From Owenia fusiformis (Eukaryota > Annelida > Polychaeta > Sabellida > Oweniidae): DNA of 64,000 bases. Below, piece by piece: positions 1 to 64,000 of the stretch. The DNA lies in assembly GCA_903813345.2 (NCBI GenBank), contig CAIIXF020000002.1, forward strand, positions 18,240,813 through 18,304,812. Direction: 5' to 3'. Positions within the stretch are counted from its first letter, which is position 1; the number at the start of each line of letters is the position of its first letter. A program made the position numbers and the translations under genes. The notes beneath the pieces are model-generated. The model made no database searches and had not been told where the DNA came from. It was given only the letters and a program-made list of their open reading frames with translations.

Positions 1-634
1 TATGGCGGCTCCAGGCGAATCAACTGGATCAGTCCATTTTTAAGAAATAAGGGAAGTTCTGTAAAATCCAGTTTATTGAAATTGTCTTTGAGATAAAGTA
101 ATCCGTTTATAATGATTTTGAAAACGTTATCCAAAGAGTGATTGCGTTCAAATAATACATGTACAACAGCCAATATAAATTCTTGTATTAGAAACCGGTT
201 TGTCTTGCTTTGTTTCATTTGTAGGATATTTCATATGCCAAGCTGTGTGCTATTACGTTATGGGGAAATTTAGATGCCAATTTTTCCTTATTATACACAA
301 ATAGAAGATCCTGAAACTTCACCCATAAATGTGGAATTGATTTGTCAAAATAAAAGTCACCCTTTTATAAATGTGTGACGATCTATAATATACTTATGCT
401 ATATAACAGTTAGAGGTGTGGACACAACGACCTCGAACCTGTGAACCCTTGAGTATTATTCCGGGATCGGGCCTTTTATACTAAACGGTGAGCAACACCA
501 GAAACGAGCGTTCGATTTGCTAAACGATATGCGTCACCCTTTAAAGGGATCCCAATAAGACTGTACCTTTGTACTTTACTTATCATATCAGGTACATGTG
601 GTTTCTTAGTTTATTGATAAAAAATGTACTTACA
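1..634. other. no gene recognised
   Basis: AT-rich sequence. I see no convincing open frame, splice-site pair, RNA gene or repeat shared with the rest of the window. Confidence 0.5.
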
Positions 635-639
635 GATAA

Positions 640-832
640 CAGGCCCGTAGCCATGGGGGTTCGGGCGAACCCCCCCCCCCCCTCCCTCGTCAAAATATCT
701 TTCAAAATCATGCAGTTTTTCACCATTCTGACTATTTTTTGAGTGATTTTTGGCCAAATTTGCCAAAGTGACCCCCCCCCTAGAATTTTAGGGAAAAGCG
801 AAACCCCTTAGAAAATTCTGGCTACGGGCCTG
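640..832. mobile_element. 193-bp MITE with 14-bp TIRs and 5-bp TSD
   Basis: The left end CAGGCCCGTAGCCA (640-653) is repeated exactly inverted at 819-832. GATAA flanks both sides (635-639 and 833-837) as a target-site duplication. There is no coding capacity; the interior is C-tract rich and partly self-complementary. The CAGG start and 5-bp TSD suggest a hAT-related non-autonomous element, which is inference. A second element with the same style of ends and a 5-bp TSD lies at 59341-59568. Confidence 0.85.
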
Positions 833-837
833 GATAA

Positions 838-1575
838 GCACATTTGAAAACCTTCAGTACAAAATCATATACAAATGAATGATAGAAATGCCTGTAGAAA
901 GTCTTTTTCGCTGGGCTACACTAGGATCTGTTATTGTCAGATTTATTACAGTCGATTACTCGATGTTATTAACCAATTGATTGACCATGTGTTCATTGAT
1001 GTTTAAATCAGAATACCAACTTTTGGCTTTACTTAACTTTTGAATGACATATATACCAGAAATGATGATGTAGTGGGAGTGGTGTATTGTCAACAACGAA
1101 ATTGTGGAAAACTCTCCTGCTATAACGCCCTGCATATTACAGCATTCACCATCGCAAACTGATATACAAGTTCATTGTTCATGAAATCTGCAACATTTGA
1201 TGCATTATTTGGACCACCAGCCCTTCTGTGGCGTGATTAATGTTGCTCCACCCTATCCTGGCAGAGGAGTTTCTCACTCAGAATATATTGCACTGTTGGC
1301 TCTTCCAAAAGTGTTGGCACCATTTCCACCAATGACCACACTGAAAGAATAATATATACATGTTTCTATTAATTCAGGAAGAATGAGTAGAGTAGAACTG
1401 TCACGCCCGTTGATCCTACAAAAATGATGGAGGGGGATTAGGCATTCTGATACTCAGACCATCTCTGCTATGCACAAGAAGGACACTGAGAGAAGGCTGT
1501 GATATCTCACGATGGGGATTAGGCGATTTCTGCAAGAAAACTCAACAAATTAGGAAGATTTATTTTTTCAAGAGA
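838..1575. other. no gene recognised
   Basis: Low-complexity AT-rich DNA. Nothing supported by homology-like motifs or splice signals was found. Confidence 0.5.
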
Positions 1576-1967
1576 AAAGGACGATTCTCGGTTTGGACTA
1601 ATATCTCCTGGGCTAATATTTTTTCATGAAAAATATAGAAATATTACCCAAATTAAACTATGAATATTCAAAAGAGGACATTTAAATCTACAAGATGTAA
1701 AAATAACAAATTGGTCTGAAGCAGGGATAACGCTCAATTTGACCGATTCAATAAAATACAAGTATCGATATAGGGAAAGAAGTTCATCAGTGTACTGCGC
1801 CAATATTTTTTTGCGAAAAAACTAGAAATATTATCCAAATTAAATTTTGACCATTCAATAGAAGACATTTAAATCTATATTATGTAAAAAAATCAAATTT
1901 GTCCGAAGCAGGGATAATGCTCATTTAGATTGATGAACTTCGTTCTCCAAACCGAGAATCGTCCTTT
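1576..1967. mobile_element. foldback/MITE with internal tandem duplication
   Basis: AAAGGACGATTCTCGGTTTG at 1576 is matched by its inverse, ending at 1967 (CCAAACCGAGAATCGTCCTT). Between the ends are two direct copies of a ~186-bp segment (from about 1613 and 1799) that includes a GAGGACATTTAAATCTA-like core. A related copy in the opposite orientation is at 45193-45440, so this is a dispersed family. No coding capacity. Confidence 0.7.
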
Positions 1968-2559
1968 ACAACTGAATTGCCAAATGAATTGGCGCAATGC
2001 ATGGCAAAATATATTAGGTCATCTAGGATTTTTTTTAAACTGATACCCTTCTAAGATACGAGATCTATTAAAAAAGGCGCATCATCACCAACGTGCAAAA
2101 GTCAATGATGGAGGGGGATCACGTGTATATAAGACATGATAAGACATGCTACTTGAATTTATTTATACTCCAAATTTTCCCATTTTTCATTCTCCAGAGA
2201 TATAATATCCACAAAATAATGACTGCATCGATTTCATTTAAGCTGACGTTGTACTTAACAGGAAATGACAGAACAGGAGGTGACAAAACCATGCTGGATT
2301 TCAAACATTTTTTGAACTAAGATAACAGAGTTCTGTTTTGACCTCCAGTCTGTGTACAATGTACATGGTCAGAATGACCCTTATCATGATGAAACAACTT
2401 TTTCAGCCTTCTGAAAATGTCACTGAAAAATAGCTAAAGGAAGGAGCTTAAGAAACGTCACTGAACAGAATCTTTTGAATTTTTCAGAAAATGTGCCCAA
2501 TAAATTGCTCTTGAAAAAAAAGAACTGGAATAGTACTGGAAGTAGCCACCTGCTAATGG
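1968..2559. other. no gene recognised
   Basis: A 75-codon open run at 2093-2320 (+) has no recognisable motif, no splice context and no conserved copy. I treat it as chance. The right part grades into the tandem-unit sequence that follows. Confidence 0.45.
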
Positions 2560-2614
2560 GATGCAAGTGATTGCAAGAGATAAACTGGTCAAAATGCGAC
2601 ATCTATGGTACATG

Positions 2615-2692
2615 TAAGTCCAAGTTCCTCCACCAAAGAATATGGGTTGGCCAACAAAAGTCCACCAGTAAATATCAAACTGGGAGGCGCCC
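2615..2692 (-). pseudogene. exon-like segment W, copy 1 (3' truncated)
   Basis: Matches the 81-nt W segments at 4770-4850, 10825-10905 and 36678-36758. The acceptor TAG and the frame reading SQFDIYWWTF, then GQPI, then FFGGGTWT are kept. The donor is lost because copy 1 is fused to other unit sequence. The FGGGT end resembles the FGxGT motif of Ig J-type strands only superficially, so no function is assigned. Confidence 0.45.
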
Positions 2693-2697
2693 CTACC

Positions 2698-3171
2698 CAC
2701 TGGTGATCCGCTCGATTACGCTTATTACCGAAACGGCTCGTTTTGGTAACAAAATGTCGGAACGTCGAAGGTACGATTTTTCTTTTTTCTCTATTTCACG
2801 CGTTGTAGGCAGAATCCCCAGGACGTTTTTTCCCACAAACGTGTATCAGCATCATGTTTTAGAAAATGTAAATGTTTGCGAAAAAATAGCTCAGAAGACA
2901 ACAGAATCGCCGATTTAATTCCTCACTTAAGTTACATTAACGGTTTGGGTTAAAAGTGCAGATCTTAACTGTTTTTGAAAAACCGTTTATGTAACTTAAG
3001 TGAGGAATTAAATCGACGATTCTGTCGTCTTCTGAACTATTTGTTCGCAAATATTTACATTTTCTTAAACATATGATACTGATGTCGTTGGAATTCTGCC
3101 TACAACGTGTGAAATAAGGAAAAAAGAAAAATCGTACCTTCGATGTTCCGACATTGAGTGGATCACCAGTG
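2698..3171. mobile_element. 474-bp foldback MITE with ~200-bp arms
   Basis: Almost the whole element is one inverted repeat. CACTGGTGATCC at 2698 pairs with GGATCACCAGTG ending at 3171, and the arms continue through TCGTACCTTCGATGTTCC-type sequence to a centre near 2960. The left arm has an extra ~40 bp. CTACC flanks both ends (2693-2697 and 3172-3176) as a 5-bp TSD. The uninterrupted site is visible in the sister units near 4851 and 10906. Confidence 0.85.
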
Positions 3172-3207
3172 CTACCCCTATGCAAAACCAGGAAAAGAAT
3201 ACTTGAA

Positions 3208-3297
3208 TTAGGTAACAGGAACGTCGGTTGTAGTCATAAATGGCACGCAGCTGTTGTCGCCGTTGTGTCGTTGGTCATCGGGCTCCTCATCTCCAAG
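3208..3297 (-). pseudogene. exon-like segment B, copy 1 (C-terminal exon)
   Basis: After the acceptor TTTTCAG, 29 codons and TAA follow: LGDEEPDD, then RHNGDNSCVPF and MTTTDVPVT-stop. The phase-0 start matches the phase-0 end of segment A; the intervening intron would be only 65 bp. Copies at 4887-4976 and 10942-11031 have exactly the same length and stop. Differences include synonymous GAC/GAT changes, which supports past selection on this frame. Family unknown. Confidence 0.5.
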
Positions 3298-3362
3298 CTG
3301 AAAATGAACCGGAAAATAGACGAACTGAACTTATGTAATAACTAAATAAAAAATGTTCTTAC

Positions 3363-3509
3363 TTTGGTGCTTTGGTGACAGGAACACGAAGACCTCTCGC
3401 CCATGATATTGTTTACGTCGACTGGACCTGATGGCTCAAAGTTGTCAAAAAACTGATCCAGCTGTCGCCTTAACTTGGTGTGTTCGTTGCATCTCTCTCA
3501 TAGTTGTAC
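3363..3509 (-). pseudogene. exon-like segment A, copy 1 (in-frame stop)
   Basis: 147 nt bounded by TATCTTTCAG and GTAAGA, phase 0 to 0. It reads VQL-stop-ERCNEHTKLRRQ, then LDQFFDNFEPSGPV and GERSSCSCHQSTK. The fourth codon is TGA here, but TGC in the fragment at 41491, giving a CxxC there. Splice signals and most of the frame remain, so the copy looks recently disabled. The protein is not recognised. Confidence 0.5.
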
Positions 3510-3589
3510 CTGAAAGATACAAGATAGGAAAATGAAAAATACAAGTATAAAACAAGCAGATGTAATGTAGCTCTGTAAAAGAATGGAGT

Positions 3590-3695
3590 AGTGGAGTATA
3601 TATTTTTTAAGAATAAATTGAAATTTGGTGTTTCGTTTTTCAAAGTAGTTGCCATCTTGACTTGGCCCAATGTGAAGAAGTAATGATTCAGGCAA
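3590..3695 (-). pseudogene. exon-like segment P, copy 1 (frameshifted)
   Basis: Reads PESLLLHIGPSQDGNYFEKR then NTKFQFILK. Compared with the copy at 11300-11443 it lacks 4 nt after the ILK codons, which shifts the downstream frame. Family not recognised. Confidence 0.4.
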
Positions 3696-3744
3696 CTATC
3701 ATTACTGAGTAGTGAATCATTACTGAGTAAGTATTGGTCAACGA

Positions 3745-3796
3745 AATACAATACAATTCAAAACAATACAATACAATACAATACAAAACAATACTA
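3745..3796. repeat. (ACAAT)n-like microsatellite
   Basis: Imperfect run of AATACAATACAA units. Absent from the corresponding position of the other units (for example near 9830). Confidence 0.75.
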
Positions 3797-3824
3797 AGCA
3801 CTATATCCATGATCTTGGTCATCT

Positions 3825-4085
3825 TGTTCGTTGGTTGTCTGGTTAGTTGGTTGTTTGGTTCGTCGGATGGAGTGTTGGTTAGTTGATTGATTAATTAGTT
3901 AATTGGTTGGTTAGTTTCAACCTATTGGGTGGTCTGGTGGTTGTCTGGTTGGTTAGTTTACGTTGGTAAGAAGTAAGTTGGTTGGTTAAATTAAGCCTAC
4001 AGTATTTGGTCATTTGTTGGTCGGTTGGATGTATGGTTGGTTGGTTGGTTCTATGATTGGTTGGTTGGTTGTCTGGTTGTTTGGC
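3825..4085. repeat. TTGG-rich simple repeat in the tandem unit
   Basis: Long irregular run of GGTTGGTTGGTT/TTAGTTGG on the plus strand. It recurs at 9855-10135 at the same place in the next unit, so it belongs to the duplicated unit. Minus-strand open frames here are simple-repeat (Q/P/T/N-rich) and are not genes. Confidence 0.85.
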
Positions 4086-4186
4086 ACCTCCCCCCTCCTC
4101 TAGAGTGATGACTTCCCAAAAACTTGAATTAAGCAACCACGTCCACAATCATAAGACCCCCATCGCTCCATCAAATTCAACTAAAT

Positions 4187-4388
4187 AAAAGAGACCCTCC
4201 AATGAAATTAAACTGGAACGGTACTGGAAGTAGCCCCCCCCCACACAGACTATTGAGTGATTACCTTCCAAAAAACTTGAATTAAGCAACCCAAGCTAAA
4301 ATCTAAAATACCACAGCTCAAACAAACAAAAAATGACTTGAGACCCCCCAATAAAAGTAGAACTGGAACAGTACTGGAAGTAGCCCCC
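4187..4388. repeat. two ~150-bp internal repeats in the unit spacer
   Basis: The string AACTGGAACGGTACTGGAAG recurs ~150 bp later with few changes, followed by GTAGCCCCC each time. Further copies are at 10257-10435 and near 2521-2555. These are spacer repeats with no coding evidence. Confidence 0.6.
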
Positions 4389-4471
4389 TGCTAATGGGAT
4401 GCAAGTGATTGCAAGAGATGAAATGGTTAAACTGCGACATCTATAGTACATGTAAGTCCTGAGAACTCGAC

Positions 4472-4539
4472 CTAGTCCTCTCGTGGAGAAAATGTGATTT
4501 CAACAGGACCGTCTTTTCGCAGTGACTTCACCATCTGTG
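4472..4539 (-). pseudogene. exon-like segment C, copy 2
   Basis: After an acceptor-like TTTGTAG, two bases and 21 codons lead to TAG: QMVKSLRKDGPVEITF, then SPRED-stop. The copy at 10521-10588 has the same length. The copy at 11678-11735 reads QMVDSLRKDGPVEITFCS with a donor (GTACTG) in place of the stop. TCA/TCT and ATC/ATT synonymous changes between copies favour this frame. Whether the stop or the spliced form is original is unclear. Confidence 0.45.
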
Positions 4540-4769
4540 CTACAAATAGATAAAAACATGTTGTAGTACAGTAATTGTTATTTTACCTAAAACTTTACAT
4601 TAAACTTTACAATTTACTTTAAAAAACTTAATACACTACTAAACATTTACAGAATATTACAAAAGTTAAAATTTTCTCCCAATTCGATATAAACCAGTAG
4701 ACTTCCATATCTCTGATTTTGGAACATGAACTCTATCCCAGAAACCCAAACACCACCCTCCCACTTTAC

Positions 4770-4850
4770 CTTAGAGTCCAAAATCCTCCACCAAAGACTA
4801 TGGGTTGGCCGGCAAAAGTCCACCAGTAAATATCAAACTGGGAGGTGCCC
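4770..4850 (-). pseudogene. exon-like segment W, copy 2
   Basis: 81 nt between TAG acceptor and GTAAAG donor (frame: 1 base, 26 codons, 2 bases). Reads TSQFDIYWWTFAGQPI then VFGGGFWTL. Across the four copies, third-position changes (GTT/GTC, GGC/GGT, TCC/TCT) concentrate in this frame. Its end phase does not fit segment C directly, so an exon may be missing or the boundaries differ. Confidence 0.45.
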
Positions 4851-4886
4851 CTACACGTATGCAAAACCAGGAAAGGAATACTTAAC

Positions 4887-4976
4887 TTAGGTAACAGGAA
4901 CGTCGGTTGTAGTCATAAATGGCACGCAGCTGTTGTCGCCGTTGTGTCGTTCGTCATCGGGCTCCTCATCTCCAAG
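4887..4976 (-). pseudogene. exon-like segment B, copy 2
   Basis: 90 nt: 29 codons from LGDEEPDDERHNGDNSCVPF to DVPVT plus TAA, after TTTTCAG. Intact frame; see the copy at 3208-3297. Confidence 0.5.
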
Positions 4977-5040
4977 CTGAAAATGAACCTGAAAATAGAC
5001 GAACTGAACTTATGTAATAATTGAATAAAAATGTACTTAT

Positions 5041-5191
5041 TTTGGTGCTTTGGTGACAGGAACACGAAGACCTCTCGCCCATGATACTGTAACAGTTTAC
5101 GTGGACTGGACCTCCTGGCTCAAAGTTGTCGAAAAACTGATCCAGCTGTCGCATTAACTTGGTGTGTTTGTTGCATCTCTCATAGTTGTAC
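5041..5191 (-). pseudogene. exon-like segment A, copy 2 (donor lost, frame damaged)
   Basis: Same segment as 3363-3509, but the donor GTAAGA is changed to ATAAGT and small indels (extra bases around the GPVHVN codons) break the frame. The run RQLDQFFDNFEP and GERSSCSCHQSTK is still readable. Confidence 0.45.
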
Positions 5192-5255
5192 CTGAAAGAT
5201 ACAAGAAAATGAAAAATACAACTAGGCTATACAACAAGCAGATGTAATGTAGCTC

Positions 5256-5275
5256 TGTATGTATGTATGTATGTA
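5256..5275 (-). repeat. LINE 3' microsatellite tail
   Basis: TGTATGTATGTATGTATGTA on the plus strand, i.e. ATAC repeats at the 3' end of the element, a style of tail common in CR1/L2/RTE-like LINEs. Confidence 0.8.
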
Positions 5276-5394
5276 TATCTTTATTGCCCTTTATGAAAAG
5301 GAGATACATGTATACAGTGTACAATGAAAATAATGCTGATATAACATAAATGTTAAATGAACATAGAATAAAAAATATATACAATATATAAAAC

Positions 5395-6010
5395 ACACTT
5401 TATACGACTACGTTAGATGAGTGCTAACCATCTTCCCCAAGGTCGATGTAAGCATCTCATCTAACGAACCACAGACGATATAAGATGCTACCGCTATCTC
5501 ATCGTCCAATTACAACCCTCAATGAGATCATTTGTGCAGAGAGCATAATTGAAAAAGTAAAAAAGGTTAGGTTAAGAAAGGTTAAGTATGTACATACAAT
5601 TTTATACATTATATAATACACTTATCTCATTAGTTGAGTGCAAACCATCTTCCCCAAGGTCGATGTAAGCATCTCATCCACTGAACCACAGACGATATAA
5701 GATGCTACCGCTATCTCATCGTCCAATTACAACCCTTAATGAGATCATTTTGTGCAGAGATCATAATTGAAAAAGTAAAAAAGGTTAAGTATGTACAAAC
5801 ATTTTATACATTATATAATACACTTATCTCATTAGTTGAGTGCAAACCATCTTCCCCAAGGTCGATGTAAGCAACTCATCCAATGAACCACAGACGATAT
5901 AAGATGCTACCGCTACCTCATCGTCCAATTACAACCATTTGAGAGATCATTTGTTCAGAGATCACAATTGACAGTAGATATAGATTAAGTATGTACATAT
6001 GGTTTATACC
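5395..6010 (-). repeat. three ~200-bp tandem repeats in the LINE 3' region
   Basis: Units begin near 5395, 5619 and 5821. Each contains CCATCTTCCCCAAGGTCGAT, CCACAGACGATATAAGATGC and CATCGTCCAATTACAACC, followed by an AT-rich segment. Copies 2 and 3 are closest. They lie between the LINE stop codon and its tail, so they belong to the element's 3' untranslated region. Confidence 0.85.
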
Positions 6011-6115
6011 TTATGTATATAAAATATATAGATAGATATAAAATACTTGACGCATTAATCAACAGATTTTAACCCATGGTTTGCATTAAAACGCATCCGA
6101 AATTATATAAGTCAG

Positions 6116-7234
6116 TTATGAGTTGCATTGCAAGCACGAAGCACGGAGGTGGTATTGCTCTTGCACGATAAGTGAAACCCCTCTCAAAAAATCTAAAGAC
6201 CGGGGATCATTTCTAAAGTTAATCCCTAAAATGTTGTTAATATTCATCTCTATACCAAACTTTTGGCAGTGCTCATTCAGTTTACGTCTAAACGGGGTAT
6301 AACTATTTGCTGTGCACGTTAACATAAAATGGATGACATTTTCCTGTTGAAACGTATTACACATATAACATAATTTTGACTTGTTTTCTCCGCCTCGATA
6401 TTTTGTTCCTAGAGTATGTTCGTTTGTCAGAAGTTTGACCATAATTTTGCAACCACCGAGGGCAACAGGGAACTTTCTGGCAACACACCACCATATACTT
6501 GGACTCAAAGACCTAAAATCATTCAACCTAAATAGTTCTAGACCAGTATACATAATTGATCTAACAAACGTCCTCTGTATTTGTGCTGTCGAAAGTTCTG
6601 TAAAAACAATTTTCTTCCACCTTTGTTTGGTGATTCGAGTTTTACAGTATAGCATATCGAGAATGTATTTATCCAAGTTGTATTTTATAGCACATATGAG
6701 CATGTTACGGATAGGAGAAAACACATCAAAATTTGTTTTCATATACGACAATTTTATCAACCGTATCGTGAATATGTGTTTGTAAATATTTGAGCAACGG
6801 AGTTGTAAAATACTAAAGAAAAACATCATTCGGAGGAAATCTATGTAAAAGTCTATATCAAGTAACCCAAGAGGAAATGTTGAGACTGGATTGCTAGCAG
6901 ATTGGGAAAGGGATTGAATCCTCCGTCCAATGCCTCTCTGTACTATGTTTAATTGTTCAATATCTTTTTGATGATAATTGATTACCGGAGCACCGTATGT
7001 CATACAGGGTATGGAATAAGTTTTGTATATCTGACATGCTGAAGTGGGAATAAGGCCTCCGCATTTACTTCCAATTCCCAGAAGGGCATTAAATTGAGAT
7101 TTTCCTTTTTTGCATTTATCATTTACATAATTACTGATGTCATTATCTACAGACAGTGGAATACCAACGTGTTTAGCATAATTAGATTTTTCGATCGGTA
7201 CACCTCCAATGTTTAGCTTTTGAGTGGCTCCCAA
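6116..7234 (-). CDS. LINE ORF2 C-terminal part (RT thumb, Cys-His motif)
   Basis: 372 codons in the same frame as the upstream 793-codon segment; only the TGA at 7265-7267 and ten further sense codons separate them. This part covers the region after the reverse transcriptase palm/thumb. About residue 290-308 it has a zinc-binding-like C-x2-C...H...C motif (LCYMCNTF, then VIHFMLTC), usual near the C-terminus of LINE ORF2 proteins. Its apparent Met start is internal, so it is unlikely to be a separate gene. It ends at TAA near 6116, before the 3' tandem repeats. Confidence 0.85.
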   Translation of the reverse strand: MGATQKLNIGGVPIEKSNYAKHVGIPLSVDNDISNYVNDKCKKGKSQFNALLGIGSKCGGLIPTSACQIYKTYSIPCMTYGAPVINYHQKDIEQLNIVQRGIGRRIQSLSQSASNPVSTFPLGLLDIDFYIDFLRMMFFFSILQLRCSNIYKHIFTIRLIKLSYMKTNFDVFSPIRNMLICAIKYNLDKYILDMLYCKTRITKQRWKKIVFTELSTAQIQRTFVRSIMYTGLELFRLNDFRSLSPSIWWCVARKFPVALGGCKIMVKLLTNEHTLGTKYRGGENKSKLCYMCNTFQQENVIHFMLTCTANSYTPFRRKLNEHCQKFGIEMNINNILGINFRNDPRSLDFLRGVSLIVQEQYHLRASCLQCNS

Positions 7235-7264
7235 TTCGATTTTACTGTTAAAAACAAGATATGT

Positions 7265-9646
7265 TCACTTTTGTGGGTGTACTTCATATCTCCATTGATT
7301 GCTATGTTTAGTAAGTGCGTCCAATAGGACTTGCATAATTTGAAATGAGTTTGATAGGATACACATGTCATCAGCGTAGCATGGACTGACACAGCTGGTG
7401 TCTCCTATGGTGGACCCGATACTTAGTTTAGTCATGGTTTCAATTATGTCAGACATGTATAATTGATAGAAGAGCATTGACAGCACGCCACCTTGATGTA
7501 CACCTTGGAGAATAGGAAATGAATTTGAGCGCGCACCACCTACTAGAACTGCGCACCTATAATGTTTATATAAATTGTACAATATGTTCCAAAGTTTTCC
7601 AACAACGCCACTTTTGTGGAGCTTAAAAAATAGACCATCTATCCAAACAGAGTCGAAGGCTTTGCGAATGTCTGTTATTGTAATGACTACCATTTTACCC
7701 TGTTCAACATTATCTGAAATAGTCTCCTGCACCAATAAGGAAGTGTGAACAGATGAACATTTTTCAACCGATGCCCCTTGTAACTTTGGTATCATTTTGT
7801 AGATCGGAACTTTCAAGTAAGTTAATAATATATTGTCAAAGAGTTTACGAAACATTGTCATGAGGGTTATTCCTCTAGAATTATCTTTTATGAGAGGATC
7901 TTTGCCACTTTTTGTGAGAGGGATCATTACGCCTACACAGAAATTATTTGGGATGTGCTCTGATTGAATAATTGAATTAAATAAGAGAGCAATGGATTCA
8001 TACATTTTGCTTCCGGCATATTTTAAATGTTCAGCACTGATTTGGTCATAGCCACAAGCACGCTTACAGTGAAGTGCTTTAACTGCACTGGTGACATCTT
8101 CATCGCTAATGCTTACTGCCATACCATCAATTTTGTCATCCTCGTTACATTTAATAATTGTTCTGATTTTGTTCTCAATGGTGGTTTTAAACTCAGAATC
8201 GAAATTTGGCTTATTAAGTGGGGTGGCAAGTTTCTCAAAATGACATTTCCATTGATTTCTTATCTCGTCGGCGTCTGTTATAAGTATGCCATCGTCTGAC
8301 AAAATAGGACTTACAGATCTCTTTGATGTTCTGCGATGTTTATTAACTAGGTACCAATAGAACCGTTGGTCAGTTTGTTCCGATGTATAGAGTTTTTCTA
8401 GTTCCTGTTTCTCGTACTCAATTTGGGCTGCGTGATAGGTTTTGGAGAATAACTTTTTTGAATCTTTATATTGACTACGCGCTGGATCGGATATATCACG
8501 TGACCTACCCTGAGACACCCATACACGCCATTTTGTCTTTTTATCTTTTGCTAAAACAGTTAAGGTTGAATTCCAGAACGGCTTTACATATTTCAAAAAT
8601 CTCTTTTTTGGTATATGGGCGTTAGAGGTAAGTGTCAAAATATCTAATAATTTATCTATAAAATACTCAATCTCATTGCCATTCAGAGACCTTTTGGACA
8701 TGATAGAATGTAGCTCGGCTACAATATCATTACATTGTAAGTTAATTGAACTAGTGTATGATTCCAAGATATCGTCATTGCTGAGCTTATCCCACGCATA
8801 TCCTATAGGGGCTTGTATACTCGACCGTCTGTTTATCTTAACATCAAAATTTAAAATCGTTAAAATCGGTAGATGATCTGATGTGTTGTCAGGTTCATCT
8901 TCAAACACCTTACAGGTTAGTATATTATTAGCAAGTTGGGAAGAAATAATCACGTGATCAATGTAGCTCACATGTAGTACTTCATTCCTCATCATTTCAA
9001 AAGTGTGGGTTGGACCAGTAGTTATATCCGTCATGTCAATTGCAGTTAAAATGTTCCGCTTCATAAATTCAAACAGATTGTAGCCATTGCTAGATGGATC
9101 TCCGTGTCCCCTACTTCCAGTTAATTGACCTAGATTGCTATTGACATCACCAAGAATAACTACATTGCCATCAATATTTGCTTCTTGAACAAATTGTTCA
9201 AGTGAAAATAAGACATCTTCAAAATTATCTATCACACAGTTTTGTTGTGGCAAATACACTGAAAATATGTACAAGGGCGAGTCTACCACGACCGATACCT
9301 TTAAGCAAACAATTCTATCGGTACACATTTTCTTAACGGGTATAATATAATTATCCAATGATTTGCGCCAAAATATAGCTACACCACCATTGCCCCATAC
9401 TTTCCCGCTATTAAAATCATTTAAAGATTTGCTACTGGAGCTACAACAATTAAAATCAGGATGGACGGAGTCCAACTTAAATCTATTACAATTGTAAAGT
9501 TTATGCTCGGAGAGAGCCATTATATCACATTGTGATAGCAGAGAATTAATATATAGTGACGATACGTTTAAACCTCTGCAGTTCCATTGTATGAGTCTTA
9601 AATCATTATTTGATAGAACATTTTGGGAAGTGTTGATTGCATTCAT
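7265..9646 (-). CDS. LINE ORF2: apurinic-type endonuclease + reverse transcriptase
   Basis: 793 residues up to a premature TGA. The N-terminal endonuclease/exonuclease/phosphatase domain (about 15-265) has N22 in QWNCRG, E47 in SEHKL, D167/N169 in GDVNSN, D230 in SYIDH and the terminal SDH at 256-258. The reverse transcriptase spans about 560-793: TDIRKAFDSV (first D, residue 659), QGVHQGGVLS (714-723) and YADD (757-760). All catalytic residues expected for target-primed reverse transcription are present. The frame stays open upstream of Met1 towards 9700, so the true start may be lost or further upstream. The clade (CR1/Jockey/L2-like) is inference. Confidence 0.95.
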   Translation of the reverse strand: MNAINTSQNVLSNNDLRLIQWNCRGLNVSSLYINSLLSQCDIMALSEHKLYNCNRFKLDSVHPDFNCCSSSSKSLNDFNSGKVWGNGGVAIFWRKSLDNYIIPVKKMCTDRIVCLKVSVVVDSPLYIFSVYLPQQNCVIDNFEDVLFSLEQFVQEANIDGNVVILGDVNSNLGQLTGSRGHGDPSSNGYNLFEFMKRNILTAIDMTDITTGPTHTFEMMRNEVLHVSYIDHVIISSQLANNILTCKVFEDEPDNTSDHLPILTILNFDVKINRRSSIQAPIGYAWDKLSNDDILESYTSSINLQCNDIVAELHSIMSKRSLNGNEIEYFIDKLLDILTLTSNAHIPKKRFLKYVKPFWNSTLTVLAKDKKTKWRVWVSQGRSRDISDPARSQYKDSKKLFSKTYHAAQIEYEKQELEKLYTSEQTDQRFYWYLVNKHRRTSKRSVSPILSDDGILITDADEIRNQWKCHFEKLATPLNKPNFDSEFKTTIENKIRTIIKCNEDDKIDGMAVSISDEDVTSAVKALHCKRACGYDQISAEHLKYAGSKMYESIALLFNSIIQSEHIPNNFCVGVMIPLTKSGKDPLIKDNSRGITLMTMFRKLFDNILLTYLKVPIYKMIPKLQGASVEKCSSVHTSLLVQETISDNVEQGKMVVITITDIRKAFDSVWIDGLFFKLHKSGVVGKLWNILYNLYKHYRCAVLVGGARSNSFPILQGVHQGGVLSMLFYQLYMSDIIETMTKLSIGSTIGDTSCVSPCYADDMCILSNSFQIMQVLLDALTKHSNQWRYEVHPQK

Positions 9647-9719
9647 ATGGGAAGTAAAAATATTTATATGGGCAAGAAAATAAAATAGCAGGAAACACAG
9701 ATGTAGAAAGAATGGAGTA

Positions 9720-9828
9720 GTGGAGTATATACATATTCTTTAAGAATAAATTGAATTTTGGTGTTTCGTATTTCAAAGCAGTTACCATCTTGACTTGGCC
9801 CAATGTGAAGTAGGAATGATTCAGGCAA
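9720..9828 (-). pseudogene. exon-like segment P, copy 2 (split by LINE)
   Basis: The portion of P left of the insertion in transcription order. It encodes PES-LLHIGPSQDG-type sequence; the remainder is at 5230-5259 on the other side of the LINE. See 11300-11443 for the uninterrupted copy. Confidence 0.5.
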
Positions 9829-9854
9829 CTATATAAGCACTAGATCCATGATCT

Positions 9855-10135
9855 TGGTCATCTTGTTCGTTGGTTGTCTGGTTAGTTGGTTGTTTGGTTC
9901 GTCAGATGAAGTGTTGGTTAGTTGATTGATTAATTAGTTAATTGGTTGGTTAGTTTTAACCTATTGGTTGGTCTGGTGGTTGTCTGGTTGGTTAGTTTGT
10001 TGGTTAGTAAGTTGGTTGGTTAGATTAAGCCTACAGTATTTGGTCATTTGTTGGTCGGTTGGATGTCTGGTTGGTCGGTTGGTTGGTTGGTTGGTTCTAT
10101 GATTGGTTGGTTGGTTGTCTGGTTGTTTGGCACCT
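9855..10135. repeat. TTGG-rich simple repeat, second copy
   Basis: Counterpart of 3825-4085 in the next tandem unit, slightly expanded (GGTCGGTTGGTTGGTTGG). Confidence 0.85.
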
Positions 10136-10520
10136 CCCCCCTCCTCTAGAGTGATGACTTCCCAAAAACTTGAATTAAGCAACCACGTCCACAATCAAAA
10201 GACCCCCATCACTCCATCAAATCAAACTAAATAAAAGAGACCCTCCAATGAAATTAAACTGGAACGGTACTGGAAGTAGCCCCCTCCTCAACAAACACAC
10301 TTGAGTGATTACCTTCCCAAAAACTTGAATTAAGCAACCCAAGCTAAAATCTAAAATTCCACCGCTCAAACAAACTAAAAAGTGACTTGAGACCCCCCAA
10401 TAAAAGTAGAACTGGAACAATACTGGAAGTAGCCCCCTGCTAATGGGATGCAAGTGATTGCAAGAGATGAAATTGTTAAAATGTGACATCTATGGTACAT
10501 GTAAGTCCTGAGAACTCGAC

Positions 10521-10588
10521 CTAGTCCTCTCGTGGAGAAAATGTGATTTCAACAGGACCGTCTTTTCGCAGTGACTTCACCATCTGTG
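10521..10588 (-). pseudogene. exon-like segment C, copy 3
   Basis: 68 nt, identical in arrangement to 4472-4539: acceptor TAG, QMVKSLRKDGPVEITF, SPRED, TAG stop. Confidence 0.45.
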
Positions 10589-10824
10589 CTACAAATAGAT
10601 AAAAACATGTTGTAGTACAGTAATTGTTATTTTAGCTAAAACTTTACATTAAACTTTACAATTTACTTTAAAAAACTTAAATTTACACTACTAAACATTT
10701 ACAGAATATTACAAAATTTAAAATTTATTTCTCCCAATTCGATATAAACCAGTAGACTTCCATATCTCTGATTTTGGAACATGAACTCTATCCCAGAAAA
10801 CCAACCACCACCCTCCCACTTTAC

Positions 10825-10905
10825 CTTAGAGTACAAGATCCTCCACCAAAGAATATGGGTTGGCCGACAAAAGTCCACCAGTAAATATCAAACTGAGAGG
10901 TGCCC
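10825..10905 (-). pseudogene. exon-like segment W, copy 3
   Basis: 81 nt with TAG acceptor and GTAAAG donor. Reads TSQFDIYWWTFVGQPI then FFGGGSCTL. Confidence 0.45.
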
Positions 10906-10941
10906 CTACACGTATGCAAAACCAGGAAAGGAATACTTAAC

Positions 10942-11031
10942 TTAGGTAACAGGAACATCGGTTGTAGTCATAAATGGCACGCAGTTGTTGTCGCCGTTGT
11001 GTCGTTCATCATCGGGCTCCTCATATCCAAG
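10942..11031 (-). pseudogene. exon-like segment B, copy 3
   Basis: 90 nt, intact 29-codon frame plus TAA. Compared with 4887-4976 it has D to Y and S to N changes and two synonymous GAC/GAT differences. Confidence 0.5.
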
Positions 11032-11095
11032 CTGAAAATGAACCTGAAAATAGACGAACTGAACTCATGTAATAATTGAATAAAAATGTACTTAT

Positions 11096-11246
11096 TTTGG
11101 TGCTTTGGTGACAGGAACACGAAGACCTCTCGCCCATGATACTGTAACAGTTTACGTGGACTGGACGTGATGGCTCAAAGTTGTCGAAAAACTGACCCAG
11201 CTGTCGCATTAACTTGGTGTGTTCGCTTCATCTCTCATAGTTGTAC
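11096..11246 (-). pseudogene. exon-like segment A, copy 3
   Basis: Same segment as 5041-5191, also with the donor changed to ATAAGT and the same small indels, so copies 2 and 3 share a recent ancestor. Readable: RQLGQFFDNFEPSRPV, GERSSCSCHQSTK. Confidence 0.45.
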
Positions 11247-11299
11247 CTGAAAGATACAAGAAAATGAAAAATACAACTAGGCTATACAACAATTGCAAG

Positions 11300-11443
11300 C
11301 AGATGTAATGTAGCTCTGTAGAAAGAATGGAGTAGTGGAGTATATACATAATCTTTAAGAATAAATTGAATTTTGGTGTTTCGTTTTTCAAAGCTGTTAC
11401 CATCTTGACTTGGCCCAATGTGAAGTAGGAATGATTCAGGCAA
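11300..11443 (-). pseudogene. exon-like segment P, copy 3 (longest open version)
   Basis: From an AG at 11444-11445 the frame reads LPESFLLHIGPSQDGNSFEK, NTKIQFILKDYVYTPLLHSF and YRATLHLL without a stop until past 11300. It is the best-preserved copy of P. A possible donor is GTATAT inside the segment; the true 3' boundary is not fixed. No family recognised. Confidence 0.4.
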
Positions 11444-11677
11444 CTATCACAGACCACATGTGAAAAATGAAACATGGCTTCATGGTACATTTGTTCATTA
11501 AATGAAATGAAGGCAGTTATCATTCGGTGTATTTCTTAGAAAAAATGTTTGCCAGACATTCATGTGCCAACAATGGAATTAGAATCTCAACAATTGAAAA
11601 TGTGTCGTTGTGGAATAACCGTACTGAACCAGAGAGCAAAATCATCAAATTATAGAACTGATTTTGTGTTACAGTAC

Positions 11678-11735
11678 CTTGAACAAAATGTAATTTCAAC
11701 AGGACCGTCTTTTCGCAGAGAATCCACCATCTGTG
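11678..11735 (-). pseudogene. exon-like segment C, copy 4 (with donor)
   Basis: 58 nt between a TAG acceptor and GTACTG donor: 2 bases, 18 codons (QMVDSLRKDGPVEITFCS) and 2 bases. It lies at the upstream edge of the tandem units, where sequence changes to that of the 13.7-36-kb array at 11741. Confidence 0.45.
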
Positions 11736-11740
11736 CTACT

Positions 11741-12500
11741 GTAACATCCCCTCAACTCGTTGTGGTAGCGTGGTTAAAAGAGAGGTAAAGGTTATTTGTT
11801 AAAATTATGAATTTTATATTCTATGTTAATTATGGGGGGGGGGTGTAAATCATCTGTCTTTACAAGGATTTTTTGCAAAAGAAAGATGGCGTTCTAATAA
11901 AAATCTCCTCATCTTGATTATACTTGGAATTGTCTCATGAAAGGGGAGATAATATCACCTTAAGAAATATAACACGACAAAATAAATAAAGAAACATATT
12001 TACAGGTGCACATTTTTAAGATATAAAACAAAAACACGAGTTTCATGGTTGGAAATTTGCAATATGAATGCCGGAGTATATGTAAAAGGGATACTGGGCA
12101 ACTTTTGGGCCAGAGCATTATATACATTTCAAGGTAACTTTCATGTTAAATCTCCAATGTCACCAAACATATTATCAAATAGAGTTATAATACTGCAAAA
12201 TCGATTGAAACTCAGGAGATATATCCATTAGCAGCCTTACAGCTGACATCTAAACAGAACACAAACCAAACTTATCAACTGAGGAAAACCTTACGCCGAA
12301 TTACTATACTAACTTTACAAATAAAAGTATTTTACACCTAATACTGATACCAAAATATGATAACATAAATACTCTGAATACAGAAGTTGTGATTAAAGTA
12401 AATTGCTTATAATTAATGCTTATTACAGGATCAGTCTGCACTATTTGCACTTTAATATCAATATGTCATCACTGAAAAGTATGTATCTGGAGACTGGAAT
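11741..12500. repeat. outlying copy of the array's right-hand end
   Basis: Starting at TAACATCCCCTCAACTCGTT the sequence matches 34618-34920 and then, with deletions, 35687-36320 (for example CGAATTAC.ATACTAACTTTA and the following ~120 bp at 12297 and 36097). The same start recurs at 17897, 24026 and 26483. The 22-kb array is thus bracketed by related sequence in direct orientation. Confidence 0.75.
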
Positions 12501-13734
12501 ATTGCTGCATTCTTCTCTGGAACTGCAATATCGAAGTTCAATAGTTCATTCACTGCAGTTTGTTATCTGACATCAATCTTGTCAATGCACCAAATGTTCA
12601 AACTTCATGCATTTGAGATTATTTCTCAGTGTTCTTTAATGCTCGGTAGATTCCCATAAAAATAAATGAGAGGTTGACAGGTCTGTAAATCGTAGTGGTG
12701 AATCTTCAGCTTGCATCTGGTTAAGTTGACATCATCTGGTTAAGTTGACATCTTCTGTTCTGCAACCCTGAAACATCGCTATACTGACTTCCTATCATGA
12801 AATAGCAATATACCAGATAGTAAACCAATAACGGGACAGGGTCACACCATCGGTACATAAGCCAATTTTTTCATATTCTCACAAATATGAATTGATATGA
12901 TATAAGGAACAAAGGACACAACATGTTATCTACATGGGGAATCGAGTTGGTCAACACACTTCCATGGGGATTATGATATCGGTCTTGGGTAATTCGTAAC
13001 ATTAGGATAAATACTACAACATTGGTTTCCAGGTATCTTGGAACATTGGGATTCTCCTATAGGACATCCAATCTTATCGGGGTTCACTTGGACTTTTGGA
13101 TTAATAATGAGATTCTGTTTCATAGAAACAATATGAATATTCAAGTTTCATAAAAACATTTTTATTTGAATTCGATCATCACCACGGGACAAATGGCTCA
13201 ATCTTTTGGAAATATGTGGAATAATGGGACAGCTCGGACTATCAAGCAATACTACTACAGTCTTTATTAGAACATCACTGTGTGGCTTGATCTACTTGAA
13301 TAACATCCACCTTGTTAATTCATTAAGACAAATGTATTACTGTTCCGGGACTGTTTATATTCTATAAGAATATAATATTTACATTATGCAGTTATGTACA
13401 CTATCTCAGGGGCTATTCTAACCAGTCTTAATCACTACCTTGAATTCTTTACCCAAGGCAGCGAAAGTTTTGGGAAAAGTATCCTTTCTACATCGGTAAA
13501 ATTGCTGATTTATAGAGAGACAATGGAATCTGACGGATTTCATGACTATGGCTATCTGAAGGGACCTTATAAGACCGCATGGCCTAACAGTGGAGAACAC
13601 TGCCTAATCATATAGACATTACTACCTTAACTTATAGGCAATAACACACCTGAATTTCGTATCATCGGACCCTTGACTATTCACACAGATCTCATGTGGG
13701 CTGGGATGAGATCTTAAATACTGGTGTAACACCC
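12501..13734. other. no gene recognised
   Basis: Apparently single-copy AT-rich DNA. Open runs at 13394-13615 on both strands have no family motif or splice support. Confidence 0.5.
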
Positions 13735-14047
13735 CAGGGGCAGTGCGCTCCGCATATAAGTGTTGGTAGCGTAGCAAATAAAATAGCACAACTTACTCCC
13801 GGGGGTGCCACGGGTAATCCCCAAATGACGCTCCCTCACTGAAGCCGCCAAACGGGAAAAAGCAAACAGACTAATTGATTTAATTTTAATATCAAATAAT
13901 AGAGCATATAACTTTTATTTACTAAAATTACATGATTTTGCTTGATAATAATGAATTGCAAGAATTAATATGAAATGTAATACAGATCAAGAAGAATTAC
14001 AGATGCGCTAATAGGTGAGAAGGGTGAAGTAGCGCAGATAAATGTAA

Positions 14048-14185
14048 TGTCATGTTGCGACTTCTTAGCCGCTCTCCCGCGGGAGAACTGGCAGCGCTGC
14101 TAGGTTGGATGATTGCTCCTAGTGCGGCTACATTCCCAACGCTTGGCCAAGCGGGAGGGGGTAGCGCAGAAAGACAGCAACATTC
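14048..14185. repeat. GC-rich palindromic core (module 3), first of ten copies
   Basis: About 135 bp, markedly GC-rich against an AT-rich background. Copies start near 14048, 16161, 19228, 20170, 22287, 25121, 28431, 30400, 32259 and 33207. It strings together self-complementary blocks: TCTCCCGCGGGAGA, GCAGCGCTGC, CGCTTGGCCAAGCG and a distal TAGCCGC/GCGGCTA pair enclosing the first two. It could fold as a branched structure with a 7-bp closing stem. It lacks a T-loop, so it is not a tRNA. Function unknown. Confidence 0.75.
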
Positions 14186-14829
14186 CAATACCAGCCATGA
14201 CTTACAAAATGAAATCAAATAATGTAAATTGAATTATCATTTGATAAAGGATACTATATGTAGATGCTCAGTCCAGGATATTGCAGATATGAATTGTTGA
14301 AACTATTTGGTGATTTTAACTTTTCAGAAAACATTGTTCTTTCAAACATAAAATGCATGAAATTACACTGGAATGAATTGAAAGATGATTTGCTTACCAA
14401 AACAATGGGTCATCCAAATAATATCCGAATTATATCCAATTAATGTGATTTAATCCATAAAATTAAGATAAAAGAGAAAACTAAAAACGACATCTTGTCT
14501 CTGCAAAATCCCAGCAGAAGAGACAGTTGGTTCGAACTGAGCATGGAACTAAAATTTTACTGTCATGAATATAATACCTAAATATAATTATTTGACAAAT
14601 CTAACTGAGAAATTGAATTTGCATCTGATAGGTGACTATTGAACCTTCTGTACAGGGCTTTAGAATTAATACCAGGAGTATACAAAATAAATCCGAGACA
14701 GGTTCCAATAATTAATAATATTCAAAGATTTGTCTGAATAAAGTGAGATTATTATAAAATGATGACAAATCTAATATCTTATAAAGAAAAAGTAACGGCA
14801 CAAAAATATTACATTATTGGAAAGTCGTT

Positions 14830-15995
14830 ACAATACAATACATGTGCTCATCAGAATAACCATCTAACAGACAGTCTTAGATGCAAGATATTGCTATCTT
14901 TCATCCTCAAAAGTCACACGTGCAAGATGACTTGTGACATCACTGGTTTATAAACATCAAGAACATGGCAACGGATGCACAATTGCTATAGAGTTATGAG
15001 GTTCCATATCCATCAACCAAAAGGTATGCCATATGTGCAAAGTATTGTTCTGAATTTTCGAATTTGGTGTTGAATTACTGTACTCATACCTTAATATGAG
15101 GCCTAAAATTGTCTGCTGGTTGCCTAGAGACCAATATTCCAGCAGAATTTGATAACCGAATCGAATTTTTCGTACTGCATAGGGCAAACAATGATTTAAA
15201 ATCACTTTCAACCCTTTTGTGTGTATAAGAATGGTCATAAGAGGCCCGTGGAGGGTCCTAAATGAAAGAAAGCCCTCTGAAATTCCGTCAAAATTGCAGG
15301 TTATTTCTTCATTTTTTTGATAAAGTTACATGATTTTGAGGTCCCATATCTCACTGTAATTGCTACAATGTAGCAATTTTTCATGTTTGGGCGAAATGGC
15401 CAAATTTCAGCCAAAATCCTCGGAATATAGGGCCTTTGTCAGATTTAGTCAATGATGCAAAAATGATATTTTCTGCCAAAAAATTTGCAGAGACAAAAAT
15501 CAGTGTGATCTCATAAAACATTAAGGTATGAGGTTCCATATCCATCCGCCAAAAGGTATGACCCCTATATAGTCCATTTAAAAACTTGTGGTTTTGTTCT
15601 AAATAATGCAATAATTGGCTTCTAGGGTACCTAGTATGCCACTATTTGGTATCAAAATAAAGCGGAGGAGTTCAACTTTCATTTGAATTTCGATAATAGC
15701 GATGCAGGTCAAAATAGTTCCGACGTGATCATGTTTACTACGCGTTTGCCCGTCATCTCAGAATTGAAGAATTGTTAGCAAACGCGAGTTACAATAAATT
15801 GACGCTGATATCTCAAAAAGTAGCCTGACTCCCTATGATTTGATGTAGATCAGTCGAACCCCTATATGAACAGGTACATTATTATATATAACACTATGGG
15901 GGGTAAACGTTTTAAAGTTGATCACGAACGCCATATGTGCAAAGTATTTTTCTGAATTTTTGAATTTGGTGTTGGATTACGGTACTCATACCTTA
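14830..15995. repeat. ~1.2-kb block found only in the 6.1-kb duplicates
   Basis: Sister modules run straight from ATTACATTATTGG to GGGTCGTTACACTGG, but here an extra block is inserted. It contains a direct repeat (CATATGTGCAAAGTATT at 15029 and 15930) and an inverted pair (ACTCATACCTTAATATGAGG near 15082 against TTAAGGTATGAGGTTCC near 15522). No coding evidence. It may be a decayed mobile element. Confidence 0.55.
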
Positions 15996-17042
15996 ATGTG
16001 ATTTAATCCATTAAATTAAGTTAGAAGAGAAAACCAAAAAGCTCATCTTGTCTCTGCAAAATCCCAGCAGAAGAGACAGTTGATTCGAACTGAGCATCGA
16101 ACTAAAAGTCACTTTGGAAGGAAAAAGACAAAGGGGGCGCGGCTATCGCGATGGTAATGTCATGTTGCGACTTCTTAGCCGCTCTCCCGGGGGAGAACTG
16201 GCAGCGCTGCTAGGTTGGATGACTGCTCCTAGTGCGGCTACATTCCTAACGCTTGACCAAGCAGGAGGGGTAGCGCAGAAAGACAGCATCTTTCCAATGC
16301 CAGCCATGACTTACAAAATGAAATCACTTAATGTAAATTAAATGATCATTTGATAAAGGATACTCTATGTAGATGCTCGGTCCATGTACTCGAATAAATT
16401 GAAAGATGATTTGCTTACCAAAACAATGGTTTATCAAAATAATATCCGAATTATATCCAATTAATGTGATTTAATCCATAAAAATAAAAGAGAAAACTAA
16501 AAACCACATCTTGTCTCTACAAAATCCCAGCAGAAGAGAAAGTTGGTTCGAACTGAGCATGGAACTAAAATTTTACTAGCATGAATCTAATGGCTAAATA
16601 TTATTACTTGACAAATCTAACTGAGAAATTGAGTTTGCATCTGATAGGGGACTGTTGAACCTACTGTACAGGGCTTTATAATTAATACCAGGATCGGAGT
16701 ATACCAAATAGCTAGATCTGAGACAGGTTCCATTAATTAATAATATTTAAAGATTTGTCTGAATAAAGTGAGATTATTATAAAATGATTACAAATCTAAT
16801 ATCTTATAAAGGTAACGGCACAAAAATATTACATTATTGGTGGGTCGTTACACTGGTATATACATCATATTTCTTATTTAAATAAGAGCACCTGAATACT
16901 CAACTTATCGGGTCGGGTAGGGTCTGGTGTACGCACTGTGGTTAGGACATGTGACATGTTCTGTTGGTGGAGAGACAACAGAATTAGTTATAATTGATGC
17001 CAGGGGTATTGACATCATTGACTATTGGAGATTCGGATACAG

Positions 17043-17370
17043 TTAGCAGTTATGACCCTATCATTGAATATATGCCTGAGGTCTGTCACCAATATAGCCC
17101 GAGCTTGCGAGGGTTATATTACGACAGACCGAAGGCATATATTCAATGATACGGACATAACTGTTGTATAACATACTTTTATATCATGGCTACGTTATAT
17201 CAATGACGCCACGTGTCTGTGTGCGAGTGAAATTAGGAAGAAATGAAACCTGACGTCCCAATGACGTCATAAGATTGTCATGGTAAAAGGTTTGGCGGCT
17301 ATACAGGAATATATAGCCGACCTTCAGCTCCATTGACTTCAATACAAATGCTTCGCTGGGTATGTAATAC
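17043..17370. mobile_element. 328-bp hairpin insertion, copy 1
   Basis: Starts TTAGCAGTTATG and ends GGGTATGTAATAC. The left third is a long hairpin: ATCATTGAATATATGCC pairs with GGCATATATTCAATGAT, around an inner AATATAGCCC/GGGTTATATT stem. A second small hairpin (CGGCTATA/TATAGCCG) lies near 17297-17325. The empty site GATACAGTGTGGAAT survives at 34085 (and in variant form at 25960 and 31151), showing a clean insertion without target duplication. Confidence 0.85.
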
Positions 17371-20266
17371 TGTGGAATATATCACATTTTATGACTGATA
17401 TTATTGGACACAGTCTGTGACGTACTTGGACTTTAAGGTAACATTTACAGGGACGTGCATTGCCTCGTATGGGTGCGGGCGTACCCAAGCTATCTCTCAA
17501 AAGCTCATCATGTCCATCATGACAAACAAAAAAGAGAAACTCACAAACAAGGGATTGACGGGGATATTAATATATCATGATAATTTGTTACAAGGGCCTT
17601 TATGGGCTTCGTTCAAGTATCAGTGGTTTCACTGTAATGGAATAAATGATATGCAAAGTGGGGAAAACATACCATAAGGGTGTATAATGGAGGCGGCCAC
17701 TTTAACAGGAAGTAGGTTTAGAGAAAAACTACTTCATCAATCAAAAGGGACAGTCCCTATGGTAAGCTATGGGGACTGGGTGGACTGAATAGTCTCACTG
17801 TAGGTAACTAAAAACGGACATGGAATCCGGACATGGAAAAATGTGGGTCTCGATAGGGCGGGGCCTATCAAAATTCCGACGCTGCCAGTCAGGGTAACAT
17901 CCTCTCAACTCGTTGTGGTAGCGTGGTTAAAAGAGAGGGAAATCTTATTGGTTAAAATTATGAATTTCATATTCTATGTTAATTATGGGAGGGGGGTGTA
18001 AAGCATCTGTCTTTACAATGAGTCTTATAGGTAATAAACTTTTATGTCAAAAGAAAGATGGCGTTCTGGTAATTATCTCTTCATCTTGATTATACTTGGA
18101 ATTGTCTCATGAAAGGGGGATGATATCACCTTAAGAAATATAACACGACAAAAGTTTGAAATAAAGAAACATATTTATTTCAACACAGACAATATCTTGT
18201 ACATTCCAAAAGTATTCTACCAAAGTGCAGCTCGGGTGATGCAAGCGCACTTTTAAAGGCAAATAACTCTTAGCCTGGATATATGTGAAACAATGCATGA
18301 TTTTCTGCACGCAGGGCATCATATTTCGGCATCATTCCACGAGTTTTCAATCTTCCCTTGATACATATTGTAAGACACATATATCAGCCAGCAAGGTGAA
18401 GATATGAAACACTGCACATGTACATTCATTAAAATACAACTCAATGAAGTACATGTACGCTTGTGGCGCAATCCATTGGCTAACCAATTGAAATTGAAAA
18501 TTTCATTGATTTAGATGTGCATAGTACATAGGTAAATCAAAGTCATTAGCTTCCCAGATATATAATTATATAGTACAAAATGATCAACTTAGCTGCAGTA
18601 TATATGTACATGGTACAAAATGCCCACTAAGCTACTATGTACACAGTACAGAATGGTAAGAATCAGCACATGTGAGTGCGATCCAAATTGACGAATCCTA
18701 AGGCTTACCAATAGCCAAAGGAACCGGCTCTTATGCATGTGACGTGACTAAAATCACCATGTCACAACCATGGGATAATGAAGTGCAATCAAAATGCGCA
18801 TATTGCAGCACAATCAAGGTGTGCTAAAATAAAACAGCTGCACAAATACAAGAGCGGCACTGTGAAGGCGCTTGATGCAACGGCTGCCTGACCAATGTAG
18901 CCCCCCCCCAGGGGCAGTGCACTCTTTGCATATTAGTGGTGGTAGCGTAGCAAATAAAATAGCACAGCTTACTCCTGGGGGTGCCACGGGTAATCCCCAA
19001 ATGACGCTTCCTCACTGAAGCCGCCAAACGGGAAAAAGAAAACAGACTAATTAATTTAATTTTAATATCAAATAATAGAGCATATAATTTATTATTTACT
19101 AAAATTACATGATTTTGCTTGATAATAATGAAATAAATTGCAAGAACTAATATGAAATGTAATACAGATCAAGGAGAATTACAGATGCGCTAATAGGTGA
19201 GAAGGTTAAAGGAGCGCAGATAAATAAAATGACATGTTGCGACTTCTTAGCCGCTCTCCCGGGGGAGAACTGGCAGCGCTGCTAGGTTGGATGATTGCTC
19301 CTAGTGCGGCTACATTCCCAACGCTTGGCCAAACGGGAGGGGGTAGCGCAGAAAGACAGCAACATTCCAATGCCAGTCATGACTTACAAAATGAAATCAA
19401 TTAATGTCAATTAAATGATCATTTGATAAAGGATACTATATGTAGATGCTCAGTCCAGGATATTGCAGATATGAATTGTTGAAACTATTTGGTGATTTTT
19501 AGTTTTGAATTGAAAGATGATTTGCTTACCAAAATGCTTAATCCAAATAATATCCGAATTATATCCAATATCCCAGATGCGAGTAGAAATAAGCTTGATT
19601 TACGTCATTAAAAATTCACAATTCAGTCAAACTGATGTCATATTTGGAATCTACATGTCAAATTACATTTAGAAATGTGGTTTTGAAAAGAGTTTATCAT
19701 CTTTGAAAATTTAATTTTTGAAAATGTGACTTCTAGGTCGGGGAGATTCCCCATAGACCCCATGTTGTGAAACCACAAAAAGGGAAATATCTTTCTTGTG
19801 CTGGGCAGATAATATTTTCTTTTACTGGACATATTTTAATTTGTATAACCATCAGATACATAGGGGTAATATGAAAAGTGAACCACTAAAACTGGTGCAT
19901 ATTCAAGTTTAAGGGAATTTTTTAATACCCTGCTATGTTACTTCCCCCGAATCAGCCACCTGGTGGCGAAACTGGTAACTACCTACTCGCATCTGAGTAA
20001 TTAATGTGATTTAATCCATAAAATTAAGATAAAAGAGAAAACTTAAAACCACATCTTGTCTCTGCAAAATCCCAGCAGAAGAGACAGTTGGTTCGAACTG
20101 AACATGGAACTAAAATTTTACTGGCATGAATCTAATAGCTTAATATAATTACTTGACAAATCTAACTGAGAAATGTCATGTTGCGACTTCTTAGCCGCTC
20201 TCCCGGGTGAGAACTGGCAGCGCTGCTAGGTTTGATGACTGCTCCTAATGCGGCTACATTCCCAAC

Positions 20267-23200
20267 GCTTGGCCAAGCGGGAGGGGGTAGCGCAGAAAGA
20301 CAGCAACATTCCAATACCAGCCATGACTTACAAAATGAAATCAAATAATGTAAATTGAATTATCATTTGATAAAGGATACTATATGTAGATGCTCAGTCC
20401 AGGATATTGCAGATATGAATTGTTGAAACTATTTGGTGATTTTAACTTTTCAGAAAACATTGTTCTTTCAAACATAAAATGCATGAAATTACACTGGAAT
20501 GAATTGAAAGATGATTTGCTTACCAAAACAATGGGTCATCCAAATAATATCCGAATTATATCCAATTAATGTGATTTAATCCATAAAATTAAGATAAAAG
20601 AGAAAACTAAAAACGAAATCTTGTCTCTGCAAAATCCCAGCAGAAGAGACAGTTGGTTCGAACTGAGCATGGAACTAAAATTTTACTGTCATTAATATAA
20701 TACCTAAATATAATTATTTGACAAATCTAACTGAGAAATTGAATTTGCATCTGATAGGTGACTATTGAACCTTCTGTACAGGGCTTTAGAATTAATACCA
20801 GGAGTATACAAAATAAATCCGAGACAGGTTCCAATAATTAATAATATTCAAAGATTTGTCTGAATAAAGTGAGATTATTATAAAATGATTACAAATCTAA
20901 TATCTTATAAAGAAAAAGTAACGGCACAAAAATATTACATTATTGGAAAGTCGTTACAATACAATACATGTGCTCATCAGAATAACCATCTAACAGACAG
21001 TCTTAGATGCAAGATATTGCTATCTTTCATCCTCAAAAGTCACACGTGCAAGATGACTTGTGACATCACTGGTTTATAAACATCAAGAACATGGCAACGG
21101 ATGCACAATTGCTATAGAGTTATGAGGTTCCATATCCATCAACCAAAAGGTATGCCATATGTGCAAAGTATTGTTCTGAATTTTCGAATTTGGTGTTGAA
21201 TTACTGTACTCATACCTTAATATGAGGCCTAAAATTGTCTGCTGGTTGCCTAGAGACCAATATTCCAGCAGAATTTGATAACCGAATCGAATTTTTCGTA
21301 CTGCATAGGGCAAACAATGATTTAAAATCACTTTCAACCCTTTTGTGTGTATAAGAATGGTCATAAGAGGCCCGTGGAGGGTGCTAAATGAAAGAAAGCC
21401 CTCTGAAATTCCGTCAAAATTGCAGGTTATTTCTTCATTTTTTTGCTAAAGTTACATGATTTTGAGGTCCCATATCTCACTGTAATTGCTACAATGTAGC
21501 AATTTTTCATGTTTGGGCGAAATGGCCAAATTTCAGCCAAAATCCTCGGAATATAGGGCCTTTGTCAGATTTAGTCAATGATGCAAAAATGATATTTTCT
21601 GCCAAAAAATTTGCAGAGACAAAAATCAGTGTGATCTCATAAAACATTAAGGTATGAGGTTCCATATCCATCCGCCAAAAGGTATGACCCCTATATAGTC
21701 CATTTAAAAACTTGTGGTTTTGTTCTAAATAATGCAATAATTGGCTTCTAGGGTACCTAGTATGCCACTATTTGGTATCAAAATAAAGCGGAGGAGTTCA
21801 ACTTTCATTTGAATTTCGATAATAGCGATGCAGGTCAAAATAGTTCCGACGTGATCATGTTTACTACGCGTTAGCCCGTCATCTCAGAATTGAAGAATTG
21901 TTAGCAAACGCGAGTTACAATAAATTGACGCTGATATCTCAAAAAGTAACCTGACTCCCTATGATTTGATGTAGATCAGTCGAACCCCTATATGAACAGG
22001 TACATTATGATATATAACACTATGGGGGGTAAACGTTTTAAAGTTGATCACGAACGCCATATGTGCAAAGTATTTTTCTGAATTTTTGAATTTGGTGTTG
22101 GATTACGGTACTCATACCTTAATGTGATTTAATCCATTAAATTAAGTTAGAAGAGAAAACCAAAAAGCTCATCTTGTCTCTGCAAAATCCCAGCAGAAGA
22201 GACAGTTGATTCGAACTGAGCATCGAACTAAAAGTCACTTTGGAAGGAAAAAGACAAAGGGGGCGCGGCTATCGCGATGGTAATGTCATGTTGCGACTTC
22301 TTAGCCGCTCTCCCGGGGGAGAACTGGCAGCGCTGCTAGGTTGGATGACTGCTCCTAGTGCGGCTACATTCCTAACGCTTGACCAAGCAGGAGGGGTAGC
22401 GCAGAAAGACAGCATCTTTCCAATGCCAGCCATGACTTACAAAATGAAATCACTTAATGTAAATTAAATGATCATTTGATAAAGGATACTCTATGTAGAT
22501 GCTCGGTCCATGTACTCGAATAAATTGAAAGATGATTTGCTTACCAAAACAATGGTTTATCAAAATAATATCCGAATTATATCCAATTAATGTGATTTAA
22601 TCCATAAAAATAAAAGAGAAAACTAAAAACCACATCTTGTCTCTACAAAATCCCAGCAGAAGAGAAAGTTGGTTCGAACTGAGCATGGAACTAAAATTTT
22701 ACTAGCATGAATCTAATGGCTAAATATTATTACTTGACAAATCTAACTGAGAAATTGAGTTTGCATCTGATAGGGGACTGTTGAACCTACTGTACAGGGC
22801 TTTATAATTAATACCAGGATCGGAGTATACCAAATAGATCTGAGACAGGTTCCATTAATTAATAATATTTAAAGATTTGTCTGAATAAAGTGAGATTATT
22901 ATAAAATGATTACAAATCTAATATCTTATAAAGGTAACGGCACAAAAATATTACATTATTGCTGGGTCGTTACACTGGTATATACATTATATTTCTTATT
23001 TAAATAAGAGCACCTGAATACTCAACTTATCGGGTCGGGTAGGGTCTGGTGTACGCACTGTGGTTAGGACATGTGACATGTTCTGTTGGTGGAGAGACAA
23101 CAGAATTAGTTATAATTAATGCCAGGGGTATTGACATCATTGACTATTGGAGATTCGGATACAGTTAGCAGTTATGACCCTATCATTGAATATATGCCTG

Positions 23201-25124
23201 AGGTCTGTCACCAATATAGCCCGAGCTTGCGAGGGTTATATTACGACAGACCGAAGGCATATATTCAATGATACGGACATAACTGTTGTATAACATACTT
23301 TTATATCATGGCCACGTTATATCAATGACGCCACGTGTCTGCGTGCGAGTGAAATTAGGAAGAAATGAAACCTGACGTCCCAATGACATCATAAGATTGT
23401 CATGGTAAAAGGTTTGGCGGCTATACAGGAATATATAGCCGACCTTCAGCTCCATTGACTTCAATACAAATGCTTCGCTGGGTATGTAATACTGTGGAAT
23501 ATATCACATTTTATGACTGATATTATTGGACATAGTCTGTGACGTACTTAGACTTTTAGGTAACATTTACAGGGACGTTCATTGCCTCATTGCCTCGTAT
23601 GGGTGCGGGCGTACCCAAGCTATCTCTCAAAAGCTCATCATGTCCATCATGACAAACAAAAAAGAGAAACTCACAAACAAGGGATGGACGGGGATATTAA
23701 TATATCATGATAATTTGTTACAAGGGCCTTTATGGGCTTCGTTCAAGTATCAGTGGTTTCACTGTAATTGAATAAATGATATGCAAAGTGGGGAAAACAT
23801 ACCATAAGGGTGTATAATGGAGGCGGCCACTTTAACAGGAAGTAGGTTTAGAGAAAAACTACTTCATCAATCAAAAGGGACAGTCCCTATGGTAAGCTAT
23901 GGGGACTGGGTGGACTGAATAGTCTCACTGTAGGTAACTAAAAACGGACATGGAATCCGGACATGGAAAAATGTGGGTCTCGATAGGGCGGGGCCTATCA
24001 AAATTCCGACGCTGCCAGTCAGGGTAACATCCTCTCAACTCGTTGTGGTAGCGTGGTTAAAAGAGAGGGAAATCTTATTGGTTAAAATTATGAATTTCAT
24101 ATTCTATGTTAATTATGGGAGGGGGGTGTAAAGCATCTGTCTTTACAATGAGTCTTATAGGTAATAAACTTTTATGTCAAAAGAAAGATGGCGTTCTGGT
24201 AATTATCTCTTCATCTTGATTATACTTGGAATTGTCTCATGAAAGGGGGATGATATCACCTTAAGAAATATAACACGACAAAAGTTTGAAATAAAGAAAC
24301 ATATTTATTTCAACACAGACAATATCATTCCAAAAGTATTCTACCAAAGTGCAGCTCGGGTGATGCAAGCGCACTTTTAAAGGCAAATAACTCTTAGCCT
24401 GGATATATGTGAAACAATGCATGATTTTCTGCACGCAGGGCATCATATTTCGGCATCATTTCACGAGTTTTCAATCTTCCCTTGATACATATTGTAAGAC
24501 ACATATATCAGCCAGCAAGGTGAAGATATGAAACACATGTACATTCATTAAAATACAACTCAATGAAGTACATGTACGCTTGTGGCGCAATCCATTGGCT
24601 AACCAATTGAAATTGAAAATTTCATTGATTTAGATGTGCATAGTACATAGGTAAATCAAAGTCATTAGCTTCCCAGATATATAATTATATAGTACAAAAT
24701 GATCAACTTAGCTGCAGTATATATGTACATGGTACAAAATGCCCACTAAGCTACTATGTACACAGTACAGAATGGTAAGAATCAGCACATGTGAGTGCGA
24801 TCCAAATTGACGAATCCTAAGGCTTACCAATAGCCAAAGGAACCGGCTCTTATGCATGTGGCGTGACTAAAATCACCATGTCACAACCATGGGATAATAA
24901 AGTGCAATCAAAATGCGCATATTGCAGCACAATCAAGGTGTGCTAAAATAAAACAGCTGCACAAATACAAGAGCGGCACTGTGAAGGCGCTTGATGCAAC
25001 GGCTGCCTGACCAATGTAGCCCCCCCCCAGGGGCAGTGCACTCTTTGCATATTAGTGGTAGTAGCGTAGCAAATAAAATAGCACAGCTTACTCCTGGGGG
25101 TGCCACGGGTAATCCCCAAATGAC
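20267..25124. repeat. 4.9-kb segment of the 6.1-kb tandem duplication, copy 2
   Basis: Partner of 14141-19005. Directly after ATCCCCAAATGAC the copy jumps to module 3 at 25121, skipping ~230 bp (module 2) that follows in copy 1, so the right boundary is a deletion or recombination join. Confidence 0.93.
23165..23492. mobile_element. 328-bp hairpin insertion, copy 2
   Basis: Same element and same host position as 17043-17370. It arose by the 6.1-kb duplication, not by an independent insertion. Confidence 0.85.
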
Positions 25125-27039
25125 TTCTTAGCCGCTCTCCCGGGTGAGAACTGGCAGCGCTGCTAGGTTTGATGACTGCTCCTAATGCGGCTACATTCCC
25201 AACGCTTCGCCAAGCGGGAGGGGGTAGCGCAGAAAGACAGCATCTTTCCAATGACAGCCATGACTTACAAAATGAAATCACTTAATGTAAATTAAATGAT
25301 CATTTGATAAAGGATACTCTATGTAGATGCTCAGTCCATGTACTCGAATAAATTGAAAGATGATTTGCTTACCAAAACAATGGTTTATCAGAATAATATC
25401 CGAATTATATCCAATTAATGTGATTTAATCCATAAAAATAAAAGAGAAAACTAAAAACTACATCTTGTCTCTACAAAATCCCAGCAGAAGAGAAAGTTGG
25501 TTCGAACTGAGCATGGAACTAAAATTTTACTGGCATGAATCTAATGGCTAAATATGATTACTTGACAAATCTAACTGAGAAATTGAGTTTGCATCTGATA
25601 GGTGACTGTTGAACCTACTGTACAGGGCTTTATAATTAATACCTGGATCAGAGTACACAAAATAGATCTGTGACAGGTTCCAATAATTAATTATTATAAA
25701 ATGATTACAAATCTAATATCTTATAAAGAAAAAGTAACGGCACAACAATATTACATTATTGGTGGGTCGTTACACTGGTATATACATTATATTTATTATT
25801 TAAATAAGAGCACCTAAATACTCAACTTATCGGGTCGGGTCTGGTGTACGCACTGTGGTTAGGACACGTGCCATGTTCTGTTGGTGGAGAGACAACAGAA
25901 TTAGTTATAATTGATGCCAGGGGTATTGACATGGACTATTGGAGCTTGGGATACAGTGTGGAATATATCACATTTCATGACTGATATTATTGGACACAGT
26001 CTGTGACGTACTTAGACTTTTAGGTAACATTTACAGGGACGTTCATTGCCTCGTATAAGTGTGCGCCTACCCAAGCTATCTCAAAAAATGATCATCATGT
26101 CCATCATGACAAACAAAAAAGAAAAACTCACAAACAAGGGATGGACGGGGATATTAATATATCATGATAATATGGTACAAGGGCCTTTATGGGCATCGTT
26201 CAAGTATCAGTGGTTTCACTGTAATGGAATAAATGATATGTAAAGTGGGGAAAACATACCATTAGGGTGTATAATGGATTCGGCCACTTTAACAGGAAGT
26301 AGGTTTAGAGAAAAACTATTTCATCAATCAAAAGGTACAGTCCCTATGGTAGGCTATGGGGACTGGGTGGACTAAATAGTCTCACTGTAGGTAACTAAAA
26401 ACGGACATGGAATCCGGACATGGAAAAATGTGGGTCTTGATAGGGCGGGACCTATCAAAATTCCGACGCTGCCAGCCAGTGTAACATCCTCTCAACTCGT
26501 TGTGGTAGCGTGGTTAAAAGAGAGGGAAATCTTATTGGTTAAAATTATGAATTTCATATTCTATGTTAATTATGGGAGGGGGGTGTAAAGCATCTGTCTT
26601 TACAATTAGTCTTATAGGTAATAAACTTTTATGTCAAAAGAAAGATGGCGTTCTGGTAAATATCTCTTCATCTTGATTATACTTGGAATTGTCTCATGAA
26701 AGGGGGATAATATCACCTTAAGAAATATAACACGACAAAAGTTTGAAATAAAGAAACATATTTACAGGTGTATATTTTTAAGATATAAAACAAAAACAAT
26801 GGCAACAGTAACAATTAGTTATGAATATTCAAACTGTGATCTGGGTTTCTGTATATAAAGTGACTAACATGGACTAACAATGACTAAGAGGGGCAGATCA
26901 TTGAATGTCAGATGACATAAGCTCAATACACATGAGACGTTGCGCTTTCCCGAGGCAGATGTTTAAAAGGTCTACTCACTACATGATATCATCCTTGCCT
27001 CAAAGGAAACTGGACGCTCCTCGTCTGCAACAACTTTAC

Positions 27040-27367
27040 TTAGCAGTTATGTCCCCATCATTGAATATATGCCTAAGGTCTGTCACCAATATAGCCCGAG
27101 CTTGCGAGGGTTATATTACGACAGACCGAAGGCATATATTCAATGATACGGACATAACTGTTGTATTACATACTTTTATATCATGGCTACGTTATATCAA
27201 TGACGCCACGTGTCTGTGTGCAAGTGAAAGTAGGAAGAAATGAAACATGACGTCCCGATGACGTCATAATATTGTCATGGTAAAAGGTTTGGCGGCTATA
27301 CAGGAATATATAGCCGACCTTCAGCTCCATTGACTTCAATACAAATGCTTCGCTGGGTATGTAATAC
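27040..27367. mobile_element. 328-bp hairpin insertion, copy 3 (independent site)
   Basis: Exactly 328 bp again, TTAGCAGTTATG to GTAATAC. The flanks CAACTTTAC and TGGATTGTAGAGCC are contiguous at the empty site near 35172 (CAACTTTACTGGATTGTAAAGCC, in two parts). In this copy the hairpin arms are longer: CAGTTATGTCC also pairs with GGACATAACTG. A different target from copies 1 and 2 proves mobility. Confidence 0.88.
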
Positions 27368-28640
27368 TGGATTGTAGAGCCATTGTTGTTCCTAACATAT
27401 TTCAGCACAGACAATATCTTGTACATTCCAAAAGTATTCTACCAAAGTGCAGCTCGGGTGATGCAAGCGCACTTTTAAAGGCAAATAACTCTTAGCCTGG
27501 ATATATGTGAAACAATGCATGATTTTCTGCATGCAGGCCATCATATTTCGGCATCATTCCACGAGTTTTCAATCTTCCCTGGAAACATATTGTAAGATAC
27601 ATATATCAGCCAGCAAGGTGAAGATATGAAACACATGAACATTCATTAAAATACAACTCAATGAAGTACATGTACGCTTGTGGCGCAATCCATTGGCTAA
27701 CCAATCGAAATTGAAAATTTCATTGATTTAGATGTGCATAGTGCATAGGTAAATCAAAGTCATCAGCTTCCCAGATATATGTACATAGTACAAAATGATC
27801 AACTTAGCTGCAGTATATATGTACATGGTACAAAATGCCCACTAAGCTACTATGTACACAGTACAGAATGGTAAGAATCCGCACATGTGAGTGCGATCCA
27901 AAATGACGAATCCTAAGGCTTACCAATAGCCAAAGGAACCGGCTCTTATGCATGTGGCGTGACTAAAATCACCATGTCACAACCATGGGATAATGCAGTG
28001 CAATCAAAATGCGCATATTGCAGCACAATCAAGGTGTGTTAAAATAAAACAGCTGCACAATTACAAGAGCGGCATTTTGAAGGCGCTCGACACCACGGCT
28101 GCCTGCCCAATGTAGCTCCCCCCCCAGGGGCAGTGCACTCTTTGCATATAAGTGGTGGTAGCGTAGCAAATAAAATAGCACAACTTACTCCCGGGGGTGC
28201 CACGGGTAATCCCCAAATGACACTTCCTCACTGAAGCCGCAAACAGACTAATTAACTTAATTTTAATATCAAATAATAGAGCATATAATTTTTATTTACT
28301 AAAATTACATGATTTTGCTTGATAATAATGAAATAAATTCCAAGAATTAATATGAAATGTAATACAGATCAAGGAGAATTACAGATGCGCTAATAGGTGA
28401 GAAGGGTGGAGTAGCGCAGATAAATGTAATGTCATGTTGCGACATCTTAGCCGCTCTCCCGGGGGAGAACTGGCAGCGCTGCTAGGTTGGATGATCGCTC
28501 CTAGTGCGGCTACATTCCCAACGCTTGGCCAAGCAGGAGGGGGTAGCGCAGAAAGACAGCAACATTCCAATGACAGTCATGACTTACAAAATGAAATCAA
28601 TTAATGTAAATTAAATGATCATTTGATAAAGGATACTATA

Positions 28641-29655
28641 CAGTGTGTCCCAAAAAAAAGGAAACCGGCAATAGATTGCTTATTTCTCAAATATGAATAA
28701 TAATAGGAAAATTTCACAGCTACCATCTGATAGGTTATGATGTCCTTTTTCTTATGATACCAAAGGTGTTTATTTTTCTTCACGGATGACTGAGTTTTAA
28801 GAGATTTAAGTGACCATGTCAGAAATTGGTTTGTGCCACTTTTTCTGTCATGAATGGCTGAACAATGAGGGATTAAAATGGCTATGCAAGACATTGTCCT
28901 ATTCGAAATACACATTTCTGAACAAGCATTCAACATAGCAAGTTCATGCAGCTGACCCAAGATCAAAGAGTATTTGTAATGCTCCTCCTCATCGTCGGAT
29001 TATCGTTCGGGACAGATTAAGGGCGCTGTTCAACAGAAGAGTGATTGCTTTGAACCACGAGATTGAGTTCATCGAGATCCCCAGATCTGACACCCTGCGA
29101 CTTCTCCCTTTTTGGGTTATCTCAAGGGTAAAGTCTTCACAACACCACCAAGAGACATTGATGATCGAAGGGCCAGGATTGTCGCAGCAGTGGAGGATTT
29201 AAGGGGACAGAGAGACATCATATCGGGGATGCCGTACGTGCGATGAGATCAAGGGCAGACATTTGCATTGAAAGGAATGGGGGTCATGTTGAAGGACACT
29301 GGGGTTAAAACAACTTTGAATGGACATTGGGATTTAAATGGGGTGTTAAATATGATATGTGTAATTTTAATTGGAATAAATGAGTAAAAGAGTGATATCC
29401 TGATGTTTGTTGTTACTTATCACTTTGTTATGATGGTGAAATTGACTTGGCTGAAAGTGGTACAAACTCATTTCTGACATGGTCACTTAAATCCCTTATT
29501 ACTCAGTCATCCGAGAAGGAAAATAGACAACTTTGGTATCATAAGAAAGAGGACATCATAATCTATCAGATGGTAGCTGTGAAATTTTCCTATTATTATT
29601 CATATTTGAGAAATAAGCAATCTATTGCCGGTTTCCTTTTTTTTGGGACACACTG
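28641..29655 (+). mobile_element. mariner-like transposon derivative, 1,015 bp, long TIRs
   Basis: Ends CAGTGTGTCCCAAAAA and TTTTTGGGACACACTG are inverted copies, and the inverted arms continue for about 200 bp (28641-28850 against 29445-29655). Flanking TA at 28639-28640 and 29656-29657 fits Tc1/mariner target duplication. The site without the element (GGATACTATATGTAGATGC) is seen at 14245 and 19432. Interior: a degraded transposase C-terminus. An internally deleted, non-autonomous copy. Confidence 0.88.
29084..29307 (+). pseudogene. mariner-type transposase C-terminal fragment
   Basis: Across two frameshifts the reading gives DLTPCDFSLFG, GKVFTTPPRDIDDRRARIVA, AVEDLRGQRDII and SRADICIERNGGHVEGHW. 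LTPCDF is the region around the third catalytic acidic residue, and the GGHVEG ending is typical of this transposase group. The N-terminal DNA-binding and first catalytic parts are missing. Confidence 0.75.
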
Positions 29656-32600
29656 TATTATGTAGATGCTCAGTCCAGGATATTGCAGATATGAATTGTT
29701 GAAACTATTTGGTGATTTTTAGTTTTGAATTGAAAGATGATTTGCTTATATACCAAAACAATGCTTTATCCAAATAATATCCGAATTATATCCAATATCC
29801 AAGATGCGAGTAGAAATAAGCTTGATTTACGTCATTAAAAATTCACAATTCAGTCGAACTGATGTCATATTTGGAATCTACATGTCAAATTACATTTAGA
29901 AATGTGGTTTTGAAAAGAGTTTATCAACTTTGAAAATTTAATTTTTCAAAATGTGACTTCTAGGTCTGGGAGATTCCCCATAGACCCCATGTTGTGAAAC
30001 CACAAAAAGGGAAATATCTTTTCTTGTGCTGGGCAGATAATATTTTCTTTTACTGGACATATTTTAATTTGTATAACTATCAGATACATAAGGGTAATAT
30101 GAAAAGTGAACCACTAAAACTGGTGCATATTCAAGTTTAAGGGAATTTTGTAATACCCTGCCATGTTACTTCCCCCGAATCAGCCACCTGGTGGCGAAAC
30201 TGGTAACTACCTACTCGCATCTGAGTAATTAATGTGATTTAATCCATAAAATTAAGATAAAAGAGAAAACTTAAAACCACATCTTGTCTCTGCAAAATCC
30301 CAGGAGAAGGGACAGTTGGTTCGAACTGAGCATGGAACTAAAATTTTACTGGCATGAATCTAATTGCTTAATATAATTACTTGACAAATCTAACTGAGAA
30401 ATGTCATGTTGCGACTTCTTAGCCGCTCTCCCGGGGGAGAACTGGCAGTGCTGCTAGGTTGGATGACTGCTCCTAGTGCGGCTACATTCCCAACGCTTGG
30501 CCAAGCGGGAGGGGGTAGCGCAGAAAGACAGCATCTTTCCAATGCCAGCCATGACTTACAAAATGAAAACACTTAATGTATCCAATTAATGTGACTCAAT
30601 CCATAAAAATAAAAGAGAAAACTAAAAACCACATCTTATCTCTACAAAATCCCAGCAGAAGAGAAAGTTGGTTCGAACTGAGGATGGAACTAAAATTTTA
30701 CTGGCATGAATCTAATGGCTAAATATGATTACTTGACAAATCTAACTGAGAAATTGAGTTTGCATCTGATAGGTGACTGTTGAACCTACTGTACAAGGCT
30801 TTATAATTAATACCAGGATCGAAGTATACCAAATAGATCTGAGACAGGTTCCAATAATTAATAATATTTAAAGATTTGTCTGAATAAAGTGAGATTATTA
30901 TAAAATGATTACAAATCTAATATCTTATAAAGAAAAGGTAACGGCACAAAAATATTACATTATTGGTGGGTCGTTACACTGGTATATACATTATATTTCT
31001 TATTTAAATAAGAGCACTTGAATACTCAACTTATCGGGTCGGGTCTGGTGTACGCACTGTGGTTAGGACATGTGCCATGTTCTGTTGGTGGAGAGACAAC
31101 AGAATTAGTTGATGCCAGGGGTATTGACATCATGGACTATTGGAGATTCGGATACACTGTGGAATATATCACATTTCATGACTGATATTATTGGACACAG
31201 TCTGTGACGTACTTGGACTTTAAGGTAACATTTACAGGGACGTTCAATGCCTCGTATGGGTGCGGGCGTACCCAAGCTATCTCTCAAATGCTCATCATGT
31301 CCATCATGACAAACAAAAAAGAGAAACTCACAAACAACGGATGGACGGGGATATTAATATATCATGATAATTTGTTACAAGGGCCTTTATGGGCATCTTT
31401 CAAGTATCAGTGGTTTCACTGTAATGTAATAAATGATATACAAAGTGGGGAAAACATACCATAAGGGTGTATAATGGAGGCGGCCACTTTAACAGGAAGT
31501 AGGTTTAGAGAAAAACGACTTCATCAATCAAAAGGGACAGTCCCAATGGTAAGCTATGGGGACTGGGTGGACTGAATAGTCTCACTGTAGGTAACTAAAA
31601 ACGGACGTGGAATCCGGACATGGAAAAATGTGGGTCTTGATAGGGCGGGACCTATCAAAATTCCGACGCTGCCAGCCAGTGTAACATCCTCTCAACTCGT
31701 TGTGGTAGCGTGGTTGAACCTACTGTACAGGGCTTTATAATTAATACCAGGATCGGAGTATACCAAATAGATCTGAGAATCACCATGTCACAACCATGGG
31801 ATAATGCAGTGCAATCAAAATGCGCATATTGCAGCACAATCAAGGTGTGCTAAAATAAAACAGCTGCACAATTACAAGAGCGGCATTGTGAAGGCGCTCG
31901 ATGCCACGGCTGCCTGACCAATGTAGCCCCCCCCAGGGGCAGTGCACTCATTGCATATAAGTGGTGGTAGCGTAGCAAATAAAATAGCACAGCTTACTCC
32001 AGGGGGTGCCACGGGTAATCCCCAAATGACGCTTCCTCACTGAAGCCGCCAAATGGGAAAAAGCAAACAGACTAATTAATTTAATTTTAATATCAAATAA
32101 TAGAGCATATAATTTCTATTTACTAAAATTACATGATTTTGCTTGATAATAATGAAATAAATTCCAAGAATTAATATGAAATGTAATACAGATCAAGGAG
32201 AATTACAGATGTGCTAATAGGTGAGAAGGGTGGAGTAGCGCAGATAAATGTAATGTCATGTTGCAACTTCTTAGCTGCTCTCCCGGGGGAGAACTGGGAG
32301 CGCTGCTAGGTTGGATGATCGCTCCTAGTGCGGCTACATTCCCAACGCTTGGCCAAGCGGGAGGGGGTAGCGCAGAAAGACAGCAACATTCCAATGCCAG
32401 TCATGACTTACAAAATGAAATCAATTAATGTAAATTAAATGATCATTTGATAAAGGATACTATATGTAGATGCTCAGTCCAGGATATTGCAGATATGAAT
32501 TGTTGAAACTATTTGGTGATTTTTAGTTTTGAATTGAAAGATGATTTGCTTATATACCAAAACAATGCTTTATCCAAATAATATCCGAATTATATCCAAT

Positions 32601-35600
32601 ATCCCAGATGCGAGTAGAAATAAGCTTGATTTACGTCATTAAAAATTCACAATTCAGTCAAACTGATGTCATATTTGGAATCGACATGTCAAATTATATT
32701 TAGAAATGTGGTTTTGAAAAGAGTTTATCAACTTTGAAAATTTAATTTTTGAAAATTTGACTTCTAGGTCGGGGAGATTCCCCATAGACCCCATGTTGTG
32801 AAACCACAAAAAGGGAAATATCTTTTCTTGTGCTGGGCAGATAATATTTTCTTTTACTGGACATATTTTAATTTGTACAACTATCAGATACATAAGGGTA
32901 ATATGAAAAGTGAACCACTAAAACTGGTGCATATTCAAGTTTAAGGGAATTTTGTAGTACCCTGCCATGTAACTTCCCCCGAATCAGCCATCTGGTGGCG
33001 AAACTGGTAACTACCTACTCGCATCTGAGTAATTAATGTGATTTAATCCATAAAATTAAGATAAAAGAGAAAACTTAAAACCACATCTTGTCTCTGCAAA
33101 ATCCCAGCAGAAGAGACAGTTGGTTCGAACTGAGCATGGAGCTAAAATTTTACTGGCATGAATCTAGTAGCTTAATATAATTACTTGACAAATCTAACTG
33201 AGAAATGTCATGTTGCGACTTCTTAGCCGCTCTCCCAGGGGAGAACTGGCAGCGCTGCTAGGTTGGATGACTGCTCCTAGTGCGGCTACATTCCCAACGC
33301 TTGGCCAAGCGGGAGGGGGTAGCGCAGAAAGACATCATCTTTCCAATGCCAGCCATGACTTAAAAAAATGAAATCACTTAATGTAATTAAATGATCATTT
33401 GATAAAGGATACTCTATGTAGATGCTCAGTCCATGTACTGGAATAAATTGAAAGATGATTTGCTTACCAAAACAATGGTTTATCAAAATAATATCCGAAT
33501 TATATCCAATTAATGTGATTTAATCCATAAAAATAAAATAGAAAACTAAAAACCACATCTTGTCTCTACAAAATCCCAGCAGACGAGAAAGTTGGTTCGA
33601 ACTGAGCATGGAACTAAAATTTTACTGGCATGAATCTAATGGCTAAATATGATTACTTGACAAATCTAACTGAGAAATTGAGTTTGCATCTGATAGGTGA
33701 CTGTTGAACCTACTGTACAGGGCTTTATAATTAATACCAGGATCGGAGTATACCAAATAGATCTGAGACAGGTTCCAATAATTAATACTATTTAAAGATT
33801 TGCCTGAATAAAGTAAGATTATTATAAAATGATTACAAATCTAATATCTTATAAAGAAAAAGTAACGGCACAAAAATATTACATTATTGGTGGGTCATTA
33901 CACTGGTATATACATTATATTTCTTATTTAAATAAGAGCACCTGAATACTCAACTTATCTGGTCGGGTCGGGTCGGGTCTGGTGTACGCACTGTGGTTAG
34001 GACATGTGCCATGTTCTGTTGGTGGAGAGACAACAGAATTAGTTGATGCCAGGGGTATTGTCATCATGGACTATTGGAGATTCGGATACAGTGTGGAATA
34101 TATCACATTTCATGACTGATATTATTGGACACAGTCTGTGACGTACTTGGACTTTAAGGTAACATTTACAGGGACGTTCAATGCCTCGTATGGGTGCGGG
34201 CGTACCCAAGCTATCTCTCAAATGCTCATCATGTCCATCATGACAAACAAAAAAAGAGAAACTCACAAACAAAGGATGGACGGGGATATCAATATATCAT
34301 GATAATTTGTTACAAGGGCCTTTATGGGCATCGTTCAAGTATCAGTGGTTTCACTGTAATGGAATAAATGATATGCAAAGTGGAGGAAAACATACCATTA
34401 GGGTGTATAATGGAGGCGGCCACTTTAACAGGAAGTAGGTTTAGAGAAAAACTACTTCATCAATCAAAAGGAACAGTCCCTATGGAAGGTTATGGGGACT
34501 GGGTGGACTGAATAGTCTCACTGTAGGTAACTAAAAACGGACATGGAATCCGGACATGGGAAAATGTGGGTCTTGATAGGACGGGATCTATCAAAATTCC
34601 GACGCTGCCAGCCAGTGTAACATCCTCTCAACTCGTTTTGGTAGCGTGGTTAAAAGAGAGGGAAATCTTATTGGTTAAAATTATGAATTTTATATTCTAT
34701 GTTAATTATGGGGGGGGGGTGTAAAACATCTGTCTTTACAATGAGTCTTATCTGTAATAACCTTTTATGTCAAAAGAAAGATGGCGTTCTGGTAAAAAAT
34801 CTCTTCATCTTGATTATACTTGGAATTGTCTCATGAAAGGGGGGGGGGATAATATCACCTTAAGAAATATAACACGACAAAAGTTTGAAATAAAGAAACA
34901 TATTTACAGGTGTATATTTTTAAGAGATAAAACAAAAACAATGACAACAGTAACAATTAGTTATGAATATTCAAACTGTGTTCTTGGTTTCTGTATATAA
35001 AGTGACTAACATGGACTAACAATGACTAAGAGGGGCATATCATTGAATGTCAGATGACATAAGCGCAATACACATGAGACGTTGCGCTTTCCCGAGGCTG
35101 TTTAAAAAGGCTACACACTACAGGATATCATCCTTGCATCAAAGAAACTGGACGCTCCTCGTCTGCAACAACTTTACTGGATTGTAAAGCCATTGTTGTT
35201 CCTAACATATTTCAGCACAGACAATATATATCTTGTACATTCCAAAAGTATTCTATCAAAGTGCAGCTCGGGTGATGCAAGCGCACTTTTAAAGGCAATT
35301 TACTCATAGCCTGGATATACTGTATGTGAAACAATGCATGATTTTCTGCATGCAGGCCATCATATTTCGGCATTATTCCATGAGTTTTCAATCTTCCCAG
35401 CAGGGTGGAGATATGAAATACATGTACATTCATTATAATACAACTCAATGAAGTACGCTTATGGCGCAATCCATTGGCTAACCAATTGCGACTCATCGGT
35501 AAAATATCCCCAATTAAACATCTGAATCACAAGGTGTACGTAATTTCTTGAAATAAGATGTGCATAGTACATAGGTAAATCAAAGTCATCAGCTTCCCAG

Positions 35601-35686
35601 ATATATGTACATAGTACAAAATGAGCAACTTAGTTGAATATATATGACTAACAATGACTAACACACGAGCTAACAAGTGACTACCA

Positions 35687-35873
35687 CGAGTTTCATGGTT
35701 GGAAATTTGCAATATGAATGCCGGAATTTCTGGAGACTGGGAAAGCTGGACTTTGGGGTACTTTTGGGGAAGGGGAAATACATCTCTCTAATTGGATACA
35801 TGGTCCTGGGACTAGAGTAAGATGTAAAAAGGAGTGGGCAACTTTTGGGCCGGAGCATCATGTACATTTCAAG
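35687..35873 (+). other. possible exon, low support
   Basis: From ATG at 35718 an open frame reads MPEFLETGKAGLWGTFGEGE, then NWIHGPGTRVRCKKEWATFG and PEHHVHFK, ending at a donor-like AAG|GTAACT (35873). The copy at 12049-12130 keeps the ends but lacks the middle. All three frames are fairly open, so this may be chance. Confidence 0.2.
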
Positions 35874-36479
35874 GTAACTTTCATGTCAAATCTCGTAACA
35901 GAATGTCATAAAACATATTTCAATTTGTTGATCATCATTTAATACAAATATATATGTACTTAATACCAACAGAGTCGGAATACTGCAAAATCGATCGAAA
36001 CGCAGGAGATATATGTATATCCATTAGCAGCCTTACAGTTGAAATCTAAACAGAACACAAACCAAACTTCTCAACCGAGGAAAACCTTACGCCGAATTAC
36101 AATACTAACTTTACAAATAAAAGTATTTTACACCTAATACTGATACCAAAATATGATACCATAAATACGCTGAATACAGAAGTTGTGATTAAAGTAAATT
36201 GCTTATAATTAATGCTAATTACTGGATCAGATCTTGGAACTATATTCTCTAAAGTCTGCACTATTTGCACTTTATTATCAATACGCCATTACTGAAAAGT
36301 ATGTATCTGAAGACTGGCATTCATCTTAGAGAGTGAATATCAGCTGAATTCATATAAACATACAAGTTATAAACAATTAAAGTTAAATTCTAATTAAATA
36401 TAGAGATAATTACAGTAACGGCACACCAAATAATAAGGGAAATTGTGCTATACGTGTATCTGAATTTGGTGGGTTGTTA

Positions 36480-36677
36480 CTGACAAACGTTGACAAAAAC
36501 ATGTTGTAGTAATTGTTATTATACATAAAACTTTACATTATACTTTACAATACTAAAATGTACACTACTAAAAATTTACAGAATATTACAAAAGTTTATA
36601 AACCAGTAGACTTCCATAGCTCTGATTTTGGAACATGAACTCTATCCCAGAAACTCAACCACCCCCTCCCACTTTAC
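36480..36677 (-). repeat. unit fragment copy 4, spacer between W and C
   Basis: Matches 4540-4769 and 10589-10824 (AACATGTTGTAGT, then GTAGACTTCCATA.CTCTGATTTT, AACATGAACTCTATCCCAGA). On the minus strand one frame reads SFWDRVHVPKSE-LWKSTGLY, which is conserved among copies, but I cannot place exon boundaries. Confidence 0.5.
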
Positions 36678-36758
36678 CTTAGAGTCCAAGTTCCTCCACC
36701 AAAGAATATGGGTTGACCAACAAAAGTCCACCAGTAAATATCAAACTGGGAGGCGCCC
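36678..36758 (-). pseudogene. exon-like segment W, copy 4
   Basis: 81 nt with TAG acceptor and GTAAAG donor. Reads ASQFDIYWWTFVGQPI then FFGGGTWTL. The acceptor side carries CTACTACC where other copies have a single CTAC(C). Confidence 0.45.
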
Positions 36759-36879
36759 CTACTACCCCATATGCAAAACCAGGAAAGGAATACTTAACTT
36801 CCGTAGCAGGAACGTCGGTTGTAGTCATAGTTGGCACGCAGCTGTTGTGTCGTTCGTCATCGGGTTCCTTATCTCCAAG
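36679..36879 (-). pseudogene. exon-like segment B, copy 4 (stop lost, extended frame)
   Basis: After TTTTCAG the B frame runs 66 codons to TAA at 36679-36681: LGDKEPDDERHNSCVPTMTT, TDVPATEVKYSFPGFAYG, VVGAPPSLIFTGG, LLLVNPYSLVEELGL. An in-frame 9-nt deletion relative to the other copies and loss of the usual TAA (GTTACCTAA to GCTACGGAA) create the extension across W in another frame. Between-copy changes suggest W's own frame is the older one, so the extension may be accidental. Confidence 0.35.
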
Positions 36880-36998
36880 CTGAAAATGAACCGGAAAATA
36901 GAGGAACTAAACTCGTTGTTCTGCAGAAATCGTGAATCTTTGTATGATGAAACAACATTATATTGCAATAAATTTCAACTGCCCGAGCAAGTTGAAGG

Positions 36999-37319
36999 GT
37001 GGGTATTACAAGAGAAAATGAGGGTAGACCCCCCCCCCAAATTATTTTGGGGCCAAAAAGAAAAAAAATTGTGGGCACTCTTTATGTATATAGTAGAGTA
37101 AAATTCACAAAGCTTCGTATAAGTGACCATAATATTGAGGTGGAAAAAGGACGTCGTAAACATGTCAAATTTGAAAATCGTCACTGTACTAAATGCAACA
37201 ACTCTTACAAACCTATTGAAGATGAATTTCATTTCGTCATAAAATGTAACAAATATTCTGTAACAAGGAACATCTTATTCGAAAAATATCTAAATCATGC
37301 TCAACATTTTATTCCATGA
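36999..37319 (+). pseudogene. LINE reverse transcriptase C-terminal fragment
   Basis: From about 37100 the frame reads VKFTKLRISDHNIEVEKGRR, then RHCTKCNNSYKPIEDEFHFV and KCNKYSVTRNI. The pattern C-x2-C...EDE-HF...C..Y...R is typical of the extreme C-terminus of CR1/jockey-like LINE proteins. It differs clearly from the 5.26-9.71-kb LINE, so it represents a second family. It stops at TGA 37317-37319. Upstream similarity fades into low-complexity sequence. Confidence 0.75.
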
Positions 37320-37329
37320 CAGATTTGCA

Positions 37330-38635
37330 GCAATTTCTCTTTGTCAAATAATTGTGAAGAAAAATAATCACAAGAACCTCACCCCTTCTTCAACTGAGGG
37401 TAGGGGGTCATTTTGAAAAAAAAAATTTCAAGTACATAATTTGTGCAAACTCCTTTTTATCGTGCCTAATATAGTAAATTGATTGAAAATTCGCTATTTA
37501 TTAGCATTTTGCATGATATTTTAAATTAATTTGTGATTTTAAGCCTTTTACTATCCCCAATTCAATGTTGGGTATACCTAATTTCAAAGGTATAACTTTT
37601 TTTCGAGTGCATGGACGTCTATGAATAAATTCCACAATATTGCTCAAAAATCATTGGACAAGTCCTGAAAGTATGACAGAGATGTGTCTGATCAATAAGA
37701 AAAAAAATCATAACAACCCCACCACTTTTTCAACATAGGGGAAGGGGGAAATATCAAAAAATATTTTGTGAGAATATAATTTGTGCTCACTCTTTTTAAC
37801 ATGACTAAAATGGCTGATTAATATACAGTTTACTTTTTATTAGACATTTTGCAGGTTATTTGGAATCTATTTGCGATTTTAAGCTTTTTAACTAATCGCC
37901 CATCCCATGTTTAGTGTTATCTTATTCCAAGAAATTCCCTCCTAGTTTTTTTGTATTGCATTGATGCAAATGAAAGAATTCCACAACATTGCTGAAGTAG
38001 CATTTGATAGATCAAGAAAGTATTGCATTTGTGTGTCAAATTGTTGTCGAGAAAAAAACACAAGAACCCTACCACTTCTCCCTTAGGGGGTCGATATGAA
38101 AAATATATTTAGTGAATACAATAGTTGTGCAAACTCTCTTTTATCATGCCTTAGATGGTCAATTTATATTGACATTTGCTATTAGATATTTTCAAGATAT
38201 TAATATGTGATTTTAAGCCTTTTACTGCCCCTCCCACTCAAATTCAATGTTGAATATGTTTATTTTCAGGAGTTTTCTCTCATTACTTTTTATTGTAGTG
38301 CATCAAACCCAATGAAAAAATTCAACAACACTGTTTAAATATCATTTGATAGATCCATTAAGTATGCCAGTGATATGTCAAATGGGTATGGAGAAGAATA
38401 TTTATAATAACCCTACCCCTGCTTAAACAGAGGGTGTGGGTCAATGTGAAAAATATATTCAGCAAGTAAATTATTTGTGCCTAAGATGGTCAATTAATAT
38501 GAAGCTCATTGATTATAAGGCATTTTGCAAGATATTTAGAATTTATTTATGATATTAATCCTTTTGCCCCCCCCCCTCCAAATTCAATGTTGAGTTTATC
38601 TGATTTTCAAGTGTAGTTTCATCACTTCTGCTATA
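37330..38635. repeat. degenerate ~330-bp tandem repeats
   Basis: Four units (starting near 37350, 37690, 38040, 38390). Each has AATCACAAGAACC-like, GAGGGTAGGGGGTCA-like, TAATTTGTGCAAACTC, TTTTGCATGATATTT and TTTTAAGCCTTTTACT segments in order. A fifth unit continues at 39259-39600 after a mariner relic that interrupts it. Confidence 0.75.
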
Positions 38636-39258
38636 CAGGGTGAGCCAAAAACGCCACTTTTTTGAAAATGCTATCACTTTTTTAATTTTCGATACAGAAT
38701 CATAATTTGAATACCAAATGAAACTTGTGGTTGTTATCTAACCATGGATCATGAATTATACAGTCACTTTTACTTGAATAAAATATGTCACCAGTGTCTC
38801 ACTTAAACATGTGTTGTGCCATGAGAAATAAGCATAATTTGCAAAATGTTCCTGAACTGATACGGCCTGATGATCGCCAAGCTAATCGCCGTGATGCAAA
38901 CCCCAGTGGGTATAGGGTATGGGAAGGTCTCCATGAGATTGTATGAAGGCACACAATCTAGAAAATTGCTGAACTTAAGCTGGCAATTAAGACAGGTTGA
39001 AAGAAAACTTAGCTAACATTTCATTGATACTGCTATAACAGCAAGGCGACTAAAAATAAAATATATCATCCAATAGGGTGGAGGACCAATTGAACTCCTC
39101 TTTAATATCTAATAAAATCCACGTTGAAGGACTTGTTACATTATATTATATTACTTAGAAACCCTGGCACTATAGTAACTGCAAAATTTGGGGTATGTCG
39201 GTTGGAAAATAAAAAAGTTGTAGTGTCTTGGAAAAAGTGGCGTTTTTTGCCCACCCTG
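38636..39258. mobile_element. mariner relic, 623 bp
   Basis: CAGGGTGAGCCAAAAACGCC at 38636 pairs with the inverted end GCGTTTTTTGCCCACCCTG at 39258. TA flanks both sides. Inside, near 38895-38955, a decayed reading D-NP-GYRVWEGLHEIV resembles the transposase segment around the last catalytic acid, followed by stops. Inserted in the fifth ~330-bp tandem unit. Confidence 0.8.
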
Positions 39259-39600
39259 TAGTTCAGGGAGGCCAATGAAAAAGCTCTCAAATTAAATTAC
39301 TGAATATCATTTTCTAGATCCAAAAATTATGGCAATGATTTATCTAAATAATATGAATAAAGATCACTCCATCCCCTTCAACCCCTTTTGGAGGGGATTT
39401 AATATTGATTCATACATTAAATACATTATCCTTATTAATGCATCAACCATATGATTTCTATTACTATTATTAATATGTCTATTAACATTTTGTTCATATA
39501 AAAACTGCTCCTTGTAGGGAGAAGGAGGGAGAAATGTACAAAAACATGATTTTTGGCTCACACAGTGAGCATATGCGATTTGACTAGTTACCAATAGACC
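39259..39600. repeat. fifth ~330-bp tandem unit
   Basis: Continues the degenerate repeat (CCAATGAAAAAGCTCTC, TTCTAGATCCA, CTTCAACCCCTTTTGGAGG) on the far side of the mariner relic. Confidence 0.6.
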
Positions 39601-40716
39601 ATGAACTTCAAAGGTATTTTGTGCTCATAGATATGTTATCCTACACGATGGCCAATCATGATATCAGTCTATGTTATGGTGGATTTAAACAATTGATTCA
39701 TCCTTCTGGCAATTAAATAATAATATGGTAACATTATTTTTATGATAATTATGGTAGACTATGAAAAAACAACAACCTCAAAATCCCATGTAATGCTACA
39801 TACAGTAGATAAAGCCACAAGCACACTGTTATACTATTTAAGGCCGTGAGAGGAACAGTACATACATAATTTAAGGTACATTTATGGCAAATTGTAAATT
39901 TCCAGGGTACTGGCATGTAGTTTGCTGTTTAGTTTTCATATTAATAGATATTATTTGCAAGAATTGATGAACTCGCTAGCTTGAATCGATTAAAACAAAT
40001 GTAAGAGTTTCTTTAAAATATCTTCTCTGTTTTCCCCCATCTCTGTCTCTTATTACATGAGGGAAACATTAGTTAACCAGTTATTAAGAAGTTTTTTTCA
40101 AGACAGTCAGGGAGGGTTTGTTAGCCCCCCCCCTCTGCCACCCCCCCCCCCTCACACACACACTGAAGAAAAATATATTTTTTCTCCATCATTAATATTT
40201 TTTTATAATTTGAAATTAAAGATTCATAGAAAAATAAAGATTAAAAGAAAAACGTTATCCCTGATTTTTCTTCACTAAATATCAAAATATCTTAGAATAC
40301 TGATATAAAATCTTCAAAGTCAATGTTAACAAAATTTGAAAATGTGAATATTAAAAGAGTTAAAATATCAATTTTACAAGGTAACTATGAAAAATTGAGC
40401 ATCACTGGACATTAAGTGATTAAAATATTGATTTTGCAAGGAAATATTGATAAAAAACATTGAACCATTTTTTCGTTATATCTGCTGATTGTATAAACTT
40501 ATTTAATGGTGGCATATAAAGAACGGTCCTCAAAATATATTTTTGCTTTGCCCCCTGCTACCCCCTGGGGTGGGGGTAAAACATAATTTTGTGGGACGAA
40601 AAGTGACCCATGAACTTGCTCAGGTGCATTTCTTCATTTGAAAGAACCAATATATTCATAAAATATTTGGTTTAATTTCTGCAGAGATTCGAACAAAAAA
40701 TAACGAAGAGCCTAGA
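39601..40716. other. no gene recognised; C-rich tract
   Basis: AT-rich, with a pyrimidine run of C tracts and CACACA at 40123-40163 and another GGGG/CCCC-rich patch near 40550-40580. No supported gene. Confidence 0.5.
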
Positions 40717-41119
40717 CTAGAGTCCATTTCACTGCTTCATTTCGTCAGTAGAACGGCAAAAATAAGAAATTGGGAGACTATTGTGCAATAATATATGGAA
40801 AAGTATATTCATAATGTACATGAATGACATTTGTATATTTCAGATTTTTTAGTTTTTTGTGCAATAAGCCTGTGCCGTCTTGTAATTTGAAGAATTTCAG
40901 CCATGTTAATCTTATTGAAAATAACATGGCAGAGAAACATCCAAATATAAGAGGCCACACACTTTATAAGCCAAACTAGAAGCAATCCATGGCCAAGATA
41001 TACAAATGTCATTCATGTACATTATGAATATACTTTTCCATATATTATTGCACAATGGTCTCCCAATTTCTTATTTTTGCCGTTCTACTGACGAACTGAA
41101 GCAGTGAAATGGACTCTAG
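40717..41119. mobile_element. palindromic MITE family, full copy 1
   Basis: CTAGAGTCCATTTCACTGCT at 40717 is inverted at the right end (AGCAGTGAAATGGACTCTAG, 41119). Arms are ~125 bp, around a ~150-bp centre with ATAAGCCTGTGCCGTCTTG. No coding capacity. Confidence 0.85.
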
Positions 41120-41253
41120 AAGCAATCCAAGATATACAAATGTCATTCATGTACATTATGAATATACTTTTCCATATATTATTGCACAATGGTCTCCCAA
41201 TTTCTTATTTTTGCCGTTCTACTGACGAAATGAACCAGTGAAATGGACTCTAG
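41120..41253. mobile_element. palindromic MITE family, right-arm fragment
   Basis: AGCAATCCAAGATATACAAA to ATGGACTCTAG repeats the right arm of the element just before it, in tandem. Confidence 0.75.
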
Positions 41254-41490
41254 TGAGCGAATCGACGCCTCAGAAATTATTTTTCTCATATTCTTCATAA
41301 TTTTACCTAGCCTTTTAAAAGTTGGATATTTGCTTCCAAATGTAAAGCTTTACACTGGTTTGTAACCTGGGAACCAATCCTCTTGGAAACACACTTCGAA
41401 TAATATTATGTTAAACTCTGGCGTTTTGCTTGTAGTGGAATTGACTCGAACAAGTTGAATATGTTTCATTTCATATTTTGTATCTTTCAG

Positions 41491-42005
41491 GTACAACTAT
41501 GCGAGGGATGCAGTGAACACTAGTATGTATCCAACAGACTGACTAGAAGTCAGTCTGTTATGATGTACTACTTTCCTGTGGAAATTGCAGTGAAATTTTT
41601 TGCACAAAATTATCAATTAGAGGAACCATTTATTCAATAAAATAAACATTACAAAATGTCAATTAATTAGTAAGGTACAACTAAATGCAATAAAAAGTAA
41701 CACAGCGTATTGTCTAGTGGAAATAAAGCTAGTTGAAGTAACAAATGTGCAAATTAATTTTACCCAATCGGCCATTTTGAATAGCACTTCCTATGTAAAC
41801 AAATACTTTGGATTACCAAACTTTAACATAGGTGCCTTATAGTCTGAATATAATTCAGACTAAATAGGATATAGTCTACAGTGAACACACCAAGTTAAGG
41901 CGACAACTGGATCAGGTTTTGGACAACTTTGAGCCATCAGGTCCAGTCCACTTAAACAGTATCAGGGGCGAAAGTTCTTCGTAATACTGTCACCAAAGCA
42001 CCAAA
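41491..42005 (+). pseudogene. exon-like segment A, copy 5, split by a MITE
   Basis: On the plus strand, TATCTTTCAG precedes VQLCEGCSEH; after the 358-bp element the segment resumes as HTKLRRQLDQVLDNFEPSGP and ends near CHQSTK|GTAAAT. Here the CxxC (codons 4 and 7) is intact, unlike copies 1-3. A stop has arisen in the SSCSC region. This is the most informative copy for the original frame. Confidence 0.55.
41521..41878. mobile_element. 358-bp MITE with 10-bp target duplication
   Basis: CAGTGAACAC is present on both sides (41511-41520, 41879-41888); removing one copy and the element restores segment A. The ends TAGTATGTATCC and GGATATAGTCTA are imperfect inverted repeats (9 of 12). A TSD of this length fits Mutator-like elements, which is inference. 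Confidence 0.85.
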
Positions 42006-42032
42006 GTAAATCCATTTTTGATCCTATTATTA

Positions 42033-42313
42033 TATATCTTGGATTGCTTCTAGTTTGGCTTATAAAGTGTGTGGCCTCTTATATTTGGATGTTTCTCTGC
42101 CATGTTATTTTCAATAAGATTAACATGGCTGAAATTCTTCAAATTACAAGACGGCACAGGCTTATTGCACAAAAAAACTAAAAAATCTGAAATTTACAAA
42201 TGTCATTCATGTACATTATGAATATACTTTTCCATATATTATTGCACAATGGTCTCCCAATTTCTTATTTTTGCCGTTCTACTGACGAAATGAAGCAGTG
42301 AAATGGACTCTAT
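42033..42313. mobile_element. palindromic MITE family, partial copy
   Basis: Starts inside the element (TATCTTGGATTGCTTCTAG) and runs through the centre and right arm to AGTGAAATGGACTCTA. The left arm is missing. Confidence 0.8.
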
Positions 42314-42424
42314 AGATAATAAGTAATAAAAAGAGTGAATGTGAATCCATTCTTGAGAATAAGTTTAGTCCAAAGATGTTTTATGTACAACGTTTCTACA
42401 AACAATCCGGGAGTTTTTATACTA

Positions 42425-42820
42425 TAAAGTCCATTTCACTGCTTCAGTTCGTCAGTAGAACGGCAAAAATAAGAAATTGGGAGACCATTGTGCAATAATA
42501 TATGGAAAAGTATATTCATAATGTACATGAATGACATTTGTATATCTTGGATTGCTTCTAGTTTGGCTTATAAAGTGTGTTGCCTCTTATATTTGGATGT
42601 TTCTCTGCCATGTTATTTTCAATAAGATTAACATGGCTGAAATTCTTCAAATTACAAGACGGCACAGGCTTATTGCACAAAAAACTAAAAAATCTGAAAT
42701 ATACAAATGTCATTCATGTACATTATGAATATACTTTTCCATATATTATTGCACAATAGTCTCCCAATTTCTTATTTTTGCCGTTCTACTGACGAACTAA
42801 AGCAGTGAAATGGACTTTAT
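42425..42820. mobile_element. palindromic MITE family, full copy 2
   Basis: AAAGTCCATTTCACTGC to GCAGTGAAATGGACTTT, with flanking TATA on both sides consistent with TA target duplication. The centre is in the opposite orientation to the copy at 40717-41119. Confidence 0.85.
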
Positions 42821-43419
42821 ACGCAGTTTCCAATCACGTTATACCCATACTTGTACGTACCATGGAAAAATATCCGTGTCGTCGTTGTGCTTGCTGCATG
42901 ACACCGTCAGTATTTTTGTAGTTTGTGTGTTCACTTCTTCCTTTGTTTTATGTGTCTTGAACCACGCCACTGCCACTGTAATGGTTTTAGACACTTGTTA
43001 CGGTTTATTACTGTTGTTTTATCACTGGTACTTTTCACTCATACTTTGTTTCTTCACTTTTCCCAAGCTGGCTATGGTTATCCAGTTATGATATTATCCA
43101 GATTGAGCATATGCATAATAGTTCGTGCTCTGCGTATTCATTTTGTCTACAACAGCGGCAAATAACAGCACTTTTATGAAATGTAACGTTATTTTCGTTT
43201 TTACGTATCGGCATTTTCAAATTCCAAATTCCTTTGTTCTTTTTTGTAGAATGAATACTCATAGGGGTATAACCACGTGATTAGACGTCAGATGGCCTGT
43301 TCACACTGACCCCGGAGACTGGCCAATGGACATCGCCGAGTAATCGCTGTAATCGAACGTTAGCACGAAGCGAGCCACTGTATATACATTTCTGATTAGT
43401 GGTCAATATAAATTGCAAA
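42821..43419. other. no gene recognised
   Basis: Open runs near 42810-43165 (+) are Cys/Phe-rich and without family motif or splice support. Confidence 0.45.
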
Positions 43420-43740
43420 CAGGGTGGTCCAAAAAATCATTTACACTTTTGATTGCGTAGCATTTTCTAACAATGGGAAGATTTCCCAATTTTTTCATAG
43501 ACCTGTCATTCAGACATGTAAGTTTTGTGTTATTCAAGCTTTATTATCATATGCCACCATAATGTGAGCACAGATCAATATATAGTTTGTAATGTGCCCA
43601 ATCCAAACTCCTTGCATACATTGTAATGTCCCTGTTCATGTTGTCATAAAGAATTCTCCTGATCTCTCTTTTAATATCCTCTAGTTCATTAATTGTTTGG
43701 TAGTCGTTACTAACCAACCAAACAAGTGAATTCATTCTGT
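43420..43740 (-). pseudogene. mariner-type transposon end with transposase tail
   Basis: CAGGGTGGTCCAAAAAATCA at 43420 is a mariner-like terminal sequence. Just inside, on the minus strand (43547-43735), an open frame ends NELEDIKREIRRILYDNM, then YIDLCSHYGGI-stop, resembling the C-terminus of mariner/IS630 transposases (basic helix, then a Cys and a GG near the end). The rest of the element and the other end were not found. Confidence 0.55.
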
Positions 43741-44606
43741 GTCAAAATATTGCAAGAAAAAGGAGAGGACCCCTACCCAATATAAAGTCCAAGAAACAGC
43801 AAAAAATCCTTGGAAACTAAGAGATAACTCTTTATCCATTGTTGTTATGTTGATAAGAAAGTAAGCAGTTGTCCAGATTAAGTTGAAACAGTAGCAAAAT
43901 GTTGATTTCACCTGTAAAACCTGTACATATATAATTCAACTTTACCATACATTTGAAAACATTAATTTCAACTAGTTTCTAAATATATATATATATAGCT
44001 TAATTGAAACTCTAAGTAGGTATGGGTTGTTAGAATGTTTTGATAAAAGAATGTGTTTATGAGGAGAAAATCAGATTCACAGTGGACGCAGTTCAGTTAA
44101 CAAGACTATTTTAACAACGCAACACAGCCCCCATTGGCATTCTATGCAACGCAGTCCAGCTGCGAATACACAAAATGTCAGATAATGTAAACTATGTTCA
44201 TACTCTTATTGTTTCAGGAAAGAAGATAATCTTCCAGACTATCACTTATTTAAAAAGAGAAATGTAGCCCAGCACCATTTCATCGTTTTGATTCCTCGCC
44301 ATGATACAGTATTACCGAATGTTATCAAAATATAGTATCTGAATTTTGCCTCCATTTAATTGAGTTTACTCCACCTCCTACACCATCTCTCATAATTCTT
44401 ACAACTTCACCAGTTACTCCTCAATGAACATAGTACTCCCCAAAACTCCCAGGGGGGGAGGGGGTAACAAGGCTCAAATTATGTTATGTAAGAACATGTT
44501 GAAATTGATGGCAAATATGTTAATATTTTGTTGAGTCTGCGATTTAAAATTTTTATCAGTTCTATAGTTTTTTTGTAGGGTGGAGGTCACATATTTGTTG
44601 TTGAAA
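43741..44606. other. no gene recognised
   Basis: AT-rich; a short (AT)n run near 43985-43997 and a G-rich patch at 44450-44463. Confidence 0.5.
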
Positions 44607-44642
44607 CCTTTTTCATAAAGGGCAATAAAGATATACATACGC
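44607..44642 (+). mobile_element. LINE 3'-end fragment
   Basis: TCATAAAGGGCAATAAAGAT followed by ATACATACG matches the last ~35 bp of the LINE at 5260-9705 (minus strand there). It is either a severely 5'-truncated insertion or the tail of a related family. Confidence 0.6.
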
Positions 44643-44887
44643 ATAAGTGATTTTCATTCACTATAGCTGTATGGTGAATAGCTGTTTAGTAAATGAGGCT
44701 GTTTGGGTTTTTATTTGTCATTCTGGCTTTTGACGCTGCAAGAAAACTTAATTAAAGATAACTGTATGTAAATTTTTCTAATTTGCATCACTTTCAAATA
44801 AGTCGACAAACTAATTTAATTGCAACCCGACTGTGTATAATTGCGATAATTGTAAGTATTACGATGAGTGGACAAATATTCTAAAAA

Positions 44888-45175
44888 GGAGCAAGTGATT
44901 TGGGATATTCTTTATGAATTTTTAGCCCCTGACTCCCTCCCCTATCATGTGGGTAGGGGGTACATTATAAAAAATAACAAAAATAAAAAACAAAAATAAG
45001 ACATTTCTCTGAGTTGCCGAGTGCTTGATAAATGGTAAAAATAATGTTTTTTAAGTATTTTTCTTAAAGTGACTTCATTTGGCGATTGCTCTGGGCCTTG
45101 AAATTGTGTAAAACCATTTAGTAAGTGGTATTTAGTGAGGAAAATACATTCTTCTAACCCAATTATCGAGATTCA
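44888..45175. repeat. left arm of a 3-kb-spaced inverted repeat
   Basis: CCCCTATCATGTGGGTAGGG and the following ~200 bp (TGGCGATTGCT, TTTAGTGAGGAAAATACATT) recur inverted at 47865-48085. The two arms could be ends of one old element or two copies of a dispersed repeat. Confidence 0.65.
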
Positions 45176-45192
45176 CATGTAACAAATCTTGA

Positions 45193-45440
45193 AAATTATT
45201 AAGGTAAAATGGCGCCTGCTTCAGTTTTATATTTTTACATATTGTAGATTTAAATGTCCTCTTTTGAATATCAATAGTTTAATTTGGGTGATAATTTCTA
45301 AGAGTTTTTTTAGCGCAGTACACCGATGAACTTCTTTCTCCAAATCGCGACTTGTCTTTTATTGATTTGGTCTACTGCACATTACGCCTGCTTCAGACAA
45401 TTTTGATATTTTTACATCTTGTAGATTTAAAGGACCAGAT
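45193..45440. repeat. dispersed repeat related to 1576-1967, inverted
   Basis: TAGATTTAAATGTCCTCTTT and AGTTTAATTTGGGT are the inverse of the 1665-1690 core. A second GTAGATTTAAAGGAC follows at 45421, mirroring the tandem structure of the 1.6-kb copy. Confidence 0.65.
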
Positions 45441-46037
45441 TTACCATGAGAGTGATTTTGGACAGCTGTATTTTTGGTCACGGGTATTTCCCAACCATAC
45501 AATGAACATTTTATATTAAAACAATATCTTGACTTCAACAAAAGTTCATGAAAAAAGCATCCCATTTTGATAATAAGATTAGCCATGAATTAGTAACCCA
45601 CCTTCAATAATATTGACCTTATTGCTGAAAAAGATGACCATGATTTTTCATATTCTTTTTCAATATAATAATTACACTGTAATGTATCATTCACTTCCTA
45701 TAAAGGGTATGTAGATTGAAAATGTAATATGAAAGTTACATGAGAATTAAGATTATCCAATGGGAAATCCCCTGTTATGGAGTTCGCCCTGTCCATCCTT
45801 GAAGGTTCTGTTTACCTATGTGCCATCTTTGAGAAAATCGATGCATTAATAAAGGAGCATTTGTAAATGTATGATTGTGTTGACACCTAATGAATGCATG
45901 ACCGTTTGGTAGGTCATTGGAAACCAAGGTAATCCATTATTTATGTGAGGGGATTTAATTGATCAATACCAGAGTATCCAATGAAGCATGAATATTGACT
46001 GGCTTTTACTGCGCCTACGGAAAACTGATGTACAGTA
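45441..46037. other. no gene recognised
   Basis: AT-rich; no supported feature. Confidence 0.5.
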
Positions 46038-46185
46038 ATGCCTTGGTCACATTTACTCCGATTTTCACGACGGCGCCCGGCCGATTGAGTATTTTGTTCA
46101 AAATTGAATACAATACAGTATTGAAAATAACACTCAATCGGCCGGGAACCGGCCCATGAATCGGAGCATAATGTGACCAAGGCAT
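46038..46185. mobile_element. 148-bp near-perfect foldback MITE
   Basis: ATGCCTTGGTCACATTTACT at 46038 pairs with the inverse ending at 46185 (ATAATGTGACCAAGGCAT). GC-rich inner arms CGGCCGATTGAGT/ACTCAATCGGCCG lie inside an AT loop. A half copy is at 48484-48558. Confidence 0.8.
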
Positions 46186-47034
46186 CTAGCTACATGTATC
46201 TATGAATGTGAAAATGTGTTACAACCCGCTTTTCAGATTAATTAGTAATTATAATTAATTAATCAAATAATAATTTATATAAATTAATGTAATAATAATC
46301 CAAGTGTCTATAGGTATGAGTAATACAATTATCTCGATGTAAGATCTTCTGTCTAGAACTTAACATAACCTAAATGATTTATAGCAATAGAATGTACTGT
46401 TTCACCTGTAACAGGTTGGAACTGGTTATGTATTTATAGTAACAAAACACGATTTTCTGTCAAAAATATAATATTGTTGTTTATTATTATCCAATCAAAA
46501 CCTAAATACAATTTCAAATATCTGCAAGATAAGCGAAATTTAAGCCCAAATTATAGTAAATATAAGCAATATTTTGACAGAATGATCAATGTAGCTCTAC
46601 CTGTATATAAACAAGTGCCGAATTGCAGTCGGGAGACTCGAAATTGGAAATAATCAAATGCTAACAAAACCACGGAAGGAAGCTAAAACAAAATGGACTT
46701 AGGAAATATTCGCTACTTTTGGACTTAGAGAATTTCGGCAACATTTCGGACTTATTAAATGTTTGGCTGCAACTCGGACTTAGGCACATGGAATCAAGAA
46801 CAAGGATCGGGAAATAAAATCATAAGGAACACTACATCTACTGCGTTCGTTGATTAATAGCTGCGACCTGTGAGTACCAGAGACCCACAAGATCCTGGAA
46901 ACAGCCCTGAATGATTATCGGTCACGCCTGGCCGGTGACAAATGTATGAAAAGGGGATGTATTGTGAAACTGATGTTGGTAACAGTTCTACTATAATTTG
47001 TTTACAGTCATATTTTCAATCTCTGACAATACCT
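46186..47034. other. no gene recognised
   Basis: AT-rich; no supported feature. Confidence 0.5.
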
Positions 47035-47475
47035 CATGTGATATTTTAACTCTGACATTGTAATACCACATGAGCTACTCTGACATTACAATACCACATG
47101 CGTTACTCTGACATTGCAATATCACATGAATTACTCTCCCATTGTAATACCACAAGAGCCACTCTGCTATTGCAAGACCACATGAGTTACTGTAACATTG
47201 CAAAACATTATAAAACCACATGAGTTGCTCTCACATTGTAGCTACTCTGACAATACCACATGAGTTACTCTGACATTGCAATACCACATGAGTTACTGAA
47301 TACTGGTCACCTCGTAATACCACAAGAGCTACTCTGGTATTGCAAGACAACATGAGTTACTCTTACATTGCAATACCACATGAATTACTTTACATTGTAA
47401 TATCACAAGAGGTACTCTGACATTGCAATACCACATGAGTTACTCTCACATTTTAATACCACAAGAGCTACTCTT
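47035..47475. repeat. ~28-bp minisatellite
   Basis: Imperfect repeats of TTACTCTGACATTGCAATACC + ACATGAG (first part quoted to 20 in repeats as CTCTGACATTGCAATACCAC), with frequent variants (CTCCCATTG, CTGGTATTG). Some units are partly deleted. Confidence 0.8.
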
Positions 47476-47864
47476 TGGGAAGTTCAATTGAGTCTCATTA
47501 GGTACCAATGAAAAATAAAATGACCCATTGCATTGAATTTTATTAGTGATTCTGTTGTCTTATCAAAGTTTTCAAGACTCAGTCAGATTTTGTAGTACTG
47601 AGACTGGCAAATATATATACTTATTAAAGACCCATAGATCTTAAAACGTATTAAGGTAAAATATGGTCACCCCTGGGCCAAAAGAGCTTAATATTGAAAT
47701 TTCAATCCTTTTTTACTGAAAAATTACATGGGCTAACCAAGCTAGGCTATTTATTTTGTCAGTGATAAACATTTAAACCTCTATTATTAAAATTTAAGAC
47801 TTTTTGTAATCATATTTTAAAAATACATTACTGGATGTCCAATATCTACCCCTTAAATGATGAA
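47476..47864. other. no gene recognised
   Basis: AT-rich; no supported feature. Confidence 0.5.
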
Positions 47865-48085
47865 TTCTTGCTAGATAATTGGGTAAAAAATGTATTTTTC
47901 TCGCTAAATACACTTCTAAAATAGGTTTTACACATTTTCAAGACTCAAAGCAATCACCAAATGAAATCATTTAAAAAAGACCTTAAAACCATTTTTATAA
48001 TGTAGCCCCTACCCACATGATAGGGGAGGGGATCAGGGGCTAAAACATACAGGAAGACCATCCCGCATCACATGACCTGAAATAA
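47865..48085. repeat. right arm of the 3-kb-spaced inverted repeat
   Basis: CCCTACCCACATGATAGGGG and flanks are the inverse of 44888-45175. Confidence 0.65.
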
Positions 48086-48483
48086 TTTTTCACTTAGATC
48101 CTGTGCCAAGTTTGTTGCTTTTCTTGAAAAATATGAAGAAGAAAGGGCTTATTTCTGTCAAATGAGCTATCAAACACGTTCAATTGTTTGACTGTTTTGA
48201 ACTATCATAATGGTCATGTGAATTATGTGATCTCATAATGGATGATTGTTATGCTTCATTAAAAGTGACTGTTAAACCCTATGAATGTTTTGTCAAATAT
48301 CCAAAAGAAAATTGATTTTGTCCCTTCTAATATGTCCAGACCACACACAGGGTGTAATTTGTTGATATCTTAGTAAAATAGAATCATGTTTAGTCTGACC
48401 AAAGGATCTTACAAACTTAACATAACTTTTTATCAGTTTGAATTTTATATTTCTGAAGATCTCTGCATCTATTGCACTCCCTA

Positions 48484-48558
48484 ATGCCTGGGTCACATTT
48501 GCTCCGATTCATCGGCCGGCGCCCGCCCAATTGAGTGTTTTGTTCAAAATTGTATATT
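48484..48558. mobile_element. half of the 148-bp foldback MITE family
   Basis: ATGCCTGGGTCACATTTGCT, then CGGCCGGCGCCCG and TTGAGTGTTTTGTTC match the left arm of 46038-46185; the right arm is absent. Confidence 0.7.
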
Positions 48559-48984
48559 TTACCAGAAAAGCCCTATAGACAAAGACAGAGAATACCCGCG
48601 TCATTTGCAACTTCAATGTAGTCTGTATCCCTTTTAAAGAAATACAGGCTACAGTATGGGGGTAGGGTAGTATGGAATTGACAATGCTCACACAAACTGA
48701 CAAGAAAGAGACATATCACCACACCACCAAGCTGACAATATTGTACCATTTTTAGGAACAGTATAACAAGTATTAATTGTTAAGTTGCTAGACAGCACTA
48801 AGACTGATATTTTATTTAATATTATCATAATGTTAATATCATAACAGTTTGTCACATAAATGAATAGATTCGATCTACTAAACCAAATACATGTAATATG
48901 ATCAACTTTTAATGTTTATGTCACCACCAACTGTATTGTAATTAAATTTTGAAGACGATTGGTGCATATTTAACAAAATGCCAG
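48559..48984. other. no gene recognised
   Basis: AT-rich; no supported feature. Confidence 0.5.
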
Positions 48985-49085
48985 CACCGGTCCTGTTACC
49001 TTTGGAACACCCTGTATTACAGCACATATGGCGTCTGTAACAAATGGTGGTGACATTTTGCATAATAATGCCTTGTTAAATCATG
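48985..49085. repeat. dispersed repeat, copy 1 (inverted)
   Basis: GTAACAAATGGTGGTGACAT and AATGCCTTGTTAA are the inverse of the repeat at 52219-52400 and 54520-54660. It abuts a mariner-like end, GGAACACCCTGTA (near 49005). Confidence 0.6.
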
Positions 49086-49336
49086 CATATATTACACAAT
49101 ACATGTACTTGTTGCATCTACAATTCAACAAAAAATGCTAGGCATATTCTATTCTAGCGTCAAATTTCCTGATCAGATCATATATGTATAAAAAACAAAA
49201 CAACTTGACAAAATTTCATTACTGTAAAAACTACATTAGTTGAAATTATATACAGAGATACTACTTGGTAACTGTGTTAAGTTCTAATCAAACTTAATTG
49301 TTGGATACTATATACTATATCTCTAAAAGTATCCTG

Positions 49337-49501
49337 CAGTAAAACATGTAAAGTGGAACAGCTCTGCAAGTGGAACACTATTCAGTCACATCAACCATGA
49401 AATTAATATCAAATGAACCTATGTACATCTAATTGGGATATCTCTTCAGTGGAATACTGTTTTCATGTACCAAAGGTTTTCCACAAACACATGTTTTACT
49501 G
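49337..49501. mobile_element. 165-bp MITE-like element
   Basis: CAGTAAAACATGT at 49337 and ACATGTTTTACTG ending at 49501 are exact 13-bp inverted ends. A larger element with related ends (TACAGTAAAACCTGTAT) is at 61618-62098. Confidence 0.65.
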
Positions 49502-50858
49502 TATATAAGCACATTTTCAAGGTACATTACTTCCTTTTTTTTATTATATAAATTACAATTACAAACATTTATATAACATACATTTACATAAGAGTCTAAA
49601 CTACTAATCTAGTACACTATACATCAAGTTATGATTGATTAAAATGATTCTCAATTAAAATATAACATTTCACAAACATATGCTATTCTTGGTTATGTTA
49701 CATACAAAATGTATAAAATGCACATGAAATACTGAGCATGTAGTTACCTGGTTATGTGTAGATGGATTATGTGTGTGTTATACATGTATTGTTTGAGTAG
49801 ATGGATTATTTGTGTAGTCAAAAAGTAATGAATGCGTCATATTTGAGTACTTTTTCTGTAAATACAAGTACTCTCATGCAATAACTTTTATACTTCGAGT
49901 ACCACATACTTGTCTTTAATTTGGTGAGCATTTTAATTTGCAGTTTGGCAAATGCAAAAAAAGTCAGATTCAATACCTGCCAAAATGCCCTGGAATTTTT
50001 GTTCGGCAGGCTTCTGATTACAAGAAATACACCAATCAAATTACTGTATATAGCCCAGATATCAGTTACACTGGGGTCCGTTTTTGGAACCATCACAACC
50101 TATGATTTGGTTGCAAGTCATTGTTCATCAAAAAAGTAGACAATGGTTTTCTCGGTAATTAAAACGAGCCCCTCTATACTATCTAGTAATCTAACATGAA
50201 AAGCCGCCAGATTGAATAGATATGAGATTTATCCTATTGGAAAACCACCAAATTAAAGACACCAATAAATCTGATATTCCAAAATAGCCAAATTAAAAAC
50301 AAATACTGTATTATCTTACACTTCATTCCCTGGCACCTTTTTAAATTCAATGGTAATTTTCTCAAATCACCCCAGTTAAATAGTCTGTCAAATGAAGAAA
50401 AAATACAAGATTAGATATTTATCTACTATATGTGGATTATATAATACTTTTTGTCCATTCATAATCAAAATCGTTGGATGCATAATAGAGGTTATTCCAT
50501 GATTATTCTTGATGCTTGCTGGATGTTTCAATTGTGTTCCCATGAAGTCAGTTCAAAACTTTTTGACTGACCTAAGTATTTAGATAAAAGTTCCGAAGTT
50601 CCAGATATCCATCTTATTGTCAAGACACATCCTTAATCAGTGTTTGTTGTACATTGTTCTCTATTGTCGGGAGTATATGGATGTGAGACAGCTTGTATTG
50701 AAATACTGGCACATTTTGCATTGAAACATACTGTCTAATAATGTCATGCATCATGGATGGTAAGAGATATTCCATAGAGCATGCGAATGTGTTATGTTGG
50801 GAAACAGCCAATTCAAAATGAAAGTCTACACACTGGATGCTACCCCATTGTGACATCA
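49502..50858. other. presumed HMMR 3' flank / 3' UTR
   Basis: Downstream of the HMMR stop codon on the minus strand. No second gene is supported. The open runs at 49818-50139 and 50620-50889 are chance, apart from the 17-nt terminal coding exon at 50859-50875. The polyadenylation site was not determined. Confidence 0.45.
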
Positions 50859-50875
50859 TTATTTCACTCTGTTTC
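50859..50875 (-). CDS. HMMR: HMMR terminal coding exon
   Basis: 17 nt after acceptor TTTTTCAG. With the leading G of the previous exon it gives GNRVK-stop, completing LKDGN. Vertebrate HMMR also has LKEGN split at this place and then a short tail, so the tail is shortened here. Confidence 0.85.
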
Positions 50876-53800
50876 CTGAAAAAGATCATAAGTTAAAAAG
50901 TTTAAATCAAGTTATCAGATACATAACCCTTAGACTAGGATTCAATCAACCAATCCGAACACAGTATTTCATATAACTGCAGTGTATATATCATATAACC
51001 AATCACTGCATCTTTCTGTGGTTGTAAAGTTGACAATTTGGCTCTACAGATTGAAATTGATGCTTTGCCAACTTGACTACAAATTGTAACCAATAAGACA
51101 CAGAGTCACTCTGAGCCTGGTTGCAATTTGAACACTTCGTAGCTGAATTCTGATGACTTTATCTGATTGAATGAAGCTAGATGAAAGTAGTATCAAGGGC
51201 GTGTTTAAGAACTTACCATCTTTTAGTGGGGCCCTGGGGGAGGATGGTGTATCATTCTCTTTCCCTGAGTGCCGGAATGCCTTTGATGGATCAAACTTAA
51301 GTCGTGGTTGATTGTTAGCTGATGTTTTCTCAGCTTCCATATTTCTGATCTGACGTTTTAACTTTGTCTCATTATCTCGCAATTTCTGCATCTCCTATTA
51401 AGAATAGAGTGGAAATAGTATTAGAGATCTTTACATTTGTATATTCAGATTTCACTTTGCTTATAAGCAAATGGTAGATGATGACAAGTAACATCAAATA
51501 TTTTTTACGGAAAATACTTTTTTAAATATACAAATATAATTTAACAGCAAGTCAAGGAGAGGCAAATCTCAACAAACAATATCAAACAAAAATGGCAGGC
51601 ATCATTTTGAGTATTTCATGTCAGAAACTGCACAGCTATGAAAGATGATATTTCCAGGCATCTTAAAATTAACACATTCTTTTGTATGTATGAGGAATGT
51701 AAAAGGCAGAACAATTGCAAACTAGGTGCAACTTTACACCTTCTAAGATATGAACAAGCAGTTTTCGGGTATCTGAAATATTGTTTCTCTGAAAGGACAA
51801 ATGGTTGAACTGACAGACAGAAGGACAGACTAAGTGTTTCACTTTATCCTACCAGATTCTGCTCATTGGGATAAGTAAAACCTGTGAATGTGGTCTCCTC
51901 TGTAAAGTTAATGAATGAAAAATGATCTACTATAGATGGGTTCCACTTTACAGGTTTTATTGTATTACTGTTCACCATACTCACATGTTTGAGGTTGTTA
52001 TTTTCTTCTTTTATCTTTAGCACATGGTGGATTTTTTGTTTCTGGTTCTGATGGCCCAAAATACGTGCATAATCTGAGCTCAGTTTTGAGATTTCCTTCT
52101 GGGCATTCTGACTCTGACCCAAGAGTGACAGTCGCTCAGCCTCAAAGGAATCCAATTGTTCCTAAAAAAGACAAACAACATAACACTTTGCACTCAGTTG
52201 TGTTAATGGGAAATAATAACAAGGCATTAACATGTAAATGTCACCACCTACCATTTGTTACAGACATTGAATGCTGACTGCCGAACACCAACCACTGAAC
52301 AAGGTCCAAAAAGAAATTAGAAACCACAACAATATGTCACCATTTATGTTAAGTATATGTCACCACTTGGGTTAAGTGGTGACATAAAAAGTAGGCTTTG
52401 ATCAATTCCTCATATCTGTATTGTATTTTGTTTACCACTATATTCATAATATCTAATTTTTATATTCCATATTTTACGTATTTACACTTGGAGACGAGCC
52501 AGAATTCGCTCTGAGGAGCCTTGTGTTCTTTTATGTACACTGATACACAGACATACAATAGGGGAATCAGCAAGGAATAAAGTTATGACAGTAAATACTT
52601 TCAAACACATAAGATGCAAGACTCTGGATGGAACTCAAAAATGACAATATTTTGGACCAACTCAGATAATAAATCTTGTACCCCAAAAGTTAATATAAGT
52701 AAATGGATCTAACCTGGAATGGAGCAACTTTCTCTTGCAACTGTTCGTAGAAGTTCTTCCACCTGAAAAATTTAAGAAATATTGCATTTGTAGTTTGTAA
52801 ATTAGGGAATACTGTCTCTCAAGAATCTAAACATAAATCCTAAAAGCATTCATGAATTTTGTAAAAGCCTACATGTATTAACATGTTTATGTAAATGGTA
52901 AACTTGCATTCCGAGTATTCTTGAAGACCTGGATTAATTTCTGAAAATAACAATTGTCTTTATTCTATCTGAGATTCCTAAAAGACATGAATATTCATGA
53001 AATCTTAAACAAAAATCTGAAATCAAAGACTTACTTTTCCACCTCTTCCAAGAGTTGTTCTCTCTCATCCTCTGACAAGCCTTGGTTCTGCTCATCAAGG
53101 AGTTGGCGTATCTGGTCCTCGTAGTATGTCACCTTCATCTGTAGTTCTTGGACCTTCTTCTCCGAGTCTTTCACCTAAAATAAAAGGCACATTAATATAA
53201 TAGAAAATGGAATTCACTAGAAGGCAGTTAGGTACAATAAAAGGCAGTTTAGTGTACAATATTAAAAGGCAGTTTAGTATACTATAGAAGGACATTTAAT
53301 GTACAATAGAAGGCAGTTTAGTATACAATAGAAGAACCTTTAGTGCACAATAGAAGGCACTTTAGCATACAATAGAAGGCAGTTTAGTGAACAATATTAA
53401 AAGGTGAATACAGTTTGAAGTTGCTAATACTTTGAAAATCTTCTTTGTACAGTGTATTTTTGGTGAACAGAACAACCTGCAACTCATAACATGATAGAAA
53501 CCTGTCCTATACATCCAAGTTTTTTTCATGTAACAAATGTGGCAGGGTTGAATGTAAAGGTCTAATATAAAATGATTTCAATACTTACCTTATTCTCACA
53601 TGTGAACCTTGTGGTTTGTAGCTCTGTGGTTGTAGCAAGTAGCTTCTGTTCAACAGTCTGAGTTACTGTCTCCATCTGAACTATCTGATCTTCTGATAAT
53701 TTCTGCAGCTCCTCTATTTCTTTAGTTTTATCCTGAACAATTTTTGTAAGTTTGGCTCCATATTTCGCATGAAGTTCTTTGGTAATCTGCTCGTGGTCTG

Positions 53801-56800
53801 TTTTCTGGTTTTTCAGTTCATTCTGGATTTCACTTAATTTAGTTTTGTATTTCTGTTCCATTTGAATTTGATTTTTGGTCATGTTTTCAAGTTTTTCATC
53901 ATTTGATTTACTCAAAGTGTCTTTTTCTGCAGTCAAAAGAGCTTTTTGCTCATTAAGTGAGGACAATTCCTTTTCATTGTTTTTTATTTGTTCTTTCAAT
54001 TTGGCCACTATTTCCATATTACCTTCCTTCAAAGTTTCGATTTCCTTGAGCTTTGTATCATATTTTACTTGTATAACTTCAGTTTGTTCTTGAATTTTAC
54101 ACAAATTGGTTTTCAATTCACTTTCTCTGGATTCTGCCATTTTCTGTTGTGTTGTCATGGTGTCCTCCATGTGTTTGATTTTATCTTCCATATTTGATTT
54201 TTCTGTCGTTATCTGTTCCTGAAGCTGCTCGCATGTCTTGCTTTTGTCTGCCAATGCTTGCTCGGACCTTTGTTTGTACCTGAAAATAGGAAATTGCTTT
54301 TATACATTGTTCATGAATTAATTGATGAAATCAGACTGCTGTATAATGCTTCCTCTACTTCATCATCAGGTATATTTTATTTATATTTTAGTTTATTTTC
54401 CACAAGACCTAGAACCTTTCACTTATAAATGTTTCTACATGTAATTTATTTGAAGTGTTTTATTTAATGTTCCTGTCTGTTAGTATATAATAAGAATATT
54501 ATTGGCATAATAAAAAGAAACAAGGCATTAACATGCAACATATCACCACTTGCCATTTGTTACAGACACCAAACACACAGACCGCTGAATGCCAAACACA
54601 ATCCACAAAAAAGTTGGAGAAATATGTCACCATTTCTGGCAGTGACATGAAAATAAATAAATTTTGATAGATACTGATGTGTCATTTTCAAAAAAAAATC
54701 ATTTAATTTGAGAGAGATAATGATGTTGCAAGGGAGCCTTTGGGATAACATACCCTTCATACTGGACCTCAGCTTGAGACAGCTTCAGTTGACTCTCAAC
54801 AAGCCTTCTGTAAATATATGAACTACAAGTTCAACCACATGTTCAAGATTGCAAAACAAACAGGAAAATCTTCATGTTAAAGCATAATTAACTGTGTTTA
54901 ATTTTCAAAAATGACAATGCTTGATAAAAATGTAAGTGATATTTGATGGAAGCCAAAAGTCACAGGGTGAATCAGGGCACAGGGCATGTTTAAAATGCAA
55001 ACCAGAAAGTACAAGTCATTATATTTAATACTGCTCCATACTTGCTATTGTAATAGTTATGTAACAAAATCCAAAATATCAAAGGTCAACTCAATATACC
55101 ACAAACCAAAAGGCACAAACCAGAATAATATTGCTCATTACTCGCTATAGTCCTCCTTTTACTTGCTTTAATTATATAATCCAAGCCCAATATCACAGGG
55201 CAATTCAACATACAGCAAACTAAAGGCACAAACCAGAATAATATTGCTCCTTACTTGCTATAGTCCTCCTTCACTTTATTAAAAGATGTCTCCTGCTGTT
55301 GCAGCTGTTGGTTGAGCTCCTCTGAAATGTCCATTGATCTCTTATTGGCCTCAACTGTCTCTTGGCGGCAACTAGAGATCTTCTCTTCCATAGTCTTCAA
55401 TTTACTGCTGGACTCAATCTTCAACCTTAACAAGACACACCGTGACATTTACAAATATATTACAATGGCTGCCATCAGTGATCTCCCCAGCATTAAAGCA
55501 AGTGGGCACAGCACCCACCTGAAATTTTGGAAATAGGCTTACACCCACCTGAAAATCCATTTGCACCCACTTGAAAATGAGAATAAGCCACACGGTGAAC
55601 AGAATCGCACCCTTGAACAGAATACACTTTTCAGGATGGAAAATCCAAAATGGCCACCTTAACATTTACCCAGAATGCCGAAAAACTAATCAGTTCTAAA
55701 CTTTTATAGGTAGAAACATCCCTGAGAATTTCAAATGAATCCCTCAAACGGTTTGGCTGGAAACCTGTAGACAAGATTATTCGGGACGCCCGCCCGCCCA
55801 ACCGCTTGGCAAACTGATTACAATATAGCACCTTAGGGTGCGATAAAAATTATGAAAAATGGTCATATTTTGACCAATTTTGGTCTGAATTGTGAAAATG
55901 AGAATTTTGCACCCACTTGAGAAAATATCCTGTGGAGATCACTGGCTGCCATGTAATTTATCAAACATGCCTGAAAATTGTAAGTCTTCTTTTGCATATG
56001 ATAATGTTAAAATTTCATGTTGAACATGTACACAGTTTTCCTGGTATTTTTGTGGTCCCCACCCACAGAGACTCATGGCCATAAGCACTAAACAACAATA
56101 TAAAAACTTTGAAAAAGTGTGATAATGAGGTTTTTAATTTTAATTCAACCCCAGACAACTTGTTATGAAATAAAATGATGTTAAGTTCATTTCATTACAA
56201 CTTTTACATTGCAGGGAATTCAAGAGCAATAAAAACTGGCTCAATTTGAGTGGAACATTTTTCCCTACAAAAAGCTTAATAGGTATATGGTTAACATCAG
56301 GGTAATCAGCATGATTAAAATTCACAATGGTTTTTATTGTGTATTAGAAGAAAAAGTTTTCCTGAATATCAGTAACCAAAAGCATCTGTAATAATCTAAA
56401 GGTTATCTTACTCCTCATACTTGGCTTTAAGTGTGATCAGTTCTTCACCAGCTTTCTCCTCACTCTTAGTCTTCTTTTCAAGTTCTTCACTCAGTGTAGT
56501 TACTCTTGATTCATGCCTAAAAGAGAAAAAGTGGTTTAATTTGTGTTTATGTTGTTTCCTGGGTGCAGCTATAAAAGAATGAGTCTCTTAATGAGTCTAT
56601 TGGGTGTCCCAAAAAATGAGCCACTTTTTGACAAGTATTATCTCGGTATAATCTCTTCATTTTTTTGGAACACATGATATAATATAGAATAAAGATCTGG
56701 CAATTGCCAATATCATAAGATTAGAATATGACAGAGCTTGACTGCCCAAAATCGAATTAGTTCTATATTGTTTGAAAAATTTCTGATCAATCCTTAATTC

Positions 56801-59737
56801 TGAATCATTATTTTCTGGAAACACAGAGGCATACGTGAGATGCTTTCACTCATCATCCATGGTATGATAAAAACTGTTCAAAATTCGATATTCTAGTATA
56901 ACAGATATTTAGAACCAGACAACAGGAGTTTTCAGCATCTCAGTTACAGTAAGACAGCTATACTCAACACTGAATTACAATACAGTCAGTATTTGTGTAA
57001 CATATTAAAATAATCAGCTGACCCAGATTGAAAGTTAATGGCATTTGGCCATGACACTTCACCATGTTTTGTTGTATCCAAAACATTCCATCACTTATGA
57101 AAATATGAAATATCATACCTTTCAATGACAATTCTAAGTTCCGCAATGAAAATATGAAATATCATACCTTTCAATGTCAGTTTTAAATTCTGCAATCTCA
57201 CTTTTCAGCCTTGCTTCTAATTGTTCAAACTCTATAGACTTAGATTCAAGCTCTGCTTTTAGATTGTGGAGCTCCTCCGAGTTCTCGTCTTCCAAATGGC
57301 CAAACCTTGATGTATCCTGTTCGTGTTCTATGGTCAGTCTTTCAACTTGAGAATCCAAATCACGATTTTCCTTTTCTAGTTCCTCGATACGTTGATTTGA
57401 TTGCGATAGATTTTTCCGTAAATTTTCCTCTTCATTGTCAATTTTAAGTTTCTCCATCATAAGACTGACAAATTTTTCATGCTCTTCATCGAGTTCAAGG
57501 GTAAGCTTCTCAACCAGGGCATCTAGGTTCTTATTGGAGGATTCAGACTCAGATTTAGCAGTTTCTAGATCCTCAAGTTGAGCTTCGTATTGGATGAGTG
57601 TTTCCTTCATTGATTGGCACTCAGTTTTGACAGTTTCTAGTTCCTCTTGAGTAACTCTTACATCAGCTTCATCCAAGTCTATGTTGTTCTCTTGTTCAGT
57701 CATTAGTTCATCTATTTCTGTTTTCAGTTTACTGTTCTCAAATGTTAGGTTCAAAATCGTGTCTTCTGCCTCCAAGAGATTTGCTTTAACCGTTTCCATC
57801 TCGCTCTGAAACATTTAGCATACAGGAGGAATTATTCATTGTTTCTGTTTGAATCAATACAACCTCAACAATGTAATAAAAATTCAATTGAAGTTAGATC
57901 TGTAATATATAAGTTACCCTGTTCTCTGTCAGAGTTTTCAAAAAAGAGGGTGTAGGTTTCTCATTTTACAGTGCTGAAAATCATTGACAAGTGTTACACC
58001 AAAATTTTCAAACTCCCAAAAGGGCACATTCACAAGTACAGTGCTGTCGAGGGTTTACAAATTAATACAGAAGTAAGTCTATTTTCAAAATCTCTAGTGT
58101 ATACATCGCCCCAGTGCTTGCTTTAATGCTAAGGGGAACCCACTGCATTTATGTTCTGACAGGCCATGCATAATAAAATAGTTTCTTACAAGAGTTTCCT
58201 TCTGTTGGTCAACTTCACTGGTCAGTTGTTCTACATTGGCTTCAAGCTTTTTCACATTGGCATGTAGATCTTCAATCTCAGCCTGAAATACAATTAAATC
58301 AAGTCTGAGTTCAGTTACAGAGGGAATATTCAAGACCACAGTTCCTTGCTCACAGACATCAAATGACTCAGATTTAAAAGGCTCTTCACAATTAACTAAA
58401 GTAGGAAGTGACTTTTAATTAGAAAAATGTTCAATTAAATTTTGAGATGAGCTTTTATATAAAATTATCTAATTTGTCAGATGACAGAGAAATCTATGGC
58501 CCCTTCAGTACTAAAGTTCAACTTCCACATCTAAAAAATATCTAGCTATTGATATTCTTGCTTGCACATACCTTTTCAATTTCCAGCATTTTCAGAAGTT
58601 CTACATTAGAGCTCTGTAATTCAGATCTCTCTTGTTTAGTCTCAATGTGGCTTTGTTTGATTGCTTCTATTTCACTTTTAAGTGTTTTCTCTTGCTGTTT
58701 CAGTTCTTGTTCTGCTACATCTAAAACAAGATGATCAATTTGTAACGCTTTCTCACTTTGATTGGAGATTTACTAATGAAATGTACAAAGGAGGTATTCA
58801 TATTGAATAGTTTTCACGTACAGTATACTTTTATACTCAACTTGGCAAGTAAATACTATAAAGGGGAGAACTAATCCCTAGATGACCAAAATTCTACATG
58901 TTCATGAGCACCATAGTTCTACATGTTCATAAACACCATAGTTCTAAATGTTCATGAACACCATAGTTCTACATGTTCATGAACACCATAATTCTACATG
59001 TTCATGAACACCATAATTCTACATGTTCATGAACACCATAATTCTACATGTTCATGAACACCATACTTCTACATATTCATGAACACCATAATTCTACATG
59101 TTCATGAACATCATAATTCTACATGTTCATGAACACCATAATTCTACATGTTCATGAACACCATAATTCTACATATTCATGAACACCATAATTCTACATG
59201 TTCATGAACACCATAATTCTACATGTTCATGAACACCATAATTCTACATGTTCATGAACACCATAATTCTACATGTTCATGAACATCATAATTCTACATG
59301 TTCATGAACACCATAATTCTACATGTTCATGAACACCATACAGGGCTCTCACCAGGAAATATTTAGGGTGTGGTGCTAAAATCTTCAGATTAACGGTTCA
59401 ATCGTGATAAATCATTTTTATGTTATGTTTTATCCTTTTTACATGCTATTATTGTATATTCAGTCAAGTTTAGACTGTGGAAACAGTCATGATTTGCCAA
59501 TAGGGTGTGGAGGGAGCTAAATAGAGTGTGGTGCTGCGCCACAGTCTAAAAGCCTGGCGAGAGGCCTGCCATAATTCCACATGTTCATGTACAGGTTCTC
59601 TTAAAAATGTGTAGTTAAGCTAAATCTCTTAAAGTCTTGCCAGGAATGAATTAAATGCATACTCACTCAGGTTGCTTTCAAACACCTGGCACTTGTTGGA
59701 CAGGTTCACAATATTCTCATTGAGCACTTGTTCATGT
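50859..59737 (-). CDS. HMMR: hyaluronan-mediated motility receptor (RHAMM) homologue, last 13 coding exons
   Basis: A long coiled-coil protein of the RHAMM family. In vertebrates it binds hyaluronan and microtubules and acts at the centrosome/spindle. Thirteen exons, 5' to 3' on the minus strand: 59667-59737, 58572-58720, 58190-58282, 57168-57805, 56412-56516, 55255-55425, 54754-54807, 53589-54279, 53035-53174, 52714-52762, 51985-52161, 51217-51394, 50859-50875. Every junction has GT-AG ends and compatible phase. The sum is one leading base plus 844 codons including TAA. Family-specific signs: LNENIVNLS in the first exon, WKNFYEQLQEKVAPFQ, SSDYARILGHQNQKQKIHHV (with a K-x7-K hyaluronan-binding-like spacing) and the C-terminal FDPSKAF...KEN...APLKDGN. 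About 843 residues here already exceed the corresponding part of human HMMR, mainly through the large exons at 57168 and 53589. The N-terminal exons were not found in 59.7-64 kb and probably lie beyond the window. Confidence 0.95.
51217..51394 (-). CDS. HMMR: HMMR penultimate coding exon
   Basis: 178 nt, acceptor AATAG, donor GTAAGT. Starts EMQKLRDNETKLKRQIRNME and ends RLKFDPSKAFRHSGKENDTP, SSPRAPLKDG. It holds the conserved C-terminal signature and a KEN motif followed by S/T-P sites. KEN is a known APC/C degron in other proteins; use here is inference. Confidence 0.95.
51985..52161 (-). CDS. HMMR: HMMR exon with the leucine-zipper/centrosome-targeting core
   Basis: 177 nt, phase 0 to 0, acceptor TTTTTTAG, donor GTGAGT. 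Begins EQLDSFEAERLSLLGQSQNA and contains YARILGHQNQKQKIHHVLKI, the best conserved block of the family. Confidence 0.95.
52219..52400. repeat. dispersed repeat, copy 2 (HMMR intron)
   Basis: AACAAGGCATTAACATGTAA, then TGTCACCACCTACCATTTGT and TACAGACA; shared with 54520-54660 and, inverted, 48985-49085. It ends with a short hairpin around CACTTGGGTTAAGTG. Confidence 0.65.
52714..52762 (-). CDS. HMMR: HMMR 49-nt micro-exon
   Basis: Acceptor TTTTTCAG, donor GTTAGA. Completes the AA|G lysine codon and encodes WKNFYEQLQEKVAPFQ, homologous to the KWRLLYEELYNKTKPFQ block of vertebrate HMMR. Too short to detect as an open frame alone. Confidence 0.92.
53035..53174 (-). CDS. HMMR: HMMR coiled-coil exon
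   Basis: 140 nt, acceptor TATTTTAG, donor GTAAGT. VKDSEKKVQELQMKVTYYED to EDEREQLLEEVEK, leading straight into the WKNFYEQ exon. Confidence 0.92.
53180..53405. repeat. ~26-bp minisatellite in HMMR intron
   Basis: Imperfect repeats of TACAATAGAAGGCAGTTTAG. Some units carry AATATTAAAAGG or ACATTTAATG variants. Confidence 0.75.
53589..54279 (-). CDS. HMMR: HMMR large coiled-coil exon (691 nt)
   Basis: Acceptor TATTTTCAG, donor GTAAGT. 230 codons of uninterrupted heptad-rich K/E/Q/L sequence from YKQRSEQALADKSKTCEQLQ to TTRFTCENK. Low proline and glycine, as expected for a continuous coiled coil. Confidence 0.93.
54520..54660. repeat. dispersed repeat, copy 3 (HMMR intron)
   Basis: ACAAGGCATTAACATGCAAC, TATCACCACTTGCCATTTGT and TACAGACAC; see 52219-52400. 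Confidence 0.65.
54754..54807 (-). CDS. HMMR: HMMR 54-nt exon
   Basis: Acceptor ATTTACAG, donor GTATGT. Encodes (K)RLVESQLKLSQAEVQYE(G) with split codons at both ends that fit its neighbours. Confidence 0.88.
55020..55272. repeat. ~110-bp tandem copies carrying a decoy of an HMMR donor site
   Basis: AAGGCACAAACCAGAATAAT + ATTGCTC, then ACT.GCTATAGTCCTCCTT, occurs at 55110-55157 and at 55222-55272, where it spans the real exon end (55255). A weaker third copy is near 55000-55050. Confidence 0.7.
55255..55425 (-). CDS. HMMR: HMMR coiled-coil exon
   Basis: 171 nt, acceptor TTGTTAAG, donor GTAAGG. LKIESSSKLKTMEEKISSCR to ETSFNKVKEDYS(K). Confidence 0.92.
55476..55944. mobile_element. 469-bp hAT-type MITE in HMMR intron
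   Basis: CAGTGATCTCC at 55476 and GGAGATCACTG ending at 55944 are exact 11-bp inverted ends. GCTGCCAT flanks both sides (55468-55475, 55945-55952): an 8-bp TSD, the hallmark of hAT. The interior has four GCACCCACTTGA-like repeats and no coding frame. Confidence 0.9.
56412..56516 (-). CDS. HMMR: HMMR coiled-coil exon
   Basis: 105 nt, acceptor CTTTTAG, donor GTAAGA. HESRVTTLSEELEKKTKSEE to LITLKAKYE(E). Confidence 0.92.
56598..56830. mobile_element. possible mariner relic end in HMMR intron
   Basis: GGGTGTCCCAAAAAATGAGC resembles mariner ends in this window (28641, 43420) and is followed by old, non-coding sequence. No partner end was found. Confidence 0.35.
57168..57805 (-). CDS. HMMR: HMMR large coiled-coil exon (638 nt)
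   Basis: Acceptor ATGTTTCAG, donor GTATGA. SEMETVKANLLEAEDTILNL through a Glu-rich coiled coil (LTLELDEEHEKFVSLMMEKL) to AEFKTDIE(R). The donor region is duplicated 50 bp downstream, at 57100-57125. Confidence 0.93.
58190..58282 (-). CDS. HMMR: HMMR coiled-coil exon
   Basis: 93 nt, phase 0 to 0, acceptor TATTTCAG, donor GTAAGA. AEIEDLHANVKKLEANVEQL, TSEVDQQKETL. Skippable without frame change. Confidence 0.92.
58572..58720 (-). CDS. HMMR: HMMR coiled-coil exon
   Basis: 149 nt, acceptor GTTTTAG, donor GTATGT. VAEQELKQQEKTLKSEIEAI to SSNVELLKMLEIEK. Confidence 0.92.
58893..59340. repeat. 25-bp minisatellite (~18 copies) in HMMR intron
   Basis: Near-perfect repeats of ATTCTACATGTTCATGAACA + CCATA. 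Each unit contains the palindrome TGTTCATGAACA. First units have AGTTCTA variants. Confidence 0.95.
59341..59568. mobile_element. 228-bp MITE inserted in the 25-bp minisatellite
   Basis: CAGGGCTCTCACCAGG at the left and CCTGGCGAGAGGCCTG at the right are inverted copies (14 of 16). CCATA is present on both sides. The minisatellite resumes (CCATAATTCCACATGTTCAT) after it. Ends and 5-bp TSD resemble the element at 640-832. Confidence 0.82.
59667..59737 (-). CDS. HMMR: HMMR exon (first one visible)
   Basis: 71 nt, acceptor ATTTGCAG, donor GTGAGT. HEQVLNENIVNLSNKCQVFE, SNL(N). Corresponds to about residue 260 of the vertebrate protein (EENIVILSKQ). Confidence 0.9.
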
Positions 59738-59954
59738 CTGCAAATATATATGCATTTGGGTTAGAATACCAATTTCTCAGGCCCTTCCTCATAACAACCC
59801 TCTGGTATCCCTACCATTTTAAACAAATGCATATGAAATTACAATGTAATAATGAAAGTGTTATTCATATAACTATGTGTTTTTAAATAGATTCTTTAGT
59901 CTACCAGCAAAATATAACAAAAGCAATAACCTGAAAAGTCTATTGAGCTACTCA

Positions 59955-60985
59955 TATGTATGGAAGTGCTCACAAGAACATAAAGGGAACTGATCTCACA
60001 ACGATACTCCTGATGTCATATGTATGGAAATGCACATAAGAATAAGAGGGAACTGATCTCACAATGATACCCCTGATGTCATATGTATGGAAATGCACTC
60101 AAGAATAAGAGGGAACTGATATCACAATGATACCCCTGATGTCATATGTATGGAAATGCACACAAGAATAAGAGGGAACTGATCTCACAATGATACCCCT
60201 GATGTCATATGTATGGAAATGCACACAAGAATAAGAGGGAACTGATCTCACAATGATACCCCTGATGTCATATGTATGGAAATGCACTCAAGAATAAGAG
60301 GGAACTGATCTCACAATGATACCCCTGATGTCATATGTATGGAAATGCACACAAGAATAAGAGGGAACTGATCTCACAATGATACCCCTGATGTCATATG
60401 TATGGAAATGCACACAAGAATAAGAGGGAACTGATCTCACAATGATACCCCTGATGTCATATGTATGGAAATGCACTCAAGAATAAGAGGGAACTGATCT
60501 CACAACGATACCCCTGATGTCATATGTATGGAAATGCACACAAGAATAAGAGGAAACTGATCTCACAATGATACCCCTGATGTCAAATGTATGGAAATGC
60601 ACTCAAGAATAAGAGGGAACTGATCTCACAATGATACCCCTGATGTCATATGTATGGAAATGCACACAAGAATAAGAGGGAACTGATCTCACAATGATAC
60701 CCCTGATGTCATATGTATGGAAATGCACTCAAGAATAAGAGGGAACTGATCTCACAACGATACCCCTGATGTCATATGTATGGAAATGCACACAAGAATA
60801 AGAGGGAACTGATCTCACAATGATACCCCTGATGTCAAATGTATGGAAATGCACTCAAGAATAAGAGGGAACTGTTCTCACAACGATACCCCTGATGTCA
60901 TATGTATGGAAATGCACACAAGAATAAGAGGGAACTGATCTCACAATGATACCCCTGATCTCATATGTATGGAAATGCACACAGA
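59955..60985. repeat. 63-bp satellite, ~16 copies, with higher-order structure
   Basis: Unit: ATGTATGGAAATGCACACAA, GAATAAGAGGGAACTGATCT, CACAATGATACCCCTGATGT, CAT. Because 63 is divisible by 3, minus-strand frames stay open (HFHTYDIRGIIVRSVPSYSCV repeats) without being genes. Units alternate between CACTCAAG and CACACAAG types: the left half as triplets (189 bp, 60099-60476), the right half as doublets. Confidence 0.95.
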
Positions 60986-61617
60986 GCAGTGCATTTAATT
61001 ACCTCCTGAATTATAAAAGATATTTCTGTCACAAATATGTTGATATCTTCACGTGCACTATTAATTATATTAATGCATGCCACACTTGTGCACAATATTA
61101 CAAATATGCAATACACATTCTTTCATTGAGCCACTGCAATCATGTACTTATTTTCTTTCATTCTCTTGTCTATTCTCTTTGATAAAGTAAACTTATACAC
61201 ATGTGGGTTCTACTGGGAGCTTAAACTCTATGTAAAATTATATCCATGACCATAAAGAGTAATATAATACCAGTCATAGTATACTCAAAGAAGACACTAT
61301 ATTGATAGTAGATCCTAATGATAATTCACTTCTAGATTTCACTTACGGTCTATCAGCAAGTTGAAATGCTTTGGGATCAATTTTTTAAATGTTTTTTTTT
61401 TCAATTTTTTTAACTGGGCTAAAAGCTTTAACAAGGCATCAACTAGGTGGGTTTTAGGGTCCAACTTGGTGCAGTGCAGTGCCTGGTAAAGAGGGTCTGA
61501 GATAATAGTTCTATGTGCTAAGTTCAAGCTTTTTTATCCTTACATATTCACATATAAATACACTGGCTCTTCTTTATGGTTAAACGATACTATCAACAAC
61601 ATTCCTTGAATGAAATA
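60986..61617. other. no gene recognised
   Basis: A minus-strand open run (61339-61527) ends near a strong donor-like GTAAGTG (61340s), but its phase and composition do not fit HMMR. Left unannotated. Confidence 0.45.
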
Positions 61618-62098
61618 TACAGTAAAACCTGTATATTCGAACACCTCTCAAATCTGAACAGCTTCCAATGAGAACACCTTTTCAGTCCCATTTTCCTCAA
61701 TGTTAAGTAAAGCCTATCCAATGTGATCATTTTTTCATAATATGATACAGAATTGCTTCAATACTATGCTGTTTTATGTCAGTTTTTAAGTTCAAACATT
61801 GTTCCATGAAAGGTGTCAATCGTAATTTGGCTTTAGTAATGAATTAATCTGAATGAGATGATTTTGTACATTCATATTATTGGTATACCAATGTTGAGGT
61901 CAATCAAACTTTTAAAGATTTATTTAGAGCGCTCACATTTCTTTAACAAACTGACAACAATATCGTATATGTTTTAGGTATGATAAAAACCTGAATCCTG
62001 CAATTTCAAAACCTCCAAATGTGAACATGTTTATCAAAAAACTTTAGCCAGTGAGTCCCAATGACATATTCAAATCAGATAATACAGGTTTCCCTGTA
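61618..62098. mobile_element. ~480-bp MITE with TACAGTAAAACCTGTAT ends
   Basis: TACAGTAAAACCTGTAT at 61618 and ATACAGGTTTCCCTGTA at 62082-62098 are inverted with 15 of 17 matches. The right ~75 bp (from 62036) is repeated directly at 62286-62363, so the end was duplicated or two elements overlap. Confidence 0.6.
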
Positions 62099-62285
62099 AA
62101 CATGTTATTTATGATACTGATATGTTCAAACTTTACAGACCAACGAAACAATATGCTTTATAGATTAAATTATGTATGTGCCGACAATCCTGATATAAAC
62201 CTTAACTCCCAAAATGTTATGAGAAGCATTTCCATTAGCAATTATGCTATTTTGCTAATCAGAATAAATATAGTACATGTATTAT

Positions 62286-62363
62286 AAAAAAAAACTTTAG
62301 CCAGTGGGTCCCAATGACATATTCAGATGAGATAATACAGGTTTCCCTGTAAACATGTTATTT
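62286..62363. repeat. second copy of the MITE right end
   Basis: ACTTTAGCCAGTGGGTCCCA, ATGACATATTCAGATGAGAT, AATACAGGTTTCCCTGTAAA; ~95% like 62036-62110 by eye. Confidence 0.7.
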
Positions 62364-63045
62364 GAACAATGAAATAACAACTGAGGTAAATTAAGGTGAC
62401 ACAGTTTATTTGACATTTTATCATCTAGGTCTGACATGTTTACAAGGACTATCTATTTCTTGTTACTGAGGTCAAAGTACGAGATGATTGTAAAATAAAA
62501 GGAGATATATAGAAAGCAATTACACAGTAGGCTAAGTGTTGTACAAATTTATTTTTACTGGTTTCTTTCTTTTTACCAATTCTGTTCAACTGAAAGAGGT
62601 TTTCTCAACTTGCATCTACAAAAATGCGTTTTTCTTCATTGCGATAGCCATTATAAAAGAAATGTTAGAATAACTGTTCATGGTCATAAAAATGTAATAA
62701 AATGAACTGATCAATCCGATTGGCTCCCACGTGATTAGTAATGTCATACATAATATATAGTTTTGGTTTATTGGTTCCTTGGTAATCACAACGTCACGGC
62801 AACTATATGATTGTTGTGAAAACAAATACCAGAACATCTTGGCATAATGACGACATGATTTAATGGACCAAAGCGGGACACGTGGGGACCAGTGAGAGAT
62901 CACGTGGGGGCCAATAACGTCACAACGTATTTGAATATTGCTTATTAAGCAGCTATAATGATCGTTAGAGTGAAATAATTTTTACAATACTTATGAGAAA
63001 ACATGTCCAAATACATTTATCAAAAAATTCTATTGATTGCTTACC
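62364..63045. other. no gene recognised
   Basis: AT-rich; open runs at 62616-62903 and 62993-63205 lack support. Confidence 0.45.
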
Positions 63046-63592
63046 CCCCTATCACACCAAACTAGTTCTTACCCGTTCTTGCCAGTCCTACGAAAATGTC
63101 GGATATATGTCTAAAATAATTAGCTACTTCGTTCATAAACAGTCTTCAATACGTCCATCACGTTCGCAGTTCGTTCAGGTCGCACCACGTCGGTGTGCAA
63201 CGTAGTATAAACCGTCCCTCAGTCTAGAAGGTCATCATGATCTGATTACAGAACGGTATGGTCGCCATTGAATTTTGAATTGATTCAAAATTCTAAATCA
63301 CATACCCCGTCCGGGAAAGTCCATGAAGTTCGTAAACAGAACATAGAACGTTGTAGCTACGTTCATTCAGTTCGCACAGTTTAAAACCAATTCGGCAACG
63401 TTTTGATGATTACCAGAAAATGTTGAGCATGTTCTAAGTGCTGGAGGATTTACTCGTTCTAGTAGTTTCATGAAGTTTGTAAACAGATCCCAAACGGTTC
63501 TTAGTGGGTTCTTAGTACGTCAAATCCGTTCATGCACAGTTTAAGCCCGTTTTCGAGAACGTAGTGAGAACTCGTTTGGTGTGATAGTAGGG
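63046..63592. mobile_element. ~547-bp MITE-like foldback element
   Basis: CCCCTATCACACCAAACTAG and ACTCGTTTGGTGTGATAGTA + GGG are inverted ends. The interior has inverted, repeated GTTCGT/ACGAAC-type motifs and no coding frame. Confidence 0.7.
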
Positions 63593-64000
63593 TTAAGGTC
63601 AAAAATACCATTTCATATCTGCTTTAATTCTTCCCAAAACTGTCCATTTTTTCAGAAATGTTTACACTGGGTGCTTTTAGATTTTCAATTGAGGCATTTT
63701 GAGAATAAAGGTACAGTAATCATAATAGTCTAGGATAGATGGCAGCACTCAAGTAAGCAAAAGCTGCAAACAAAGGCTCTGATAAAAAAGTCAGATTTTG
63801 GTGGATATAATGATCATCAATCATAAATAAGTGTTTTAAAATGTAAACAAACACACTTGGGATATATTCAGAGAACATTACTGGAAATAATTGGATATAA
63901 ACAGTGTTATTGACTCAATCAGGGAGTAAATTTTGAATTTGATAAAAATTCATATTGAACAGCCATATTGTATTGGATATGTACACTCAACAAACTGTAA
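63593..64000. other. no gene recognised
   Basis: AT-rich; no HMMR 5' exon could be recognised. Confidence 0.45.

Follow-up and report, generated by a model that had tools for sequence, protein, structure and literature searches.

Tandem copies of exon-like segments, probably the decayed remains of a spliced gene, in the genome of Owenia fusiformis

Results and discussion

A group of repeat units in a 64,000-nucleotide stretch of Owenia fusiformis DNA, here called the window, is probably made up of tandem duplicates of internal exons of a putative spliced gene that have since decayed. The original prediction of a local graveyard with tandem copies and exon-like borders is supported by self-BLAST, a four-way alignment and the pattern of GC content and splice signals. 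According to the proposed history, one genomic segment with internal exons on the minus strand (A of ~147 nt, BW of 207 nt, P of ~58 nt and perhaps C) would have been copied head-to-tail four times, giving units a, b, c and d. Because the A-B and W-P spacers were duplicated too, the copying would have been of DNA. Decay without detectable constraint would have followed, together with insertions: unit b received a LINE and unit a a palindromic insert, and in unit d there are the 24.7-kb array, a flipped piece between inverted repeats and a 358-bp insert.

Layout of the repeat units

Self-BLAST of positions 2500-12000 against the whole window places units a, b and c in one orientation, with further unit pieces at 36492-36914 (same orientation) and at 41460-41520 plus 41880-42036 (opposite orientation). 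The exon-like segments repeat in the minus-strand order C-A-BW-P (Table 1). Units b and c share 94.5% identity over ~1.5 kb (3787-5259 vs 9827-11320), and the C region of unit b, 9702-9832, is 97.7% identical to 11317-11447. The four-way alignment, in which the pieces of unit d are joined, spans A, the 65-bp spacer between A and BW, BW and the W-P spacer. Repeats were located where three units plus fragments had been proposed, but the units in tandem number four, the fragments being parts of the fourth. Likewise, of the five segments described with AG/GT borders, the repeats and most borders stand, but B and W look like one segment, because no usable donor was seen between them, and all the segments lie on the minus strand. 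The in-frame indels reported among copies are confirmed by length differences of 6 nt and 9 nt in A and B, both multiples of three. Lesions are not alike from copy to copy, and none of units a-d is intact. Beside P of b and c a ~150-bp unit occurs in tandem (4100-4392, 10146-10441), adjoined by GGTT-type simple repeats.

In their head-to-tail arrangement at one locus, with spacers kept and copy-specific lesions, the units resemble the duplicated (unprocessed) pseudogenes of tandem clusters; they differ in holding internal exons only and in that the parent gene is not named. Processed (retro-) pseudogenes are also dead exon copies, but the units do not belong to that class, because intron-like spacers, A-B and W-P, are present in the alignment.

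Table 1 Positions in the window of the repeat units, their segments and the insertions
Feature	Position	Strand	Remarks
Unit a	2515..3701	-	A, B, W present; P and W-P spacer lacking; self-BLAST and alignment
Palindromic insert, MITE-like, inside BW of unit a	2697..3171	.	Ends CACTGGTGATCC
Segment A, unit a	3363..3509	-	147 nt; good acceptor, GT donor; codon 4 is a stop in the HQSTK-ending frame
Unit b, first part	3787..5259	-	Simple repeats, P, W-P spacer, BW, A; self-BLAST
Segment P, unit b	4475..4539	-	Acceptor at 98.5th percentile; poor donor, 51.7th
Segment BW, unit b	4770..4976	-	207 nt
Segment A, unit b	5041..5191	-	One frame open; donor GT lost
LINE retrotransposon in unit b, between C and A	5260..9701	-	Borders from self-BLAST
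Unit b, remainder (C region)	9702..9832	-	Self-BLAST
Unit c	9827..11449	-	Most complete of the units; self-BLAST and alignment
Segment P, unit c	10524..10588	-	
Segment BW, unit c	10825..11031	-	207 nt
Segment A, unit c	11096..11246	-	Stop in HQSTK frame; donor GT lost
Segment P, unit d	11678..11735	-	Own donor, 91st percentile
Array of segmental duplicates (24.7 kb) that breaks unit d next to P	11742..36477	.	Joined flanks align to b and c
Unit d middle, W-P spacer and BW	36492..36914	-	BW at 36678-36879, 202 nt; 83.5% identity to 4549-5010
Inverted-repeat arms around A piece of unit d	40718..40989 and 42040..42312	.	Self-comparison
Segment A, unit d	41491..42005	+ (flipped)	Cut by 358-bp insert

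Exon-like borders and composition

Segments A, B, W and P have a GC content of 46-52% (C only 42%) and the spacers one of 25-30%. Strong acceptors and donors stand at most of these composition borders on the minus strand, as would be expected of a spliced gene. Ranked among all AG or GT sites of the window by a consensus that is not species-trained, the minus-strand acceptors reach percentiles of 99.8 (A), 90.6-95.4 (BW) and 98.5 (P), and the donors of A in unit a and of the W end both reach 99.0. The donor of P is at the 51.7th percentile in c as in b, against the 91st in d. In A the donor GT is present in a and d (scored in a and seen in d) and is replaced by AT in b and c; of the earlier suggestion that A joins B in phase through a 65-bp intron, the 65-bp spacer is there, but the GT donor that such a junction needs is gone from b and c. 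Among random 17-nt neighbourhoods, the quality of the A acceptor was reached at a frequency of 0.0019, that of the P acceptor at 0.014, that of a donor matching A (unit a) or W at 0.010 and that of a BW-like acceptor at 0.08; since the copies share ancestry, each border counts as one observation, not four.

The repeats and the GC/splice pattern exceed chance; the open frames do not. In the rest of the window, beyond the claimed areas, there are 1305 acceptor-donor pairs whose two sites both rank in the top 20%, and 232 of these likewise enclose an open frame. Short open segments are thus common here, and openness of the segments adds nothing. From the GC steps and splice signals we infer that A, BW and P were exons.

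The opposite strand was weighed as well. B read on the plus strand is a hydrophobic stretch open in all four units, its peptide matches the four units by tblastn, and one good plus-strand site exists, an acceptor at the 94.9th percentile beside W. However, no acceptor of this strand stands within 8 nt of the border of A, the BW border lacks a plus donor, A has plus-strand stops in every frame and unit, and neither Pfam nor PDB gave anything above threshold. A plus-strand gene was rejected on the splice borders and the stops in A, and we regard it as extremely improbable.

A fourth unit in scattered pieces

Judging from how they align, the P segment near 11.7 kb, the BW piece at 36.5 kb and the A piece at 41.5 kb fit together as one fourth unit, d. 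Positions 11685-11739 are 93% identical over 55 nt to P of b and c (self-BLAST), and when the flank of this P is joined to the right-hand flank of the 24.7-kb array, the product aligns through to b and c. The BW piece (36492-36914) and the A piece (41460-42036) both break inside the A-B spacer and, once joined, align to the other units with little loss. The C region is absent from unit d, and 235 bp beside its P match nothing in any other unit, so that d is only partly reconstructed. The ~3.8 kb at 36915-40716, inside d between BW and the first inverted-repeat arm, count against the proposed history.

Inversion by recombination is expected between inverted repeats. The 272-bp arms at the A piece of d are 98.9% identical over 273 aligned columns, and the piece would have been flipped through them. 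The A segment of d is also interrupted by the 358-bp insert (41521-41878), which is accompanied by a 10-bp duplication, CAGTGAACAC. The region 40716-42825 contains a repeat family in both orientations, its members 80-99% alike, with foldback-like structures.

The array at 11742-36477 is bordered on both sides by TACTG (11737-11741 and 36478-36482), which may be a 5-bp duplication, and its 400-nt ends gave no terminal inverted repeat. Its internal copies 14046-19005 and 20172-25124 are 99% identical, and the six frames of 12000-18500 and 28600-29700 gave no Pfam match. The LINE in unit b encodes an endonuclease (Exo_endo_phos_2, 1.7e-11) and a reverse transcriptase (RVT_1, 1.6e-20) by Pfam and is nearly intact, with two long ORFs in the same frame and one in-frame stop between them. 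In the palindromic insert of unit a, the arms at 2753-3155 pair mutually with 80% identity; its ends and an apparent 5-bp target duplication, CTACC, were read by eye.

Search for identity

None of the 17 unit peptides submitted to Pfam from A, B, W, P and C, many of them overlapping, reached the cut-off of a model. Matches below threshold were to SHLD1_C, TRASH_ZMYM4, DBD_HTH, DUF883_C, DUF3379, DUF2461 and Fe_dep_repress. Two of these were considered further. The first, Shieldin subunit 1 (SHLD1_C), has a weak profile match to A together with the first part of B (E = 0.008), but at 16.7 bits against a cut-off of 27, and with BW and P added the E-value becomes 0.03; being below the cut-off and not extending into BW and P, this identity was rejected. 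The second is a TRASH_ZMYM4 zinc finger, matched over 24 residues by P of d read past its donor (E = 0.001) and by none of five hand-made scrambles. The score is 19.5 bits against a cut-off of 27, only profile positions 10-32 of 42 are covered, and P of b and c gave no match. A MYM/TRASH zinc finger was likewise rejected, the match lying below the cut-off and falling short of a whole finger including the first CxxC; since 17 peptides were tried, many of them overlapping, a single match of such strength should be taken as a lead rather than a finding.

The unit peptides had no PDB match at E-values up to 10. Two scans of IMG/VR proteins confirmed none of 18 and none of 50 pattern stretches, and two DNA patterns went unmatched; in GTDB contigs 0 of 94 were confirmed and one DNA pattern went unmatched, and phage sequences gave no match to the unit. 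These absences, like that in PDB, say little because the collections contain few animal sequences, and they are what an animal gene would be expected to give. Rfam at the gathering threshold and ARAGORN returned nothing.

Tests of coding capacity

The protein-coding family first proposed is not shown: the dN/dS of A is 1.04 and 1.08 in minus frames 0 and 1 (1.52 in the third) and stops occur in every frame of A+BW+P taken from one unit. A dN/dS near 1 in all frames had been named in the original prediction among the results that would speak against it; A shows such values in minus frames 0 and 1. On coding, and in positing an intact member elsewhere, the original prediction goes beyond what the data show. 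For B and W the ratios, taken like those of A as pairwise sums over related copies without a confidence interval and here based on few changes, are 0.51, 0.65 and 0.51 for B (frame 0, 0.51) and 0.98, 1.28 and 0.62 for W (frame 2, 0.62), so that weak past constraint may have acted on these two segments. Changes by codon position are even in A (23/21/26; 21/26/23 in minus frame 1) and nearly even in B (15/9/12 in frame 0) and W, with no clear bias. The C segment has 4 pairwise differences, all at one position, the third in its frame 0.

The HQSTK-ending frame of A is closed at codon 4 in a and carries a 2-nt length change in b and c, with a stop in c as well; A of b, taken alone, is open. Stops over A+BW+P of a single unit were counted in b (7/4/4 per frame) and c (7/5/4), units a and d having no contiguous set, and neither unit keeps a frame open over all three segments. 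Shuffles of A+BW+P of b equal its best frame, with 4 stops, at P = 0.38. In a mixture of A from a with BW and P from d, a combination chosen post hoc in which P lacks 2 nt at the 3' end, one frame holds only 2 stops (P = 0.049). The alignment behind the dN/dS analysis includes 3 nt of insert in d and a few duplicated target bases in a, which there add stops to A of d and to BW of a.

Splice signals in segments where no single unit keeps a frame open through A, BW and P would also suit a gene for a spliced non-coding RNA, or exons that are not translated, as would the lack of codon-position bias in A, B and W. Against this origin, A of b and B of all four units are open in the same frame register, and the mixture, for all that it was a post hoc choice, has only the two stops; we consider it distinctly unlikely.

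Evidence for exon-specific constraint, sought by comparing A+BW with the spacers, is mixed. Unit a differs less in A+BW than in the spacers, part of whose alignment is doubtful, from both b (23/352 vs 20/129, p = 0.004) and c (27/352 vs 21/129, p = 0.009). Between b and c the direction is reversed (16/358 in A+BW vs 5/359 in spacers, p = 0.015), and no difference emerges in the three comparisons with unit d (p = 0.14 for a-d, 0.46 for b-d and 0.68 for c-d).

The equal frequency of differences in segments and spacers in b-d and c-d is in keeping with a repeat or non-autonomous mobile element of no gene ancestry, whose exon-like borders would be fortuitous. The four stops in the best frame of a single unit agree with that origin, as do surroundings rich in insertions and tandem repeats and the lack of a relative in the searched collections. 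However, the steps in GC content fall at splice sites of a single strand, all copies lie in one locus, and no element ends were found for the unit, without a systematic search. Such an element is an unlikely source of the units, and we favour decayed tandem copies of internal exons.

Other features of the window

A probable HMMR/RHAMM orthologue lies on the minus strand at 51235-57814, with a Pfam HMMR_C match of 1e-22 at ~51979-52170 and a second of 3.1e-5 at ~51235-51394; its exons may include two coiled-coil ORFs, 53565-54299 and 57137-57814. Two satellites follow, one of 25 bp (18 copies, 58885-59340) and one of 63 bp (16 copies, 59952-60983). On the minus strand the latter matches the Pfam repeat family NPB13-l_MII_rpt (5.4e-14), probably because of its repetitiveness. 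Microsatellites are also present in the window and, with the LINE and the HMMR_C match, give it the look of animal DNA.

Conclusions

Read as tandem duplicates of internal exons, the units are genomic debris of a common type, a further tandem cluster of dead gene copies, and they illustrate clearly how layered insertions split one unit into pieces 30 kb apart. A further and more tentative reading, which we hold to be possible but doubtful, is that they would be what is left at this locus of a spliced gene family, either coding or non-coding and so far undescribed, with no Pfam model and with intact members elsewhere in the genome. Since no segment reaches the Pfam cut-off, the discovery of an intact, expressed parent gene would make the units more important.
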